Below, in pieces: positions 1-64,000 of a stretch of DNA of 64,000 bases (position 1 is the stretch's first letter; each line of letters begins with the position of its first letter). The notes under the pieces are model-generated. The model was not told where the DNA came from. It ran no database searches and was given only the letters and a program-made list of their open reading frames with translations. Both the position numbers and the translations under genes were made by a program. The stretch comes from Streptomyces collinus (GTDB taxonomy: Bacteria > Actinomycetota > Actinomycetes > Streptomycetales > Streptomycetaceae). The stretch spans positions 806,001 to 870,000 of the forward strand of contig NZ_CP133771.1 of the NCBI RefSeq assembly GCF_031348265.1. Reading direction: 5' to 3'.

Positions 1-1357
1 CCGCCACGGCGCACACCGTGAACGCGTCGCCGAAGCCTTCCACCGAGCCACGCTCGAAGCCGGAGGCTGCGACGGTCGAGACGACGGCGACGCCGACCGA
101 GCCACCCACCTCGTGGAAGGTGTTGACGACTCCCGAGGCGAGCCCTGCCTCCCGGTGCCCGACCATGCCCAGAGCGGTCGTGGTGGCGGTGACGAAGACC
201 GCGCCGAGGCCGAGGGAGGCGATGACGAAGCCTGGCAGAAGCCCGCCGTACACACCGCCGGTCTCGGACAACCGGGTCAGTGGGATGGTGCCGACGGCCG
301 CGACGGCCATGCCGGCGACGGCCGTCGGACGGCTGCCGATCCGGCCCACGAGCCGGGAGGCGAGGTGGGCGCCGATACCGGTGCCCACGGCGACGGGCAG
401 GAAAACCACGCCGGTCTTCAGTGCACTGAAGCCGCGGATGTGCTGGAGATAGATCGACCCGAGGAAGAAGTACGCGATCAGCAGGCCCGTGGCGATCAAC
501 ATCAAGAACGCTCCCGCCAGCACCGGCCGCCGAGTGAACATCCGCAGGTCCATCAGTGGGGCGCGACTGGTTCGTTCGACCCCCGCGAAGGCCGCGTATG
601 CGACCGCCGCACCTGCCAGCGGCAGCAGGGTCGAGGCGGCCGCCCAGCCGGCGTCCCCCGCTTTCACCAGGCCGTAGATCAGGGCGGCCGTACCCGTGGT
701 GACGAGGAGCGCACCAGGTACGTCGAGCCGCGCGGGCTGCGGGGCCCGGGCCGGCACGAGGGTGGGCAGGGCGGCCAACAGGAGCAGTCCGACCGGCACA
801 TTGACGAAGAAGGCCCACTGCCAGCCGGGACCGTCGGTCAAAGCCCCGCCGAGGAGCACGCCGGCAGCCGAACCGGTGCCGCCGATCGCCGCCCAGACAC
901 CGAGGGCCTTGGTGCGTTCCGCACCGTGGAAGGTCGTGGTGACGATGGACAGCGCGGCCGGGGACAGCAAGGCCGCGCCGACGCCTTGGCCGATCCTGCC
1001 ACCGAGCAGGGCCGGGGCGCTCTGGGCCAGACCAGTGACCAGTGAGGCGGCGGTGAAGAGAGCGAGGCCGACGAGCAGGGTCCGGCGGGCGCCGAGAGCG
1101 TCGGCGAGTCGGCCGCCGAGCAGCATCAACCCGCCGAAGCAGAGGGTGTAGGCGGTGACCACCCAGGTCAGCGTCTCCCGGCCGAGGCCGAGGTCGGCCG
1201 CCATGTCGGGCAGGGCGACGTTCACGACGGTGACGTCGAGGATCAGCATGAACTGGGCGAGGCAGATCAGTGCGAGGGCTGCCCAGCGGCGCAGGTCGGC
1301 GGGCGGAGGAGGGTCGTGTTCGGCCGTGTGCGGGGCACCGGCTGCGGAGTGGGTCAT
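1..1357 (-). CDS. MFS drug exporter, DHA2 family, C-terminus cut by window edge
   Basis: Proton-driven efflux permease of the cytoplasmic membrane. About 452 residues are visible; the end lies outside the window. The N-terminus MTHSAAGAPHT is followed by a first membrane helix ending in LDVTVVNVALP, the antiporter motif typical of DHA2 (14-TM) exporters, and then GGRLADALGARR, the MFS motif A loop. The ATG (1355-1357) overlaps the TGA of the upstream exporter gene in an ATGA, so the two are translationally coupled. Both are divergent from a TetR regulator and probably controlled by it. A second full-length exporter directly behind the first is unusual; these could be alternative pumps with different substrates. 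The family call is secure, the substrate unknown. Confidence 0.9.
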   Translation of the reverse strand, partial: MTHSAAGAPHTAEHDPPPPADLRRWAALALICLAQFMLILDVTVVNVALPDMAADLGLGRETLTWVVTAYTLCFGGLMLLGGRLADALGARRTLLVGLALFTAASLVTGLAQSAPALLGGRIGQGVGAALLSPAALSIVTTTFHGAERTKALGVWAAIGGTGSAAGVLLGGALTDGPGWQWAFFVNVPVGLLLLAALPTLVPARAPQPARLDVPGALLVTTGTAALIYGLVKAGDAGWAAASTLLPLAGAAVAYAAFAGVERTSRAPLMDLRMFTRRPVLAGAFLMLIATGLLIAYFFLGSIYLQHIRGFSALKTGVVFLPVAVGTGIGAHLASRLVGRIGSRPTAVAGMAVAAVGTIPLTRLSETGGVYGGLLPGFVIASLGLGAVFVTATTTALGMVGHREAGLASGVVNTFHEVGGSVGVAVVSTVAASGFERGSVEGFGDAFTVCAVA

Positions 1358-2928
1358 GACGAGTCCTTCTGGTGCGTTGTTCCGGTCGTGCCCGCGCCTC
1401 GGGACGGCGCGAGGAGAAGGGCGAGGAGCACACCTGCCGCCGTGACGCCTGCTCCGGCGAACATCGCTGGTCCCATGCCGTCGACGAAGGCACGGCGGGC
1501 AGCTTCGGCGAACGAGGCTCCGGCCTCGCCGGGCAGGCGTTCGGCGAGTGCGAGCGCGGTGCCGAGGGAGTCCTTGGCGGATTCCAGGAGTCCCTCGGGA
1601 ACAGGGGCAGGGGTGGCTTCGAGTCCGCTGCGGTAGCGGTCGGAAAGCAGGCTGCCCATGACCGCGACTCCGGTCGCCGCTCCGAGTTGTATGGCGGCGC
1701 TGTTGGTGGCCGAGCCGACGCCGAGGTCGGTTTCTGGCAGCGAGCCGACGATGGCGTCGCTGGTGGCGGTGATGACGAACCCGGCGCCCGCTCCCAGCAG
1801 CAACATCGCCACAAGCGCCAGGTCGTAGCCGTCCGTTGCCTCGGTGGTGGCGAGCACCGCGGCGGAGGCGGAGAGTAGGGCGAGCCCGCCGGCCGATACC
1901 GTACGCATGCCGAGGCGCGGCGCGAGGACACCCGCCAGCGGGCCGGCGACCAGCAGGGCGAGCGCGGCGGGGCCGAGCCGCACTCCGGTCTGCCCGGCGC
2001 TGTATCCGAGCACGAACTGGAAGTGCTGTACGGCCACGAAGAGCGTGCCGATCAGCGTGAACGCTCCCAGCAAAACCAGCAAGTCACCAGCCGCGAGCGC
2101 ACGGTGCCGGAAGATCCGAGGCGGCAGCATCGGCGAGCCGGTCTTGCGCTGCCAGGCGACGAAGGCGGCCAGCAGGAGGGCGCCCGCCGCGAAGGCGGCC
2201 TGCACTGCGGGGCTCGTCCAGCCGCGGTCGGGCCCCTCGATGACTGCCCACAGCACACTCGCCACGGCCACGACGGACAGCAGTGCCCCCGCCGGGTCCA
2301 GCCGTCCGCTCTCGGGGGCGCGAGAGTCGGGCACCACGAGGGCGGCGGCGATCAGACCCGCGATACCTATGGGGAGGTTGATCAGGAACACCGAGCCCCA
2401 CCAGTAGTGGCTCAGCAGCCAGCCACCCACCATCGGCCCGATCACCGTCCCGACGCCGACGGCCGCCGACCAGATGCCGATCGCCTTGGTGCGGTCGGCA
2501 CCGCGCGGGAATACGTTCCCGATGACGGCGAGCGTGGTCGGCATGATCAACGCCTCGCCGACACCCATGGCTCCACGCGCTAGCACGAGGGTGGTGACCG
2601 AGCCGGCATAAGCGGCAACCACGGACGCCACCGTGAACAGCGCCAGCCCCGACATGAAGATCCACTTGCGGCCCAGCCGGTCCGCCAGACTGCCGCAAAA
2701 CAACACCAAACTGCCGGACATCAGCGCATAGCTGTCGACAATCCACTGCAACTGGCTGGTGGAGGCGCCGAGATCACCGACGAGGGTCGGCAGGGCGACG
2801 TTCAACACGGTGGTGTCGAGCCCGACGACCAGCAGGCTCACGCTCACGACGGCGAGGGTGAGCCATCGCCGGACCGGCGGGTCGCCAGTCTGTGGTGAAG
2901 CGGTCACCGTATGAGTCACAGAAGGCAC
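1354..2928 (-). CDS. MFS drug exporter, DHA2 (EmrB/QacA) family
   Basis: Multidrug-type proton antiporter of about 524 aa, the usual length for a 14-TM DHA2 protein. Visible motifs are LDTTVLNVALPTLVGDLG in helix 1 (motif D1-like), GSLADRLGRKW (motif A) and GPMVGGWLL (motif C, antiporter signature). The start chosen is the GTG at 2928, which has AAAGGGGA just upstream; an earlier GTG at 2949 would place that ribosome binding site inside the gene. It is the first gene of a two-exporter operon reading away from the TetR gene at 3040, and the intergenic palindromes lie between the two starts. Repression by the divergent TetR protein with relief by a transported drug is the usual arrangement and is inferred here. 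Confidence 0.92.
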   Translation of the reverse strand: MPSVTHTVTASPQTGDPPVRRWLTLAVVSVSLLVVGLDTTVLNVALPTLVGDLGASTSQLQWIVDSYALMSGSLVLFCGSLADRLGRKWIFMSGLALFTVASVVAAYAGSVTTLVLARGAMGVGEALIMPTTLAVIGNVFPRGADRTKAIGIWSAAVGVGTVIGPMVGGWLLSHYWWGSVFLINLPIGIAGLIAAALVVPDSRAPESGRLDPAGALLSVVAVASVLWAVIEGPDRGWTSPAVQAAFAAGALLLAAFVAWQRKTGSPMLPPRIFRHRALAAGDLLVLLGAFTLIGTLFVAVQHFQFVLGYSAGQTGVRLGPAALALLVAGPLAGVLAPRLGMRTVSAGGLALLSASAAVLATTEATDGYDLALVAMLLLGAGAGFVITATSDAIVGSLPETDLGVGSATNSAAIQLGAATGVAVMGSLLSDRYRSGLEATPAPVPEGLLESAKDSLGTALALAERLPGEAGASFAEAARRAFVDGMGPAMFAGAGVTAAGVLLALLLAPSRGAGTTGTTHQKDSS

Positions 2929-2973
2929 GGAGTCCCCTTTCGCGCGCACGGCCTTGCTCGACCGGCTCCAATC

Positions 2974-3016
2974 TGAACCGTACCGTTCAGTTCATATGAA
3001 CTCAACAGTTCAGTTC
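2974..3016. promoter_or_regulatory. TetR-type operator cluster between divergent exporter and regulator
   Basis: Two overlapping inverted repeats lie here: TGAACCGTACCGTTCA at 2974-2989 (imperfect only at its centre) and the perfect 14-bp palindrome AGTTCATATGAACT at 2989-3002. A further direct GTTCAGTTC copy follows at 3008-3016. They lie between the exporter start (2928) and the -10 box of the TetR gene (3027). This is the expected position for TetR autoregulation and exporter repression. Binding is inferred, not shown. Confidence 0.7.
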
Positions 3017-3026
3017 AGGTGAGTGC

Positions 3027-3032
3027 TAGGGT
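3027..3032 (+). promoter_or_regulatory. -10 box TAGGGT, leaderless layout for TetR gene
   Basis: TAGGGT is followed by exactly 7 nt and then the ATG at 3040. This TANNNT-N6/7-start geometry is typical of leaderless transcripts in actinobacteria. It favours the ATG at 3040 over the in-frame GTG at 3019, which would lie upstream of the promoter. Confidence 0.55.
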
Positions 3033-3039
3033 CGAGGTC

Positions 3040-3687
3040 ATGAGCGTGGACAGCGTCAAACGGCCCCCCAGCGGGCCCCGCGCAGAGCTCAAGCGGCAGG
3101 CCATCCTGCGGGCCGCCCGCGAGCTGTTCCTGCGGGAGGGCTTCGGCGTGGGAATGGACAGCATCGCCGCCGAGGCAGGCGTCTCGAAGGTGACCGTCTA
3201 CAACCACTTCGGCAGCAAGGAAGCCCTGTTCACCGCGGTGATCACGACCGCGCTCGACGAGCCGCTCGCCGGAGAGTCGTCGGCCGCGCTGGAGGGCCTG
3301 GCCGAAGCCGGGGACCTGCGGGCCGCCCTCGTCGAGGCGGCCCGCACCTGGGTCCACGCCGTCCGCACCAACCGCGAGGTCACCGCCCTGCGCAACCTCG
3401 TCGCCGCCGAGCTCCACCGCTTCCCCGAGCTGGGCGAGGCCTGGAGACACCGCGGCACGGAAAGCCACCACCCCGCAGTCGCAGGCGCCCTGCGCACCCT
3501 TGCGGATCAAGGCCGACTCGTGATCCCCGAGCTACAGGTGGCGATCATCCAGTTCTACGGGCTTCTGGTCTTTCCCCACATGGTCTTCAGCTCCTACGGC
3601 ACACATATCGACGAGGACCTGACCGACCGTCTCATCACCAGCGGCGTCGACATGTTCCTGGGCCACTACAGCCCACAGAGCACATAG
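3040..3687 (+). CDS. TetR/AcrR family transcriptional regulator
   Basis: A repressor-type regulator of about 215 aa. The N-terminal helix-turn-helix is clear: RQAILRAARELFLREGF, then DSIAAEAGVSKVTVYNHFGSKEALF, the canonical TetR DNA-binding segment. The C-terminal ligand-binding part resembles the TetR_C domain seen in AefR-like regulators (LRNLVAAELHRFPELGEAW). It is divergent from two coupled DHA2 exporters with palindromes in the 110-bp gap, so it probably represses them and itself. The inducer is unknown. Confidence 0.93.
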   Translation: MSVDSVKRPPSGPRAELKRQAILRAARELFLREGFGVGMDSIAAEAGVSKVTVYNHFGSKEALFTAVITTALDEPLAGESSAALEGLAEAGDLRAALVEAARTWVHAVRTNREVTALRNLVAAELHRFPELGEAWRHRGTESHHPAVAGALRTLADQGRLVIPELQVAIIQFYGLLVFPHMVFSSYGTHIDEDLTDRLITSGVDMFLGHYSPQST

Positions 3688-3719
3688 CGGCACACCCCGT
3701 CGAAACCACCGAAACGGCG

Positions 3720-4939
3720 CTACGACAGGCCCAGCACGCGCATCGCCAGACCGGCCGTCGGCTTGGGACCGAACGAGGTGGACTTCCGGGGCAACAGCAC
3801 GCCGGCACCGGCCAGTTCCCACACCGTGTCCTGACTGATCACCGGCAACAGGAGCGCGCTGCCGCTACCAGGAGCGGACACGGCGGCCGTGGCCTGGCGG
3901 ATGTCGTGGAAGTACGTCACGGCACCGGGCAGGTCAGGCACGGACCAGGCGTGGCGGAGCAGCAGGTGGTCGCTGACGGCAGCGGGGAGCTGCGCCCACT
4001 GGCTGGACGATCCGCCAGGGCTTCTTCCAGGGCTCGAGGATCAGGATGTGTGATGCTCCAGGCCTCTCCCCCGCCGGTCAGTATGAGTTCGCCGGGCTCG
4101 GGCGGATGCGGCCCTCCTGGCAGCGGGAGTACTCGGGCCACTTCGGCCGCGTTGCGTGCGGCTTTCTCCGGTTCCAGTGCCGGCAGCAGTCGATGGATCG
4201 CGGAGAGCCGAAGCGGAGACGTGACGGTATCGACCAGGAGAGCGAGGCTGCTGGTCCACGGGCCTGCCGCATCGCCGCTCAGCTGGAGGCAGGCGGCGTG
4301 GCGGTGGTGGCCGTCGGCGATGAGTGCCTGCCGTACGGACAGACCACTGACCAGACGGGCGAGTTCCGCGGGGTCGTCACAGGCCCACAATATGTGGGTG
4401 ATCTGTCCGGTCCGGGCGACGGCGACAGGCGTTCGGCGGGTGGTGTGGTCCACGAGCTGTGCGGTCGTCGACTCTGTGCCTCGGTGGGCCAGCAGCAGCG
4501 GCTCCAATTGGGCGCGCAGCCCTGACATATGGGCAGCGCGCTGCCTGACCACATGAGCCGACACGTCTTCGTGCGGCAGCAGTTGTCCCGCCTGGTGTGG
4601 CAGCAACAGGTCGCCGATGAGGCCACGTTGGAGGATCCGGGCGCCACGCTGTTGCTGGTAGACGTACAGTGCGGGCCGCTCGTCCCGGCGGAGTACGCCG
4701 CGTCGCAGCCAGCGCGCCATTTCGCATGCGGCGCCATGCGGTGCGTCCGCGTACAGCAGTCGCGCCACGTGGTGCGGGTGGCGTCGGAGCGCGCGAACCT
4801 GGGCTGGGTGAAGGCTGTCGTGGGGCGAGGCGAGGAGCTCGGACGGGTCGCCGACACGGTCCGCGTCGTAGCGCACTGCCCGGAAGGGGCGGAGCTGCAA
4901 CGGGGTCGGCTCGGGGAAGGGCACCGCAGGAGCGGGCAT
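3720..4939 (-). pseudogene. DUF1015 family protein, frameshifted near 4005-4010
   Basis: The start ATG at 4939 has AGGAG 7 nt upstream. The protein runs in one frame through a DUF1015-like body (LRPFRAVRYDADRV near the N-terminus, ADGHHRHAACL in the middle) to about 4010. Homologous sequence then continues in another frame as SSSQWAQLPAAVSDHLLLRH, ending VLLPRKSTSFGPKPTAGL..LGLS at the TAG at 3720. Restoring one missing base near 4005-4010 gives 406 aa, the size expected for the family. It is either a one-base deletion or a sequencing error; uncorrected, the protein ends in about 30 aberrant residues at 3917. DUF1015 has no firmly established activity. It follows a PLP enzyme and an exporter, separated from them by a strong hairpin. 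Confidence 0.8.
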
Positions 4940-4970
4940 GAATGACTCCTGGAAGAGGGCAGGGCCCAGT

Positions 4971-5002
4971 AGGGGTGGGGCACCGTGTGGTGCCCCACCC
5001 CT
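4971..5002 (-). terminator. 14-bp perfect hairpin between exporter and DUF1015 gene
   Basis: AGGGGTGGGGCACC and its exact complement GGTGCCCCACCCCT flank a GTGT tetraloop. It lies 20 nt after the exporter stop codon and about 30 nt before the DUF1015 start. There is no T-run, as is common for Streptomyces terminators. It may end or attenuate transcription so that DUF1015 is expressed at a different level from the two upstream genes. Confidence 0.7.
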
Positions 5003-5022
5003 GGGGCCGGAGGGTTGGTGGG

Positions 5023-6321
5023 TCAGACGGTCGCGGCGAGCGGCTCGGAGGCCGGCGGCGCCAGTCGGCCGGTGCGGTGCAGGCCGTACAGGGCGGCCGC
5101 GCAGGCCAGGCCGAGCGCGCACAGCGTGATCCAGGGCAGCGCGGGCAACCCGGCCGCGCGGGCGGCGTCGAGCGCGGCGCCCGTGCCGAGGTTTCCGACG
5201 GTGATGCCGATGCCGCAGATCGTGTTGTACAGCCCGTAGTGGGTGGCGACGAGGCGGTCACCGGAGAGGCGGACGATGGTGTCCATCTCGAACGGGTAGG
5301 CGATCATCGTGCCGATGGCCAGCAGCAGCGCGGCGAGCGTCGGCGGAACCGCCGCGAGCAGCCACAATCCGACCCCTGACTCCGGTACCGGCACGGCGGT
5401 GGCGAGCAGCAGGGGCACGAAGGCCAGCCCCAACGCTGCCAGTCCGCGCACGAGTGCCTGTCCTGGCTCGTACCGCGCCTTGCACCACGCCGTCACTCGC
5501 GTCTGACCGAGGATCGTGGTCAGCCCGGAGACGGCGAAGAGCATCGCCACGGCAGCCGTGCCGGACTCCCCGTCGCCGCCGAGCCGGCGCACCTCCAGCG
5601 GCAATGCCAGGTAGACCTGGAAGGACAGGACGTAGGAACCGATCATGGCGATGGAGAAGAGCAGGAACGGCCGGTTGGCGAGGATGCCGCGCCACTGGGC
5701 GAGCACACCCTGGCCGGCGTGAGCGTCCCGCTGCTTGGCGTCCTGTGACCTCCTGGCGGGCAGCGCGCGGATCTGTACGACGCTCAGCAGGGCGAAGATC
5801 CCGGCGGAGACCAGGCAGGTGATGCGGAAGTCCACGCCGGTCAGCACCATGCCGGCCAGCGGGCCGAGCAGGATGCCTGCCTGGTAGAACACGTTGAACA
5901 GGGCGAACGCCTCGACCCTGCGCTCCCCCGCGTCGGCCGCGAGGTACGCCCGCACGGCCGGGTTGAACAGCGCACCGGCCAGCCCGGTGGCCGCGGAGGC
6001 GGCGAGCAGGGCGGGCAGGGAGTCGACGAGTCCGAGCGTCGCGAAGCCGAGGGTGCGCAGCACGCACCCGGCGACGATCATCGGCTTGTAGCCGAGCCGG
6101 TCGGCGAGCGTGCCCCCGACCAGGAACATGCCCTGCTGGCTGAAGTTCCGTACGCCGAGGACGAGTCCCACGATCCAGCCGGCCAGCCCGAGCGTTCCGG
6201 AGAGGTGGGCGGCCAGATAGGGCATCAACATGTAGAAGCCGAGATTGATGGTGAACTGGTTCACCATCAACAGCTGGACGCTGCCTTCGTACGAACGGAC
6301 CTGGGTGAGCAGCCCCTTCAC
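5023..6321 (-). CDS. MFS transporter, probable small-molecule exporter
   Basis: A membrane permease of about 432 aa with the 12-TM pattern of the MFS. The start is the GTG at 6321, with GGAGG 4 nt upstream, and it overlaps the TGA of the PLP-enzyme gene in a GTGA. The longer upstream reading frame is only a shadow of that gene. Visible features are an N-terminal half with [18 protein letters not shown] (motif A) and a charged central loop [15 protein letters not shown]. Tight coupling to the PLP enzyme suggests it exports that enzyme's product or a derivative. Uptake cannot be excluded. Confidence 0.88.
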
Positions 6322-7445
6322 CGGTCCTCCTCCGAAGCGTCGGCCTCGACATCCGATCCGCCCTGGGCGCCTTGCAGGGTGAGGGGATCGACGACCGTGG
6401 TGCACCGGGTCCAGCGGGTGACCTCCTTCTCGTCCAGGCGGCCGAGCAGCTCCGGTTCGGGTGACGGTGGCGACTCCAGCAGGCCGTGGGCGGCGCAGTA
6501 GTCGTCGTCGTAGACCGTCCCCAGGTAACGCTGCGGACCGTCGGGGAAGATCGCGACGATCCGTGCGTCCGCCGGCATCGTCCGGGCCAGCCAGCCGGCC
6601 ACCAGCGCGACCGCGCCCACGCTCCAGCCACCGGTGGCGTAGTGGGAGGCGGCCAGTTGGCGGCACGTCCACACGGCCTCGTGCGGGGCGACCCAGTGCA
6701 CCTCGGAGAAGTTCTCGTAGGCGACGTTGCGGGGGTAGATGCTGGAGCCGAGGCCGCGCATCAGCCGGGGCCGGGCGGGCTGGCCGAAAATCGTGGAGCC
6801 GATGGTGTCCACGCCGACGACGGTCAGCTCGGGGTAGAGCTGGCGCAGGACGCGGGAGACTCCGGCCGAGTGGCCGCCGGTGCCGACGCTGCACACCAGC
6901 ACGTCGATGTGGCCCATCTCGGAGGCGAGTTCTAGAGCCAGCGGTGTGTAGGCGGCGACGTTGTCGGGGTTGCTGTACTGGTCCGGGCACCAGGAGCCGG
7001 GGTGCTGCGCCAACAGCCGCTGCACGCGCTCGCGGCGGGCCTGCTGCCAGCCGCCCGTGGGATGAGGCTCGGAGACGACGTTGACCTGGGAGCCGTACGC
7101 GGTCAGCAGCCGGGTCATGGACAACTCCAGCCCCGGATCGGTGACCAGGGTGACCGGATGGCCGTACACCATCCCGGCCAGGGCCAGCCCCAGGCCCAGG
7201 GTGCCGCTGGTGGACTCGATGATCCGTCCGCCGGGCCGCAGGTCGCCACGGGCACGGGCCCGCTCCACCATGTGCAGCCCGGGACGGTCCTTGATGCCGC
7301 CGGGGTTGAAGCCTTCGAGCTTCGCCCAGAAGCCACGCCCGGTCGGGGCCAGCGGCTCCGACACTCGCAGCAGCGGGGTGTTGCCCACCAGCCCGGACAG
7401 GGCGGACCGGCCGGAGGAGGTCGCGGCCTTGGTCAATGACTGCAT
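6318..7445 (-). CDS. PLP-dependent cysteine-synthase-like enzyme (CysK/CBS/SbnA superfamily)
   Basis: A fold-type II PLP enzyme of 375 aa, probably catalysing beta-replacement on a serine-derived substrate. Visible features are GNTPLLRV near the N-terminus and NPGG-IKDRP with the PLP lysine at about residue 52; this motif is one residue shorter than the NPGGSxKDR of cystathionine beta-synthases. The substrate loop is TSGTLG (residues 79-84) where true O-acetylserine sulfhydrylases have TSGNTG. The glycine loop is [10 protein letters not shown]. The altered loop and the roughly 50-residue C-terminal extension argue against a housekeeping cysteine synthase. They fit biosynthetic homologues such as SbnA, which uses O-phosphoserine. 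It is coupled by GTGA to an exporter and followed by a DUF1015 gene. The exact reaction is unknown. Confidence 0.82.
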
Positions 7446-7581
7446 GTCTGTGTGTTCACTCTCGCTCGATGAATACCTGTGCGGTTCATCTCGCGCGTCC
7501 TGGTCATGGGCGGACGAGGCGTCCGTGCTCAGGCCATGGGCACGCGGCAGCCGTGAAGTCGGTCGGCTGCAAGCAAGTGGT

Positions 7582-8010
7582 CTAGATCCGCCACCGCGAC
7601 GTGCGAGCGAGCGCCGCGCGGCCGGTGCGTGCGCTCCGACGTCTACGGCGGTCGCGCCCTAGGAGGGGTTTCCCGGCCACCACGGACACGGCAAGGAGTA
7701 CGACGGCCATCGCGCCGAGGGCTCGTTCCTCGGCCGGCTGGGCCGCGGTGCGCACGATCACGTCCGCCGCACACTCCTCGGCCCCGTGGGGAGCGTGGGG
7801 GCCGTGAGGGTCCTTGTCCGCTGCCGTCGCGGAGAATGCGGCGGACACGGACACCGACTCGTGCGTCTCCTCAGATACGCCATGCAGGACGGCGCAGAGC
7901 ACGAGCGCCATCACGAGGGCGCCGCGGATCGCCGAGACGAATCGGCGGGACGACGGTGAGCCGCATGGGGTCCGTAGGGCGTGCAAGGGCGTACGGGAAT
8001 GGGTCGACAC
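7582..8010 (-). CDS. Small His-rich membrane protein, possibly DUF6153-like
   Basis: About 142 aa from the GTG at 8010, chosen because GGAGG lies 4 nt upstream. One hydrophobic segment ([16 protein letters not shown]) is followed by an extracytoplasmic loop with [19 protein letters not shown] second membrane helix ([16 protein letters not shown]) and an Arg-rich tail follow. The His/Cys cluster could bind metal. It resembles DUF6153-type streptomycete proteins in layout, but that assignment is from memory. A similar protein is encoded next to it in the same direction, and copper-associated fragments follow. Confidence 0.6.
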
Positions 8011-8190
8011 AGGTCCTCCGCGCTGCTGCCACGTCTCCGGCAAGCACGGAGTGAGGCGCAGACATGGGTGGGGGCAGGACGGCTTCGACGAACGGGGACG
8101 ACCCATCATGAGTACGGGGCAGGACGCTCGTCGCGCGTTACCAGCCGAACCGGTGACATCCGGCAGGCCGGTTGGAGGAACTGCGTACCT

Positions 8191-8646
8191 CTAGACCTGC
8201 CGCACCACGGAGGCTGCTCTGAGAGCCACGGGAGACTCACCGTCCATGGGCCCACCAGCGGTCGGCCCTCGAACGGTTGAGGCGTCGTAGGAACTGGTCG
8301 ATTCGCGAACCGACGCTGCAAAGCAGGGCGATACCAGGGCAGAAGCCTGCTGAGGCTGTCCGGATACGCAGTGCTCGCCAGGATGTGACGGCCCATGGCT
8401 CCCATGGTGATCGTCGGCATCCGCGGCGGACAGCGTCGGCACGAGGCCTGCATCGCGAACGCCGCCGTCCGACGGTGCGGTGAAGGCCGTTGCGCTTGGG
8501 GAGAGGTGTCCCTTGACACTATCCACGTGCACGCCGTGCGTCACGAGGACGCCGAACAGGAGCACGGCCATGGCCAGTACGCGCAGCAGCGGACCCGCAC
8601 CAGAGCGGGTCCTGACGATGCGCCAGGGCGACCAAGCCGTAACCAT
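8191..8646 (-). CDS. Small His-rich secreted or membrane protein, possibly DUF6153-like
   Basis: Hypothetical protein of 151 aa. An N-terminal hydrophobic segment (LLRVLAMAVLLFGVLVTHGVHV) acts as signal or anchor. It is followed by DADDHHGSHGPSHPGEHCVSG, a His-rich stretch ending in Cys like that of the downstream protein at 7582-8010. The two look like diverged tandem paralogues. The ribosome binding site is weak, so the exact start is uncertain. A role in binding copper or another metal is only a guess from composition and neighbourhood. Confidence 0.5.
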   Translation of the reverse strand: MVTAWSPWRIVRTRSGAGPLLRVLAMAVLLFGVLVTHGVHVDSVKGHLSPSATAFTAPSDGGVRDAGLVPTLSAADADDHHGSHGPSHPGEHCVSGQPQQASALVSPCFAASVRESTSSYDASTVRGPTAGGPMDGESPVALRAASVVRQV

Positions 8647-8702
8647 GCCGTGATCCTAGCGGCTCTCTGGAAGTGATCGACCACCCGTGCCGAAACACTG
8701 GG

Positions 8703-9375
8703 TTAACTTGTCAGATGAATGGCTTGTTTGCTGCGGGGAGTGCTCAGGCGACCTGATCCGGCCGCCGTGGCGAGGTCGCCGGACCGCAGGGCGACGAGGT
8801 GGCCGTATGCACCCAGGCAAGGCTGAAGGTTGCGGACCGGCTTGCCATCCTTCGTCACCGTCAGCGTCAGGTCACTGGCCCTGCCAGGGGTCGCGTCGCC
8901 GTCGAGTTTCACCTCTTACTCGTCCATCCTCGCCATCGTGTTGCGCCCGGGTAGTGCTGCGGGCTCGTAGGACCGGACGTCGCGAGGTCCGCGCCGAGAG
9001 TGAGCGCGTCTCCGCCCTTGGGCTTGAAGTCTGCAAAGACGCGGTGGCCGCCGGCCTTGGGCAGGTCCACCGGGGTGGACCAAGTGCCGTCTGCCGCGCG
9101 GGCGGGGTGTAGGTGCCGGTAGCCAGTGAGGTCGCGTGAGGCGAGGATCAGGTGGAGTTCCTTGCCGTGTTCGCGCTGGTTCGCGGTGACGTTTCGGCCT
9201 GTCCCGTCTTGTGCGACGGCGAAGCGCAGGTCGGTCTTCTTTCCGGCTTCGAGTCGCGGGGTCTTCAGGTCGAGCCTGTAGCCGCCCCGTCAGATCTGGA
9301 GGCCTCCCGGCGTCATGGCCTCATGATCGCCACCCTTCTCCTCATGCCCGGCCTTCGCATGACCCTCGGATCCCG
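8703..9375 (-). pseudogene. Decayed copy of the 319-aa secreted copper-associated protein
   Basis: Reading the minus strand across frames gives, in order, GDHEAMTPGGLQI, GGYRLDLKTPRLEAG, NQREHGKELHLILASRDL, YRHLHPARAADGTW, FADFKPKGGDALTLGADLA, EVKLDGDATPGRASDLTL and LGAYGHLVALRSGDLA. These match the intact proteins at 13249-14208 and 51816-52775. A base is lost just after GGLQI, an in-frame TAA replaces the Tyr before EVKLDG, and the last part (LHVHP onward) is missing. The signal peptide is also not recognisable. It is a non-functional paralogue. Confidence 0.85.
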
Positions 9376-9411
9376 TGTGTGCCGTTTCCCAGGTTCGGGT
9401 GAGATCGCGTC

Positions 9412-10107
9412 GACCGCGCCCTGGGTCTGTCCACCATCTTCGTCCGCGAGACTCGCGAGCACGCCCGCGCCGAGGCCGCCCAGCACCCCGCACAGCCGGG
9501 TTCGGAAGCCGAATTGACCACCGGCCAGATCGCCCGCCTCACCAGCCTCCGCGACAAGGCCCTGTCCGCAGCCAGCCAGGCCGGAATGGTCAACAACCTC
9601 AACGACGCCCTCGCCTGGGGCATCTTCCCCCTGCTCTTCGCCGCCCACGGCCTGTCCATCGCCCAGATCGGCGTCCTCGCAGCCCTCTACCCCGCCGTGT
9701 GGGGCGCGGGCCAGATGCTCACCGGCTCGTGGTCCGACCACATCGGACGCAAACACCTCATCACCGCGGGCATGCTGCTGCAGGCAGCTGCCATCGCTCT
9801 CGTCGCCGCCTCCACCACCTTCTCCTTGTGGGCCACCGCCCAGATCCTTCTTGGCATCGGCACCGCGCTGGTCTACCCGACCCTGCTCGCCGTGATCGGC
9901 GACGTCGCCCACCCCGCCTGGCGCGCCCGAGCCGTGGGCGTCTACCGCCTGTGGCGGGACGGCGGCTTCGCCGTGGGCGCGCTGGTCGCCGGAGTCCTTG
10001 CCGACGCCTACAGCCTCACCACCGCCATCTGGACTGTCGCCGCCCTCACCGCCGCCTCCGGCATCGTCGTCGCGATCCGCATGTACGAGACCCATCCGCG
10101 CGCCTGA
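9412..10107 (+). pseudogene. C-terminal half of an MFS transporter (5'-truncated)
   Basis: From about 9412 the frame reads RALGLSTIFVRET, then LNDALAWGIFPLLFAAHGLS, GSWSDHIGRKHLITAG and TALVYPTLLAVIGDVAHP. This is a good six-helix C-terminal half of an MFS protein. The N-terminal half is absent; upstream DNA belongs to the decayed secreted-protein copy on the other strand, and an in-frame TGA sits at 9400. A TTG at 9514 could start a 197-aa protein but would begin mid-domain. The breakpoint near 9400 marks an old deletion or recombination junction. Confidence 0.8.
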
Positions 10108-10126
10108 CCACCTTCTGGAGGTTGCC

Positions 10127-10235
10127 GTGCCAGAGCCCCGGCTCAACCCCGTGGGCATCGTCGTCGCCGACATGGCGGCGGCCCGCGCCTTCTACGCCCG
10201 GCTCGGCCTCGACTCCAAGAGCGACAAGCACATGC
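10127..10235 (+). pseudogene. N-terminal stub of a VOC (glyoxalase-like) protein
   Basis: A GTG start at 10127 with TGGAGG 5 nt upstream begins PEPRLNPVGIVVADMAAARAFYARLGLDS. This is the typical first beta-alpha-beta unit of a vicinal-oxygen-chelate domain. After about 36 residues the resemblance stops and the frame runs on into the 3' end of an opposing gene. The gene starts 19 nt after the MFS fragment, so the two were probably once an operon; the rest of the VOC gene is lost. Confidence 0.7.
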
Positions 10236-10354
10236 CCGCCCATGCCTCATGCGCCCCACTCAAGGGCCTGCGCGCCGTACGAATCAACACTGTTGTACGG
10301 GCAGCCAACGCTCGATGTAAGCGCGCAGCCCTTCGAGGTGTGCACCGCGCGCGA

Positions 10355-11110
10355 CTAGCCGAGGTAGCCGTCAGGGCGTACGAGCCCCTGGGCCGCGTCC
10401 GGCCACGGGCTCTCCCCGCCCAGCCGGTGCACGCTGATCAGGTCGTCCCGTCCGCGCAAGACTGAGGCGAAGCGTTCGTCGGGCCAAAGCGCGGGCGGCC
10501 CGGATAGAAGCAGGTGCCAGCCCGGCCCCGAACTCCGCGCCTGAAGCCCGCGCGGAATGTCGGGGAGCCGGTCGCCCGCTCGCGGCCCCTTCCTCGGTGG
10601 CCGCGAGCCCGCGGTGGAGGCGGGGCTTCGTCGGTAGTGGATGCCCAGCTCAGAGACCGTACGGAACACCCGCCCACGAGGTCCTGTCGCGCGTAGCGCC
10701 AACGGGGTCAGGCGCGGGGCGAGTCGAGTGCAGGCCAGGCGGATGAGCGGGTTGCGGCTGGTGCCGATGGTGAAGGCGCGGTCAGTGAAGCGCAGCACGC
10801 TGCGGCCGACCGGGGCGCACTCGATCTCGTACGTCTCCAGCAGCCCCTCCGGTGCCCTGCCCCGGCACACGAGGGCGGGCTTCCAGCCCAGGTTGAGGGC
10901 GTCCTGGATGCCGGTGTTCATGCCCTGGGCGCCGACCGGGCTGTGGATATGGGCCGCGTCGCCGGCGAGGAGGCAGGGGCCCGAGCGGTAGTGGGCGGCG
11001 CCGCGGTTGTGGAGCCGGAAGTCGGTCATCCAGACCGGGTCCCGCAGGACCAACCGGTCGGGGGTGTACTCGTCGGTGATCTTCTGCAGAAGCCCGAGCC
11101 TCACCTCTGC
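10355..11110 (-). pseudogene. C-terminal part of an FAD-dependent aromatic monooxygenase (5'-truncated)
   Basis: The frame carries KITDEYTPDRLVLRDPVWMTDFRL, then GPCLLAGDAAHIHSPVGAQGMNTGIQDALNLGWK, the GD..P..G.G.N FAD-binding motif of class A flavoprotein hydroxylases. A thioredoxin-like tail ends in LVRPDGYLG. The N-terminal dinucleotide-binding part (GxGxxG) is missing. Upstream, the sequence switches at about 11105-11117 into a truncated copper-binding protein reading in another frame. A GTG at 11104 could still give 249 aa, but without the FAD-binding N-terminus it should be inactive. Confidence 0.85.
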
Positions 11111-11117
11111 TGCACCG

Positions 11118-11327
11118 ACGGGACAGGACGGACGCCGTGGCGTTGCAGATGTCGGCGCAGTCCATGTCGGTGCGGATGCATTTGGTGTGATCGCCGACCA
11201 TGCCCTCGGACAGGCAGGCGTCGGCGCATGCCGTACATGCCTGGGCGCAGGCGAAGCATTCTTCGATGCAGCGGGTGAGCTTCTCGCGGCCGACGTCGCC
11301 GAGATCGGCCGGGTACGTGGCGAGCAT
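11118..11327 (-). pseudogene. Four-helix-bundle copper-binding protein (Csp-like), 3'-truncated
   Basis: About 70 residues match the first half of small Cys-rich four-helix proteins that store cuprous copper: MLATYPADLG, then CIEECFACAQACTACADACLSE and CIRTDMDCADICNATASVLS. The second half, with its remaining Cys, is replaced by the headless monooxygenase. The homology appears to extend upstream of the ATG at 11327 as DGHVKD. A GAGGAG site precedes ATC CCT GAC GGC, where an ATG start would be expected, so the original start codon may also be lost. It belonged to the same copper-related region as DUF4396. Confidence 0.8.
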
Positions 11328-11449
11328 GTCCTTGACGTGGCCGTCAGGGATCGTCTCCTCTGTCTGCCGCAGGCCGGCGGGCGGGGCGGCCTAATTCTTC
11401 GACTTGCGGCGCTGCACTCTCCGGATAGCCATCAGGAGGCGTGACAAAC

Positions 11450-11487
11450 GCGCCTGGGGCGCCCCCCTCAGGGGGCACCCCAGGCGC
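11450..11487. terminator. Strong hairpin after the DUF4396 gene
   Basis: GCGCCTGGGG-GCCCCC and GGGGGC-ACCCCAGGCGC pair around a CTCA loop with a one-base irregularity in each arm. It lies 18 nt beyond the stop of the DUF4396 gene on the minus strand and should end that transcript before the Csp remnant. Confidence 0.8.
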
Positions 11488-11504
11488 GCGCCGGCTCGGG
11501 CAGG

Positions 11505-12032
11505 TCAGTGGTAGGCGTGGACGACGGCGTGGCCCTTGCCGCGGCCGATCATCCACTTGTTGACCGGGGTGGTGATCAGGAAGGCGACACCGAATCCGCC
11601 CAGCAGGGCGGACCAGAACAGCCCGTCGGACAGATGGGCATCCATCGCGCCCGGGGTGAGAGCGATGATCGCGTTGTCGACGAATTCCATCACGGCGATG
11701 GAGACGGTGTCGGCGGCGAGCGCGACCTTGATCGCGGACCTGAGGTCCAAGCCGGCCCGGAGGACCGCGAACAGGGTGAAGGAGTAGCCGAAGAGGAATG
11801 CGAGTGTGATCGCCAAGACCATGGTGGGCACGTTGCCCCACAGCAGGGCGGTACCGATCACCATGCCGAGGATCTCGCCGATGGCGCAGCCGGTCAGGCA
11901 GTGCAGCGTCGCCTTTGCCGCCGTCCCCCAGGACGCCCCTGCGTGCCCGCCGTGGTGCGCCGCCTGATCAGCGGGAGCGTGGTGGGCGGCGTGATCGTGC
12001 TCCGTGCCGGCGTGATGAGCGCTGTGGTCCAT
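11505..12032 (-). CDS. DUF4396 domain-containing membrane protein
   Basis: Integral membrane protein of 175 aa with unknown activity. A His-rich cytoplasmic or periplasmic head (MDHSAHHAGTEHDHAAHH) precedes HCLTGCAIGEILGMVIGTAL, the hallmark DUF4396 segment, followed by three more hydrophobic segments and a conserved end NKWMIGRGKGHAVVHAYH. The start at 12032 has an AAAGG site. A CsoR-like palindrome lies 64 bp upstream, so it is probably copper-inducible. The His-rich head and Cys/His segment suggest metal handling. It faces the remains of a Csp gene downstream. Confidence 0.88.
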   Translation of the reverse strand: MDHSAHHAGTEHDHAAHHAPADQAAHHGGHAGASWGTAAKATLHCLTGCAIGEILGMVIGTALLWGNVPTMVLAITLAFLFGYSFTLFAVLRAGLDLRSAIKVALAADTVSIAVMEFVDNAIIALTPGAMDAHLSDGLFWSALLGGFGVAFLITTPVNKWMIGRGKGHAVVHAYH

Positions 12033-12095
12033 GACCTTTCATCCCCAATCCCGTCCAGTGTGGCCCGTTCCCGGGGGCCTCACACCAGAAACCAT

Positions 12096-12112
12096 ATACC
12101 CCCCGGGGGTAT
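12096..12112. promoter_or_regulatory. CsoR-like copper operator upstream of DUF4396
   Basis: ATACCCCCCGGGGGTAT is a perfect 8+1+8 palindrome. It closely matches the two operators at 52839 and 52885 next to copZA and the type of site bound by the copper repressor CsoR in Streptomyces. It lies 64 bp before the DUF4396 start. No csoR gene is in this window, so regulation would be in trans. Confidence 0.75.
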
Positions 12113-12220
12113 GTCTCAAGTGGCGGGCGGCGGAGCATCGGTCAGCGCGGGACCCGGGACTCTCACATCCCAAGACGGAGAGGCCGCGTAGCCGGTCCGC
12201 GGGCGCCACCGGCTTGGCCA

Positions 12221-12976
12221 GTGGGAGCGGAGCACGCTGCCCCACTGGGGCGGGCGCTGTTCGGCGCCCGCCCCTGCTTTCCTTTGTCGTCTGGGGAGTG
12301 GATCCCCCCGCACAGCCACCCACAGCACCAGCTGGCCTGGACTCGACGCGGTGTGCTCGGCGTCGCCGTCGACGACGCCTATCGGGTTCTGCCGCCCACC
12401 CGGGCACTGTGGCTGCCCGCGGGGGTCGTCCACCGAACCGGTGCGACCCGCGATGCGGTGCTGTGCAGTCTCTACCTCGAACCGGACCGGTGCGGTCTGG
12501 ACTGGACGGAACCCACTCCGGTCAGCGTCGACAGGCTGCTGGCCCACCTGATCGCCTACCTCAACCCCAGGACCTCGCCGACGACGTGCGACTGCGGGCC
12601 GAGGCAGTCGAACTGGATCTGCTGCACCCTCTGCCGACTAGGCCCATCGATGTGCCGCATCCCGTCGACGAACGCGTACGCGCCGTGGCCGACGCCCTGC
12701 TTGCCGATCCCGCGGAGCCTGGAGGCGCACGCACGGGCCGTCGGAGTGAGCCGACGCACTCTGACACGGCTGTTCGTCCACGACACGGGCATGAGCTTCA
12801 ACCGCTGGCGCACCCATATGCGGCTGCGGGCCGCCCTGCCCCTCCTGGCCGAAGGCATCCGTCTCCCGGGTCGCACACGCCGTGGGTTACGCGACACCAA
12901 GCGCGTTTCTCGTGGCATTCCGCCGTACCGTCGGCACCTCCCCGGGGCACTACTTCAACGGGGACGCCGCGCTTGA
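12221..12976 (+). pseudogene. AraC family regulator with three frameshifts
   Basis: The cupin-like sensor part is intact in the first frame (GEWIPPHSHPQHQLAWTRRGVLGV, ALWLPAGVVHRTG). At about 12570 the homologous sequence moves to another frame (DLADDVRLRAEAVELDLLHPLP). It returns near 12710 for the first DNA-binding helices (SLEAHARAVGVSRRTLTRLF). It shifts again at about 12862 for the end of the AraC domain (VSRVAHAVGYATPSAFLVAFRR, then SPGHYF). Three independent indels point to real decay rather than one sequencing error. The 270 bp after it up to 13248 hold nothing I recognise. Confidence 0.85.
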
Positions 12977-13248
12977 GGCGTCTGCTACGGGCGCGCCAGC
13001 GGAAGTCGAGGAGGAGGCGAGGCCGTGCCACGGCGAAGGCCAGAAGGGAGCGCAGTTTGAGTCGTCGCGCTCACCGCAATGAGTCGGCCTCCCGGTCACG
13101 GATGCCGGCACCCCGGCATGGCCGTCGAGGCTGATTACCTGCGGTCGCTTCACGGAAGACCTTCTCCGTGCGGTAGCCGTCTACTGAGGCGTCCACCAGC
13201 GGCAGTGGGTAGGTGTCGGCGGTACGCGATGATCATGGTGACCGTGGG

Positions 13249-14208
13249 TCAGTGCTGGTGATCACCGCTGTCCGACCCGCCAGCGGGCCCCGACGGCTCT
13301 TCGCCGCTCTCCGCAGCGTGGACGGTGAAGGCCACGGTGCGCACGGTGTCCTTGTGCTGGAAGTCCAGGAAGAGGCGGTATGCCCCGGCGCTGGGGGCGG
13401 TCGCGGTGAAGGAAATGTCCGGGCCGGGCCTGGTGGTGCCGTCGCCGGGCGTGCCGTGGGGGTGGACGTGCAGGTAGGCCAGGTCGCCGGAGCGCAGCGC
13501 CACGAGGTGGCCGTAGGCGCCGAGATAAGGCTGCAGGTCGGTGACGGGACGGGCCTGTTTGGAGACCGTCAGCGTCAGCTCCTGGGCAGAGCCGGGGCGC
13601 AGTCGGCCGTCGAGGGTGACGGTGTAGTCGTCGACTTCGGCGGTCCGGGACGGTGCGGGCAGGGCTTTGGGCTGGTAGGTGCCGGAGGCCGCAAGGTCGG
13701 CTCCGAGGGTGAGGTTCTTGCTGCCCTCGGCAGCCGGGGTGAAGTCGGCAAAGGCCCGGTAGTCGCCTGCGTCGGGCAGCGTGATGGGTGCGCTCCACGT
13801 GCCGTCCGCAGCGCGGGTGGGGTGCAGGTGCTGGTAGGAGGACAGGTCGCGGGAGGCGACGATGAGGTGCAGCTGCTTGCCGTGCTCTGTGCGGTAGGCA
13901 GTGACAGGCCGGCCTTCCTTGTCGCGGATGGCGAAGCGCAGCTCAGCGCGTCGGTCGGCTTCCAGGTGGGGGGTCTTCAGCTCAAGGGTGTAGCCGCCGT
14001 CGGATGATTGCAGCCCGCCGGCTGGAGGCGCTTCATGGGCGCTGGCCTGGTGACCGTCCGCATGCCCTTCCGACGGCTTGCGGGTGGGATGGCCGGCAGG
14101 GTCGACCATAGCCGCGACCGGCCCGATGACGGTGCCCAGGGCGTAAGCGGCGCCGACTACGACGGCGAAGGAGGCGGCGAACGTGGTGACCTTCGTTGCG
14201 GTGTTCAT
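13249..14208 (-). CDS. Secreted protein of the copper-associated 319-aa family
   Basis: 319 aa with an N-terminal membrane/signal segment (VTTFAASFAVVVGAAYALGTVIG), a His-rich spacer (GHADGHQASAHEAPPAGG) and a beta-rich body. Conserved blocks are HLIVASRDLSSYQHLHPTRA, FADFTPAAEGSKNLTLGADL, DLQPYLGAYGHLVALRSGDL followed by LHVHPHG, and a C-terminal FLDFQHKD strand ending in a His-containing tail. It is the same length as its paralogue at 51816-52775, which adjoins copZA; a third copy at 8703 is broken. The HLHP and LHVHP motifs could bind metal outside the cell. The function is not established. Unlike its paralogue it has no visible CsoR-type operator upstream. Confidence 0.85.
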   Translation of the reverse strand: MNTATKVTTFAASFAVVVGAAYALGTVIGPVAAMVDPAGHPTRKPSEGHADGHQASAHEAPPAGGLQSSDGGYTLELKTPHLEADRRAELRFAIRDKEGRPVTAYRTEHGKQLHLIVASRDLSSYQHLHPTRAADGTWSAPITLPDAGDYRAFADFTPAAEGSKNLTLGADLAASGTYQPKALPAPSRTAEVDDYTVTLDGRLRPGSAQELTLTVSKQARPVTDLQPYLGAYGHLVALRSGDLAYLHVHPHGTPGDGTTRPGPDISFTATAPSAGAYRLFLDFQHKDTVRTVAFTVHAAESGEEPSGPAGGSDSGDHQH

Positions 14209-14681
14209 GGCATCTCCTGGGATGCGTCCCTAGTTGGCAGTGTGGTGTGCGGCGACGGCTGTGTCGCGCCGACGGCTTCCCTGCCCATCGCTGGGTGACC
14301 GATCGCCGTGGCGCGGGGGATCGGTTCGGCTTCAGCGCGGAGTTCACCGCGATCGGAATGGCGAGGGCCGCCTGGTGCCGGTGGCAGACGGCCTCGGGGT
14401 GAGTCGTGTGTGGAATCCTCCGGCTGCCCAGGCCGGCCTACGCACCCGTAGACTCGTTCTGCGGCTGTTTTACGGGCTGACTGGCCAGTGGTGAAGGACC
14501 CTTGCGCATCAGCAGCAGGGTGATGAGTCCGCCGGAGGCTGCCGGTGTCGTCGTCATGGCGTTCTGGCTTCGAGCAGAAAGAGACCCGGTCGCCCAAGTC
14601 GGCCGGATCTCCGCAGTGCCGACGGGGCAGCGATTCATCGATGGAGACGAGGCACGGCGACCGCTGGCGCGCGTGTTTCGC
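14209..14681. other. 473 bp without a recognisable gene
   Basis: Short open frames exist on both strands, but none has a family resemblance, a ribosome binding site or normal streptomycete codon use throughout. It lies between two minus-strand genes. It may hold the promoter of the 13249-14208 gene and remnants of a lost gene. Confidence 0.5.
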
Positions 14682-15416
14682 TCAGCTGTGGTGCCGGCCG
14701 CGCACGCGCACTCCAGTGACGAGCACTCCGATGGCGAAGACCAGGACGAGGATGAAAATGGCGATGCCGAGGACGTCCTGAAGCCCACTGGCCAGGCCGC
14801 TGTAGCCCACGTCGACGCCGAAGATCAAAGAGCACACCCCTGCCACAAGCGCCGTCCACCCCAGCCAGCCAGGAACCCGGCGACCAACGAGAATCGCAGC
14901 CCCGAAGAGCGCGAGGGTCAGGCCAAGCATGATGCGGAAGTAGCTCTGGAATCCCCATTCCAGCCAGCGCACGGTCTCAGCGTTGGCAAAGCGGATCTCC
15001 TTCTCAGTGCCCGACGCGCCGACCCATGAGTCGACGGCCTGCTTCAGCCCCACGCCATCCAGTCCCTGCAGAACAGCCCAGATTGCGGCAGTCGCAACAG
15101 CTGCCGCTGCCGCGAGCTGCGCAACCAGGGGAGGCCCGTCGGCACCGCGCAGGACGCGGTACAGCACGAGCAGGCCACTCAGCGTCACCAGGACGCCGAT
15201 GAACTGGCCCAGATGAACCGCGATCCAGGCGCCGCTCTCTGCGTACTCAGTGAAGATCGCCGGATGGTCGTCTTCCTCCCCTGAAGGATGAAGTGCGGCG
15301 GTCAAGATGACATTGAGAAGGAAGCCCCCGACCATGAGCCCGCCGGCGATCGTCAACCTGCGGCGTCGCGAGTCGGCTGTGTCCGCCCCTTCGCCACTAT
15401 GCACATCCGGACTCAT
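14682..15416 (-). CDS. Six-helix membrane protein, DUF4386-like
   Basis: 244 aa from the ATG at 15416, which has GAGGAGT 10 nt upstream. Hydrophobic segments include LTIAGGLMVGGFLLNVILTAAL, AVHLGQFIGVLVTLSGLLVLY, an Ala-rich helix, IMLGLTLALFGAAILVG and a final pair near VLGIAIFILVLVFAIGVLVTG. It has a short cytoplasmic head and an Arg/His tail. The layout resembles DUF4386-type proteins, but the match is weak. It is the last intact gene of the accessory zone; its function is unknown. Confidence 0.7.
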   Translation of the reverse strand: MSPDVHSGEGADTADSRRRRLTIAGGLMVGGFLLNVILTAALHPSGEEDDHPAIFTEYAESGAWIAVHLGQFIGVLVTLSGLLVLYRVLRGADGPPLVAQLAAAAAVATAAIWAVLQGLDGVGLKQAVDSWVGASGTEKEIRFANAETVRWLEWGFQSYFRIMLGLTLALFGAAILVGRRVPGWLGWTALVAGVCSLIFGVDVGYSGLASGLQDVLGIAIFILVLVFAIGVLVTGVRVRGRHHS

Positions 15417-16102
15417 GAGCAGTCCCACTCCTCTCGATGTCACAGACCGACGTACCTGAGGATCACCAGATGCAGCCGCTGTCTCAGGACACGCAGCGCC
15501 GCTTCACCCGAACGAGGTCTACTCTCGACCGATTGCGCCAGTGACGGGGCAGCTCGGCTCGCACCGGACGAGCGGCCCAGTCGGAGGACCGGATTCTGTG
15601 ATCTCGCGAAGTTCACCGAGCAGCGCTCATCACCACGAACACTTTCGAACCAAGATCCGGACATACCCGGACCAGCCGTCCGCGGCTTGTGGCCCCCGTC
15701 AACATCCTTTCCCAGCGGTCGATTCGGCGCCCCCCCGGCAAGCACACTCCCGGCAGGCAGCCCTCAGTGGAGAGTGCAGGAGTCGCCATTCGCGTCGCCC
15801 CGTGCGGTCTACCAACGGACCTGGTCGCAGGCTGGGACGCCCGCCGCATCACAAGTCCAAGTTGCGGACCATGCGCAGGCCAACATCTCGTTCACCGCAG
15901 AGCCGATCTTCATGCCCCCCCCAGGTCTCAGCTCCCTGTCAAACCATGTGACTGTCGCTACCGAACCAGCACGGGAGTAAGCACGCCAGCATCAAATCCC
16001 CCCAATTTACGCAACATGGACTCTGTCTGATCAGCCGCCGATGAAGCCCTCAGGACGGCCCTTGAAGCACTGGCATGGGGGCGACACGCACACCCCGCCC
16101 GC
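15417..16102. other. About 690 bp without a recognisable gene
   Basis: This stretch is somewhat less GC-rich than its surroundings. Its open frames (for example 15541-15951) lack ribosome binding sites, domain motifs and the usual third-position GC bias. It separates the decaying accessory zone from the conserved hydroxybutyrate locus and may be the scar of a deletion. Confidence 0.5.
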
Positions 16103-16152
16103 GAACTATGTAGTCCCACCACATGTGCCCCTGACCTGCATCTTCCTACCGT
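16103..16152 (+). promoter_or_regulatory. Promoter of MFS symporter with GAACTATG-N8-CCACATG element
   Basis: GAACTATG (16103-16110), 8 nt, CCACATG (16119-16125), then 21 nt and a -10-like TACCGT (16147-16152). The same arrangement, with the same 8- and 21-nt spacings, occurs upstream of the dehydrogenase gene at the other end of the locus (20426-20475). The element covers the -35 region and upstream, where an activator or repressor would bind. The PucR-type protein encoded between the two sites is the obvious candidate. Confidence 0.65.
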
Positions 16153-16198
16153 GTGCCGACACGTACCCGTCCCCACCGCACACGAGGAAGTGGCGCCC

Positions 16199-17587
16199 AT
16201 GGCCTCCGCACCCACCGCTCCCCCACCCCAGGGCAACCTCAAGCGCATCGTCGCCGCGTCCCTCATCGGCACCACCATCGAGTGGTACGACTTCTTCCTC
16301 TACGGCTCCGCCGCAGCGCTCGTGTTCAACAAGCTGTTCTTCCCGGACTCCGACCCGCTCGTCGGCACTCTCCTGTCGTTCCTGACGTACGCCGTCGGGT
16401 TCGCAGCCCGGCCGCTGGGCGCGCTGGTGTTCGGGCACTACGGCGACCGGCTCGGGCGCAAGAAGCTCCTGGTGCTGAGTCTGTTGCTGATGGGCGGGGC
16501 CACGTTCGCCATCGGGCTGCTGCCGACGCACGCCACCATCGGGTCGGCCGCGCCGGTGCTGCTCACCGTGCTCCGGCTGGTCCAGGGTTTCGCGCTCGGC
16601 GGTGAGTGGGGCGGTGCCGTGCTGCTGGTGTCGGAACACGGCGACGCGCGGCGGCGTGGGTTCTGGGCGTCGTGGCCGCAGACCGGCGCGCCGGCGGGAC
16701 AGCTCCTGGCCACCGGTGTGCTGTCGCTGCTCACGGCCCTGCTGTCGGACGCAGCGTTCGGCAGCTGGGGCTGGCGGATCCCGTTCCTGCTCTCCGGGGT
16801 GCTGGTGATCGTCGGTTTGTGGATTCGTCTGTCTGTCGATGAATCGCCGGTCTTCAAGCAGGCGTTGGCGCAGGCCGAGGCCCGCAAGGCGGACGTGGCC
16901 GCGGAGGCCGAGAAGACGCCGCTCGTCTCCGTGCTGCGGCACCACTGGCGTGACGTCCTGGTCGCCATGGGCGCGCGCATGGCGGAGAACATCAGCTACT
17001 ACGTCATCACGGCGTTCATCCTCGTCTACGCCACCACCTCGGCCGGTGTCTCCAAGCAGACCGCGCTCAACGCGGTGCTGATCGCCTCGGCCGTGCACTT
17101 CGCCGTCATCCCCGGGTGGGGCGCGCTGTCCGACCGGATCGGCCGCCGGCCCGTGTATCTGATGGGTGCGGTCGGTGTCGGGCTGTGGATGTTCCCCTTC
17201 TTCGCGCTGATCGACACCGGCGGCTTCGGCAACCTGATCCTCGCCGTGACCGTCGGGCTGGTCCTGCACGGGGCGATGTACGCGCCCCAGGCCGCGTTCT
17301 TCTCCGAGATGTTCGCGACGCGCATGCGCTACTCCGGTGCCTCGATCGGTGCGCAGTTCGCCTCGGTCGCGGCGGGTGCGCCCGCCCCGCTGATCGCCAC
17401 CGCGCTGCTGTCCGACTACGGCAGCTCCACGCCGATCTCCCTGTACGTCATCGCCGCCGCCGTGCTCACGGTCGTCGCAGTGGCGGCGGCCAAGGAAACG
17501 CGCCACCGGGACCTGGCCGACGTCGCTCCTCCCTCAGGCCAGGGAGCAGAGCGGACGGCCGCCGCCCCGGAGGACGCCCGCGCCTGA
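16199..17587 (+). CDS. MFS metabolite:proton symporter (MHS/ShiA-ProP type)
   Basis: Uptake permease of about 462 aa from the ATG at 16199, preceded by GAGGAAG. The metabolite:H+ symporter signature is clear: IVAASLIGTTIEWYDFFLYGSAAALVF, then ARPLGALVFGHYGDRLGRKK (motif A), RLVQGFALGGEWGGAVLLVSEH, and the long central loop before a second motif-A-like GALSDRIGRRP. Such carriers import small organic acids or betaines. The locus also holds a 3-hydroxybutyrate-dehydrogenase-like enzyme and a shared promoter element, so a hydroxy acid such as 3-hydroxybutyrate is a plausible substrate; this is inference. Confidence 0.9.
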   Translation: MASAPTAPPPQGNLKRIVAASLIGTTIEWYDFFLYGSAAALVFNKLFFPDSDPLVGTLLSFLTYAVGFAARPLGALVFGHYGDRLGRKKLLVLSLLLMGGATFAIGLLPTHATIGSAAPVLLTVLRLVQGFALGGEWGGAVLLVSEHGDARRRGFWASWPQTGAPAGQLLATGVLSLLTALLSDAAFGSWGWRIPFLLSGVLVIVGLWIRLSVDESPVFKQALAQAEARKADVAAEAEKTPLVSVLRHHWRDVLVAMGARMAENISYYVITAFILVYATTSAGVSKQTALNAVLIASAVHFAVIPGWGALSDRIGRRPVYLMGAVGVGLWMFPFFALIDTGGFGNLILAVTVGLVLHGAMYAPQAAFFSEMFATRMRYSGASIGAQFASVAAGAPAPLIATALLSDYGSSTPISLYVIAAAVLTVVAVAAAKETRHRDLADVAPPSGQGAERTAAAPEDARA

Positions 17588-17612
17588 TCGGCCCGGGACT
17601 GTGGCCGGCCTG

Positions 17613-17637
17613 CCCCCGTACGTTCCGCGTACGGGGG
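17613..17637. terminator. Bidirectional hairpin between convergent genes
   Basis: CCCCCGTACG and CGTACGGGGG form a perfect 10-bp stem with a TTCCG loop, placed between the symporter stop (17587) and the regulator stop (17638). It should terminate transcription from both sides. Confidence 0.85.
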
Positions 17638-19560
17638 TCAGGGCTGTTCCGGTGCCGACAACCGGTGCAGACGCAGGGCGAGTTGGATCTCCAGTGCCCG
17701 TGCCGGGCTCTGCCAGTCGTCGCCGAGGAGGCGGCCGACGCGTTCCAGACGCTGGGCGACGGTGTTCACATGGACGTGCAGTGCGTCCTTGGTGCGGGCG
17801 GGGCTCATGCCGCAGGCGAAGTAGGCGTCGAGGGTGCGCAGCAGTTCCGTGCCGCGTCGGCGGTCGTAGGCGACGACCTCGCCGATGGTGCGGTCGACGA
17901 AGCCCGGGATGTCCCGGTCGCCGGCCAGGAGCAGCCCGAGGAAGCCGAAGTCCTCGGCGGCGGCTCCGTCCCCGAAGCGGCCTAGGACACACAGGGCTTC
18001 GAGGCAGCGGCGGGCCTCCGCGTAGGCCGTGGCCACGGCTTCGGGGCGGGTGGCGAGGTCCTCGACCGGTGCGGACGCGCCGACGGTGACGGGTGCGTGG
18101 ACCGCCGTGCCCAGATGCCGGGCGGCACGGCGGGCCACGTCCGTGGCGGTGTCGCCGGAGCCGAGGGGCAGCAGCAGGACGGTGCCGCCGTCGCGGGCGG
18201 CGGCCAGGCCGTGCCCGGTAGCGGCCAGGTGGGACGCCGCCGCTGCCAGGCGTCTGCGAGCGTCGGTCTCCTGCTCGGCGTCGGCGGCATCGCCCGCCGG
18301 CCGCGCGGCCAGCACCACGTGCAGAGCGTCGAGGTCGGCGTGCAGCCGGGCCGCGCGCTCCCGCAGCAGACGCGGGTCGCGGTCACGGGCGTCCAGCAGG
18401 TCGTCGAGCAGCTCACCGCGCACGCGTTGCTCGGCCTCGGCGGCGGATCTGCGGGCCAGGAGCAACAGGGACGTGACCATCGCGGCACGCTCCAGGGTGC
18501 GCTGGTCGACCGGGTCGAGCCCCGGGTGGCCCCGCAGCACCAGTGCGCCGAGCAGTTCGCCCCCGGCGGCGACGGCGGCGATCCAGTCGTCATCGTGCAG
18601 CACCGCGTGTCCCTGCGCTCCGGACTTCTCCAGGGCCCCGGCGGGTGCGGCGGCGGCCTCGGCGAACTCGACCGTGCCGTCGAGGATCTCGGAGACGGCG
18701 GCGGCCACGTCGTGCACCCCGCCGCCGCGCAGGACGAGTTCGGCGAGCCGGTCGTGCACGTCGGAGGCGCGCTCGATGACGCCGCTGCGGTCCCGGATGA
18801 TCTCGTTCGCACGCTCCAGGCCGGCCAGGGCCGATCTGGTCTCGGCGAGCAGGTTGGCGGTGTCGATGGCGGCCGCGGCGAGGGCGGCGAAGGAGCCGAG
18901 CAGGGCGATCTGCTCCCGTTCGAAGACCCGGGCGCGGCGGTCGGCGGCGAACAGCACGCCGATGACGTGGTGCCCGAGCGTCAGCGGCACGCCGAGGATG
19001 GCCACCAGCCCCTCGTCCCGCACGCCCGCGTCGATGGTGAGGGTGTGCTGGAAACGGTCGTCCTTGAAGTAGTCGTCGGTGACGTAGGGGCGCGCGGTCT
19101 GTGCGACCAGGCCGCCGAGCCCCTCCCCCATGCCGAGCCGCAGCTGCTGGAACCGGGCCGCGACCGAGCCCTCGGTGACCCGCATGTAGGTGTCGCCGCG
19201 CTCGGTGTCGTGCAGGCTGAGGTAGGCGACGTCCGTGCCCAGCAGCGAGCGGGCGCGCTGCACGATCGCCTGGAGCACGGCGTCGAGGTCCCGCAGCCCG
19301 GCGAGGTCGTGGGCGGTCTCGAACAGGGCGGACAGCTCGGCCTCGCGCCGCCGTCGTCCCTCCAGTTCGGCGCGTACGCGCAGGGCCAGCGGCTTGGCCT
19401 GCCGGAGCGCGGCGATCCACTCCGCCGGGCGCCCTTCGGCACGCGCGAGCAGTTCAGGCTGCTCGTAGGCGTCGGCCGACGCGCCCCGGGCCAGGAGCTC
19501 GAGGAACGGCATTTCGGCGGACTGCACGTGATCGCTGGACATGCTCACAGGATTCACCAT
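17638..19560 (-). CDS. GAF-domain PucR/CdaR-type transcriptional regulator
   Basis: 640-aa regulator. An N-terminal helical region leads into a GAF sensor domain at about residues 75-230 (LDAVLQAIVQRARSLLGTDVAYLSLHD; LGVPLTLGHHVIGVLFAADRR). A second less conserved sensor-like region and a CdaR GGDEF-like segment follow. The C-terminal PucR helix-turn-helix reads LLRTLDAYFACGMSPARTKDALHVHVNTVAQRLERV. The ATG at 19560 lacks a good ribosome binding site; an ATG at 19542 is an alternative start. It lies 58 nt downstream of the dehydrogenase gene, so the two form an operon, convergent to the symporter. It probably senses the transported acid and acts at the shared promoter element. Confidence 0.9.
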   Translation of the reverse strand: MVNPVSMSSDHVQSAEMPFLELLARGASADAYEQPELLARAEGRPAEWIAALRQAKPLALRVRAELEGRRRREAELSALFETAHDLAGLRDLDAVLQAIVQRARSLLGTDVAYLSLHDTERGDTYMRVTEGSVAARFQQLRLGMGEGLGGLVAQTARPYVTDDYFKDDRFQHTLTIDAGVRDEGLVAILGVPLTLGHHVIGVLFAADRRARVFEREQIALLGSFAALAAAAIDTANLLAETRSALAGLERANEIIRDRSGVIERASDVHDRLAELVLRGGGVHDVAAAVSEILDGTVEFAEAAAAPAGALEKSGAQGHAVLHDDDWIAAVAAGGELLGALVLRGHPGLDPVDQRTLERAAMVTSLLLLARRSAAEAEQRVRGELLDDLLDARDRDPRLLRERAARLHADLDALHVVLAARPAGDAADAEQETDARRRLAAAASHLAATGHGLAAARDGGTVLLLPLGSGDTATDVARRAARHLGTAVHAPVTVGASAPVEDLATRPEAVATAYAEARRCLEALCVLGRFGDGAAAEDFGFLGLLLAGDRDIPGFVDRTIGEVVAYDRRRGTELLRTLDAYFACGMSPARTKDALHVHVNTVAQRLERVGRLLGDDWQSPARALEIQLALRLHRLSAPEQP

Positions 19561-19618
19561 GACCGGCCGGTCCCGTCAGCCCTGTGGACAACTCCCCCGG
19601 GCGGACGGAAGTGGCTGC

Positions 19619-20419
19619 TCAGTGGGCGGTCCAGCCGCCGTCGAGCACGAGCGAGGCACCGGTCACGAAGGAGGCCTGCGGACCGCACAGATACGCCACC
19701 GCCTCGGCGACCTCCTCCGGTTCGATCAGCCGTTTGACGGCGCTGTCCTGCAGCAGCACCTCGGACAGCACGCGCTCTGCGGGGATGCCGTGCGCCTGTG
19801 CCTGGTCGGCCAGCTGCTTCTCGACCAGTGGGGTGCGCACATAGGCAGGGTTCACACAGTTCGAGGTGACACCGTGGGGCGCGCCTTCGAGGGCGGTGGT
19901 CTTGGACAGTCCCTCCAGCCCGTGTTTGGCGGCCACATAGGCCGACTTGTAGGCCGAGGCGCGCAGGCCGTGGACGGACGACACGTTCACGATGCGGCCC
20001 CACCCCTGCCCGTACATGTGGGGCAGGGCCCCGCGGATGAGCCGGAACGGTGCCTCCAGCATCACGGTGAGCACCGTGTGGAACACCTCCGGCGGGAACT
20101 CCTCGATGGGGCGCACCAGTTGGAGCCCGGCGTTGTTGACGAGGACGTCGGTGCCCGCTGCGGCGACTTCGGCGGCGTCCAGGTCGGTGAGGTCGAGGAC
20201 GTGCGGTTCCACCGTGCCGGCGAGGCCGCGCCCGTGTCCGGCCAGTGCCTCCAGGCCCGCGGCGTCCCGGTCGACGGCTCTCACCTTGGCCCCGGCTGCC
20301 GCGAGCCGCAGCACGCAGGCACGGCCGATGCCGCCGGCGGCGCCGGTGACGAGCGCGGTGCGGCCGCCCAGGTCGAGCGGGGAGGCGTGGGGGGCCGGGA
20401 GGGCATGGGGCGCGGTCAT
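19619..20419 (-). CDS. Short-chain dehydrogenase, probable 3-hydroxybutyrate dehydrogenase
   Basis: 266-aa classical SDR, NAD-linked. Visible are TGAAGGIGRACV (cofactor glycine motif), DVLVNNAG, NVSSVHG with the catalytic Ser, and YVAAKHGL with the Tyr-xxx-Lys pair. The long segment LVEKQLADQAQAHGIPAERV is characteristic of D-3-hydroxybutyrate dehydrogenases. It would oxidise 3-hydroxybutyrate to acetoacetate. A TAGGGT -10 box 6 nt before the ATG implies a leaderless mRNA. It heads the operon that continues into the PucR-type regulator. Another SDR specificity remains possible. Confidence 0.85.
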   Translation of the reverse strand: MTAPHALPAPHASPLDLGGRTALVTGAAGGIGRACVLRLAAAGAKVRAVDRDAAGLEALAGHGRGLAGTVEPHVLDLTDLDAAEVAAAGTDVLVNNAGLQLVRPIEEFPPEVFHTVLTVMLEAPFRLIRGALPHMYGQGWGRIVNVSSVHGLRASAYKSAYVAAKHGLEGLSKTTALEGAPHGVTSNCVNPAYVRTPLVEKQLADQAQAHGIPAERVLSEVLLQDSAVKRLIEPEEVAEAVAYLCGPQASFVTGASLVLDGGWTAH

Positions 20420-20425
20420 GGTTCG

Positions 20426-20475
20426 ACCCTAGGCAGCGTCCCTGCCCCACCCCATGTGGTCACGCCCCATAGTTC
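20426..20475 (-). promoter_or_regulatory. Leaderless promoter of dehydrogenase gene with GAACTATG-N8-CCACATG element
   Basis: On the minus strand: GAACTATG (20475-20468), 8 nt, CCACATG (20459-20453), 21 nt, TAGGGT (20431-20426), 6 nt, ATG at 20419. Fifteen fixed positions and both spacings are identical to those upstream of the symporter at 16103-16152. With the start point at the ATG, the element spans about -34 to -56. Confidence 0.65.
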
Positions 20476-20953
20476 AGCTGGAGGCAGTGGGGTCGAACCA
20501 TGTGGGGTCGTCCGACAGGGCCTGCTTGATCCGGAGCAGGCCGAACTCGTTCAGCTCGGGCAGCGCGTCGACGTCGAACCAGGCCACGTCCAGCGACTCG
20601 TCGTCGTTGACCTTCGCCTCCCCGCCGACGGCCCGGCAGCGGAAGGTGATGTCCATGTACTGGCAGGTGTCACCGTTCTCGTACGTCACGGGTTGCAGTG
20701 CCTGGACGACGACCACCCGTTCGGCGATGCAGCGCACGGCCGTCTCCTCGTAGACCTCCCGTACCGCGCAGGCCGCGGGCTGCTCCCCCGGGTCGGGGAT
20801 GCCGCCGAGCACGGACCACCGGCGGGTGTCGGCCCGGCGGTTGAGCAGCACTCTGCCCTCGTCGTCGAAGACGAGGGCGGTGACCCCGGGGAGCCAGAGC
20901 AGCTGATGACCGGCCGAGGCACGGAGTGTGCGGATGAAGTCGGGAGTAGCCAT
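20474..20953 (-). CDS. NUDIX hydrolase
   Basis: 159-aa cytoplasmic pyrophosphohydrolase. The Nudix box is GGIPDPGEQPAACAVREVYEET, in agreement with GX5EX7REUXEEXG except that Ala replaces the penultimate Gly. The flanking strands are LLWLPGVTALVFDDEGRVLLNRR and YMDITFRCRAVGGEAKVNDDES. The substrate cannot be told; the last half suggests the broad ADP-ribose or dNTP-cleaning group. It is transcribed alone from a leaderless-type promoter and ends next to the dehydrogenase promoter region. Confidence 0.9.
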   Translation of the reverse strand: MATPDFIRTLRASAGHQLLWLPGVTALVFDDEGRVLLNRRADTRRWSVLGGIPDPGEQPAACAVREVYEETAVRCIAERVVVVQALQPVTYENGDTCQYMDITFRCRAVGGEAKVNDDESLDVAWFDVDALPELNEFGLLRIKQALSDDPTWFDPTASS

Positions 20954-20960
20954 GCCGTCG

Positions 20961-20966
20961 ACCCTA
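20961..20966 (-). promoter_or_regulatory. -10 box TAGGGT, leaderless layout for NUDIX gene
   Basis: TAGGGT on the minus strand is followed by 7 nt and the ATG at 20953. No ribosome binding site is present, consistent with a leaderless transcript. Confidence 0.55.
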
Positions 20967-21021
20967 ATGGGCCGCCTCCGGCGCCCCGGCGCGATTCAGG
21001 CGGTGTGGGGACTGCGTACGG

Positions 21022-22638
21022 CTACACGTCACCGGCGCGTCGTCCGCGCAGTCCGGCGCCGACGGCCCAGCCGAGTCCGCCGGCCGCGACCAGCACGAGG
21101 GCGATCTCCGGCAGGATGCCGAGCCGGGTGGCGGGGGTCTGCGAGGACCGCAGTGGCACCTTCTGCACCAGGGAGTCGGCCACGAACATGCCGGTCTTCT
21201 GGGTGATGCGGCCGTCCGGCATGATGATCGCGCTGACTCCGCTGGTCACCGGCACGGTCACGGTCCGGCTGTGCTCGACCGCGCGCACGCGGGACATGGC
21301 GAGCTGCTGGTACGTCATCTCGCTGCGGTCGAAGGTGGCGTTGTTGCTGGGCACGGAGATCATCTGGGCGCCGTCGGTGACCTCGGAGCGCACGGTCCAG
21401 TCGAAGGCGGCCTCGTAGCAGGTGACGAGCCCGACCTTGGCGCCGTCCATGGTGAACACGCCCGGCTTGGTGCCCCGGCTGAAGTCCTGTCGCTGCATCG
21501 AGGTCCAGTTGCTGTTGATGGCCCCGATCAGCGAACGGAACGGCAGGTACTCGCCGAACGGCTGGATCTGGCGCTTGTCGTAGGTGTCGACGGGGCCCTT
21601 CGCCGGGTCCCACAGGATCTGCTCGTTGTACAGCTTGCCGTCCCGCTCGACGACACCGCCGACCGAGATGGGCACGCCGATGGACTTGGCCGCCGTGTCG
21701 ATGACGGCGCGGGCGTCGGGGTTGGCGAAGGGATCGATGTCGGAGGAGTTCTCCGGCCACAGCACGAAGTCGGGTTGCGCGACCTTGCCCGCCTTGACCT
21801 CGGCGGCCAGGCGTTCCGTCTCGCGCGCGTGGTAGTCGAGCACGGCCCGCCGCTGTGAGTTGAAGTCGAGTCCGGCGCGGGGCACGTTGCCCTGGATCAC
21901 CGCGACGGTGGCGCTGCCGTCCTCCGCCGTGTCGCTGACCAGGGGCCGGGCGGCGACGGCGGCCACGACCGGGACGGCCAGGCTCAGCAGACCCAGGGCA
22001 GCGGCGGAGCGCCGTACCTCACCGGTCCGCCGCCGTTCCACGGCGAGGCGGACGACCTCGTAGAGGCCGAAACCGCACAGCACGACAGCGAAGCCGAGCA
22101 CTGGGGTGCCGCCCACCGCGGCGAGCGGCAGGAACACGCCGTCCGCCTGACCGAACGCGACCTTCCCCCAGGGGAAGCCGTTGAAGGGCGCACGCGCGCG
22201 TGCCGCCTCGCCGGCGATCCACACGGCGGCGGCCCACACCGGCCAGCCGGGCAGCTTCGACACGGCCGCGACGCCGGCGCCGACGGCGGCGACGAAGAGA
22301 GCCTCGATCGCCACCAGCGCGAGCCAGGGTCCCGGCCCCACCTCCACTCCGGTCCACACCAGCAGCGGCAGCAGGAAGCCGAGGCCGAAGAGGTAGCCGA
22401 GGCCCAGCCCGGCCTTCCAGCCGCGGCCGCGCAGCACCCAGCCGAAGACGGCGAAGGCCGGCAGCGCCAGCCACCACAGGGTGCGGGGCGGAAAGGAGAC
22501 GTACAGGAGCAGGCCGGAGAGCGCGGCTGCGGCGGCCGGAACGAGACGCACGAGCCGCCGGGCCCACGTCCGCGCCCCGGGCGCGGTCCGCGGCTCCAGC
22601 TGGTCCGACTCGCCGACGGAGGTTGCGGTGACGGTCAC
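21022..22638 (-). CDS. lnt: Apolipoprotein N-acyltransferase
   Basis: 538-aa integral membrane enzyme that adds the third acyl chain to the N-terminal Cys of lipoproteins. The N-terminal half has about six to seven hydrophobic segments, including FPPRTLWWLALPAFAVFGW. It carries the usual PFNGFPWGKVAFGQ motif. The C-terminal half is a CN-hydrolase domain with the expected catalytic triad: Glu in VLWPENSSDI (about residue 294), Lys in YDKRQIQPFGEYLP (about 354) and Cys in VTCYEAAFDW (about 406). A last helix anchors the C-terminus. It is a separate protein rather than the Ppm1 fusion seen in some actinobacteria. Confidence 0.95.
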   Translation of the reverse strand: MTVTATSVGESDQLEPRTAPGARTWARRLVRLVPAAAAALSGLLLYVSFPPRTLWWLALPAFAVFGWVLRGRGWKAGLGLGYLFGLGFLLPLLVWTGVEVGPGPWLALVAIEALFVAAVGAGVAAVSKLPGWPVWAAAVWIAGEAARARAPFNGFPWGKVAFGQADGVFLPLAAVGGTPVLGFAVVLCGFGLYEVVRLAVERRRTGEVRRSAAALGLLSLAVPVVAAVAARPLVSDTAEDGSATVAVIQGNVPRAGLDFNSQRRAVLDYHARETERLAAEVKAGKVAQPDFVLWPENSSDIDPFANPDARAVIDTAAKSIGVPISVGGVVERDGKLYNEQILWDPAKGPVDTYDKRQIQPFGEYLPFRSLIGAINSNWTSMQRQDFSRGTKPGVFTMDGAKVGLVTCYEAAFDWTVRSEVTDGAQMISVPSNNATFDRSEMTYQQLAMSRVRAVEHSRTVTVPVTSGVSAIIMPDGRITQKTGMFVADSLVQKVPLRSSQTPATRLGILPEIALVLVAAGGLGWAVGAGLRGRRAGDV

Positions 22639-22644
22639 TCCCGG

Positions 22645-22650
22645 AGTCTA
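22645..22650 (-). promoter_or_regulatory. -10 box TAGACT, leaderless layout for lnt
   Basis: TAGACT lies 6 nt before the GTG start at 22638, again a TANNNT-N6-start arrangement without a ribosome binding site. Confidence 0.5.
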
Positions 22651-22814
22651 AGGCGCGTGACCTTGGGGCCGACAGCGCGGTAGGCGTCGTGGACTCCCTG
22701 TTCATTTCGTCACGACACATCCCCAAACCGCCCACCAGCCGTTACCGTGTGCCAAGCCTCAGTCGTACGGCCCTCGGCGGCCCGTGCGGCCGGGGTCTTC
22801 ACAAGTCGGGGGCG

Positions 22815-23921
22815 ATGGTGCGCCGGGGGGCGGGCGGGGTGGGTTCCAGTGGGGTGACGTCCGTGTCCGGACCGGACGCGGACGGCGAGAGACGAATCGT
22901 TTCCGACGCGGCGGGTGTCGTGGTGCTGGGCACCTGCGCAGCCTGGTCACTGATCACGGCGGCCGTGCACGACGGCAGGCCCGAGGGGGTTCTCCTGGCG
23001 GTGCTTGCCGTGGCCGCGGGGTACGCCGCGGGGCGGATCAGCGGGGCGCTGCTGCCGGTCGGCGCGCCCTTCGCCGGGGCGCTGGCCGGCATCGCGCTGA
23101 CGGTGGCCGTTCCGCACCTCGCTCCGGGCCCGCAGATCGCCGCGCCCCTCGGGCACGCAGGGGGCACGGCCGCCGTCCTGACGCTGGCGGCCGGTGCCGC
23201 GTGCTGTGCGGCCTGGTCCGCGCCGGTTCCGGCCGTTCGGTTCGCGTTGCGTCTGCTGGCCGCGGGCACGGCGGTGCTGGCGGCCGTGCTCGGCTCGACC
23301 ACCGGCTTCGTGACCTGTCTCGCGGTGCTGGTGTGCTCTCTGGCCGCCGGCCGCACCCGTCACCGCGGCGCCGGGATGGCCGTACTGGCCGCGGTCGCCG
23401 CCATGGTGACCGGGCTGGTCTGGGCGGTCGCCGCGCAGGCCGTACCGGGCGGGTTCCTGGCCGCTCTGGAGGGGCGGCTGACGCCGCACCGCGTGCTGCT
23501 GTGGCAGGACGCGTGGCATCTGCTGGGCGACGACGCCGCCCTGGGGGCCGGCCCGGGCCGTTTCGGGGAGCTGAGCACGACGTCCGCCCAGTCGCTGCTG
23601 TCCGACGGCAAGCCCCACTCGGCACCCCTGCAGCAGGCGGCAGAGCAGGGGGTCGTCGGCGTGGTCCTGCTCGCGACTGCGTTCGGCTGGGTCCTGTACG
23701 CGCTGTGGCGCGGCCCGCGTCCGACCCCGGTGGCGCTCACCGCCGGCGCGGCCCTGACGGCGCTCGCCGCCATCGCCGCGATCGGCAACGCGCTGAGCTT
23801 CACGGCGGTGTCGGTGGGAGCGGGCCTGCTGGCGGGCATGGCCACGGCGCGCCCCCTCGAACCGTCGAGCCGTACTCCGGAGACACAGGCACGGGGAGCG
23901 GGACGCACCCCCGCGTGGTGA
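22815..23921 (+). CDS. O-antigen-ligase-like membrane protein
   Basis: About 368 aa from the ATG at 22815; the true start could also be an internal GTG near 22855. It is very hydrophobic, with eight or more membrane segments (VVVLGTCAAWSLITAAV; GVLLAVLAVAAGYAAG). A conserved loop has RLTPHRVLLWQDAWHLLGDDAALGAGPGRFGEL followed by SAPLQQAAEQGVVGVVLL. The HR..W..A....G.GPG.F pattern is the Wzy/WaaL O-antigen ligase/polymerase signature. It may join glycans to a lipid carrier at the cell surface. It stands alone, divergent from lnt and close to an HpnB-like glycosyltransferase. Confidence 0.75.
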   Translation: MVRRGAGGVGSSGVTSVSGPDADGERRIVSDAAGVVVLGTCAAWSLITAAVHDGRPEGVLLAVLAVAAGYAAGRISGALLPVGAPFAGALAGIALTVAVPHLAPGPQIAAPLGHAGGTAAVLTLAAGAACCAAWSAPVPAVRFALRLLAAGTAVLAAVLGSTTGFVTCLAVLVCSLAAGRTRHRGAGMAVLAAVAAMVTGLVWAVAAQAVPGGFLAALEGRLTPHRVLLWQDAWHLLGDDAALGAGPGRFGELSTTSAQSLLSDGKPHSAPLQQAAEQGVVGVVLLATAFGWVLYALWRGPRPTPVALTAGAALTALAAIAAIGNALSFTAVSVGAGLLAGMATARPLEPSSRTPETQARGAGRTPAW

Positions 23922-23962
23922 CAGCCGGTGATCACGGCCGCCGGCGGGTGACCGGCGGGGCC

Positions 23963-24517
23963 TCAGTGCGCGGGAGCCCCCGGCTTGGTCGGCCGCAGCC
24001 GTGCCTCGATGACCCGTACGGCCGCCTCAGCGTCGTCCACGGTGACCGTGAAGGTGTGGCCGTCCCACAGCTCCAGCTCGACGCCCTCACCACGCCGGAC
24101 GACCACCGCGGTGCCCTTCTCGGGCCGCCATCGGTATCCCCAGCCGCCCCAGTGGCGCGGGGTGACGTGGGAGATGTACGTGGCGCCGGCCACCTGGGAG
24201 AGCGGGATGCGGCGGCGGGGTACGCCGATGTGGCCGCAGCGCACCTCCAGGTGCTCCTCGTCGACCCGCAGGGCGACGTGCACGAAGGCGAGCGTTCCGA
24301 AGAGGACCAGCAGCCCGGCGGCGATGCACCCGACGACGGCCATGACCAGCGGGGCGACGCCGGACGTCCATGCCGAGTCGACGGCCAGCTCGATGCCGAG
24401 CCCCATGCAGGCGGCACCCACGAGCGCCAGCAGCCACTGCACCCGGTTGGTGGCACGGCCGGTCCAGACGGCCGAGGGCGGGTGGGCGGCGTTCTCGCCG
24501 TGGCGGTGGTCCCTCAT
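23963..24517 (-). CDS. Membrane protein with PH-like domain
   Basis: 184 aa with two membrane helices (WLLALVGAACMGLGIELAV and PLVMAVVGCIAAGLLVLFGTLAFV). They are followed by a soluble PH-like beta domain (DEEHLEVRCGHIGVPRRRIPLSQVAGATYI; VVVRRGEGVELELWDGHTFTVTVDD). The overall plan is that of small actinobacterial PH-domain membrane proteins of unknown role. It is convergent with the ligase-like gene and has its own leaderless-type promoter. Confidence 0.85.
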   Translation of the reverse strand: MRDHRHGENAAHPPSAVWTGRATNRVQWLLALVGAACMGLGIELAVDSAWTSGVAPLVMAVVGCIAAGLLVLFGTLAFVHVALRVDEEHLEVRCGHIGVPRRRIPLSQVAGATYISHVTPRHWGGWGYRWRPEKGTAVVVRRGEGVELELWDGHTFTVTVDDAEAAVRVIEARLRPTKPGAPAH

Positions 24518-24524
24518 GTCATTG

Positions 24525-24530
24525 AGGGTA
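24525..24530 (-). promoter_or_regulatory. -10 box TACCCT, leaderless layout
   Basis: TACCCT on the minus strand precedes the ATG at 24517 by 7 nt; no ribosome binding site is present. Confidence 0.5.
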
Positions 24531-24631
24531 CTCAGATTTCGCTCCGCAGCTACCGTGTGGCGGAGGGTGACTGCGCCGGCCGGGCGCCGGGCTGATCCGG
24601 CTCGCCGATGACCGTCGGTGACGGGTCCCGG

Positions 24632-25417
24632 TCAGCGGGCGGGCGTGACCGCCTGCATCAAGCGCCCTTCGGCGTACGCCAGGGCGGGGGCGGGCAGTGT
24701 GCCCTCGCGTCCGCTGAGCAGCACGGTGAGTGTGCCGTGCGGTGTGGCTCCCGGCGCGGGCTGCTCGCCGAGCCGGCGCAGGGCCTGGGCGGCCACGGCT
24801 CCCGCGGAGCCGTGCAGCACGAGGGGCGGGCGGCCGGGACGCTGGACGGCGGTCCGGATGCGTTCGGCGACCAGTTCGTAGTGGGTGCAGCCGAGGACGA
24901 CGGTGGTCACGTCGTCCGGAGTGAGGGCGGCGGCCGCGGTCACGGCCGCGTCGATCGCCGCCTCGTCCGCGTGTTCCACGGCCTCGGCCAGGCCCCAGCA
25001 CGGCACTTCGGTGACGGGCACGCCCCCGGCGAAGTCCCGGATCAGGCCCTGCTGGTAGGGGCTGCCGGTGGTGGCCGGGGTGGCCCAGATGGCGAGATGC
25101 CCGCCGCCGGCCGCGGCCGGCTTGATCGCCGGGACGGTGCCGATGACCGGCAGTGCCGGTTCGAGGTGGGCGCGCAGGGCGGTGAGCGCGTGCACGGTCG
25201 CGGTGTTGCAGCCGACGATCAGGGCGTCGGGGCGGCGCGCGGCAGCGGCCTCGGCGACGGCCAGGGCACGATGGGTGAGGTCCTGCGCAGTGCGCGGGCC
25301 CCACGGCATGCCGTCGGGGTCCAGGGAGAGCACGAGATCGGCGTCGGGGCGCAGCCGCCGTACCGCGGCGGTGGCCGCCAGCAGACCGATTCCGGAGTCC
25401 ATGAGCGCGATCTTCAC
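24632..25417 (-). CDS. Aspartate/glutamate racemase family protein (MurI-like)
   Basis: 261 aa. The cofactor-independent racemase signatures are present: DSGIGLL near the N-terminus, first catalytic Cys in IVGCNTATVHAL and second in VVLGCTHYELV. Glutamate racemases supply D-Glu for peptidoglycan. It reads MDSGIG rather than the usual FDSGVGG, and its C-terminal part is divergent. It may therefore be a second, non-essential racemase or another member of the superfamily. The GTG start at 25417 follows TATCGT by 6 nt. Confidence 0.8.
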   Translation of the reverse strand: MKIALMDSGIGLLAATAAVRRLRPDADLVLSLDPDGMPWGPRTAQDLTHRALAVAEAAAARRPDALIVGCNTATVHALTALRAHLEPALPVIGTVPAIKPAAAGGGHLAIWATPATTGSPYQQGLIRDFAGGVPVTEVPCWGLAEAVEHADEAAIDAAVTAAAALTPDDVTTVVLGCTHYELVAERIRTAVQRPGRPPLVLHGSAGAVAAQALRRLGEQPAPGATPHGTLTVLLSGREGTLPAPALAYAEGRLMQAVTPAR

Positions 25418-25423
25418 CCGATC

Positions 25424-25429
25424 ACGATA
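25424..25429 (-). promoter_or_regulatory. -10 box TATCGT, leaderless layout for racemase gene
   Basis: TATCGT is followed by 6 nt and the GTG at 25417. A weaker CAGACT (25463-25468) sits 6 nt before the GTG of the divergent glycosyltransferase, so both transcripts may be leaderless. Confidence 0.45.
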
Positions 25430-25474
25430 GACGATGAGCCGTCCCGGGCAGGCCGGGTGGGGCAGACTGCGCGC

Positions 25475-26647
25475 GTGAGCGCCGTTGTGTGGACTGCCGC
25501 TGGATCACTGCTCGCCTGGCTGTGGCTCCTGCTCGGCCAGGGCTTCTTCTGGCGCACCGACGTGCGGCTGCCTTCGCGTGTGGAGCCCGACGAGTGGCCG
25601 TCGGTGTGCGTCGTCGTCCCGGCGCGCGACGAGGCGGCCGTGCTGCCGGCCGCGCTGCCGTCGCTGCTCGCGCAGGACTATCCGGGGCGGGCGGAGATCT
25701 TCCTCGTCGACGACGGCAGTTCGGACGGCACCGGTGATCTCGCGCGCGAGCTGGCGCGCAGGCACGGTGGGCTGCCGCTGACCGTGGGTTCGCCGGGTGA
25801 GCCGCCGGCGGGCTGGACCGGCAAGCTGTGGGCGGTGCGCCACGGTCTCGGGCTGGCACGCGCGCGTGAGCCCGAGTACGTCCTCCTGACGGACGCCGAC
25901 ATCGCCCATCGGCCGGACAGTCTGCGCGAGCTGGTGGCGGCGGCCCGTTCCGGTGGGTTCGACGTCGTCTCGCAGATGGCCCGGCTACGGGTGGAGAGCG
26001 TCTGGGAACGGCTCGTGGTGCCGGCGTTCGTCTACTTCTTCGCGCAGCTCTACCCCTTCCGGCGGATCGCCGGGGAGGGCCGGACGGCGGCCGCGGCCGG
26101 GGGCTGCGTCCTGCTGCGGGCGGAGACCGCCGAGCGGGCGCGGATCCCGGAGGCGATCCGGCACGCCGTGATCGACGACGTGGCGCTCGCCCGGGCCGTG
26201 AAGGGGAGCGGGGGCCGCGTATGGCTGGGGCTCGCGGAGCGGGTGGACAGCGTGCGGCCGTATCCGCGGCTGCGCGACCTGTGGCGGATGGTGTCGCGCA
26301 GTGCGTACGCCCAGCTGCGGCATCGTCCGCTGCTGCTGGCCGGGACGGTCGCCGGGCTGGCACTGGTGTATCTGGTCCCGCCCGTGGCGGCCCTGGCGGG
26401 TCTCGCCGCCGGCCGTACGCCGGCGGCGGTCCTCGGCGGCCTCGCGTGGCTCGTCATGGCGGGGACGTACGTCCCGATGCTCCGCTACTACCGGCAGCCG
26501 CTGTGGCTCGCTCCCCTGCTGCCGTTCACCGCGTTCCTTTATCTCCTCATGACCGTCGATTCCGCGGTGCAGCACTACCGGGGGCGGGGTGCGGCCTGGA
26601 AGGGCCGCACCTACACGCGCCCGGACGCCCTGCCCGACGAGGGCTGA
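25475..26647 (+). CDS. Glycosyltransferase family 2, HpnB-like
   Basis: About 390 aa from the GTG at 25475; the longer open frame upstream is antisense to the racemase. An N-terminal anchor helix (AAGSLLAWLWLLLGQGFFW) precedes a GT2 catalytic domain: VCVVVPARDEAAVLPAALPSLL, EIFLVDDGSSDGTGD, TDADIAHRP (DxD-like) and AAAGGCVLLRAE. A C-terminal domain has about three membrane helices. This matches hopene-associated glycosyltransferase HpnB in layout, although no hopanoid genes are in the window. The donor and acceptor are unknown. Confidence 0.88.
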   Translation: MSAVVWTAAGSLLAWLWLLLGQGFFWRTDVRLPSRVEPDEWPSVCVVVPARDEAAVLPAALPSLLAQDYPGRAEIFLVDDGSSDGTGDLARELARRHGGLPLTVGSPGEPPAGWTGKLWAVRHGLGLARAREPEYVLLTDADIAHRPDSLRELVAAARSGGFDVVSQMARLRVESVWERLVVPAFVYFFAQLYPFRRIAGEGRTAAAAGGCVLLRAETAERARIPEAIRHAVIDDVALARAVKGSGGRVWLGLAERVDSVRPYPRLRDLWRMVSRSAYAQLRHRPLLLAGTVAGLALVYLVPPVAALAGLAAGRTPAAVLGGLAWLVMAGTYVPMLRYYRQPLWLAPLLPFTAFLYLLMTVDSAVQHYRGRGAAWKGRTYTRPDALPDEG

Positions 26648-26661
26648 CGGCACCCAGGGGG

Positions 26662-27939
26662 TCACTTGCGGCCGGGGGTCCAGTTCATGCCCCACCCGTA
26701 GGCGTAATCGACGGTCCTTTGCGGGCTCACCCCGCGCTCGGGCACCAGGTAGCGCGCCTCCCGCTGGACGATCAGGTCGCCGCCGGTGTTGGTGATCAGG
26801 GCGAGCGCGCACACGAGTGAGGGGACGGTGCACTCGTCGAGGGAGAACTCGATCGGCGCCCCGTGCTGCGGCTGGAGCGTGACCGATGCGTGGAGGTCGG
26901 CGAAGGAACGGGCTCCTTCGTAGATGGTGACGAAGACGAGGATGCGGCGGAAGGCGTTCTTGTGGTCGAGGTTGACGGTGAGGTTCTCCCCCGCCGACAC
27001 GGCGCCGGTGCGGTCGTCGCCGTCGAGGTGGATGTACGGAGGCTGGTGCAGCGCTCCGAAGCTGTTGCCGAGCGCCTGAACGACGCCCTTGCTGCCGTCG
27101 TTGAGTTCGTACAGGGCGCACAGGTCGAGGTCGAGGTCGGAGTGCAGCGCGGTCGGGCGCCCGAACTTGCTGCTCCACCCGGAGAACTGCTTGCGCACCT
27201 CCCAGTTGAGGTTCACGTGCAACGCGCCGGAGGTGCCGCCCTGCTTGGTGAGCGAGACGGAGGGGGCGGCCTTGGTGAGCGTCACCTTGGTGAGACGGAC
27301 GGGCGCGGGCGGGGGCGGCGCGGCGGGCTGCGGCATCGGCGGGGGCGTGGACGCGGCGGGCGGTGTGGCCGCGGGGGGCGCCGGAGCGACGGCCGGGGCC
27401 GGTGCCGCCTGCTGCGGCTCGTCCACGGTGATGCCGTAGTCCGTGGCCAGTCCTTCGAGGCCGCTGCTGTAGCCCTGACCGACGGCGCGGAACTTCCAGG
27501 CGCCCTGGCGGCGGTAGAACTCGCCCAGCACGAAAGCGGTTTCGGTTGTGGCACCCGGGTTGTCGAAGCGGGCCACCGGTGTGCCCTGGGCCGCGTCCTG
27601 GACCTCGATGTACAGGTCGGGAACGTTTCCGAACGTGCCGCCGTCGGCGGAGGCGGCGATGACGACCGTCTCGATCGCGGGTTCCACGCGCGCGAGGTCG
27701 ACGAGGAGCGCGTCGGTCACCCGGCCGTCGGTGGTGCGCTTTCCCTCGTGACGGATCGCGCCGGAGGAGTGCGCGGGCTGGTTGTAGAAGACGAAGTCCG
27801 CGTCCGAGCGGACCTTTCCGCTTACCAGCAGCAAAGCGGAGGCGTCGGCGTCGGGCACGCCCGCTCCGGCCCGCCACCCCAATTCCACCCGCAAGGCCGC
27901 GGTGGGCACCGGAGTATTTGAACCTTTCAGCATTTGCAT
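26662..27939 (-). CDS. Tandem TerD-domain protein (tellurium-resistance type)
   Basis: About 425 aa. Two TerD-like domains flank a Pro/Ala-rich linker (about residues 175-225). Domain 1 has [31 protein letters not shown] and [20 protein letters not shown]. Domain 2 has [23 protein letters not shown] and [21 protein letters not shown], resembling TerA. TerD domains bind calcium and act in stress and tellurite-resistance complexes. I prefer the ATG at 27939 over 27951 because the GGGGG stretch then serves as ribosome binding site and the protein begins MQMLKGSN as in other TerD proteins. It is divergent from the DUF6643 gene. Confidence 0.9.
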
Positions 27940-28230
27940 GTCCGCCCCCATTGCGTGTCACCGCGCCGGGCCGTCCCGGCGGTCCGTCGAGTTCCGTGCG
28001 CACAACCTAATTCCCCGCCGCGTCGAAGTCCCCCACGCCGGCGGCCGGAAGACCGGCGGCCAACCCCTGGTAACCGGCCCGGAACTCGGCCTTTACACGA
28101 TCAGACCCTCGTTCGGCGCCCCATTTTGCCGAGTTCGCTCGCATTGGGGATCCCAGGTCACTGCGGACACGGAAAACAACCCTCTTATCGGTCTCCCCAA
28201 CCAGCACATCGTGGGCTTAACTTATGTGCC
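27940..28230. other. 291-bp divergent intergenic region with TAACTT -10 box
   Basis: No gene is seen here. It separates the TerD protein from the DUF6643 gene and is AT-richer near its right end. TAACTT at 28218-28223 followed by 7 nt and the ATG at 28231 is a leaderless-type promoter for the DUF6643 gene. Confidence 0.5.
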
Positions 28231-28659
28231 ATGACCTCCCCCCGCTCCACCTATGGCGGCGGCTACTACTCCGCCTCCTTCCCGGACACCCCGATCTACG
28301 ACAAGCTCGTCGCCGAGCGGGGCACCCCGCAGATCGCACCGATCCGGGTCCCCGCTCAGTACGACATGCCGGGCGGCAACCTGCCCGCCCTCCCGTCGGC
28401 GCTGCCCGCCCTGCCGGCAGCCCCCTCCCAGCCCGCCTACGGCTATCCGCAGGCGCAGCAGCCCTCACCGCTGCAGCAGGCGCCCGCGGCGTACATCCCG
28501 CAGCAGGCCACCGCTCCGCGCGGCTACCCCGGCCCCCAGCCGCAGCAGCCCCGCCCGGCCGCACCCGCGGGCTACGAGGCGATGCGCCCCGCGGCTCCCC
28601 GGCCGGCCCCGGCTCCCTATCAGGACCCGTACAACAACCAGCAGTACCGCGGGTACTGA
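28231..28659 (+). CDS. Pro/Gln/Ala-rich protein, DUF6643-like
   Basis: 142 aa. The conserved head is MTSPRSTYGGGYYSASFPDT followed by PIYDKLVAERGTPQIAPIRVP. The remainder is a low-complexity Pro/Gln/Ala/Tyr tail (PYNNQQYRGY at the end), predicted disordered. The head matches what I remember of the streptomycete DUF6643 family, whose function is unknown. It has no ribosome binding site and fits a leaderless transcript. Confidence 0.8.
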   Translation: MTSPRSTYGGGYYSASFPDTPIYDKLVAERGTPQIAPIRVPAQYDMPGGNLPALPSALPALPAAPSQPAYGYPQAQQPSPLQQAPAAYIPQQATAPRGYPGPQPQQPRPAAPAGYEAMRPAAPRPAPAPYQDPYNNQQYRGY

Positions 28660-28703
28660 GCCGACCTCCGGGGGTTGCCGGTGCCGGCTGGCACGATGGC
28701 CCC

Positions 28704-29529
28704 ATGGGGAACGCTCACCTGCACTCGATTCACATCCATCCGGTCAAGGCGGTCCGGGGCCTGGCGCCCCGGGAGGCCGTCGTGGAGCCCTGGGGCCTGG
28801 CCGGAGACCGGCGCTGGGTGCTGATCGACGACGGGGGAAAGGTCGTCACGCAACGCCGGCACCCTCGCCTCGCGCTCGTCGCCGCCGAGCTTCAGCCCGG
28901 TGGCGGCGTCCGTCTGTCCGCGCCCGGCATGCCGCCGTTGGCGGTGCCCGTTCCCCGGCCCGTCGCGAGTGTGCCGGTGGAGATCTTCCGCGACAAGGTC
29001 GAGGCGGTCCCGGCCGAGGACGAGACCGCGCACGCCTGGGTCAGCTCCTGCCTCGGCTCCGACGCGCGCCTGGTGTACATGGACGACCCGGCCACCCGCC
29101 GGCCCCTCGCCCCGGAGTACGCCAGGCCCGGTGAGAGTCTCCTTCGCCGACGGATTTCCGCTGCTGCTCGCCACGACGGCTTCGCTCGACGCCCTCAACT
29201 CCCTGATCGCGCAGGGCGAGCACGCCGGCGAGGGCCCGCTGCCCATGAACCGCTTCCGGCCGAACGTGGTCGTGGCGGGCACCTCCGCCTGGGCCGAGGA
29301 CGACTGGTCGCGCATCTCCGTCGGGGAAGTGCCCTTCCGCGTGGCCAAGCCCTGCGGCCGGTGCGTGGTGACCACCACCGACCAGGGCACCGGCGAGCGT
29401 GGCCACGAGCCCCTGTTCAGCCTGGGCCGCCACCGCCGCCTCGACGGCAAGCTGGTCTTCGGTCAGAACCTGGTGCCGCTGTCCCGCGGCACGATCCGGG
29501 TCGGGGACCCGGTCAGGATCCTCGCATAG
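28704..29529 (+). pseudogene. MOSC-domain (mARC/YcbX-type) protein, frameshifted at 29131-29138
   Basis: The first frame encodes a MOSC N-terminal beta-barrel (HSIHIHPVKAVRGLAPREAV; GDRRWVLIDDGGKVVTQR) up to about 29130. Homologous sequence then continues in another frame: VSFADGFPLLLATTASLDALN, MNRFRPNVVV, and FRVAKPCGRCVVTTTDQGTG with the Cys that would bind molybdenum. Two bases appear to be missing in an AGAG run; restoring them gives about 275 aa, normal for the family. Such proteins reduce N-hydroxylated compounds or handle molybdopterin sulfur. It is a recent inactivation, or an error in the sequence. Confidence 0.85.
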
Positions 29530-29534
29530 CGCTT

Positions 29535-29565
29535 CGGGCCGAGCGGGAACCGTCCCGCGGGCCCG
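29535..29565 (+). terminator. Hairpin after the MOSC gene
   Basis: CGGGCC-GA-GCGGGA and TCCCGC-G-GGCCCG pair around an ACCG loop, six nucleotides after the stop codon. The inner and outer stems are 6 bp each. Confidence 0.6.
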
Positions 29566-29691
29566 GCCGTTGGCCTGTGTGAGAAATGCATGAGAGACCC
29601 CGGGGGAAGTGATGTCGCTCTCTCTTCGCCGGGTCCATGCGTGGGCGGCTCCGCCGGGGGAGTATCACGGAGCGGGAAGGGGGTGCAGGCG

Positions 29692-30297
29692 GTGCGAGCG
29701 ATCAGCGGACTCTGGCGCTGGCGGCGCAATCCGCTGTGCCGCGCGACCGACCTGGCCGAGGCCTGGGTGGCACTGGCCGCCCTGATGCTGATCCTGCTGG
29801 CCGCCCCGGTGGCCGGCTCGCTCGTCGGGGGGACGGCGGAGGACGCCCTGCAGCGCTCCGTCCGGACACAGCACGAGGCACGGCACCTGGTGACGGCCAC
29901 CGTGGTCCGCAAGCTGGACCGCTCCCCGCTGGACGCCGACCCGGAGACCTCGTCGGGCAGGGATCTGCGCACCCGTGTCCTCGCCGACTGGACCGCGCCG
30001 GACGGCACCCCGCACCAGGGTCCCGTCCTGGCGAGCCTCAAGAACCCCCAGCAGGGCGACGAGTTCCGGATATGGACCGACCGGCACGGCCGGATGGTGG
30101 GCCGCCCGCTCGACTCCGCGACGGCGTCGACGCACGCGGTCCTAGCCGGCTTCGGCGCCGCCCTGGCGACGGGCGGTCTCATCGAGGCCGGCAGACGGCT
30201 GATCGTCTGGCGCATGGTCCGCCGCCGGTACGCCCGTTGGGACCAGGCATGGGACAAGGCGGGCCCGGACTGGGGCAGGACGGGCACCGGCAGCTGA
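29692..30297 (+). CDS. Rv1733c-like membrane protein
   Basis: About 201 aa from a GTG at 29692, with AAGGGG 9 nt upstream; a GTG at 29683 is also possible. It begins with a basic head (LWRWRRNPLCRATDLAEAWV), then a helix (ALAALMLILLAAPVAGSLVG). A soluble beta-rich loop with RVLADWTAPDGTPHQGPV follows, and a second helix near AVLAGFGAALATGG. This is the plan of the actinobacterial Rv1733c family of two-helix proteins of unknown role. Confidence 0.8.
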   Translation: MRAISGLWRWRRNPLCRATDLAEAWVALAALMLILLAAPVAGSLVGGTAEDALQRSVRTQHEARHLVTATVVRKLDRSPLDADPETSSGRDLRTRVLADWTAPDGTPHQGPVLASLKNPQQGDEFRIWTDRHGRMVGRPLDSATASTHAVLAGFGAALATGGLIEAGRRLIVWRMVRRRYARWDQAWDKAGPDWGRTGTGS

Positions 30298-30451
30298 CGG
30301 CCTTCCGGCTCTGGTCAACCCACCGCCCGCGCGCACGCTACGGTGGTCCGGCCGAACAGTTCGGCACAACCCGCGCGCGAGCGAGCCCCAGGGACGCGCC
30401 CCGAGGGCGGACGAGCCATCAGTACGACCGAGGTGGGGGCACGGCTACACC

Positions 30452-32887
30452 ATGGCACAGGGCACGGTCCAGGTGACGCACACCGGCACGTCGCGGTGGC
30501 GGCGCCGCACGGGTGAGTACGCATCGCTCGCCGCCGCCCTGGAGGCCGCGGCCGACGGGGACGTCCTCACCGTCGCGCCCGGCACCTACCGGGAGAACCT
30601 GGTCCTGCAGCGCGCGGTGACCCTGCGCGGCCCGGAGGGCTCCCCCGGCTCCGTGCGGATCGCGCCCGTGGACGGCGTGCCGCTGACCGTGCGCGCCTCT
30701 GCGGTGGTGCAGGACCTCCATGTGGAGGGCCAGGACGCCGCCGCCCCTGCCGTGCTGGTGGAGGAGGGCACCCCCGAGCTGCGGGACGTGCGGGTCGTGA
30801 CGCGGTCGGCGGCCGGGATCGAGGTACGCGGCAGCGCCCGGCCCACGGTCCGGCGCTGCGCGGTCGACAACCCTGCGGGCATCGGCATCGCCGTACTCGA
30901 CGGCGCGGGCGGGGTGTTCGAGGAGTGCGAGGTCGTCGCGGCCGGCCAGGCGGGCGTGGCGGTGCGCGGCGGCGCCCACCCCCGCCTGGAGCGCTGCCGG
31001 ATCCACCACACGTCGGGCTCGGGCCTGTCGGCGACCGGGGAGAACTCGGCGCTGGAGGCGGTGGGCTGCGAGATCTACGAAGTGCGGGGCAGCGGTGTGC
31101 AGATCACCGGCCGCGCCACGGCGCACCTCACCGACTGCGACGTGCACCGCACGACGGCCGACGGGGTCACGCTCGACACGGACGCCGTGCTGACGCTCGC
31201 CGACTGCCGCATCCACGACATCCCGGAGAACGCGGTCGACCTGCGCTCCCGTTCCGTTCTCACGCTGACGCGCACCACGGTGCGGCAGTTCGGGCGCAAC
31301 GGCCTGTCGGTGTGGGACCCGGGCACGCGGGTGGACGCCAACCAGTGCGAGATCTTCGACAGCACGGGCGACTATCCGGCGGTGTGGGTCAGCGACGGCG
31401 CCACCGCCGTCCTGGACTCCTGCCGGGTGCACGACGTGCCGGACGCGCTGTTCGTCCTCGACCGCGGCTCGCGCGCGGACGTCGTCGACAGCGACCTGTC
31501 CCAGGTGCGCAACACGGCGGTGTCGGTGAGCGACGGCGCGACCGCGCAGCTCGACGACTGCCGGATCCGGGACGCGGCGACGGGCGCCTGGTTCCGCGAC
31601 CACGGCAGCGGCGGCACCCTCAGCAACTGCACGGTGGACGGCACCCAGACCGGCGTGATCGTCACCAAGGGCGCCGACCCGACCGTGGAGCGCTGCACGA
31701 TCGACTCACCGGCGGAGGCAGGCGTCTACGTCTCGGCCGGCGGCCGCGGCAGCTTCCAGAACTGCCGGGTCACGGGCAGCGGCGGCTACGGCTTCCACGT
31801 GATCGACGGCAGCCGTACGACGCTGCGCAAGTGCCGCACGGAGCGGTGCGCGCGCGGGGGCTACGAGTTCGCGGACAGTGGCGCGGACGCCGCGTCCGGG
31901 GCGGGCCCGCTCGTCGAGGACTGCACGAGCGACGAGAGCGCCGGGCTGCGTACGCCCACGGCTCGGGCGACGGCCGTGCAGACGGTGAGCCACTCCCCCG
32001 GCCTGCTGGGCGCGGTCCCGGGACAGCGCACCGAGCCGGAGCCCCCGGCGCCGGTCGCCGAGCCCGAGCAGCCGGCCCGCACCTCCAAGGACGTCCTCGG
32101 TGAACTGGACGCGCTGGTGGGCCTGGAGAGCGTCAAGCGCGAGGTGCGCGCCCTCACCGACATGATCGAGGTCGGAAGGCGCCGGCAGCAGGCCGGTCTG
32201 AAGGCGGCCTCGGTCAAGCGGCACCTGGTCTTCACCGGCTCCCCCGGCACCGGCAAGACGACGGTCGCGCGGCTCTACGGCGAGATCCTCGCCTCCCTCG
32301 GCGTGCTGGAGAAGGGCCACCTGGTCGAGGTGTCCCGGGTCGACCTGGTCGGCGAGCACATCGGCTCCACCGCGATCCGCACACAAGAGGCGTTCGAGAA
32401 GGCGCGCGGCGGCGTGCTGTTCATCGACGAGGCGTACGCGCTGTCCCCGGAGGACGCGGGCCGCGACTTCGGCAAGGAGGCCATCGACACGCTGGTGAAG
32501 CTGATGGAGGACCACCGGGACGCGGTCGTGGTGATCGTCGCGGGCTACACGGCCGAGATGGAGCGCTTCCTGTCGGTCAACCCGGGCGTGGCGTCCCGCT
32601 TCTCCCGGACCATCACCTTCAGCGACTACGGCCCTGAGGATCTGCTGCGGATCGTGGAGCAGCAGGCCGAGGAGCACGAGTACCGGCTGGCGCCGGGCGC
32701 GGCGGAGGCCCTGCGGAAGTACTTCACGGTGCTGCCCAAGGGCCCGGCGTTCGGCAACGGCCGTACCGCTCGGCAGACGTTCGAGGCCATGGTCGAACGG
32801 CATGCGAGCCGGGTCGCCCAGGTGGCGGAGCCGAGCACGGACGACCTGACCCTGCTCTACGCCGAGGATCTGCCCGAGCTGCTCTGA
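30452..32887 (+). CDS. Fusion of right-handed beta-helix repeats and a CbxX/CfqX-type AAA+ ATPase
   Basis: 811 aa. Residues about 20-510 form parallel beta-helix repeats of roughly 23 residues: it opens YASLAAALEAAADGDVLTVA, and Cys recurs in blocks such as PTVRRCAV, LTDCDVHRTTADGV and LDDCRIRDAATGAW. A Pro/Glu linker (about 525-545) leads to a AAA+ domain of the CbxX/CfqX (EccA/SpoVK) group: LVGLESVKREVRALTD, Walker A GSPGTGKTT (about 596), Walker B VLFIDEAYAL (about 656), sensor segment VVIVAGY and arginine-finger region NPGVASRF. The AAA+ group includes type VII secretion ATPases and rubisco activases. A substrate-recognising beta-helix on such a motor suggests remodelling of a protein or glycan target, which is unknown. 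Confidence 0.9.
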   Translation: MAQGTVQVTHTGTSRWRRRTGEYASLAAALEAAADGDVLTVAPGTYRENLVLQRAVTLRGPEGSPGSVRIAPVDGVPLTVRASAVVQDLHVEGQDAAAPAVLVEEGTPELRDVRVVTRSAAGIEVRGSARPTVRRCAVDNPAGIGIAVLDGAGGVFEECEVVAAGQAGVAVRGGAHPRLERCRIHHTSGSGLSATGENSALEAVGCEIYEVRGSGVQITGRATAHLTDCDVHRTTADGVTLDTDAVLTLADCRIHDIPENAVDLRSRSVLTLTRTTVRQFGRNGLSVWDPGTRVDANQCEIFDSTGDYPAVWVSDGATAVLDSCRVHDVPDALFVLDRGSRADVVDSDLSQVRNTAVSVSDGATAQLDDCRIRDAATGAWFRDHGSGGTLSNCTVDGTQTGVIVTKGADPTVERCTIDSPAEAGVYVSAGGRGSFQNCRVTGSGGYGFHVIDGSRTTLRKCRTERCARGGYEFADSGADAASGAGPLVEDCTSDESAGLRTPTARATAVQTVSHSPGLLGAVPGQRTEPEPPAPVAEPEQPARTSKDVLGELDALVGLESVKREVRALTDMIEVGRRRQQAGLKAASVKRHLVFTGSPGTGKTTVARLYGEILASLGVLEKGHLVEVSRVDLVGEHIGSTAIRTQEAFEKARGGVLFIDEAYALSPEDAGRDFGKEAIDTLVKLMEDHRDAVVVIVAGYTAEMERFLSVNPGVASRFSRTITFSDYGPEDLLRIVEQQAEEHEYRLAPGAAEALRKYFTVLPKGPAFGNGRTARQTFEAMVERHASRVAQVAEPSTDDLTLLYAEDLPELL

Positions 32888-32913
32888 GGGCCTCCAGCTG
32901 CCCTGAGGGCCCC

Positions 32914-35277
32914 TCACGCGGCGGGCGGCTCGGGCTGGTGGCGCGGCGCAGGCACTTCCCCGGCCGCCGGGCCCTCGGGCCGCAGCCGCGCCAGCAGCCT
33001 GCGGCGTTCCTCGGCGAAGACCGGATCGGCCTGGTAGTCGGAGTGACCGAGGATCGGCGCGGGCAGCGGCAGGAGATCGGTACGGCCGTAGGCGAGGGGG
33101 TCCTTCAGGGGGGTGTGGTCGACCTGCGGGCCGCTGTCGCCGGGCAGGCGCACCGGGCCGCCGATGGGGTCGGTGAGCCGGTGGAGGTTGCGCCAGCAGT
33201 CGACGTCACGGTGCAGGGAGCTGAGCGCGTCAGGTCCGAAGTGTGCCGGGAACCAGCGGCCGTAGAGGCGCTCCAGCGGGGAGCCGTAGGTCAGCAGCGC
33301 GACGCGTTTGCGGGCTGACGGGGTGAGTTGCCAGGCCGCGGCGGCGGCGAGGACGCTGCCCTGAGAGTGCCCGGAGATGACCAGCCGTCCGCCGGTGGCA
33401 CGGGTCCAGGTGGCCATCCGCCAGGTCAGGTCGGGCACCGCGCGCTCGGCGTAGCAGGGCGGGGCGAAGGGGTGGGAGGCGCGGGGCCAGAAGGTGCCCA
33501 CGTCCCACAGGATGCCGATGGTGCGGCGGGCCGAGGCGTCCTTGTAGGCACGCCGGCCCCAGGTGACGAAGAGGAGGAAGCCGAGGCCGATCAGCCAGGA
33601 GCCGAGGGCCTGCGAGGTCTCGGCGGCGCCGTGGACGACGGGGTAGGCGCCCTGCGCGGCCTCGCCGGGGGTCTCGTCGGTGGCGAGGGCGCCCACGAGG
33701 GCTCCGGCGCCGAGCAGCAGGGTGACGCCGGAGGTGACGGCGACGATGCGGGGTCCCCGGTCGGTGAGCGCGGCCATCGCCCGGGTGTAGGCGATCCGGC
33801 GGGTGCGGGCGGGGTCGAGGTCCTCGTCCGGGTAGTCGAGTGCCACGGCGGCCCGCTCGGCGCGGGCGAGCTGCCAGGCGCGGTGGGCCAGCCAGCCGAT
33901 GAGCCCGAGCAGCACGACGAGCAGGGGCGGGATCACGGAGGCCTGCCAGGTCAGCAGGACCGGCGGGCCCTCGAGTGACGCTCCGGTGCCGTCCAGCCAG
34001 TCGGACACGCGCTGCGACACACCGCCGGACATGACGCCGCCGAGCGCGCAGGCCAGCATCGCCACGGCCGGTCCGCCCAGGCCCCGCAGCACCGCCCGCC
34101 GGTCGGGGTCGGTGCGGTGCAGGGCGTGGGCGACGACGCCGAGGACGATCACGAGCAGGCCCTGGACCAGGGCGATCCCGCCGAAGGTCGCATCACCCGG
34201 CAGCCGGCCTTCCGACGTCCACCCGGGGCGCTCCCATCCGGCGTACAGCAGGGCGAGGGCGAGCAGGACGAGCGCGACGAGCGGCAGGCGCCGTACGAAA
34301 CGCTCGTCGAGTTTCCGGTCCAGCCGTCTCTCGCTGCGGCCGCGGCGGCACACCACCCACACCACGGCGACCGCGCAGGCCGCGAGGGCCGCCTCCAGGA
34401 CCAGGCCCAGAACGCCGAGTACGGCGGGGCCGCCAGGGCGCCGGTCGAAGCGGGCGGCGGCGCTGCCGACCGCGGCGGCGACCGTGATCAGTCCGGCGGC
34501 GGTGTGCGCGGCGCGCAGCCGGGCCACCAGCCGGCGCCCGTACCAGAACCCGGGCCGGCCGAGTGCGGTCGGGCCGCCGTCTCCTTCGGGCTCGGGTGCA
34601 CGTTCGATGGGCTGCTGGGACTCGTAGTCGCTCCATGTGCGCCGGGACAGGTACCAGAGGAGGACGGTCAGGGCGGTGGGCACGACGGCGGCGAGGGCGA
34701 GCCTGCGGCCGGGGGCGCTCCACCAGCCGCCGTCCGAGACGGTGGGCGAGAGGAAGCCCAGCCAGGTGTGGCGGTCGGCGCAGGCGGTGGTGCCCGCGCA
34801 CTGCCAGGCCGCCAGGTCGAGGGCGACCTCACAGGCGGCCGCCACGAGCAGCGCCGTCAGGGTGAGTGCCGTGAGCCGTACCAGGAGGCCGTAGAGGCGT
34901 ACGGTGCGGCGGCGGCCGTGGGCGGAGGGGCGCATCCAGTGCGCGAGGTTGACGACCATGAACGGCAGCAGCAACAGCCACAGGGCGCGGGTGCCGTTGC
35001 CGGAGGTGAGGTTGCACCAGACGTAGGCCTCGGGCACCGGCCCTTCACGGCGACGGTCGTCAGGGGTGTGCTCGGCGTCGACGTCGTCGGCGCGCCGGAA
35101 GACGGCCGCCGTGTCGTCGCCGGTGATCCGTACCGTCCGCGGATCGTTGAGCATCTCCTGCGGCGTGGTTCCGCCGACGCCGTGGACCAGGAGTTCCAGG
35201 GCGGTCCCGGGCTCGCCGGGCCGCGTGGCGGGACCGTCTGACCCGCCGGTCGACGCATGTTCCTGCGCACGTTCCAC
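32914..35277 (-). CDS. Large multi-pass membrane protein with lipase-like domain
   Basis: About 787 aa from the GTG at 35277, which has GGGGGAAG 9 nt upstream. An N-terminal hydrolase strand (LELLVHGVGGTTPQEML) is followed by about eight to ten membrane segments. A C-terminal alpha/beta-hydrolase part carries the nucleophile elbow GHSQGSVLAAAAAWQL and later YGSPLERLYGRWFP. The two ends of the hydrolase fold appear separated by the membrane region, an unusual split architecture. It is convergent with the beta-helix/AAA+ gene. It may act on lipids or envelope esters; the substrate is unknown. Confidence 0.8.
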   Translation of the reverse strand: MERAQEHASTGGSDGPATRPGEPGTALELLVHGVGGTTPQEMLNDPRTVRITGDDTAAVFRRADDVDAEHTPDDRRREGPVPEAYVWCNLTSGNGTRALWLLLLPFMVVNLAHWMRPSAHGRRRTVRLYGLLVRLTALTLTALLVAAACEVALDLAAWQCAGTTACADRHTWLGFLSPTVSDGGWWSAPGRRLALAAVVPTALTVLLWYLSRRTWSDYESQQPIERAPEPEGDGGPTALGRPGFWYGRRLVARLRAAHTAAGLITVAAAVGSAAARFDRRPGGPAVLGVLGLVLEAALAACAVAVVWVVCRRGRSERRLDRKLDERFVRRLPLVALVLLALALLYAGWERPGWTSEGRLPGDATFGGIALVQGLLVIVLGVVAHALHRTDPDRRAVLRGLGGPAVAMLACALGGVMSGGVSQRVSDWLDGTGASLEGPPVLLTWQASVIPPLLVVLLGLIGWLAHRAWQLARAERAAVALDYPDEDLDPARTRRIAYTRAMAALTDRGPRIVAVTSGVTLLLGAGALVGALATDETPGEAAQGAYPVVHGAAETSQALGSWLIGLGFLLFVTWGRRAYKDASARRTIGILWDVGTFWPRASHPFAPPCYAERAVPDLTWRMATWTRATGGRLVISGHSQGSVLAAAAAWQLTPSARKRVALLTYGSPLERLYGRWFPAHFGPDALSSLHRDVDCWRNLHRLTDPIGGPVRLPGDSGPQVDHTPLKDPLAYGRTDLLPLPAPILGHSDYQADPVFAEERRRLLARLRPEGPAAGEVPAPRHQPEPPAA

Positions 35278-35567
35278 TGATTCGCACTTCCCCCGTGACA
35301 CGCCGTCGGCTCTGTCCGTGCGGGCACAAGGATCTCCACTTCCGCGGCGCCGCACACCTCCTGTCACGGAATCTCCCCGATCCGTGATGAAGCGTTGTGA
35401 CGGCTGAGCCACCGGTGGCATGTGCGCGACGAGTGGGCGTGGTGGCGCTCTCCGCTCCGCGACATGCGAGGATGGGACGTCCTCGCACCGCGGCCCGGGA
35501 GAATGCCCTAGTCGGAGCCGGTGCGGGGGGTGTCGGACGGCATTGAGGCGAAAGGACCGGAGCGTAC

Positions 35568-36398
35568 GTGAGCGAGAATCAGAACCTCCTCGCGGAGCAG
35601 CGGCGATCCCTGATCCTCGACGAGGTTCGCCGCCGGGGCGGTGTCCGGGTCAACGAGCTGACCCGCAAGCTCGGCGTGTCGGACATGACGGTCCGCCGTG
35701 ACCTCGACGCGCTCGCCCGCCAGGGCGTGCTGGAAAAGGTGCACGGCGGCGCGGTCCCGGTGGTCGAGGCCAGTACCCACGAACCGGGCTTCGAGGCCAA
35801 GTCCGGCCTGGAGCTGACCGCCAAGGAGGACATCGCACGCGCCGCGGCCAAGCTGGTCGCGCCGGGCGCCGCGATCGCCCTGTCGGGCGGCACGACGACC
35901 TTCGCGCTGGCGCACCAGCTGCTGGACGTCCCGGACCTGACGGTGGTCACCAATTCGGTGCGGGTCGCCGATGTGTTCCACGCGGCGCAGCGCACCTCGG
36001 GCCCGCGGCAGGGCGCGGCCACGGTCGTGCTGACGGGCGGGGTGCGCACGCCCTCCGACTCGCTGGTGGGGCCGGTGGCCGACCAGGCGATCGCGGCGCT
36101 CCACTTCGACCTGCTGTTCCTCGGGGTGCACGGCATATCGGTCGAGGCCGGCCTGTCGACGCCGAACCTCGCGGAGGCCGAGACGAACCGGCGGCTCGTG
36201 CAGTCCGCCCGCCGCGTGGTCGTGGTCGCGGACCACACCAAGTGGGGCAAGGTGGGGCTGAGTTCGTTCGCCTCGCTGGAGCGGATCGACACGCTCGTGA
36301 CGGACGCCGGCCTGCCGGACGACGCGCGCGGGGTCGTCGCGGAACATCTGCGACGGCTGGTGGTGGCCGGGGAGCCCGAGGACGGCGCAGACATCTGA
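35568..36398 (+). CDS. DeoR family transcriptional regulator
   Basis: 276 aa. The N-terminal DeoR helix-turn-helix is GVRVNELTRKLGVSDMTVRRDLDALARQGVLEKVHGGAV. The C-terminal effector domain has the sugar-phosphate-binding pattern SGGTTTFALAHQL, VLTGGVRTPSDSLVGP and VVVVADHTKWGKVG. The GTG start follows GGAGCGTAC. No sugar gene is adjacent, so its targets lie elsewhere; it may act globally like some streptomycete DeoR/GlpR proteins. Confidence 0.92.
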   Translation: MSENQNLLAEQRRSLILDEVRRRGGVRVNELTRKLGVSDMTVRRDLDALARQGVLEKVHGGAVPVVEASTHEPGFEAKSGLELTAKEDIARAAAKLVAPGAAIALSGGTTTFALAHQLLDVPDLTVVTNSVRVADVFHAAQRTSGPRQGAATVVLTGGVRTPSDSLVGPVADQAIAALHFDLLFLGVHGISVEAGLSTPNLAEAETNRRLVQSARRVVVVADHTKWGKVGLSSFASLERIDTLVTDAGLPDDARGVVAEHLRRLVVAGEPEDGADI

Positions 36399-36461
36399 CG
36401 GTAGCTCAGCTAGGGTGGCGCACCCGGTCATCGCCCGCTCCCGTCCAGGAGGGCTGCGCCC

Positions 36462-36929
36462 ATGCCCCGTCGACTGCGCCCGGTGGAACTCGACTTCGTG
36501 GCGACGGCTCCCGTCCGGCATGTCTTCGAACGGGACATGGCCGCTCCGCCGGAGGCGGTGTACGGCGCGCTGGAGGACGTGCCCGGCTGGGCCGAGTGGT
36601 TCGCGCAGGTGTCGGCCGCCCGCCCGGTCGGCGCCGGCGCGGGGCGGGACATCACGCTCACCGGTGGCATCCGGTTCCGTGAGACGGTCATCGCGGCGAA
36701 GGGACCCGGGCTGTACGCCTACCGCGTGGACGTCACCAATCTGCCGGGCGTGCGGGCGCTGGCCGAGGAGTGGCGGCTCGCGCCGGCCGGCGGCGGCACC
36801 CGGGTGCGGTGGATTTTCGCCACCGACGGGACCGCTGCGTACCGGCTGGCGGTGAAGGTGGCGCGCGCAGGTCAGGCGCGCGCCTTCCGGGACGCCGTGC
36901 GGGCGCTGGACCGGCGGCTGAAGGTCTGA
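36462..36929 (+). CDS. SRPBCC (polyketide cyclase/START-like) protein
   Basis: 155 aa. The fold is recognisable from HVFERDMAAPPEAVYGALEDVPGWAEWFAQV, the middle beta strands (FRETVIAAKGPGLYAYRV) and the long C-terminal helix. AGGAGGGC precedes the ATG by about 8 nt, and TAGGGT lies about 45 nt upstream. These proteins bind a hydrophobic ligand; this one is an orphan with no biosynthetic cluster nearby. It is convergent with the Cds1-like gene, 12 bp apart. Confidence 0.85.
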   Translation: MPRRLRPVELDFVATAPVRHVFERDMAAPPEAVYGALEDVPGWAEWFAQVSAARPVGAGAGRDITLTGGIRFRETVIAAKGPGLYAYRVDVTNLPGVRALAEEWRLAPAGGGTRVRWIFATDGTAAYRLAVKVARAGQARAFRDAVRALDRRLKV

Positions 36930-36941
36930 GGACCCGGGGGC

Positions 36942-38066
36942 TCAGTCCGGCCAGACGCCCGTCTTCAGCAGTGAGTCGATCGCGGCCGTGTACGGCTGGA
37001 TGTCCAGCCCCTGGGCGGTCAGCCAGGCGTCCGAGTAGTACTTGTCGAGATACCGGTCCCCGGGGTCGCACAGCAGGGTCACGACGCTGCCCTGCCGACC
37101 CTCGGACACCATCTCCGCGACGATCTTCAGCGCGCTCCACAAGCCCGTGCCGGTGGAGCCGCCGGCCTTGCGGCCGATGGCGCGTTCCAGGGCGCGTACG
37201 GCGGCGACACTGGCCGCGTCGGGCACCTTCATCATCCGGTCGATCGCGCCGGGCACGAAGCTCGGTTCCATGCGGGGCCGGCCGATGCCCTCGATACGGG
37301 AGCCGCAGTCGCAGGTGACGTCCGGATCGCCGGTGGTCCAGCCCTCGAAGAAGCACGAGTTCTCGGGGTCGGCCACACAGACGCGGGTGTCGTACTGCAT
37401 GTAGTGGACGTAGCGCGCGAGGGTCGCGGAGGTGCCGCCGGTGCCCGCGGTGGCGACGATCCACGCCGGCTCGGGGAACCGCTCCAGGCGCAGCTGGCGG
37501 AAGATGGACTCGGCGATGTTGTTGTTCCCGCGCCAGTCCGTGGCCCGTTCGGCGTAGGTGAACTGGTCCATGTAGTGGCCGCCGGTCTCGGCCGCGAGGC
37601 GGGCGGACTCCTCGTACATCGTGCGGGGGTCGTCCACGAAGTGACATCGGCCGGCGTGGAACTCGATGAGGCGGATCTTCTCGGCGCTCGTCGTGCGCGG
37701 CATGACGGCGATGAAGGGCACGCCGATCAGCTTCGCGAAGTACGCCTCGGAGACGGCGGTCGAGCCGCTGGAGGCCTCGATGACGGGCCGGTCCGGCCGG
37801 ATCCAGCCGTTGCACAGGCCGTAGAGGAAGAGGGAGCGGGCGAGCCGGTGCTTGAGACTGCCGGTGGGGTGGGTGGACTCGTCCTTCAGGTACAGGTCGA
37901 TGCCCCACCGCTGCGGCAGGGGGAACTGCAGCAGGTGTGTGTCGGCCGAGCGGTTGGCGTCCGCCTGGACTCTGCGGACGGCCTCTTTGAGCCACGCCCG
38001 GTAGGCGGCGTCGCTGTGGTCGACGTCGAGGGTCACGCCGGTCCGGGTCTGCTGGGGGGTACTCAC
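36942..38066 (-). CDS. PLP-dependent cysteine desulfhydrase, Cds1-like
   Basis: 374 aa from the GTG at 38066, with AGGAG 5 nt upstream; the longer open frame beyond it is spurious. It is a fold-type II PLP enzyme with the lysine in [15 protein letters not shown], the cofactor/substrate loop [17 protein letters not shown], and the glycine loop [16 protein letters not shown] Cys-containing segment ([16 protein letters not shown]) is also present. It closely resembles mycobacterial Cds1, which degrades cysteine to H2S, pyruvate and ammonia. It is the second fold-type II PLP enzyme in the window, clearly of a different subfamily from the one at 6318-7445. Confidence 0.85.
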
Positions 38067-38604
38067 GGGGGCTCCTAACGCTGCGCGCCGGCAAGGGGGC
38101 GCACGGCCGGCACACCGATCATAAGCACCTTGAGCACGCTTCTCACCTGCATAAACGCATCTTTGAGCCCCCCAAAGCGCCCCCAGGGGCAGGGCCCGGG
38201 GCAAGGGGGCGCGCGGTCCAGGGAGCGCATGGGCGAGTGTGCTGCGGGCGCCCCCGGAGAGGGGGGCGCGGGCACTGGTGCTCGACGCCGGGCGGGGGCA
38301 GACTGCTCGGCGGGACCAAGGCCCCGGACGGGGTGAGCGCAGGGTACGACCGCCTCCCGGGGCAGGCCTCGGGCACGGGCACCACCCTCTCGGGGGGCGA
38401 CGGCCGGCGGGGCACACCGCACGGCCGGGCCGGGTCCGGACCGGGCGAGCGGGCGCACCACCCCGGAGGGGAACCTTCGTCCGGGTGCACCACCCCGGAG
38501 GGGACCCTTCGGCCGGACGGGGCACACTGGATCAGGACACGACCCCGTACCGGGCACCGCGCGGAGCGGGCCGGTACACCGACGCGCACTAGGGGGCGGG
38601 TGGC
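38067..38604. other. 538 bp without a gene, GC-extreme, containing a tandem repeat
   Basis: No convincing gene on either strand; the long open frames here reflect base composition. The left part, AT-richer around 38110-38170, probably carries the promoter of the Cds1-like gene. The right part contains two tandem copies of a 32-bp unit (listed separately) and repeated GGGGCACAC motifs, upstream of the small gene at 38605. Confidence 0.6.
38451..38514 (+). repeat. Tandem duplication of a 32-bp GC-rich unit
   Basis: Copy 1 is at 38451-38482 and copy 2 at 38483-38514. The units share GCACCACCCCGGAGGGGA followed by CCTTCG and differ at three positions. Each unit contains the inverted repeat CCCC-GGA-GGGG. 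It ends about 90 bp before the gene at 38605, so it may be a duplicated regulatory site. Confidence 0.75.
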
Positions 38605-38928
38605 ATGGGAGAGCCGGAGTTCAGGGCCACGGGCGTGCGGATCGGAAAGCGGCTGCGTTCGCTCACCCGGGCCGGGCAGGTCCGGATCAGCGACGGCCGG
38701 CTCCAACTGCTGACCAGCTACGGCAGTGAGATCGACAGCGCGCCGGTGCAGGCCGTGCGCGCCTCCAAGCCCTGGTTCGGCCCCGATGACCGGGCCACGG
38801 CGGACCTCAACGGCCAGCGGTACCTGCTCACTCTGGGCGACCACGACCCCGCCCCGGGGGAGCCGGGCCCGCCGGCGGCGCGGCGGTTCATCGAAGCCGT
38901 GCGCAGGGCAGCGGGGCGTGGCGACTGA
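38605..38928 (+). CDS. Conserved hypothetical protein, 107 aa
   Basis: Small soluble protein with no membrane segment (MGEPEFRATGVRIGKRLRSL, then ASKPWFGPDDRATADLNGQRYLLTLG). A GGGGGCGGG stretch before the ATG can serve as ribosome binding site. The beta-rich middle resembles PH-like or DUF-type proteins, but I do not recognise the family. It precedes the RsbW-like gene by about 180 bp in the same direction. Confidence 0.7.
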   Translation: MGEPEFRATGVRIGKRLRSLTRAGQVRISDGRLQLLTSYGSEIDSAPVQAVRASKPWFGPDDRATADLNGQRYLLTLGDHDPAPGEPGPPAARRFIEAVRRAAGRGD

Positions 38929-39111
38929 GATGTCCGCGAGTTGCGGTACTTCATCCCCTACGCCACTCTGGTCTCACGTCACTCTGGGTTTACCGGCGAT
39001 AACGCTGCGAACCAGCCCGCCGGCCACGACAGCAGGCGGCAGTGTCACGCAGGCGCCCTGCTGGATCCGAACTCCGTGTTCTTCCGGACCTCACGTCGGG
39101 GAGTCGCAGCC

Positions 39112-39645
39112 GTGATCAGCTACCCAAGCAGGCACTGCACGGTGGAGCTCCAAGCCCTGCCGTCGCGGATCGGCCAGGTCCGCAGAATCGTATCTGCGCA
39201 ATTGCGCTACTGGCATCTGGATCCCCTGATCGACCGGGCCTCGCTCGGCGTGACGGAGCTGTTGTCCAACGTCCACCGCCATGCCCAGCCCGACAAGACG
39301 TGCACCGTGGAGATAGAGCTGCTGCTCGACCGGCTCACCGTCTCGGTGCGCGACGGTGACCCGCGGATGCCCGTGGTCGACGACGCCGAACCGCTGGCGA
39401 CCTGCGGGCGCGGGCTCGCGATGGTGGCCGCCATGAGCGAGAGCTGGGGCGTCCGGCCGGACGGCGAGTCCGGCAAGGTCGTGTGGTTCACCCTGCCGAC
39501 GTCCGCCCCCGCGGTGACCGCGCCGTCGCTTCACGCCCGGCGCACGGTCCTGGACAAGCCCGCGCGCCGGTTCGCCGAGGTCGGGGCTTCCGCCGACGGG
39601 CTCCGGCCCGACCATGCTCCCGCCCGGTCCGCCGTTGCCGGTTGA
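39112..39645 (+). CDS. Anti-sigma-factor-type ATP-binding protein (RsbW-like, HATPase_c)
   Basis: About 177 aa from the GTG at 39112. The GHKL ATPase motifs are present: N-box LGVTELLSNVHRHAQPD, then LTVSVRDGDPRMPVVDD and a G-box GRGLAMVAAMSESWGV. This is one of the many streptomycete serine-kinase/anti-sigma regulators that sequester sigma factors or phosphorylate anti-anti-sigma factors. No sigma factor or antagonist gene is adjacent, so its partner must be encoded elsewhere. A palindromic terminator follows. Confidence 0.9.
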   Translation: MISYPSRHCTVELQALPSRIGQVRRIVSAQLRYWHLDPLIDRASLGVTELLSNVHRHAQPDKTCTVEIELLLDRLTVSVRDGDPRMPVVDDAEPLATCGRGLAMVAAMSESWGVRPDGESGKVVWFTLPTSAPAVTAPSLHARRTVLDKPARRFAEVGASADGLRPDHAPARSAVAG

Positions 39646-39677
39646 CCGGGCGGTGACCACCCTCCCCTGAGGAGCCT

Positions 39678-39695
39678 CGGGGGCGTACGCCCCCG
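39678..39695. terminator. 18-bp perfect palindrome between convergent genes
   Basis: CGGGGGCGTACGCCCCCG lies 33 bp after the RsbW-like stop codon and before the convergent SHOCT gene end. Further G- and C-runs on either side could extend the hairpin. It is probably a bidirectional terminator; the remaining bases of the 197-bp gap show nothing else. Confidence 0.65.
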
Positions 39696-39842
39696 GGGGC
39701 GCTCCGGGGGCGCACGTCACCCCGTGGCGACCGCCGGCAGCACGCTCGGGCCCGGCGGCGCGCGCCGGGCCGGAAGCGGCACGGGGAGGGCGCCGGCCGC
39801 GACGGTCACGACGACCAGGGCCCTGAGTCGCGGCGGCCGCCC

Positions 39843-40127
39843 TTACGCCACACCTCCCTTGTGGCCGAACTCCTCGTTCAGTACGGACAATCGGCGCCAG
39901 TACTCGTCCTCGTCGATCTCGCCGGAGGCGAAGCGGCGGCCGAGTACGGCGATGGGCGAGTCGTCCCTGACGGCGGACTGCCGCCAGGGACCGCCGCGGC
40001 GGCCACGCCACACGGAGCGGCGCAGCAGCGCGACGCCGCCGCCGATCACCAGCGCCCAGATCACCGGGAAGAGCAGGATCCACGGGCCGGGCCCGCCGCC
40101 GTCGCCGAAGTTCGCCAGGGTCTGCAT
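39843..40127 (-). CDS. SHOCT-domain small membrane protein
   Basis: 94 aa from the ATG at 40127, with GGAG 9 nt upstream. One membrane helix (WILLFPVIWALVIGGGVALL) precedes a basic loop, and the C-terminal SHOCT motif is DDSPIAVLGRRFASGEIDEDEYWRRLSVL. SHOCT domains are short oligomerisation or binding modules. It is divergent from a TetR gene. Confidence 0.88.
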   Translation of the reverse strand: MQTLANFGDGGGPGPWILLFPVIWALVIGGGVALLRRSVWRGRRGGPWRQSAVRDDSPIAVLGRRFASGEIDEDEYWRRLSVLNEEFGHKGGVA

Positions 40128-40275
40128 GTCGTCCGACTCCTCGATCACTCGATGGCTCGTGTCGCTTACGAGAGTCCTCCGGCAGGCGCCCCGGGTCGTC
40201 GTACGGCCAGCGGCACCGCCCGTACCCCACGGGGAGTAGACGGACGGCTCTCCATTGCTCCGCACCCCTCGACTT

Positions 40276-40298
40276 CTGTAACTACTGGTATGTACAGT
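40276..40298. promoter_or_regulatory. Probable autoregulatory operator overlapping TetR -10 box
   Basis: CTGTA (40276-40280) and TACAG (40293-40297) form an inverted repeat with 12 nt between arms. TACAGT (40293-40298) is also a -10 box 6 nt before the ATG at 40305, giving a leaderless layout. A dimer bound here would block its own promoter. Confidence 0.5.
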
Positions 40299-40304
40299 GC
40301 GAGC

Positions 40305-40868
40305 ATGAGCACCCCGGAACGGCTGATCGAGTCCACCCGCGAACTGTTGTGGGAGCGTGGCTACGTGGGCACCAGCCCCAAGGCGATCCTGGAACGCGCG
40401 GACGCCGGGCAGGGCAGCATGTACCACCACTTCAAGGGCAAGCCCGATCTCGCACTGGCCGCGATCCGCCGGACCGCCGAGGAGATGCGCGCCACCGCGG
40501 CGGGAGTGCTCGACGGCCCGGGCACGCCGTACGAGCGCATCGAGGCGTATCTGCGGCGCGAGCGGGACGTGCTGCGGGGCTGCCCGGTCGGCCGGCTGAC
40601 GATGGATCCGGACGTCATCGCGAGCGCCGAGCTGCGCGCACCGGTCGACGAGACGCTCGACTGGCTGCGCGGGCGGATCGCCGGGATCGTCGAGGAAGGT
40701 AAGGCTCAGGGCCAGTTCGCGCCCGGGCTCGACGGCGGCGAGATCGCGGCGGCGGTCGTCGCGACCGTCCAGGGTGGTTACGTCCTCGCCCGCGCGTCCG
40801 GCTCCCCCGCCGCGTTCGACGCGGGGGTCCGGGGGCTCCTCTCCCTGCTGGCACCCCGGACTTCTTGA
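40305..40868 (+). CDS. TetR/AcrR family transcriptional regulator
   Basis: 187 aa. The helix-turn-helix is RLIESTRELLWERGYVGTSPKAILERADAGQGSMYHHFKGKPDLAL. The C-terminal part (LRGCPVGRLTMDPDVI) is of the LmrA/YxaF-like TetR_C type that includes electrophile sensors. The ATG at 40305 fits the leaderless -10 box. The next gene, DUF4865, starts 10 nt after its stop, and a phosphotriesterase-like gene follows, so this is a self-contained regulated unit. Confidence 0.92.
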   Translation: MSTPERLIESTRELLWERGYVGTSPKAILERADAGQGSMYHHFKGKPDLALAAIRRTAEEMRATAAGVLDGPGTPYERIEAYLRRERDVLRGCPVGRLTMDPDVIASAELRAPVDETLDWLRGRIAGIVEEGKAQGQFAPGLDGGEIAAAVVATVQGGYVLARASGSPAAFDAGVRGLLSLLAPRTS

Positions 40869-40878
40869 GGAGGCTTCC

Positions 40879-41466
40879 TTGTACGCCATGCAGTACGAGC
40901 TCACCCTGCCGGCCGGATACGACATGGGCCTCATCCGCGACCGCGTCGCCCGCCGCGGCCACCTCCTCGACGACCGGGAAGGGCTCGGCGTCAAGGCATA
41001 CCTGATACGCGAGCGCGGCCTGCGCGGCTCGCCGGTCGACCAGTACGCGCCGTTCTACCTCTGGAACACCGTGGACGGTATGAACGCCTTCCTGTGGGGC
41101 GGCGGGTTCCAGGGGGTCAGTGACGACTTCGGGCGTCCGTCGGTGCGGCAGTGGACGGGGCTCGCGTACGAGGAAGGGGGCGGTTCGCAGGCGCGGTTCG
41201 CGGTGCGGCGGCGCCAACCGGTGCCGGACAGCGGGCGGTTGGCCGACGCCGCGGCGGAATCCGTGGGCGAGGCCCGGCGGCTGGCCGGGGAGCGCGGGGC
41301 CGTCCTCGCCGCCGCGGCCGTCGACACGAGCCGCTGGGAGCTGGTGCACTTCTCCCTCTGGGAGCACTGGGATCATGACACGCCCACGGCCGACGGCGAG
41401 GTGTTCGAGGTGCTGCACCTGTCCGCGCCGGGCCGGGACCGGCTGCCCCGGGGACGCCGGTGGTGA
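40879..41466 (+). CDS. DUF4865 family protein
   Basis: 195 aa starting at a TTG (40879), chosen because GAGGAGG lies 5 nt upstream and the protein then begins MYAMQYE as in the family. An ATG at 40888 would leave 15 nt spacing. Conserved blocks are ITLPAGYD-like LTLPAGYDMGLIRDRVARRGH, LGVKAYLIRERGLRGSPVDQYAPFYLWNT and MNAFLWGGGFQGV. The activity is unknown; a dimeric alpha/beta-barrel related to small monooxygenases is possible. It is often found next to TetR regulators, as here. Confidence 0.85.
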   Translation: MYAMQYELTLPAGYDMGLIRDRVARRGHLLDDREGLGVKAYLIRERGLRGSPVDQYAPFYLWNTVDGMNAFLWGGGFQGVSDDFGRPSVRQWTGLAYEEGGGSQARFAVRRRQPVPDSGRLADAAAESVGEARRLAGERGAVLAAAAVDTSRWELVHFSLWEHWDHDTPTADGEVFEVLHLSAPGRDRLPRGRRW

Positions 41467-42371
41467 GCGCGGTCCGCACGGTGCTGGGGGACGTGTCCCC
41501 CGCAGACCTGGGTGTGTGCGACGCCCACGACCATCTGTTCTTCGGCAGTCCCCGGCTGCCCGGCCAGGAGCTGCGCAGCATGGCGGCGGCGCGGGCGGAG
41601 CTGGTGGCGTTCCGGGAGCAGGGCGGTGGGACCGTCGTGCAGTGGACGCCGTACGGGCTCGGGCGGCGGGCCGCCGATCTGCCGCCCCTGTCCCGGGAGA
41701 CGGGTGTGCACGTGGTCGCCGCGACCGGCCTGCACCAGGCCGTGCACTACGACGAGGACACGCTCGCCGGGCTGCGGAGCCGGCTCGCCGAGGTCTTCGT
41801 CGCCGAACTCACCGAGGGCATCGGGACATCGGGGGTGCCGGCGGGGCTCGTCAAGGTCGCGGGCGGCTTCCACACCCTGGACGCGCACGCCCGCTGGACC
41901 ATGACGGCGGCGGCCGAGGCGCAGCGCGCCACGGGCGCGGCGATCGCCGTGCACCTGGAGAGGGGAACCGGGGCGCTGGACGTACTGGACCTGCTGTGCG
42001 GGGAGTTGGGGGTGCCGCCGCACCGGGTGGTGCTCGGGCACCTCAACCGCTCCCCCGACCTGGTGGTGCACCGGCAGGCGGCGGAGTACGGCTGTTATCT
42101 GGCCTTCGACGGGCCGTCGCTCGCCCACCACGCCACGGACTGGCGGATGCCGGACGCCGTACGGGCCCTCGCCGACGCCGGGTTCGGCGACCGGCTGCTG
42201 CTGGGCGCGGACACCACCACGGCCGCCGCTCGCTCGGTGGACGGCGGCCCCGGGATGCCGTACCTGCTGCGCCGCGTGCGGCCCCGGCTCGTGGACGCCG
42301 TGGGCGAGGAGCTGGTGAGGCGCATCCTCACGGAGAATCCGGGGCGGGCGTTCGGGGCCGAGTGGCCCTGA
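41463..42371 (+). CDS. Phosphotriesterase-family metallohydrolase
   Basis: About 302 aa. The GTG start overlaps the preceding TGA as GTGA (a GTG at 41460 is also possible). The amidohydrolase-type metal motif is CDAHDHLFF. Further expected ligands lie at Lys in GLVKVAGGF, His in AIAVHLERG and VVLGHLNRSPD, and Asp in LLLGADTTT. It lacks a signal peptide. Members act as lactonases, phosphotriesterases or related hydrolases; the substrate here is unknown. It is coupled to DUF4865 under the TetR gene, so the pair may detoxify the compound that the repressor senses. Confidence 0.85.
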   Translation: MSAVRTVLGDVSPADLGVCDAHDHLFFGSPRLPGQELRSMAAARAELVAFREQGGGTVVQWTPYGLGRRAADLPPLSRETGVHVVAATGLHQAVHYDEDTLAGLRSRLAEVFVAELTEGIGTSGVPAGLVKVAGGFHTLDAHARWTMTAAAEAQRATGAAIAVHLERGTGALDVLDLLCGELGVPPHRVVLGHLNRSPDLVVHRQAAEYGCYLAFDGPSLAHHATDWRMPDAVRALADAGFGDRLLLGADTTTAAARSVDGGPGMPYLLRRVRPRLVDAVGEELVRRILTENPGRAFGAEWP

Positions 42372-42389
42372 CCCGCCTGGTCCCCGGCC

Positions 42390-42812
42390 TCAGCCGCCGG
42401 CCTGGTCGCTGTCCTTCATCGAGCCCCAGCCGTGCCAGCGGTCGACCTCGATCCAGGCGCTCACCCGGGGGCGGACGCGGTCGGGGTACGGCTTGCCGGT
42501 GTAGTGCCGGGCGAGATGGTCGATGTCGGCCAGGTCCTCGTCGGCGTACGTCTCGGTCACGCGGCCGATGAGGGTGACGTGGGTGTACCAGTCGTCGCCG
42601 GCGAGCACCGTGAGGGTGACGCGCGGGTCGCGGCGCAGATGCTTCAGGCGTACCCGGCCCTCGTCGAGGTTGACCAGGACGCGGCCGTCCTTCCACGCGT
42701 ACCACGTGGCGGTGGAGACCGGTGCACCGTCGGAGCGCAGCGTGGCCATGACGCACGGGTTGGGCCGGCTCAGCAGGGCGTCGGCCTCGGGCGGCAGCGG
42801 CGGCTTGGACAT
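42390..42812 (-). CDS. PPOX-class F420/FMN-dependent flavoprotein
   Basis: 140 aa from the ATG at 42812, with AGGAGG 7 nt upstream. It has the split-barrel fold: LSRPNPCVMATLRSDGAPVSTATWYAWKDG, VLVNLDEGRVRLKHLRRDPRVTLTV, and the end WIEVDRWHGWG. Actinobacterial members usually bind F420 and reduce small molecules. It begins 11 nt after the stop of the dehydrogenase gene and probably shares its transcript. Confidence 0.88.
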   Translation of the reverse strand: MSKPPLPPEADALLSRPNPCVMATLRSDGAPVSTATWYAWKDGRVLVNLDEGRVRLKHLRRDPRVTLTVLAGDDWYTHVTLIGRVTETYADEDLADIDHLARHYTGKPYPDRVRPRVSAWIEVDRWHGWGSMKDSDQAGG

Positions 42813-42823
42813 GAGGGAACCTC

Positions 42824-43714
42824 CTAGGAGTCGGTCTTCTCGTCGAAGCTGGCGAAGTAGGCGGCGGCCATGTCCTCGTCGGCGTGGCCCTGTGCGGCGG
42901 CGCGCTCCATTCGGGCGGCGGCCGCTTCGGCGACGTCCAGCCGGACGCCGTGGCCTGCGCCGGCCTGGACGATGAGCCGGGCGTCCTTGGCGGCGGTGCT
43001 CACCGCGAACTGGGGCGGTGTGAGCCTGCCTTCGAGAACGAGATCCGACTTGGCGCGCAGATAGCCCATGTCGAGCGGGCCGCCGGCGACGAGGTCGAAG
43101 AAGCCGTGCGGGTCGACGCCGAGGGCCTTCGACAGGGCGAGGGCCTCGCCGGCGGCGGCCGTGACGGCGAGGACCCAGCTGTTGGCGACGAGCTTGAGGC
43201 GGGTGGCCCCGCCCTCCGCTCCGTCCTCGCCGGACCAGACGGTCCGGGCGCCGACCGCCTCGAAGACCGGCGTCACCTTCTCGCGCCCCTCGACGGGGCC
43301 GGCCGCGAGCACGGTCAGTGTCCCGGCCTCGGCGGGCTGGCGGGTGCCCAGGACGGGTGCGTCGTAGAAGAGCAGGCCGTGCTCGCGGGCGAAGGCGGCC
43401 AGCTCGGCGACGCCGTCGAGGCCTGCGGTACTGGACTGCACCCATGCGATGCCGGGGCGCAGGGCGGGAGCGGCCTCGCGCATCGTCTCCAGGGCGGCGG
43501 GGCCGTCGTGGAGCATGGTCAGGACGATGTCGGTGTCCCGCACCGCCTGCTCGGGGCTGTCGGCGATGCGCACGCCCTCGGCGGCCAGCGGCTCGGCCTT
43601 GGCGCGGGTGCGGTTCCAGGCATGGACCGTGTGACCGGCCCGGGCGAGGTTGCGGGCCATCGCGGCACCCATGATGCCGGTGCCCAGGACGCTCACGGTG
43701 AGCTGGTGGGTCAT
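42824..43714 (-). CDS. 3-hydroxyisobutyrate-dehydrogenase-family oxidoreductase
   Basis: 296 aa. The N-terminal NADP-binding motif is VLGTGIMGAAMARNLARAGHTVHAWNRT. The family signature is present as APVLGTRQPAEAGTL, and the catalytic Lys as GGATRLKLVANSW. It resembles beta-hydroxyacid or imine-reductase-type enzymes; the natural substrate is not predictable. It is first in a two-gene unit with the PPOX flavoprotein. Confidence 0.88.
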   Translation of the reverse strand: MTHQLTVSVLGTGIMGAAMARNLARAGHTVHAWNRTRAKAEPLAAEGVRIADSPEQAVRDTDIVLTMLHDGPAALETMREAAPALRPGIAWVQSSTAGLDGVAELAAFAREHGLLFYDAPVLGTRQPAEAGTLTVLAAGPVEGREKVTPVFEAVGARTVWSGEDGAEGGATRLKLVANSWVLAVTAAAGEALALSKALGVDPHGFFDLVAGGPLDMGYLRAKSDLVLEGRLTPPQFAVSTAAKDARLIVQAGAGHGVRLDVAEAAAARMERAAAQGHADEDMAAAYFASFDEKTDS

Positions 43715-43858
43715 TGCGTCAACTTCCTCGGTGGTGCGGTCGCGGGCGGACTGTCCGGTCCCCAGCCTGCCCGCTCAGCGGCGCGCCTTCCCGCAAGCGG
43801 CGCGCTCAAGCCTGATACCCGTGGGGTCAGCCTCGCGGGAGCACGCCCGGTTGACCGG

Positions 43859-45106
43859 TCACCCGCGCGAGGACAGCGCTCCCAGCGGATCGTCCAGGAC
43901 CGGCTGCCACGCCAGTTCCGCCGCGCCGACCAGGCTGTTGTGGTCGAGGGTGCAGGGCAGGATGGGGACGCCGCCGCTCTGGCCCCACAGGCTGCGGTCG
44001 GCGACGACGGCGCGCAGGCGGGCGGGGTCGGCGTCGAGGAGGGTGCGGTGCAGGCCGCCGAGGATGATGCGGTCCGGGTTGAGGATGTTGACCAGGCCCG
44101 CGAGGCCGAGGCCGAGGCGGTCGATCAGCGCTTCGGCGGCGGTGCGGACGGCCGGGTCGTCGTGGTGGTGGCGGATCAGGTCGATGGACTGCTGGAGCAG
44201 GGAGACCTCGGGGCCCGGTTCGCGTCCGGCCTCGGTGAGGAAGGCCAGCGGGTCGGTCTCCACGTCGAGGCAGCCGCGGCTGCCGCAGTGGCACGGGCGG
44301 CCCTCGGGGTGCACGGTGAGGTGCCCGACCTCCAGCGCGAGGCCCGAACTGCCCCGGTGCAAGCGGCCGTCGAGGACGAGCGCGCCGCCGACACCGCGGT
44401 GGCCGGTGGCCACGCACAGCAGGTCCCGGGCGCCGCGGCCGGCGCCGTGCCGGTGCTCGGCGAGCGCGGCGAGGTTGACGTCGTTCGCGGCGAACGCGGG
44501 CCCGTCGATGCCGGCCGCGCGCACCTGCTCGGCGAAGATGTCCCGCACGGGCGCGCCCGCGGGCCAGGCCAGGTGGAGGGGGTTCAGCGCCAGACCCTCG
44601 GGTTCGGCGACGGCGGAGGGTACGGCGAGGCCCGCGCCCACGCACCGGAGTCCGGTCTCGCGCAGCAGCTCGGCGCCGGCCGTGACGACGGAGGCGAGCA
44701 CCTTGGCCGGGTCGGCGTCGACGACCTCGCAGCCGGGCGCGGTGGCGACGATCCGGCCGCCCAAGCCGACCAGCGCCGCCCGGAAGCCGTCGGCGTGCAC
44801 CTGCGCGGCGAGCGCGACGGGTCCGTCGTCGGCGACGGCCAGTTTGTGGGAAGGCCTGCCCTGCGATCCGGCTGCGGCGCCGGGCCGGGCGTCGACCCGG
44901 ATCAGCCCGAGTGCCTCCAGCTCGGCGGCGACCGCGCCGGCCGTCGCACGCGTCACCCCGAGCTCGGCGGTGAGCACGGCCCGGGTCGGTGCGCGTCCGG
45001 TGTGGACGAGCTCCAGCGCGGGTCCGAGCGCCGCGCGCCCCCGGTCCAGCCGCGTCCTCGAGGTGCTCCCATCCCCCGCCTGCCGGGGGTCCGCCTTCCC
45101 GCTCAT
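43859..45106 (-). CDS. ROK family transcriptional regulator
   Basis: 415 aa. The N-terminal winged helix is ELVHTGRAPTRAVLTAELGVTRATAGAVAAELEALGLIRV. The ROK sugar-kinase-like domain has the zinc motif CHCGSRGCLDVE and EVGHLTVHPEGRP. It is not a kinase by context: no sugar gene is adjacent. It is probably a carbohydrate-responsive repressor acting elsewhere, possibly autoregulated. Confidence 0.92.
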   Translation of the reverse strand: MSGKADPRQAGDGSTSRTRLDRGRAALGPALELVHTGRAPTRAVLTAELGVTRATAGAVAAELEALGLIRVDARPGAAAGSQGRPSHKLAVADDGPVALAAQVHADGFRAALVGLGGRIVATAPGCEVVDADPAKVLASVVTAGAELLRETGLRCVGAGLAVPSAVAEPEGLALNPLHLAWPAGAPVRDIFAEQVRAAGIDGPAFAANDVNLAALAEHRHGAGRGARDLLCVATGHRGVGGALVLDGRLHRGSSGLALEVGHLTVHPEGRPCHCGSRGCLDVETDPLAFLTEAGREPGPEVSLLQQSIDLIRHHHDDPAVRTAAEALIDRLGLGLAGLVNILNPDRIILGGLHRTLLDADPARLRAVVADRSLWGQSGGVPILPCTLDHNSLVGAAELAWQPVLDDPLGALSSRG

Positions 45107-45161
45107 GAGGGCGAGTCTCCCATGATCCGCCGGGATGGTGGCCGAGCCTGCCCGCCGGGCG

Positions 45162-45845
45162 TCACGGAGCCGCGGGGCTCCGCTCGGCCGGGTGCCGGAA
45201 GCCGCTGACCCGGAGCGTGATGTTGAGACGGCCCGTGAGGCCGAGCCCGGGCGGTGCCGTGCCCGCGTGGACGCGGGGGACTCCGTGGTAGGCCAGGCGG
45301 GACGGGCCGCCGAAGACGAACAGGTCGCCGCTGCGCAGCTCGACGTCGGTGTAGGGCCGGGTGCGCGTTTCGGTGTTGCCGAAGCGGAAGACGCAGGTGT
45401 CGCCGAGGCTCAGCGACACCACCGGTGCGTCGGACTTCTCGTCGCTGTCGCGGTGCATGCCCATGCGGGCGTCGGCGTCGTAGAAGTTGATCAGGGCGAT
45501 GTCGTAGTCCGGAGCGGGTCCTGCGAGGGTGTCGCGGACCGCCCGGCGGCCCAGTTCGCCGAGCCATCGCGGGAACGGCTTCACCGGCGCGCCGTCCCCG
45601 TCGGCGACCGTGCGGGCGTAGGCGTACGGGTACCAGTGCCAGCCCAGGCACACCTGGCGGGCGGTCATGGTGCCGCCGCCGGGGGTGCGGACCGTGCGCA
45701 GGCCGGCGGGGGGCCGGGCCCACTCGCGGCAGGAGTCGAGCAGTTCCCGCTGGTGATCCGCGTCCAGCCAGCCGGGCAGGTGCACGGCGCCGGGCGCGAT
45801 CTGCGCTCGCGGCCTGGGGAACAGCTCGGCGTCCATGCCCTCCAT
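45162..45845 (-). CDS. alkB: AlkB-like 2-oxoglutarate/Fe(II) dioxygenase
   Basis: About 227 aa; the start may be the ATG at 45845 or 45836 or the GTG at 45857. It repairs alkylated bases (1-methyladenine, 3-methylcytosine) by oxidative demethylation. Visible motifs are YDIALINFYDADARMGMHRDSDE with the HxD iron ligands, LAYHGVPRV with the distal His, and RLNITLRVSGF with the arginines that bind 2-oxoglutarate. It is divergent from rlmG. Confidence 0.9.
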   Translation of the reverse strand: MEGMDAELFPRPRAQIAPGAVHLPGWLDADHQRELLDSCREWARPPAGLRTVRTPGGGTMTARQVCLGWHWYPYAYARTVADGDGAPVKPFPRWLGELGRRAVRDTLAGPAPDYDIALINFYDADARMGMHRDSDEKSDAPVVSLSLGDTCVFRFGNTETRTRPYTDVELRSGDLFVFGGPSRLAYHGVPRVHAGTAPPGLGLTGRLNITLRVSGFRHPAERSPAAP

Positions 45846-45892
45846 GGTGCACGACACGCCCTGAGCTGCGGCTCGGCTAGCCTGGTCGCACG

Positions 45893-47035
45893 ATGAACGA
45901 CCGTATGACGACGCCGTGGGGCGAGCCGGCGCTGACCCGTTTCCCCGAGGACCCGCGCGCCGGGCTGCGCGCCTGGGACGCCTCCGACGAGTACCTGCTG
46001 AGGCATCTGGCCGCGGAGCGGGTGCCGCTGGACGGCACGGTCGTGGTCGTCGGGGACCGGTGGGGCGCGCTGGTCACGGCGCTGGCGGAGCACCGGCCGG
46101 TGCAGATCAGCGACTCCTTCCTCGCGCAGGAGGCGACCCGCGCCAACGTAGCGCGGGCGGGTGCCGAGCCGGGTGCGGTGCGACTGCTCACCACGCAGGA
46201 TCCGCCGCCTGAGCGGATCGACGTGCTGCTGGTGCGGGTGCCGAAGAGCCTGGCGCTGCTGGAGGATCAGTTGCTGCGGCTGGCGCCTGCCGTGCACGCG
46301 GGGACGGTCGTCGTGGGGACCGGCATGGTGAAGGAGATCCACACCTCGACGCTGCAGCTTTTCGAGCGGATCCTCGGCCCGACCCGCACCTCGCTCGCCG
46401 AGAAGAAGGCCCGGCTGATCTTCTGCGCGCCGGACCCGGCACTGGAGCGGCCCGCCAACCCGTGGCCGTACGTCTACACGCTGCCGGACGGCATCGGCCC
46501 CGCCGCGGGAGGCACCGTCGTCAATCACGCGGGGGTCTTCTGCGCCGACCGGCTCGACATCGGGACGCGGTTCTTCCTCGGGCATCTGCCGCAGGGGCGG
46601 GGGCGCCGGGTGGTGGACCTGGGGTGCGGCAACGGCGTGGTGGGTACGTCGGTGGCGCTGGCCGACCCGGACGCCGAGGTGCTGTTCGTGGACGAGTCGT
46701 TCCAGGCCGTGGCCTCGGCGGAGGCCACGTACCAGGCCAACGGCGCGCCGGGGCATGCCGAGTTCCGGGTCGGGGACGGTCTGGCGGGCGTGCCCTCCGG
46801 CAGTGTCGATGTGGTCCTCAGCAACCCGCCGTTCCACTCCCACCAGGCGACGACGGACGCCACGGCCTGGCGGATGTTCACCGGGGCGCGGCGCACGCTG
46901 CGGCCGGGCGGGGAGCTGTGGGTGGTCGGCAACCGGCATCTGGGCTACCACGTCAAGCTGCGCAAGCTGTTCGGCAACAGCCGGCTCGTCGCGAGCGATC
47001 CGAAGTTCGTGGTGCTGAAGGCCGTCAAGCGCTAG
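45893..47035 (+). CDS. rlmG: 23S rRNA (guanine-N2) methyltransferase, RlmG/RsmC type
   Basis: 380 aa in two Rossmann-like halves, as in RlmG/RsmC. The N-terminal half is degenerate (VVVVGDRWGALVTALAEH). The C-terminal half is catalytic, with RRVVDLGCGNGVVGTSVAL for AdoMet and VVLSNPPFHSHQATTDATAWRMF, the NPPF signature of base N-methyltransferases. It methylates a guanine N2 in rRNA; whether the target is 23S or 16S cannot be decided. Its last 11 bp overlap the convergent aldolase gene. Confidence 0.85.
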   Translation: MNDRMTTPWGEPALTRFPEDPRAGLRAWDASDEYLLRHLAAERVPLDGTVVVVGDRWGALVTALAEHRPVQISDSFLAQEATRANVARAGAEPGAVRLLTTQDPPPERIDVLLVRVPKSLALLEDQLLRLAPAVHAGTVVVGTGMVKEIHTSTLQLFERILGPTRTSLAEKKARLIFCAPDPALERPANPWPYVYTLPDGIGPAAGGTVVNHAGVFCADRLDIGTRFFLGHLPQGRGRRVVDLGCGNGVVGTSVALADPDAEVLFVDESFQAVASAEATYQANGAPGHAEFRVGDGLAGVPSGSVDVVLSNPPFHSHQATTDATAWRMFTGARRTLRPGGELWVVGNRHLGYHVKLRKLFGNSRLVASDPKFVVLKAVKR

Positions 47036-47885
47036 CGCAGCCCAGGGTCTGGAGGGTCCTGGCGACCGTTCGGGTCATCGCCTCCCGGGCGAGGGTCAGG
47101 TAGCTGCGCGGGTCGACCGCCTCGGGGCGTTCGGTGAGGAAATCCCGGACCGCTCCGGTCAGCGCGATGTTCAGGGCCGTGCCGATGTTGACCTTGGTGA
47201 TGCCTCCGGCGACGGCCGCCGTGAGTTCGTCGTCCGGGACACCGGAGGAGCCGTGCAGGACGAGCGGGACGTCCAGGGCGGCCGACAGGCGTTTGAGCAG
47301 GGCGTGGTCGAGGGCCGCCGTGCGGGTGGTCATGGCGTGGGAACTGCCGATGGCGACGGCCAGGGCGTCCACGCCCGAGTCGGCGACGAAGGATCGCGCC
47401 TCGTCGGGGTCGGTGCGGGCGCCGGGGGCGTGCGCGTCCAGCGGGGGTCTGCCGTTCTTGCCGCCGATCTGGCCCAACTCGGCCTCGATCCAGAGTCCTT
47501 GGGTGTGTGCCCAGTCGACCGCCGCCCGGGTCGCGGTGAGGTTCTCGGCGTAGGGCAGGCGGGCCGCGTCGTACATCACGGAGCTGAAGCCGGCGTCCGG
47601 GGCCTGGCGCAGCAGGGCGTCGCTCTGCACGTGGTCGAGGTGCAACGCGACCGGCACGGCGGCACGTTCGGCCACGGCGACGGCCGCGCGGGCGAGCGGG
47701 AGCAGTTGTCCGGCGCGGAACTTCACCGCGTTCTCGCTGACCTGGAGGACGACGGGGGCGCACACCGACTCGGCGCCCGCGACGACGGCCTCGACGTGCT
47801 CCAGGGTGATGACGTTGAAGGAGGCGACGGCCGAGCCGGCCGCGGCGGCGCGGGTGACGAGGTCGCCGGTGGTGGTCAGAGGCAC
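47025..47885 (-). CDS. Class II fructose/tagatose-bisphosphate aldolase (GatY/KbaY-like)
   Basis: 286 aa from the GTG at 47885, with AGGAG 5 nt upstream; the longer open frame is spurious. It is a zinc-dependent aldolase: VALHLDHVQSDALL (His ligand), SSVMYDAARLPYAENL, WIEAELGQIGGKNG and VPLVLHGSSGVPDDELTAAVAGGITKVNIGTAL. It cleaves a ketose bisphosphate into dihydroxyacetone phosphate and an aldehyde. With the SIS-domain protein upstream and a DeoR regulator divergent from that, it probably finishes galactosamine-type amino-sugar breakdown (tagatose-1,6-bisphosphate). Confidence 0.85.
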   Translation of the reverse strand: MPLTTTGDLVTRAAAAGSAVASFNVITLEHVEAVVAGAESVCAPVVLQVSENAVKFRAGQLLPLARAAVAVAERAAVPVALHLDHVQSDALLRQAPDAGFSSVMYDAARLPYAENLTATRAAVDWAHTQGLWIEAELGQIGGKNGRPPLDAHAPGARTDPDEARSFVADSGVDALAVAIGSSHAMTTRTAALDHALLKRLSAALDVPLVLHGSSGVPDDELTAAVAGGITKVNIGTALNIALTGAVRDFLTERPEAVDPRSYLTLAREAMTRTVARTLQTLGCASA

Positions 47886-47912
47886 GGGGTCTCCTGGGGC
47901 CTGTCGTTCGGA

Positions 47913-47953
47913 TCGGGCCGGCCGAGAGGGACTGCGTCTTTCGGCCGGCCCGA
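47913..47953 (-). terminator. 13-bp perfect inverted repeat before the aldolase gene
   Basis: TCGGGCCGGCCGA and TCGGCCGGCCCGA surround a 15-nt loop. It sits 28 bp upstream of the aldolase GTG within the 221-bp gap after the SIS gene. It could terminate or attenuate the SIS transcript or stabilise the aldolase mRNA. The rest of the gap shows nothing clear. Confidence 0.65.
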
Positions 47954-48106
47954 AGGGGGCGTGGTGCGTGCAGATGCAGGGCGGAGGAGGGGGGTCGACG
48001 CGGTGGCGGTCCCTTCCCGTGCGAGCGCAGCCGGGCGGGCGGCGGTCGGCGACGGACGACGAGTCAGGCCTCACGACGGCGGCGCGATCCGGGCGGAGTC
48101 CTGAAG

Positions 48107-48988
48107 TCAGGGCGCGAGGATCACCGAGCGCGTGAGGTGGCGCGGGCTGTCGGGGTCCAGTCCGCGGGACGCGGCGACGGCGACCGCGAGGCGCTGGACG
48201 CGGACGAGTTCGGCGAGCGGGTCGAGGCGCCCGGCGATCCACAACGCGCCCGTGTCACGCACCTGTTGGGCAAGTCCGTCGGGCGCGTCGCCCAGCATCC
48301 AGGTCGCCGTGCCCCGGGTGCTGACGCTGATGGGGCCGTGCCGGTACTCCATCGCCGGGTAGGCCTCCGCCCAGGCCAGCGCAGCCTCGCGCATCTTCAG
48401 TCCGGCCTCGTCGGCCAGGCCGACGGTCCAGCCGCGCCCCAGGAAGGTGAACTGCCCGCATTCCACCAGCCCTTCGGGCAGCGGCTCCGCCAGGGCGGTG
48501 CGCGCGTCGGTGACGGCCGCGTCGGGGTGGAGGCCGAGGTGGGCGCGGAGCAGGGTGAGGGCCGTGGTCGCGAACCGGGTCTGGACGACGGAGCGTTCGT
48601 CCGCGAAGTCCAGGACGGCGAGGTCGCCGGCGGCCGTCCGCACGGGTGTGTCCGGGTCGGCGGTGATGGCGGTGGTGCGGGTCGCGCCCTTCAGCCGGCC
48701 CAGCAGGTCCAGGATCTCGGTCGTGGTGCCGGAGCGGGTGAGGGCGACGACCCGGTCGTAGCGGCGGCCGTGGGGGAACTCCGAGGCGGCGAAGGCGTCG
48801 GTCTCGCCCTGGCCCGCGCCCTCGCGCAGGGCCGCGGCGGCCCGCGCCATGAAGTACGAGGTGCCGCAGCCGACGATCGCGACCCGCTCCCCCGGCGCGG
48901 GCAGCACTTTCGCGTGGTGGGCCGCCTGCGACGCGGCGCGTGCCCAGCACTCGGGCTGACTGGTCAGCTCGTCCTCGACATGCGTCAT
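48107..48988 (-). CDS. SIS-domain sugar-phosphate isomerase/deaminase (AgaS/GlmS-like)
   Basis: 293 aa from the ATG at 48988, with GGAGGG 6 nt upstream. It has two SIS folds: VAIVGCGTSYFMARAAAALRE, RVVALTRSGTTTEILDLL, then FLGRGWTVGLADEAGLKMREAALAWAEAYPAMEYRHGPIS, the glucosamine-phosphate-binding pattern of GlmS/AgaS. It lacks the glutaminase domain of GlmS, so it more likely deaminates or isomerises an amino-sugar phosphate. It heads the SIS-aldolase unit opposite a DeoR gene. Confidence 0.85.
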   Translation of the reverse strand: MTHVEDELTSQPECWARAASQAAHHAKVLPAPGERVAIVGCGTSYFMARAAAALREGAGQGETDAFAASEFPHGRRYDRVVALTRSGTTTEILDLLGRLKGATRTTAITADPDTPVRTAAGDLAVLDFADERSVVQTRFATTALTLLRAHLGLHPDAAVTDARTALAEPLPEGLVECGQFTFLGRGWTVGLADEAGLKMREAALAWAEAYPAMEYRHGPISVSTRGTATWMLGDAPDGLAQQVRDTGALWIAGRLDPLAELVRVQRLAVAVAASRGLDPDSPRHLTRSVILAP

Positions 48989-49033
48989 CCCGCACCCTCC
49001 ATTCTGATTGTTCCTGCAAGATAGTCCCATGTT

Positions 49034-49051
49034 TCGAGCATCATCAAGCAT
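49034..49051. promoter_or_regulatory. Candidate DeoR direct-repeat operator
   Basis: TCGAGCAT and TCAAGCAT are separated by CA, giving a 10-bp period. They lie in the 118-bp gap between the divergent SIS and DeoR genes. Direct repeats with a one-turn spacing are typical of DeoR-family operators. The evidence is modest. Confidence 0.4.
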
Positions 49052-49106
49052 TCGGCCGCTTCGGGTGCGCTAGGGTCGCCCTGAGATCGAGGACGTGGAG
49101 GTGCGG

Positions 49107-49886
49107 ATGTCGCGCGACGCCCGCTGGAAGGCGCTGCTGGAACTGCTCGTGGAGCGCGGCCGGCTGGACGTCGAGGACGCGGCGGCCGAGCTCGGGGTGT
49201 CGGCGGCGACGATCCGCCGTGACTTCGACGGGCTCGCCGAGCAGCAGATGCTGGTGCGCACCCGGGGCGGCGCGGTCGTGCACGGCGTGTCGTACGAGTT
49301 GCCGCTGCGCTACAAGACGGCCCGCCACGCCTCCGAGAAGCAGCGCATCGCCAAGGCGGTGGCGGAGCTGGTGGCGCCGGGCGAGGCGGTCGGGCTGACC
49401 GGGGGAACCACCACGACCGAGGTGGCGCGGGCGCTGGCGGTGCGCGGGGATCTGGTGTCCGGGGCGCCCGCGCTGACCGTGGTGACGAACGCGCTGAACA
49501 TCGCGAACGAGCTGGCCGTGCGGCCCCAGTTCAAGATCGTGCTGACCGGAGGGGTGGCGCGGGCCCAGTCGTACGAGCTGGTCGGGCCGCTCGCGGACGG
49601 GGTGCTCGGGCAGATCACCGTCGACGTGGCGGTGCTCGGTGTCGTCGCCTTCGACGTCACGCACGGTGCGGCGGCGCACGACGAGGCCGAGGCGGCGATC
49701 AACCGGCTGCTGTGCGAGCGGGCGGAGCGGGTGGTGGTCGCCGCCGACTCCAGCAAGCTCGGGCAGCGGGCCTTCGCCCGGATCTGCGCGGCCGAGGCGG
49801 TGGACACCCTGGTCACGGACACGGCGGCCGACCCGGAGGCGGTGCGGCGCTTCGAGGAGGCCGGGCTGCGGGTCGTCACCGTCTGA
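49107..49886 (+). CDS. DeoR family transcriptional regulator (AgaR-like position)
   Basis: 259 aa from the ATG at 49107, with GGAG 6 nt upstream. The helix-turn-helix is RLDVEDAAAELGVSAATIRRDFDGLAEQQMLVRTRGGAVVHG. The effector domain has LTGGTTTTEVARAL, VTNALNIANELAV and VVVAADSSKLGQRAFARI. It is divergent from the SIS-aldolase genes, so it probably represses them until an amino-sugar phosphate binds. Confidence 0.92.
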   Translation: MSRDARWKALLELLVERGRLDVEDAAAELGVSAATIRRDFDGLAEQQMLVRTRGGAVVHGVSYELPLRYKTARHASEKQRIAKAVAELVAPGEAVGLTGGTTTTEVARALAVRGDLVSGAPALTVVTNALNIANELAVRPQFKIVLTGGVARAQSYELVGPLADGVLGQITVDVAVLGVVAFDVTHGAAAHDEAEAAINRLLCERAERVVVAADSSKLGQRAFARICAAEAVDTLVTDTAADPEAVRRFEEAGLRVVTV

Positions 49887-49976
49887 CGGCGGCGTCCGGC
49901 AGCCGTCCGGCAGCGGCGGTCCGCCGGCGGCGGCTCTAGGCTTGGGCTGAGGCGCCTACCGGGCAGGGAGGCTGTC

Positions 49977-51812
49977 ATGGGCGGAACGGCACAGGACCGG
50001 GGCGTGCCGGGCGGCCGGCGGTACGTACCGATCGCCGAGCACGGGCTGATCGGCGATCTGCGCAGCGTCGCCCTGGTGGGGACCGACGGCACGATCGACT
50101 GGTACTGCTGTCCGGCCTTCGACGCGCCGAGCGTGTTCGCCTCGATCCTGGACGCGGAGCGCGGCGGCTGCTTCGAGCTGGCGGCGACCGTGCCGGCCCG
50201 GACCAAGCAGTTCTACTTTCCCGACACCAACGTCCTGATCACCCGGTTCTTCACCGAGGACGGGGTCGGCGAGGTGCAGGACTTCATGCCGGTCGGCGGC
50301 GGGCCGGCCGAGGCGGAGCGGCACCGGCTGATCCGGCGGGTGGTGTGCGTGCGCGGCTCCATCCCGTTCCGTACGCGGGTGGCGCCCCGGTTCGACTACG
50401 GCTCCCTGCCGCACACCGTCCGGCTGACCGGTGACACCGCACAGTTCGAGACCGACGGGCTGACGCTCGCACTGACGGCGACCGTGCCGCTGGAGGCCGA
50501 CGGGCCGGACGTGTGCGGCGACTTCAAGCTCTCCGAGGGCGACTCGGCGGTGTTCGCGCTGGACAAGGTCGGCGGCGATGTGACGCCCCGGCGCTGTGCC
50601 CGCACGGAGGCGGAGGAGCAGTTCGCGGCGACGGTGGCGTACTGGCGGCGCTGGCTGTCGGCGTCCCGGTACAAGGGCCGCTGGCGGGAGATGGTGCACC
50701 GCTCGGCCCTGACGCTGAAGCTGCTCACCTACGCGCCGACCGGGGCGATCGTGGCCGCGCCGACGACGAGCCTGCCCGAGGAACTCGGCGGGGAACGCAA
50801 CTGGGACTACCGGTACGTGTGGGTGCGCGACGCGGCGTTCTGCGTCTACGCGTTGCTGCGACTGGGCTTCACCGAAGAGGCCGAGGCCTTCATGGACTTC
50901 GTGACGCGGCACATCAGCCCGGGCGACGGCAAGGTCTCCGGCCCGCTGCAGATCATGTACGGCATCGACGGCCGCACCGAGCTGCCCGAGCGCACCCTCG
51001 GACATCTGGAGGGCCACCACGGCTCGGCGCCGGTACGGGTCGGCAACGCGGCGGCCGACCAGCTCCAGCTGGACATCTACGGCGCGCTGATCGACTCGAT
51101 CTACCTCTACGACAAGTGGGCCAAGCCCATCTCCAGCGGTCACTGGGACGACGTGTGCGAGCTGGTGGACTGGGTGTGCGCGCACTGGGACCAGCCCGAC
51201 GAGGGGATCTGGGAGACGCGGGGCGGGCGCAGGAACTTCCTGTACTCGCGGCTGATGTGCTGGGTGGCGATCGAGCGGGCCATCCGGATGGCCAACCGGC
51301 GCGGCCTGCCCGCCGACCTGCCGCGCTGGCGGGAGTGCCGCGACACGATCTACCGGCGGATCATGAGCCGGGGCTGGTCCGAGGAGCGCGGGGCGTTCGT
51401 CCAGCACGAGGACGGTGACGTGCTGGACGCGGCCGTGCTGATGATGCCGCTGACGAAGTTCATCGCCCCCACCGATCCGAAGTGGCTGTCGACGCTGGAC
51501 GCGCTCACCGAGGAACTGGTGTCCGACTCACTGGTCTACCGCTACGACACCCGGGCCAGCCCCGACGGGCTGCGCGGCGACGAGGGCACGTTCTCCATCT
51601 GCTCGTTCTGGTACGTCGAGGCCATGGTGCACGCGGGCCGGATCGACGAGGCGCGCCTGGCCTTCGAGAAGATGCTGACCTACGCCAACCACCTGGGTCT
51701 GTACGCCGAGGAGATCAGCCACACCGGGGAGCAGCAGGGCAACTTCCCGCAGGCGTTCACGCATCTCGCGCTGATCAGCGCGGCGTTCAACCTGGACCGG
51801 GCGCTCGGCTGA
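49977..51812 (+). CDS. Glycoside hydrolase family 15 enzyme (glucoamylase/trehalase type)
   Basis: 611 aa, cytoplasmic (no signal peptide). An N-terminal beta-sandwich (IAEHGLIGDLRSVALVGTDG, IDWYCCPAFDAPSVFASIL) precedes an (alpha/alpha)6 barrel with RNWDYRYVWVRDAAFCVYAL, the GH15 acid-residue region, and the end YAEEISHTGEQQGNFPQAFTH with the general-base Glu. This form resembles actinobacterial GH15 trehalases as much as glucoamylases. A TAGGCT box and GGGAGG precede the ATG. Its stop lies 3 bp from the convergent secreted-protein gene. Confidence 0.92.
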   Translation: MGGTAQDRGVPGGRRYVPIAEHGLIGDLRSVALVGTDGTIDWYCCPAFDAPSVFASILDAERGGCFELAATVPARTKQFYFPDTNVLITRFFTEDGVGEVQDFMPVGGGPAEAERHRLIRRVVCVRGSIPFRTRVAPRFDYGSLPHTVRLTGDTAQFETDGLTLALTATVPLEADGPDVCGDFKLSEGDSAVFALDKVGGDVTPRRCARTEAEEQFAATVAYWRRWLSASRYKGRWREMVHRSALTLKLLTYAPTGAIVAAPTTSLPEELGGERNWDYRYVWVRDAAFCVYALLRLGFTEEAEAFMDFVTRHISPGDGKVSGPLQIMYGIDGRTELPERTLGHLEGHHGSAPVRVGNAAADQLQLDIYGALIDSIYLYDKWAKPISSGHWDDVCELVDWVCAHWDQPDEGIWETRGGRRNFLYSRLMCWVAIERAIRMANRRGLPADLPRWRECRDTIYRRIMSRGWSEERGAFVQHEDGDVLDAAVLMMPLTKFIAPTDPKWLSTLDALTEELVSDSLVYRYDTRASPDGLRGDEGTFSICSFWYVEAMVHAGRIDEARLAFEKMLTYANHLGLYAEEISHTGEQQGNFPQAFTHLALISAAFNLDRALG

Positions 51813-51815
51813 CGC

Positions 51816-52775
51816 TCAGTGCCCGTGGCCGTCCTCCGCATGCCCCTCGGGGGTACCGGAGCCGGCCGCCGCTCCCCCGGCGCGGACGGTGAACGCCGCC
51901 GTGTGGACCTTGCCGTCGTGCTTGAAGTCGAGGAACAGGCGATAGGCGCCGGAGCTGGGTGCGGTGGCCGTGAACGAGATGCCCGGTCCGGGCCTGGTCG
52001 TGCCGTCGCCGGGTTCGCCGTTCGGGTGGACATGCAGGTAGGCGAGGTCGCCGGAGCGCAGGGCGACCAGGTGGCCGTAGGCGCCGAGGTAAGGCTGGAG
52101 GTCGGTGACGGGCTTGCCGTCGCGGGAGACGTTCAGCTTCAGTTCGCTCGCCCTGCCCGGCTGCGGGCCGCCGGACAGCTTCACCTCGTAGCCGTCGACC
52201 CGGGCCGTGGTGCTCGCGGGCGGAAGGGGCCGGGCCTCGTACGGGCCGGAGGCGGCGAGGTCCGCGCCGAGGGTGAGGTTCTCGGCGTCCTTCCCGGCCG
52301 GGGTGAAGTCCGCGAAGACGCGGTAGCCGCCCGCGCGGGGCAGGTCCACGGGGGTGCTCCAGGTGCCGTCGGCGGCGCGGGTCGGGTGCAGATGACGGTA
52401 GGTGACCAGGTCGCGTGAGGCGACGATGAGGTGCAGTTCCTTGTCGTGCTCGCGCTGGTAGGCGGTGACCGCGCGGCCGTCGGCGTCCCGGACGGTGAAG
52501 CGCAGGCCGGCCTGTTCGCCCGCGGTGACGCGCGGGGTCTGGAGATCGAGGGTGTAGCCGCCCTCGGAGATCTGCAGCCCGCCGGCCGGGGGCGTGTCGT
52601 GGCCGGTGTGGCCGCCGCCCTTCTCCCCTTCCGGCACGGGCCGGGTGTGTTCGCCCTCGTGCTTCGGCTGGTTCTCGGCGGCCACGGGGTCTACGCCCTG
52701 TCCGACGCCGTAGGCCGCGCCGAAGGTCGCTGCCAGCGCGGCCGCGAAAGTGGTGATCCTCAGTCCGGTGTTCAT
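51816..52775 (-). CDS. Secreted copper-locus protein, 319 aa, paralogue of 13249-14208
   Basis: 319 aa from the ATG at 52775, which follows AAGGAG. A signal/anchor segment (ITTFAAALAATFGAAYGVG) leads to a His/Glu-rich spacer (QPKHEGEHTRPVPEGEKGGG). Beta-rich blocks follow: HLIVASRDLVTYRHLHPTRA, FADFTPAGKDAENLTLGADL, DLQPYLGAYGHLVALRSGDL, then LHVHPNG, ending GHAEDGHGH. It is divergent from copZ-copA across two CsoR-type operators, so copper induction is likely. It probably binds or buffers copper outside the membrane, as its His motifs suggest; this is inference. Confidence 0.88.
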   Translation of the reverse strand: MNTGLRITTFAAALAATFGAAYGVGQGVDPVAAENQPKHEGEHTRPVPEGEKGGGHTGHDTPPAGGLQISEGGYTLDLQTPRVTAGEQAGLRFTVRDADGRAVTAYQREHDKELHLIVASRDLVTYRHLHPTRAADGTWSTPVDLPRAGGYRVFADFTPAGKDAENLTLGADLAASGPYEARPLPPASTTARVDGYEVKLSGGPQPGRASELKLNVSRDGKPVTDLQPYLGAYGHLVALRSGDLAYLHVHPNGEPGDGTTRPGPGISFTATAPSSGAYRLFLDFKHDGKVHTAAFTVRAGGAAAGSGTPEGHAEDGHGH

Positions 52776-52838
52776 GGCCGTCGGCTCCTTCAGGTACCGG
52801 GCCTCCCGCTCGGATGCGGGGCCTCCATACACGTCACA

Positions 52839-52855
52839 ATACCCCTGGGGGGTAT
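52839..52855. promoter_or_regulatory. CsoR-like copper operator, proximal to secreted-protein gene
   Basis: ATACCCCTGGGGGGTAT is a near-perfect 17-bp palindrome 64 bp upstream of the secreted-protein start. The distance to the start is the same as for the DUF4396 operator. It shares both half-sites with the operators at 12096 and 52885. Confidence 0.78.
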
Positions 52856-52884
52856 CCAGTCAAGGCGTTCCGACACTTGCATCA

Positions 52885-52903
52885 TATACCCCTCAGGGGT
52901 ATA
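52885..52903. promoter_or_regulatory. CsoR-like copper operator, proximal to copZ-copA
   Basis: TATACCCCTCAGGGGTATA is a perfect 19-bp palindrome 73 bp before copZ. An extra half-site-like ATACCCCC occurs at about 52922-52929. CsoR released by Cu(I) would switch on both directions. Confidence 0.82.
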
Positions 52904-52975
52904 CATGAAGTCGGCGAGGGGATACCCCCGCCCCGTATCTCCGCATCTGTTGGATTCACCCAGAGGAGGCACCCG

Positions 52976-53188
52976 ATGCCCGCCACCACCTACGCCGTTT
53001 CCGGAATGTCCTGCGGCCACTGCAAGGCCACGCTGACCAGGGTCATCGGCGAGCTGGACGGCGTCAGCGGTGTCGAGGTCGACCTCGACAGCGGGCACGT
53101 CACCGTCACCGGCTCCGCCGAGCCCGACGACGCCGCGGTCGCGGAGGCCGTCGACGAGGCCGGCTACGAGCTGACCGGGAGGGTCTGA
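52976..53188 (+). CDS. copZ: Copper chaperone CopZ (HMA domain)
   Basis: 70 aa from the ATG at 52976, behind AGAGGAGG. It has a single heavy-metal-associated domain with the Cu(I) motif GMSCGHC (residues 10-16) and the usual alternating strands (VSGVEVDLDSGHVTVTG). It hands Cu(I) to CopA, whose start codon is 3 bp after the copZ stop. Confidence 0.95.
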   Translation: MPATTYAVSGMSCGHCKATLTRVIGELDGVSGVEVDLDSGHVTVTGSAEPDDAAVAEAVDEAGYELTGRV

Positions 53189-53191
53189 GCC

Positions 53192-55441
53192 ATGAGCACG
53201 GGTACGACGACCGGCACGGACGCCGAGGTGGAGCTCGCCATCGGCGGTATGACCTGCGCCTCCTGCGCGGCGCGCGTCGAGAAGAAGCTCAACCGCATGG
53301 ACGGGGTCACCGCCACCGTCAACTACGCGACCGAGAAGGCGAAGGTCAGCTACTCCGGCGGCGTCTCCGTCGGCGACCTCATCGCCACCGTCGAGGCCAC
53401 CGGGTACACCGCGCGGGAGCCCGCACCTCCCGCGGAGCAGACCGACGAGGCCCCCGAGACCGACGAGCTGCGGCCGCTGCGCGAGCGCCTGGTCACGGCC
53501 GTGGTGCTGTCGGTCCCCGTGGTGGCCATGGCCATGGTTCCGGCGTTGCAGTTCGCGTACTGGCAGTGGCTGTCGCTCACCCTGGCCGCGCCCGTCGTGA
53601 CGTACGCCGCGTGGCCCTTCCACAAGGCGGCGTTCACCAACGCGCGGCACGGCGCGGCCACCATGGACACCCTGATCTCGGTGGGCACCTCGGCCGCGTT
53701 CCTTTGGTCGCTGTGGGCGCTGTTCTTCGGCACCGCGGGGACGCCGGGCATGACGCACCCCTTCGAGCTGACCATCGAGCGCACGGACGGCGCCGGGAAC
53801 ATCTATCTGGAAGCCGCCGCGGGCGTGACCGCCTTCATCCTGGCCGGGCGCTACTTCGAGGCCCGTGCCAAGCGCAAGGCGGGTGCCGCGCTGCGGGCGC
53901 TGCTGGAGCTGGGCGCGAAGGACGTCACGGTGCTGCGGGACGGCGGCCGGGAGGAGACCGTTCCCGTCACGGACTTGAAGGCCGGCGACCGCTTCCTGGT
54001 CCGGCCCGGCGAGAAGATCGCCACGGACGGGACGGTCGTCGAGGGATCCTCCGCCGTGGACGCCTCGATGCTCACCGGCGAGTCCGTGCCCGTGGAGGTG
54101 GGCTCGGGCGACCCGGTCACCGGCGCCACGATCAACGTCGGCGGGCGGCTGGTCGTACGGGCCACCCGCGTGGGCGCCGATACGCAGCTGGCCCGGATGG
54201 CCCGGCTCGTGGAGGACGCGCAGAACGGCAAGGCCGCGGCACAGCGGCTCGCGGACCGGATCTCCGCCGTGTTCGTGCCGGTGGTGATCGCCCTCGCGCT
54301 GGGCACGCTGGGCTTCTGGCTGGGCAACGGCGTCGGGCTGACGGCCGCCTTCACCGCGGCGGTCGCCGTCCTCGTCATCGCCTGCCCGTGCGCCCTGGGG
54401 CTGGCCACGCCGACCGCGTTGATGGTGGGCACCGGGCGGGGCGCCCAGCTCGGCATCCTCATCAAGGGTCCGGAGGTCCTGGAGTCCACGCGCCGGGTCG
54501 ACACCGTCGTCCTCGACAAGACCGGCACCGTCACGACCGGCCGTATGACCCTGCTGGCCGTGCACACCGCCGAGGGCACGGACGAGGCCGAAGTGCTGCG
54601 GCTGGCCGGGGCGTTGGAGCACTCCTCCGAGCACCCGATCGCCCGGGCCGTCGCCGACGGGGCGCTGGAGAAGCTGGGTGCGCTGCCGGCACCCGAGGAC
54701 TTCGCCAATGTGCCCGGGCTCGGTGTGCAGGGCGTCGTCGAGGGCCACGCGGTGCTCGTGGGCCGGGAGCGGCTGCTGGCCGAGTGGGCCATGGAGCTTC
54801 CCGAGGGGCTGGCCCGGGCCCGAGTCACGGCCGAGGAAGCCGGGCGCACCGCCATCGCGGTCGCCTGGGACGGTGAGGTGCGTGCGGTGCTGGAGGTGGC
54901 CGACGCGGTGAAGGACACCAGCGCGGAGGCGGTCGGCCGGCTGCGGGCGCTCGGGCTCACGCCGATCCTGCTGACCGGGGACAACGAGGCGGTGGCCCGG
55001 TCGGTCGCCCGGGAGGTGGGCATCGGGGAGGTCATCGCCGAGGTGCTCCCGCAGGACAAGGTCGACGTCGTGAAACGGCTGCAGGCCGAGGGCCGGTCGG
55101 TGGCGATGGTCGGTGACGGTGTCAACGACGCGGCGGCCCTCGCCCAGGCCGATCTGGGCCTCGCCATGGGCACCGGCACGGACGCCGCGATCGAGGCCGG
55201 TGACCTGACCCTCGTCCGCGGCGACCTGCGGGCCGCGGCGGACGCCATCCGGCTGGCCCGCCGGACGCTCGGCACCATCCGCTCGAACCTGTTCTGGGCC
55301 TTCGCCTACAACGTGGCGGCCCTGCCGCTGGCCGCGGCCGGCCTGCTCACTCCGATGATCGCCGGGGCGGCCATGGCCTTCTCCTCCGTCTTCGTGGTCG
55401 GCAACTCGCTGCGGCTGCGCACCTTCCGGGCCGCCGGCTGA
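53192..55441 (+). CDS. copA: Copper-exporting P1B-type ATPase CopA
   Basis: 749 aa. It has one N-terminal HMA domain ([16 protein letters not shown]), then P1B transmembrane helices with the metal-binding CPC in [16 protein letters not shown] (about residue 397). The actuator-domain motif is LTGES (about 293), the phosphorylation site DKTGTVTTG (about 442), the HP motif [10 protein letters not shown] and the hinge [18 protein letters not shown]. This set specifies Cu(I) export. It forms an operon with copZ under the CsoR-like operator. Confidence 0.96.
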
Positions 55442-55464
55442 GGTGCCGGCGCGCACCTTCCGGA

Positions 55465-55485
55465 CCGCCGGCGGGTCACCGGCGG
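55465..55485. terminator. Short hairpin between copA and convergent methyltransferase
   Basis: CCGCCGG and CCGGCGG form a 7-bp stem with a 7-nt loop, 24 nt after the copA stop and overlapping the methyltransferase stop codon. Confidence 0.45.
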
Positions 55486-56132
55486 CGCCATACCAGCGTG
55501 TAGCGCCAGAGCAGACGGCGGCGCAGGCGGACGCCGGGGAGGACGGCCCGGGCCTCACGCACGATCTCGGTGAAGGTCAGGTCCGCCGGACGGGTGCGGG
55601 CGGTCATCGAGACCGGGCGGGGCACGGGGCGGCCCCGGGTCTTCAGCAGCGCCATGACGATGTTGAGCGGGATCGACGCGACGCCGAGCAGATGGTCGAC
55701 GGGCGTCCGCTCCCGGGCCACGCCGACGATCACCAGGGTGCCGCCGGGGGCCAGATGGTCGCGGAAGGTCCTGAGCGCCCGGTCGAAGGGCAGCTGGTGG
55801 ACGGCGGCGACGCAGGTGATGACGTCGTACGACCGCTCACCGAGCCCGGTCAGCGCGTCGGCCGCCGTGTACGTCACCGGGGCCGCCGCCGGGGTCAGTT
55901 CCCGCGCCCGGGCCGTGATCTCCGGGTCGGCGTCGACGCCGTGCACGCGCTGCGCGCGGCGGGCCAGCAGCCGGGCCAGGTCGCCGGTGCCGCATCCCAC
56001 GTCCAGCGCGCTGCCCACCCGCCCGGGGAGCTGCCGCAGGATCCAGGGGTGGAAGTGGGCGTTGTGGTCCCAGGGGCGGGCGGCGTGGAAACGCTCCAGC
56101 GCGTGCAGGACCCGGCGGGGCAGAGGTGACAT
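55476..56132 (-). CDS. Class I SAM-dependent methyltransferase
   Basis: 218 aa from the ATG at 56132 (weak ribosome binding site; earlier in-frame starts exist). The AdoMet motif is GSALDVGCGTGDLARLLARRAQRVHGVDAD, with motif IV YDVITCVAAVHQLPF and post-motif HLAPGGTLVIVGVARE. The C-terminal region is strongly basic (PGVRLRRRLLWRYTLVWRRR), which may contact the membrane or nucleic acid. The substrate is unknown. Confidence 0.88.
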   Translation of the reverse strand: MSPLPRRVLHALERFHAARPWDHNAHFHPWILRQLPGRVGSALDVGCGTGDLARLLARRAQRVHGVDADPEITARARELTPAAAPVTYTAADALTGLGERSYDVITCVAAVHQLPFDRALRTFRDHLAPGGTLVIVGVARERTPVDHLLGVASIPLNIVMALLKTRGRPVPRPVSMTARTRPADLTFTEIVREARAVLPGVRLRRRLLWRYTLVWRRR

Positions 56133-56268
56133 GTGCTCAGTGTCGCGGCTCACGGGGGTGGCCGTCCGCCGTCCGGGCACTCGGGAGGTACCGGCTCGCA
56201 GGGGCGCCGAGCGTGCGCCGGGCGTGAGCCGGTACCTTGCTGGGGAAGGCCACTGCGGGGAGAAGCAC

Positions 56269-56970
56269 ATGACCGATCCGACGATCACAGACGCGGACGC
56301 CCCCCGTCCGCTTCGGAACGCCCGGGACTCCGCGGGCGGAGCCGGCCGGCTCCTGAGCGCCGTGTTCGGCGATCTCAGGGCCGTGGACGGCGCCCTGTAC
56401 GCGGCGGTGGCCGCCACTCCCACGCCGACCCTGGACCGGACGCTGCGCCACCTGTCCCACGCGGCCGATCACTCCAAGATCTCGTTCGGCATCGCCGCGG
56501 TCCTGGCCCTGAGCGGGAAGCGGCCGCGCAAGGCCGCCCTGGCCGGCGTCGGCGCGATCGCCGTGGCATCGGCTTCCGCCAATCTGCTCGGCAAGCGCCT
56601 GGTGCGCCGCGCGCGGCCCGACCGGGAGGCCGCGCGGGTGACGGTGGACCGGCACGTCAAGATGCCGACCTCGGCCTCGTTCCCGTCGGGGCACACCGCG
56701 TCGGCGGTCGCGTTCGCCACCGCCGTCGGCGTGGTCCTGCCGCCCGCGGCGGTTCCGCTCGGGGCGCTGGCGAGCGCCGTCGGCTACTCCCGCGTCCACA
56801 CGGGCGTGCACTACCCGGGCGACGTGGCGGCGGGTGCGGTCCTCGGCATCGCGAGCGCGGCGGCGGCCCTGGCGGCGGCAGCGGCCACCCCTTCGGCGAG
56901 GACACAGGCGCTGCTCGCGGCGGCCCGTTCCTGGCCGCGGATCAGCATCGGCGGCGCCCCGCGCCGGTGA
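56269..56970 (+). CDS. PAP2-family membrane phosphatase
   Basis: 233 aa, with GGGGAGA before the ATG. The three phosphatase motifs are intact: KRLVRRARPDR (K-x6-RP), FPSGHTASAVAFA (PSGH) and SRVHTGVHYPGDVAAG (SR-x5-H-x3-D). Membrane helices surround them. Such enzymes dephosphorylate lipid phosphates such as phosphatidic acid or undecaprenyl diphosphate. A strong hairpin follows the gene. Confidence 0.92.
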   Translation: MTDPTITDADAPRPLRNARDSAGGAGRLLSAVFGDLRAVDGALYAAVAATPTPTLDRTLRHLSHAADHSKISFGIAAVLALSGKRPRKAALAGVGAIAVASASANLLGKRLVRRARPDREAARVTVDRHVKMPTSASFPSGHTASAVAFATAVGVVLPPAAVPLGALASAVGYSRVHTGVHYPGDVAAGAVLGIASAAAALAAAAATPSARTQALLAAARSWPRISIGGAPRR

Positions 56971-56978
56971 GTCCCGGG

Positions 56979-57004
56979 CCGGGCGCGGGCTTCCCCGCGC
57001 CCGG
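56979..57004. terminator. 11-bp perfect hairpin with CTTC loop
   Basis: CCGGGCGCGGG and CCCGCGCCCGG surround CTTC. It lies 9 nt after the PAP2 stop and 23 nt beyond the stop of the small minus-strand ORF at 57027, as expected for a bidirectional terminator between convergent genes. Confidence 0.85.
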
Positions 57005-57026
57005 CGCGCGCCGCAGGGACGAGCCG

Positions 57027-57134
57027 TCAGCCGAAGGCCCTGACCGCCTGGCAGTACGTCCACGCCGTGCCGTGGCAGGAGGTCTGGGTACCGCCGCCGT
57101 ATGCCGCGCAGACCCTCTTGAGGTCCTCGTGCAT
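57027..57134 (-). CDS. Small 35-aa ORF with three cysteines, unknown function
   Basis: The ATG at 57134 has GGAGGT 5 nt upstream, one of the best ribosome binding sites in the window. The peptide reads MHEDLKRVCAAYGGGTQTSC followed by HGTAWTYCQAVRAFG and the stop at 57027. The three Cys are at positions 9, 20 and 28. There is no signal peptide or membrane segment. A hairpin terminator lies 23 nt downstream. The layout supports a real microprotein: a small regulatory or metal-binding protein, or a precursor peptide. No modification enzyme is adjacent, so a RiPP role is only speculation. Confidence 0.55.
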   Translation of the reverse strand: MHEDLKRVCAAYGGGTQTSCHGTAWTYCQAVRAFG

Positions 57135-57250
57135 CCCACACCTCCATGAGGCTGCGACCAGGCCATCGCGTCGCAGGTTCACGACGAGAGGATGACCACC
57201 TCCTGCCGGTGCTCACACCCGAGGTGCCCCAACAGCAGCTGAATTACCGG

Positions 57251-57844
57251 CTAGTGGAGGAGAACGCCGGCGGACCGGCGTACGTCGACCGCCGTGAGTG
57301 CCAGGGCCAGTGGCCCGGGGGCGAGGAAGGCAAGCGGCAGCAGCATCCAGGCGCACAGCGCGGCCGTCGCCACGGCGAGCAGGACGAGACCGCTGCCGCC
57401 CACGTCCGTGACGGCGTCCCGGCTCGCCCCGCGCACCGCCGCACGCCAGTCGGTGAGGGACTCGGGGCGCCCGCAGGCCCGCAGGCCGATCACCGCCGCG
57501 CACCCGCCGATCGCCGCGGCGGCCACCGCGAACAGCCGCGCCCCCGGCAGCCCGGCCCCGGCCAGCGCCAGGTCGGCGGCGAGCAGCAGCAGGCCCGCGA
57601 GAGCAACGGCTCCCGCAACCAGGTCACCCGCGCGCAACCGCCGCCGCAGCAGGGCGACGTAGCGCCCCGCCGTGACGGGCCGGCCCTGTCCCGCCCCGCG
57701 CAGCACGGCGCACGCCGTCGACAGCGCGGCCGGGACCGTGACCAGGGGCAGACAGGCCGCGGCCGTGGCGAGTCCGACGGCCAGCACGTCGGCGAACAGG
57801 GTCATGCGCGGGCCGAACACCTCGTCCGCCTCGCGTGGGGGCAT
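57251..57844 (-). CDS. Multi-pass membrane protein, DUF624 (YesL)-like, in sugar ABC operon
   Basis: About 197 aa from the ATG at 57844, with AAGGGG 8 nt upstream; a GTG at 57853 overlapping the permease stop is an alternative. It has about five hydrophobic segments (LAVGLATAAACLPLVTVPAALSTA; LVAGAVALAGLLLLAADLALA). Small YesL/DUF624 proteins often close carbohydrate ABC operons, and length and position fit. Sequence support for the family is moderate and the role is unknown. Confidence 0.7.
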   Translation of the reverse strand: MPPREADEVFGPRMTLFADVLAVGLATAAACLPLVTVPAALSTACAVLRGAGQGRPVTAGRYVALLRRRLRAGDLVAGAVALAGLLLLAADLALAGAGLPGARLFAVAAAAIGGCAAVIGLRACGRPESLTDWRAAVRGASRDAVTDVGGSGLVLLAVATAALCAWMLLPLAFLAPGPLALALTAVDVRRSAGVLLH

Positions 57845-57849
57845 CCCGC

Positions 57850-58710
57850 TCACCCCTTGAGTCCGGAGCTGGCCATGCCCTCCACCAGGAACCGCTGGAA
57901 GGCGAGGAAGAACAGCACGATCGGCAGCAGCGCGATCACCGACAGGGCGAACATCGGGCCGAACGCCGAGGTGCTGGAAGCGTCCACGAAGGAGCGCAGG
58001 GCGAGGGTCAGGGTGAACTTGTCCGGGTCGAAGAGGTAGATGAGCTGGGTGAAGAAGTCGTTCCAGGTCCAGATGAACGTGAAGATGGCGGTGGTGATCA
58101 GGGCCGGCCGGGTGAGCGGCAGGACGACCTGGAAGAAGCTGCGGAACGGTCCGCAGCCGTCGATGCGGGCCGCCTCCTCCAGCTCGCGCGGCAGGCCGCG
58201 CATGAACTGCACGATGAGGAAGACGAAGAACGCCTCGGTGGCGAGGAACTTCGGCAGGATCAGCGGCCAGTAGGTGTTCACCAGGCCGAGCTGGTTGAAG
58301 ATGATGTACTGCGGGATCAGCACCGCGTGGTGCGGCAGCATGATCGTGGCGATCATGAAGGCGAACAGGGGCCCGCGGAAGCGGAACCTGAGGCGCGCGA
58401 AGGCGTAGGCGGCGAGCGAGCAGCTGATGACGTTGCCGAGGACCGCACCGCCCGCGATCAGCAGGGAGTTGGCGAGCAGCCGCCAGATGGAGACGTCGTT
58501 CACGCCGTCGAGCGCGGTCTTGTAGTTCGACCACTCCAGGTGGCTGGGCAGCAGGTCGAGGCTGGCGATGACCTCGTCGGCCGGTTTGAGGGAGGTGGCC
58601 AGCAGCCAGGCCAGCGGGTACAGCATGACCAGCAGGGCGGCCAGGCAGCCCACGTGCAGGGCGACGCGGCCCCACCGAACGGGCTTGCGGACAACGGTCG
58701 TAGAGGTCAC
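57850..58710 (-). CDS. Carbohydrate ABC transporter permease (MalG type)
   Basis: 286 aa. The GTG start overlaps the MalF-type stop (GTGA). Six helices are predicted, with the EAA loop ELEEAARIDGCGPFRSFFQVVLPLTRPAL that contacts the ATPase. No ATP-binding subunit is encoded in the operon; streptomycete sugar porters usually share a single MsiK-type ATPase encoded elsewhere. The sequence ends LVEGMASSGLKG, typical of MalG-like permeases. Confidence 0.92.
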   Translation of the reverse strand: MTSTTVVRKPVRWGRVALHVGCLAALLVMLYPLAWLLATSLKPADEVIASLDLLPSHLEWSNYKTALDGVNDVSIWRLLANSLLIAGGAVLGNVISCSLAAYAFARLRFRFRGPLFAFMIATIMLPHHAVLIPQYIIFNQLGLVNTYWPLILPKFLATEAFFVFLIVQFMRGLPRELEEAARIDGCGPFRSFFQVVLPLTRPALITTAIFTFIWTWNDFFTQLIYLFDPDKFTLTLALRSFVDASSTSAFGPMFALSVIALLPIVLFFLAFQRFLVEGMASSGLKG

Positions 58711-59645
58711 CGGTCCCCCTCGGAGGCGTAGAAGACCCAGGAGCGCGAGGTGCGGAAGAGCACCGCCGTGACGATGCCGATCACGAGGAGCAGCACCCAG
58801 GCCATGGCGGAGGCGTAGCCCATGTGGGAGGCGACGAAGCCGCGGTCGTAGAGGTACATGGTGTAGACGAGGGTCGAGTCGGCCGGTCCGCCCTTGCCCG
58901 CGCTGACGGCGAAGGCGGGGGTGAACACCTGGAAGGCCTGGATGGTCTGGAGGACCAGGTTGAAGAAGAGCACCGGGGACAGCATCGGCACGGTGACGGA
59001 CAGGAACTGCCGCCACTTGCCGGCCCCGTCGACCGCCGCCGCCTCGTAGAGCTCGGCGGGGATCTGCTGGAGCCCGGCGAGGAAGATGACCATCGGCGCC
59101 CCGAACTGCCAGGCCGTCAGCAGGGCGACGGCCAGCAGCGCCCAGCCGGGCTTGTTGACCCAGCCACCGGTGCCGAGCAGGTTGTCGACCGTGCCGCCGT
59201 CGTTGAAGACCGCCCGCCAGACCAGCGCGATGGACATCGACGCGCCGAGCAGGGACGGCGCGTAGAACGCGGAGCGGTAGAAGCCCTTGCCGCGCTTCAT
59301 GCCCTTCAGGGCGAGGGCGACGACCAGGGCGAGGGCGAGTTGCAGGGGCACGGCGACCAGGACGTACATCAGGGTCGTCACGACCGAGCGCCAGTAGCGC
59401 GGGTCCTCGGTGAACATCTGCACGTAGTTGCGCAGGCCCACCCACTTCGGCGGGCTGAACAGGTCGTAGTCGGTGAACGACAGGTACAGCGACACGGCCA
59501 TCGGCAGCAGTGTCAGGACGATCGCGCCGAGCACCCAGGGTGAGAGGAACACCCAGGCGGCGCCCTCGCGTTCACGCTGGGGGCGGCGCTTCGGGGCGGC
59601 GGCCGGGGCGTTCCTCGCCTCCGGGGGGATCGCGGTGGTGGTCAT
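58707..59645 (-). CDS. Carbohydrate ABC transporter permease (MalF/UgpA type)
   Basis: 312 aa. The ATG overlaps the solute-binding-protein stop (ATGA). It has a basic cytoplasmic head, a first helix (GAAWVFLSPWVLGAIVLTLLPM), the conserved SFTDYDLFSPPKWVGLRNY loop and the EAA motif ELYEAAAVDGAGKWRQFLSVTVPML. It pairs with the MalG-type permease downstream. Confidence 0.92.
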   Translation of the reverse strand: MTTTAIPPEARNAPAAAPKRRPQREREGAAWVFLSPWVLGAIVLTLLPMAVSLYLSFTDYDLFSPPKWVGLRNYVQMFTEDPRYWRSVVTTLMYVLVAVPLQLALALVVALALKGMKRGKGFYRSAFYAPSLLGASMSIALVWRAVFNDGGTVDNLLGTGGWVNKPGWALLAVALLTAWQFGAPMVIFLAGLQQIPAELYEAAAVDGAGKWRQFLSVTVPMLSPVLFFNLVLQTIQAFQVFTPAFAVSAGKGGPADSTLVYTMYLYDRGFVASHMGYASAMAWVLLLVIGIVTAVLFRTSRSWVFYASEGDR

Positions 59646-60925
59646 GACCTCAGCTCCGCCTTCGCCTCGGTGACGTAGTTCTCGGCCGCTTCGCGGGGCG
59701 ACATGCGTGCGTAGGACACCTGGTCGTAGTCGCGCTGGAAGGTGCTCTGGAGGGCGTTGTCGCCCGAGGGCGGGGCCTGGGGCGGGTCCTTGAGCTTGCC
59801 CTCCAGGGACGCCTGGAAGCCGGCGATGGTCTTGTCGAAGTCCTTGAGCTGCGGGCCGATCTCGGCACGGATCGTCTCGTTGACGGGGATGCCGCGGCTC
59901 GCGCCGAGGATCTTCGCGGCCTCCCGGTCGTTGATCATGAAGTCGACGAGCTGAGCCGCCTCCTTCGGGTGGCCGGTGCGGGCCGAGACGCCCAGGAACA
60001 TGGACGGCTTGAAGTACTGGCCGGGCGTGCCGTCCTCGCCGGACGGCACGGGCGCGAGGGCGATGCCGGTCGGTATCAGGGCGACGAAGCCGCTCGCGGG
60101 GGCGTCCCAGTTGGCGTCGGTGACGGACGTGCCGCGTCCCAGCGGGGTGTTCTCGACGGAGCCGTCGAGCTGGGTGGTCTGCTCGGCGGGCGAGACGGCG
60201 CCCTCGCGGCGCAGTTCGTCGGTGAAGGTCCACCAGCGGGTGAGGTCGGCGGCGGTGAAGCCGAGCCCGCCGTCCTTCGTGTAGAGGGCCTTGCCCTGGC
60301 CGCGCAGCCAGACCTCGAAGGCGTCCTCGCTCTGACCGGGGTCGGTCGCCCCGGGCTTGCCGGTCTTCTTCGCGAGGGCCCGCATCGTGTCCGCCCATTG
60401 GCTCCAGGTCCAGCTCTTGCCGGGCAGCGGGACGCCCGACTTCTTCCAGGTCCGGACGTCGTAGGCGACGGTCTCGGTGCCGCGGCCCTGCGGGATCGCG
60501 TACTGGACGTCGTCGACACGGCCGGTGGCGAGCAGGCCCGGGTCGATCTCGGAGGTGCGCAGGACGGACTTCTGGCGCGCGAGGTCGAGCAGGACTCCGC
60601 CGGAGGCGTACTGGTCGATCTGGCGGTAGTCCAGCTGCATCACGTCCGGGGCGTCACCGCCGGCGGCCTGGGTGGCGAGCTTCTGCTTGTAGGCGTCGTA
60701 GCCGGAGAACGACGTCGTCACGTCGACGTCCGGGTGCTGTTGCTCGAACAGCGCGACGGCCCGCTCGGTGCGTTCCGCGCGGTCGGGGTTGCCCCACCAC
60801 GTGTAGCGCAGCACCACCTTGCCGCCGCCGGCGGACTCCCCGGATCCTCCGCAGCCCGCCAGCACGGCACACAGTGCCAGTGCGACGGCCGACGCGCAGA
60901 ACCCCTTTGTCCTGTTTCCGGGCAT
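59642..60925 (-). CDS. Extracellular sugar-binding lipoprotein of ABC transporter
   Basis: 427 aa. The signal peptide ends in a lipobox VLAGC with the lipidated Cys at 25, followed by a GGSGES spacer. The body is of the family 1 solute-binding type (VVLRYTWWGNPDRAERTERAV; GGDAPDVMQLDYRQIDQYA). AGAGGAG precedes the ATG. A gap of 96 bp separates it from the cupin gene, with a short direct repeat (TCGGATCCC) at about 60982-60999. It captures the sugar for the two permeases below; the sugar is unknown. Confidence 0.92.
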   Translation of the reverse strand: MPGNRTKGFCASAVALALCAVLAGCGGSGESAGGGKVVLRYTWWGNPDRAERTERAVALFEQQHPDVDVTTSFSGYDAYKQKLATQAAGGDAPDVMQLDYRQIDQYASGGVLLDLARQKSVLRTSEIDPGLLATGRVDDVQYAIPQGRGTETVAYDVRTWKKSGVPLPGKSWTWSQWADTMRALAKKTGKPGATDPGQSEDAFEVWLRGQGKALYTKDGGLGFTAADLTRWWTFTDELRREGAVSPAEQTTQLDGSVENTPLGRGTSVTDANWDAPASGFVALIPTGIALAPVPSGEDGTPGQYFKPSMFLGVSARTGHPKEAAQLVDFMINDREAAKILGASRGIPVNETIRAEIGPQLKDFDKTIAGFQASLEGKLKDPPQAPPSGDNALQSTFQRDYDQVSYARMSPREAAENYVTEAKAELRS

Positions 60926-61021
60926 GCCGAGGTCACTCCTCTCGATACGGAGTTTCGGTTGAGCCCCCCTCTGGTCCCGCTCGGATCCCTCTCGGATCCC
61001 CCTCGCCCCCTGCTGCCCCCG

Positions 61022-61783
61022 CTACTCCCCGTGGTTCGGCAGCGTGGTGCCCGGCAGCGCGTACTCGTCACGGCGGCCGCACATGCCGAAGCCTCCGAGC
61101 CGGGTGGGCGCGGCCTCGTACGCCGTGGCCTCGCCGAGGTGGGCGGGAACGCCCGCGGCCAGGGCGTCGAGCTGGGCGCCGGTGCGCTCCGCCGTGGCCA
61201 GGGCACCCTCCCGCCACAGCTTCCGCCAGGTGGGCACCTTGTCGCGCACGAGCCGTGCGGCGGCCCGCTGGAACTCCAGGTACGGGCCGTTGTCGCCGTT
61301 CACGAGGGCCTCGCGCAGCCCGAGGTAGCCCTCGACGGCCAGGTCCCTGCGGCGCCGGGCGGCCGCCGCCGTCTCCGGTCCGGTGCCGGGCGGCAGGGCA
61401 GCGGCGGCGGCGTACCGGTCGGGGTCGGCGAGCACCTCGGGCGGGAAGGTGAACACGGCGTCCCCGGCCTCGGGCAGGCCGCTGTTCTGCATCAGCACGG
61501 TGATACGCAGATCGCCGCCCTGCACCATGCGGTGCACGGTGCCCGGCGTGAACCAGGCGATCGAGCCGGCTTCGAGGGGGATGTCCCGGTAGCCGTCGGG
61601 GCTCAGCGTCTGGACCGCGCCCCGGCCACCGGTGACGACGTACGCCTCCGTACACACCAGGTGCAGGTGCGGGCTGCCGCCGCAGACACCGTCGGCGGCC
61701 TCCCAGTCGTAGGCGCTGAGGTGCGACAGGCCGATCGCGCCGGGCAGCGGGTGCGGGAGTGCGGCGTGCCCGGGTCCGCTCAC
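61022..61783 (-). CDS. Cupin-domain protein
   Basis: 253 aa. The GTG overlaps the upstream stop (GTGA). The cupin motifs are SPHLHLVCTEAYVVTGGRGAVQTL and later GSIAWFTPGTVHRMVQGGD, whose His residues would bind a metal. The C-terminal half is helical and ends YALPGTTLPNHGE. It is probably a sugar-acid or lyxose/mannose-type isomerase or epimerase, given its position between a DUF6807 and a transport gene; it is not individually identifiable. Confidence 0.82.
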   Translation of the reverse strand: MSGPGHAALPHPLPGAIGLSHLSAYDWEAADGVCGGSPHLHLVCTEAYVVTGGRGAVQTLSPDGYRDIPLEAGSIAWFTPGTVHRMVQGGDLRITVLMQNSGLPEAGDAVFTFPPEVLADPDRYAAAAALPPGTGPETAAAARRRRDLAVEGYLGLREALVNGDNGPYLEFQRAAARLVRDKVPTWRKLWREGALATAERTGAQLDALAAGVPAHLGEATAYEAAPTRLGGFGMCGRRDEYALPGTTLPNHGE

Positions 61784-62703
61784 CACGCCAGGCCTTCCAG
61801 GTGTGTGCCGACCCGGTCGCGGTCCCAGGCGCCGTCGGCGATCACCAGCCGGTAGCGGTAGGCGAAGGATTCGCCCGGCGGCAGCTCGAACTCCTCGAAG
61901 AAGGCCCAGGAGAACGCGACCGTGGGGAAGGGCTCGGAGCGGACGAACCAGTGCGACTCGTGGACCGGGGAGGCCGCGTCGAGGTTCTCCGGCGCGTGCG
62001 CGAAGACCAGGGTGGAGTGGCCGTCGACATCGTCGTGCTCGGTGGTGAAGGCGAGCCAGGGGCCCTGGGTGCCCATCAGCTTGCCCGCGTCGGCGTCGGT
62101 GTCCGGGGCGAAGACCGTGCCGCCGGTGAAGTCGCGCGGGCCGCGCCACTGGAGTCCGGTGTAGCCGGCCATCTCCCGGCCCGCGGTGGTCGGGGAGCCG
62201 AAGACCAGCGGTTCGGAGCGGGTGTTGGTGAGGCGGATCGACCAGTCCAGGGCCCAGGAGCCGGCCTCCTCGTCCACCGAGTGGACGGTCAGGCCGCGCA
62301 CCTCGCGCGCCCACTCCTCGCCGCCGTTCTCGATCCAGGTGAGGTTCTCGGTGAAGGCGAGGCGGTCGTCCTCGACGGTGAAGTCCGCGAAGCCGTCGTG
62401 CCGCATCGAGCCGACGCGCTCGGGCAGGCGGAGGTAGCCCTGGCCGTGGACGTAGCAGTTGCCGCCCCAGAAGTTCTGGCCGGACAGATGGCTCGCGGTC
62501 ATCTGCAGGCCCTTGTGCCAGCGGTGGTCGTTCGGGCGGTAGCCGGTGACCGTGCGGCCCGAGAGGGTGCGCACCGGGTGGGCGTAGGGCTTGCGCGACT
62601 CGAAGGGGTCCGGGTCGGGGCGGTAGACGTAGCGGAGGATCTCCGTGCCGCCTGCCGTGACGGCGATGGCCTCGCCGTGCGTGTGGGTGACGCGGATGGT
62701 CAT
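61780..62703 (-). CDS. PmoA-like (DUF6807) protein
   Basis: 307 aa. It begins MTIRVTHTHGEAIAVTAGGT, then YRPDPDPFESRKPYAHPVRT and a His-rich GYRPNDHRWHKGLQMTASHL segment, followed by QNFWGGNCYV. The family is annotated PmoA or DUF6807, has no established activity, and is typically found with Gfo/Idh/MocA enzymes in sugar-degradation loci. It is coupled by 4-bp overlaps on both sides. Confidence 0.85.
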   Translation of the reverse strand: MTIRVTHTHGEAIAVTAGGTEILRYVYRPDPDPFESRKPYAHPVRTLSGRTVTGYRPNDHRWHKGLQMTASHLSGQNFWGGNCYVHGQGYLRLPERVGSMRHDGFADFTVEDDRLAFTENLTWIENGGEEWAREVRGLTVHSVDEEAGSWALDWSIRLTNTRSEPLVFGSPTTAGREMAGYTGLQWRGPRDFTGGTVFAPDTDADAGKLMGTQGPWLAFTTEHDDVDGHSTLVFAHAPENLDAASPVHESHWFVRSEPFPTVAFSWAFFEEFELPPGESFAYRYRLVIADGAWDRDRVGTHLEGLAW

Positions 62704-63815
62704 GCGCGCTCCTTGGGGGCCCAGTCGGGGTACTCGCCGTGCATGGCCTCGTAGAAGGGGTCACCGGGGCCGATCTCCCCCGCGTGCACCGAGCTGCCGG
62801 TGAACGCCGCCTTGTACAGGGCGGCGGCGAACTCCAGGGTGGCGCGGGCGTCGCGGCCGCTGCCCGGGGGCCGGGTGCCGGTGTCGTAGGCGTCGAGAAG
62901 CGTGCCCAACTGGGCGGTGTGCGAGCTCGGCACGTCGGCCACGGGGGTGCGCCAGGCCGTGGCGCGCTCGGAGGCCACGTGCGGGGCCGGGGTGTAGGCC
63001 CAGCTGTCGTTGCTGTGGCCGTACAGGTGGGTGAGTTCGACCGTGGCGTCCGCGCAGTCGATGCGGATGCGGCTCACCTCGTCCGGGGAGAGCACGCTGT
63101 TGACGACGGTGGCGAGGGCGCCGCTCCTGAACCGCACCAGGGCGGTGGAGACGTCCTCGCTCTCGGTGTCGTGGACCAGGCGCGCGGCCATGGCCCGGAT
63201 CTCCTCCCACTCACCGAGCAGGTGCAGGAGGAGGTCGTACTGGTGGATGCCGTGGCCCATGGTCGGGCCGCCGCCCTCGCTGGCCCACTTCCCGCGCCAC
63301 GGCACCGCGTAGTACGCGGCGTCCCGGCGCCAGGTCGTCTGGCAGTGCGCGACCAGCGGGGCGCCCAGCTCGCCGCTCGCGATCAGCTCGCGGGCGTGCA
63401 CGGCGCCGGAGCCGTAGCGGTGCTGGAAGACGACGGCCGCGTAGGCACCGGAGGCCTCCTCGGCCGCGGCGATCTCGTCGTACTCGGCGAGCGACAGGGT
63501 CAGCGGCTTCTCGCACAGCACCCAGGCGCCCGCCTTCAGCGCGGCCACCGTCTGGTCGCGGTGCAGGGAGGGCGGCGTCCCGATCAGAACCAGGTCGGGG
63601 CGTACGGCGTCCAGCATCGCGTCCATCGAGGTGTACCCGGCGACCTGCTCACCGGCCAGCTCGCGGAAGGCGTCGAGGCGCTCCTGGTCCACGTCGACGG
63701 CGGCCACCAGTTCCACCCGGTCGGAGTGGGCCCGCAGCGCGGGCAGATGGCTGCCGCTGACGATGGCTCCGGTGCCGACGACGGCCACGCGGCGGCGGGT
63801 GGGGGACAAGGACAT
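62700..63815 (-). CDS. Gfo/Idh/MocA family NAD(P)-dependent oxidoreductase
   Basis: 371 aa from the ATG at 63815. The N-terminal Rossmann motif is VAVVGTGAIVSGSHLPALRAH, the catalytic motif WVLCEKPLTLSLAEYDEI (EKP), and the substrate motif GGGPTMGHGIHQYDLLLHLLG. It probably oxidises the imported sugar or glycoside at a secondary hydroxyl, as in 3-keto-glycoside pathways. It is the first gene of the seven-gene operon ending at 57251. Confidence 0.92.
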   Translation of the reverse strand: MSLSPTRRRVAVVGTGAIVSGSHLPALRAHSDRVELVAAVDVDQERLDAFRELAGEQVAGYTSMDAMLDAVRPDLVLIGTPPSLHRDQTVAALKAGAWVLCEKPLTLSLAEYDEIAAAEEASGAYAAVVFQHRYGSGAVHARELIASGELGAPLVAHCQTTWRRDAAYYAVPWRGKWASEGGGPTMGHGIHQYDLLLHLLGEWEEIRAMAARLVHDTESEDVSTALVRFRSGALATVVNSVLSPDEVSRIRIDCADATVELTHLYGHSNDSWAYTPAPHVASERATAWRTPVADVPSSHTAQLGTLLDAYDTGTRPPGSGRDARATLEFAAALYKAAFTGSSVHAGEIGPGDPFYEAMHGEYPDWAPKERA

Positions 63816-63848
63816 GCGGCGCTCCTCGGACAGCCTGCGGACACGCGC

Positions 63849-63864
63849 TTGGAAAGCGCTTGCA
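63849..63864. promoter_or_regulatory. LacI-family-type operator upstream of sugar operon
   Basis: TTGGAAAGCGCTTGCA, centred on the palindrome AAGCGCTT (63854-63861), lies 34 bp before the first gene of the operon. This NNAAGCGCTTNN type of site is recognised by streptomycete LacI-family sugar regulators. No lacI gene is within the window. The remaining upstream sequence to 64000 shows nothing else. Confidence 0.65.
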
Positions 63865-64000
63865 CTCGGAAGGGACCCTAGGCGCGAGAGAATGTCTGGA
63901 CAACCCCCCTGCGGCGACCTGCACAAGGTCTGCCCGAGCATTGTCCCAGCTTGGGGCGGAGATTCGGGGCGCCGCCCCCGCTGTGGAAACGGCATTCCAC

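Follow-up and report, generated by a model that had tools for sequence, protein, structure and literature searches.

Organization of the locus

The window analysed here is a 64-kb stretch of DNA (G000:C1:806001-870000) that contains a symporter gene on the plus strand followed by three genes on the minus strand:

16199..17587, plus strand: MFS metabolite:H+ symporter gene (TIGR00883, 435 bits, just below the cut-off of 443)
17638..19560, minus strand: regulator gene, 640 aa, with GAF, GGDEF-like and PucR C-terminal helix-turn-helix (HTH) domains; proposed binder of both sites described below
19619..20419, minus strand: 3-hydroxybutyrate dehydrogenase (HBDH) gene (TIGR01963, 338.7 bits, cut-off 307), its start codon at the predicted transcription start
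20474..20953, minus strand: NUDIX hydrolase gene, its stop codon overlapping the first bases of the predicted HBDH operator

To the left of the symporter, positions 1-16000 hold varied genes, which include two MFS drug-type transporters, a TetR-like gene and, at 11505-12032, a gene for a histidine-rich small protein (all named by reading). Positions 1-3703 match, at 93% identity, a stretch that lies upstream of the symporter in S. albogriseolus (L146).

The regulator contains a PucR C-terminal HTH at residues 573-631 (PF13556, 67.3 bits, cut-off 27) and a GGDEF-like domain at residues 394-522 (PF17853, 50.6 bits, cut-off 24.5), and these two matches place it among the PucR-type (HTH_30) transcription regulators. 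The N-terminal PucR domain PF07905 is absent from the families matched at an E value of 0.001 or better, its place being occupied by a GAF domain (residues 91-232). Lacking PF07905, the protein is not a PucR in the strict sense of a purine catabolism regulator. It is likewise not the equivalog of AdeR (31.8 bits, cut-off 700) or of CdaR (25.7, cut-off 612) on the NCBIfam models. The recognition-helix stretch [LM]H[VI]H.NTV.QR[LI][ED]R is common to this protein and the 26 others aligned with it, and the best structure match is that of MabR (9f80).

A composite element at both ends of the locus

An earlier note on this DNA had claimed that a composite element, GAACTATG-N8-CCACATG-N21-TANNNT, occurs at both ends of the locus in mirror orientation. 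A check of the sequence confirmed that both copies are exact, at 16103-16152 on the plus strand and at 20475-20426 on the minus strand. Their parts are:

16103..16125, plus strand: symporter operator core (predicted operator), exact match to GAACTATG-N8-CCACATG
16147..16152, plus strand: -10 box TACCGT of the symporter promoter, 21 bases after the core
20453..20475, minus strand: HBDH operator core (predicted operator), exact match to the same pattern
20426..20431, minus strand: -10 box TAGGGT of the HBDH promoter, a TANNNT at +21

The first site points toward the symporter and the second toward the HBDH gene, which precedes the regulator gene on the same strand. The NUDIX stop codon (20474-20476) takes in the leading GA of the second site, and these two bases are thus coding-constrained.

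The pair of matching elements is not a chance occurrence. With up to three mismatches allowed the window yields just these two sites, both of them exact, and shuffled windows give a mean of 0.40 matches at the same tolerance, 8 of 100 shuffles reaching two. The 8.87-Mb home genome holds three exact copies of the 15-base pattern, the two sites and a third (G000:C1:803610) that lies 2.4 kb left of the window; at three mismatches the genome gives 26 matches against 37 for the reversed pattern, which is the background level. Across the genus the exact pattern is present in 88 of 392 genomes and the reversed control in none (0/392). The non-randomness of the element was in this way borne out.

Conservation in Streptomyces

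To follow conservation in front of the orthologous genes, five regulator proteins were aligned and the alignment was used to scan for relatives, of which the best 80 of 348 gave 80 named loci. In front of the symporter (66 loci from these best 80 of 348) the 15 bases show no mismatch in 39, one in 16, two in nine, three in one and seven in one; at the last of these the symporter is 72% identical and may not be an orthologue. Upstream of HBDH (79 loci from the same best 80 of 348) there are no mismatches in four, one in 30, two in 30, three in seven, four in seven and six in one. The element is therefore present at three mismatches or fewer in 65/66 symporter and 71/79 HBDH loci. The HBDH-type site has the form GAA[G/C]TATGGG...CCACATG.

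The two kinds of promoter have boxes and spacing in common, but not the intervening sequence, and each keeps its own consensus across species. This argues against the likeness of the two sites being the result of recent copying of one promoter into the other, an explanation that, despite the existence of further symporter-promoter copies as relics (see below), is scarcely credible.

Co-occurrence with the regulator

A total of 199 genomes of the genus were sorted into 98 with a close orthologue of the regulator (at least 73% identity, some partial matches), 33 with a distant relative only (54-60%) and 68 with none, that is, with no regulator match at E 1e-150. A relaxed site, GAASTRTG-N8-CCAYATV, is found in 94/98, 3/33 and 20/68 of these, respectively, with 192 matches against 24 for its reversed control; the close-orthologue genomes that lack it are G022, G068, G084 and G180. 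Co-occurrence with the regulator orthologue, 94/98 against 23/101 genomes without one, has a P value of 1e-28, uncorrected for phylogeny.

Sixteen of the 20 genomes in the 'none' class that carry the site were inspected (all except G028, G052, G170 and G195). Nine of them keep the symporter with its site and have no relative of the regulator or of HBDH above 50% identity in the fetched stretch. In two an HBDH site is accompanied by no more than the beginning of the regulator, two others have regulators at 63-64%, and another combines a symporter at 74% with a regulator at 54%. In one draft genome the pieces are spread over separate contigs, and in the last the site looks like a chance match.

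Sites in other genera

At E 1e-90 the regulator is found in 42/246 genomes of the class, belonging to 14/103 genera including Streptomyces. The distance between the PucR and HBDH genes is at most 1.8 kb in 22/22 loci, which show several gene orders, the symporter sometimes lying between the two. A score built from the Streptomyces sites locates the operator upstream of HBDH or the symporter in 20/22 loci (p 0.02 or less), the p values being too large because the random windows could include the site itself. In a second set, from whose random windows the site neighbourhood was excluded, the operator is found in 20/20 loci (p 0.013 or less). The 22-locus test gave no significant site at L236 and L242, of which L236 passes a single lax threshold. 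This threshold gives 45 sites at 39/41 distant PucR loci, several of which are close relatives of one another; the sites precede the HBDH or symporter unit, and L242 and L245 have no site at this threshold. Where the symporter follows HBDH in one unit there is mostly no site before the symporter itself, as expected. Judged from these gene neighbourhoods, the site follows HBDH and symporter units through rearrangements in other genera.

The distant sites also carry conserved bases further upstream, at positions that were not used in finding them: among the 45, C is present at -14 in 43, A at -13 in 42 and Y at -12 in 42. The motif CRCAY lies at -16 in 20/45, the next best offset reaching 7.

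Genomes that retain the symporter site alone

The nine symporter-only genomes (L251-L258 and L262), in eight of which the NUDIX gene adjoins the symporter, bear on the identity of the binding protein. The operator is conserved in them and the upstream flank is not; as the operator has been kept while its flank drifted, something must still read it. In eight of the nine a distant PucR is encoded elsewhere, each time next to an HBDH gene of its own that has an operator built in the same way; none of 300 random windows matches the scores of these eight operators. The ninth, G116, has just a C-terminal PucR fragment on a short contig. Since the nine genomes have lost the adjacent regulator and yet keep the element, a trans-acting regulator has to be assumed, and a regulator acting in trans would be the simplest account of them. 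The earlier note had proposed that the protein encoded between the two sites acts on them. Co-occurrence and conservation speak for this proposal, but the persistence of the operator in nine genomes without an adjacent regulator does not fit an actor that is always the neighbour.

The same genomes are the main argument for a different binding protein, for example a sensor of carbon or nitrogen status, with PucR acting elsewhere or through that factor, as they retain the symporter operator without a neighbouring PucR and HBDH. We consider this unlikely: the home genome holds just three exact copies, the distant-genome sites examined are all in units containing or beside a PucR gene, and 8/9 of the symporter-only genomes do have a distant PucR elsewhere.

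At the distant PucR-HBDH pairs without a symporter (L286-L293 and L305) a variant, GTGTG-N11-C[AG]TG, replaces TATG-N11-CATG.

Architecture of the predicted operator and promoters

The element extends beyond the limits first drawn for it. The boxes and spacers described in the earlier note are real, but the element is larger, with a further CAY box upstream. The additional features in the window are:

16086..16092, plus strand: upstream half-site ACGCACA (CAY box) of the symporter operator, positions -17 to -11, symporter consensus
16074..16078, plus strand: CATGG, a possible fourth half-site at positions -29 to -25, kept in symporter promoters and weaker in distant loci
20486..20492, minus strand: upstream half-site CCCCACT of the HBDH operator, positions -17 to -11, inside the NUDIX coding end, where coding constraint overlaps

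The CAY bases recur at the distant sites, in whose detection these positions played no part, and on this comparison the full predicted operator is CCACAYa (-17 to -11), TRTG (4 to 7) and CAYR (19 to 22), followed by 21 bases and TANNNT. The TRTG and CAYR half-sites stand in inverted order at the distant sites. A simple palindrome was rejected, as the 23-base core has no strong dyad by score and a reading with three or four half-sites fits better. A 33-bp tandem repeat was also considered; among the shifts of the respective profiles the 33-bp one ranks first for the symporter and second for HBDH, but it is not significant because 16% (symporter) and 10% (HBDH) of column permutations reach the same score.

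TANNNT lies at exactly +21 in 64/65 of the named symporter promoters and 60/63 of the HBDH promoters (from the best 80 of 348 relatives), the sites counted having three mismatches or fewer and complete flanks and, in the case of HBDH, lying 26-39 bases from the inferred start. With this fixed distance the element lies upstream of the target genes and near the -35 region of the predicted start sites. In 62/63 HBDH promoters from the same best 80 of 348 the start codon is at +56/+57 from the start of the site, where transcription would begin, and the HBDH transcript is for this reason probably leaderless. Matches to a TTGACA box at a spacing of 16-19 bases are at random level, no sigma-70 promoter or terminator consensus was found in 15500-21000, and 15000-21500 has no Rfam match up to E 0.5.

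The -10 box at a fixed distance would also be expected of a mere conserved core promoter for a particular sigma factor, with no specific regulator. This explanation is very improbable, given that the conserved boxes reach upstream to about -73, that the copies per genome are few and that their presence tracks PucR.

A recurrent junction at codon 31 of the symporter

The symporter promoter also occurs in extra copies that lack the gene, at L038:6611 (the home-genome copy G000:C1:803610), L040:5837, L043:6456, L045:6880, L049, L051, L053, L058-L072 and L306-L325. In many copies the homology spans the promoter together with the first 31 codons, ending at one base, after GAGTGGTACGAC and before AACTCATTCGATC; the home-genome copy stops near its own -10 box and not at codon 31. 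Beyond the junction the copies share related sequence for at most about 130 bases, in which AGTCAGCAC / CCAGCAC motifs recur. Several intact symporter promoters, that of the window included, have similar motifs some 100-160 bases further upstream:

15960..16002, plus strand: CAGCAC-type repeats like those beside codon-31 junctions, 43 bases, 84% identity to the matching region of L044

The junction was found in 12/31 genomes of an initial survey at three mismatches or fewer and, at two or fewer, in 24/199 genomes with 30 matches (control 0). A symporter fragment is on the left in 24 of the 26 copies inspected among these 30, the exceptions being one each in G016 and G173. The symporter could be placed on the junction contig in 16 genomes (G013, G019, G025, G033, G083, G085, G104, G117, G118, G124, G144, G153, G173, G193, G197 and G246), in G104, G117 and G197 via the site and the adjoining regulator. 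In 15 of these 16, G104 being the exception, the junctions are upstream of the symporter in the same direction, and those with a symporter fragment lie 1.8 to 190 kb from it. Varied cargo genes follow the junctions.

These junctions resemble the attL scars that would be left by integrative elements bringing in a replacement 5' end. We regard as evenly balanced the more specific reading that symporter codon 31 is an attachment site for integrative elements bearing their own operator, promoter and first 31 codons, so that the promoter at 16103 would be element-borne. Each insertion would then replace the 5' end and control region of the symporter, leaving the old promoter stranded upstream, and repeated insertions would build an island upstream of the gene.

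The junctions inspected contain no intact element or clear integrase. In G334 a tyrosine integrase gene (L075:87-1568) is followed, after about 150 bases, by a decayed copy of the symporter 5' end with its junction (1741-1765), and in G019 a related integrase remnant (L080:2445-2723) is located about 360 bases past the junction. Relatives of the G334 integrase are present in 47/295 genomes, but it was not adopted as the integrating agent because the fetched loci of these relatives carry no junction sequence. The junction has no exact match in viral contigs and none in phage records; a plasmid collection gave three weak matches, two of which are intact symporter relatives (one giving a Nonomuraea locus) and the third from Cupriavidus. 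Correlation of alignment distances over 65 named loci did not demonstrate replacement of the symporter 5' end: the correlation of promoter distances with those of the PucR gene is poor (rho 0.12), and codons 1-31, at 0.49 against 0.11-0.58 in other windows of the symporter gene, are no outlier. An empty-site comparison for the home genome gave no clean empty site, the flank being common with S. viridochromogenes and the cargo with S. albogriseolus.

Predicted regulatory circuit

Both elements are probably operators recognised by the GAF-GGDEF-PucR regulator whose gene lies between them, and this regulator would activate the symporter and the HBDH-regulator unit; this prediction is drawn from sequence comparison. 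The regulator, probably a dimer or tetramer, would occupy half-sites of the type CACAYA / TRTGTG at about -73 to -67, -52 to -49 and -37 to -34, the operator spanning about -73 to -34. There it may contact the -35 region; the promoters carry a TANNNT -10 box and lack a recognisable -35 box. An activator working at a class II-like promoter would be in keeping with both this position and the missing -35 box. The predicted targets are the symporter and the probably leaderless HBDH-regulator unit, and since the regulator gene sits in the latter the circuit would be self-regulated. The presumed inducer, to be sensed by the GAF domain, is 3-hydroxybutyrate or else a related ketone body or short-chain acid.

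The proposed activation is supported by the PucR relatives, which bind inverted repeats and mostly activate. In the available text of PMC7652997 the studied relatives are activators, except B. subtilis PucR, which is dual, and several members of the family bind inverted repeats of 17-24 bp. GabR of the actinomycete Corynebacterium glutamicum is likewise a PucR-type protein that acts as local activator on a catabolic unit; its two 21-bp inverted-repeat sites, between -87 and -23, occupy a region comparable to that of the present operator, the comparison being one of site position. As that text describes it, GabR differs from the window regulator in having GABA gene targets and no GGDEF-like domain (PMC7652997). 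AdeR and PutR of Bacillus subtilis are also PucR-type catabolic activators, with inverted-repeat operators of 24 and 17 bp according to the same text (PMC7652997), but they belong to other pathways, and the score of the window protein on the AdeR model is far below cut-off, as given above.

Two relatives resemble the regulator in domain structure, as far as the accessible parts of the respective papers describe them. MabR (Rv2242) of Mycobacterium tuberculosis also combines a GGDEF-like domain with a PucR HTH and forms dimers and tetramers, but has a globin-like N-terminal domain in place of GAF and controls mycolic acid synthesis (PMC11617747). SrmR of Streptomyces ambofaciens is an activator that also has a GAF domain and a PucR-like HTH, its target being spiramycin synthesis (PMC8388888). 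The binding site of 'Srm22', which we take to be SrmR or a related protein, is given as not determined in the available text of PMC7652997.

In the literature searched, which is mainly open-access, neither an operator for a PucR regulator of the GAF type nor a regulator of a 3-hydroxybutyrate dehydrogenase from an actinomycete came to light. A search of it for PucR, 3-hydroxybutyrate and Streptomyces gave nothing, and one for PucR and hydroxybutyrate dehydrogenase only nitrogen control in Bacilli, by title. The regulator family and the proposed mode of action are of known kinds, and the operator and regulon appear to be undescribed in this literature.

The operator and regulon proposed here are testable and would point to a likely ligand class, 3-hydroxybutyrate or related compounds, for the GAF-type branch of the PucR family. 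The operator also supplies a candidate 3-hydroxybutyrate-responsive promoter. If the reading of codon 31 as an integration site is true, the symporter gene would represent a hotspot at which the promoter of a regulated gene is swapped while its operator is retained.
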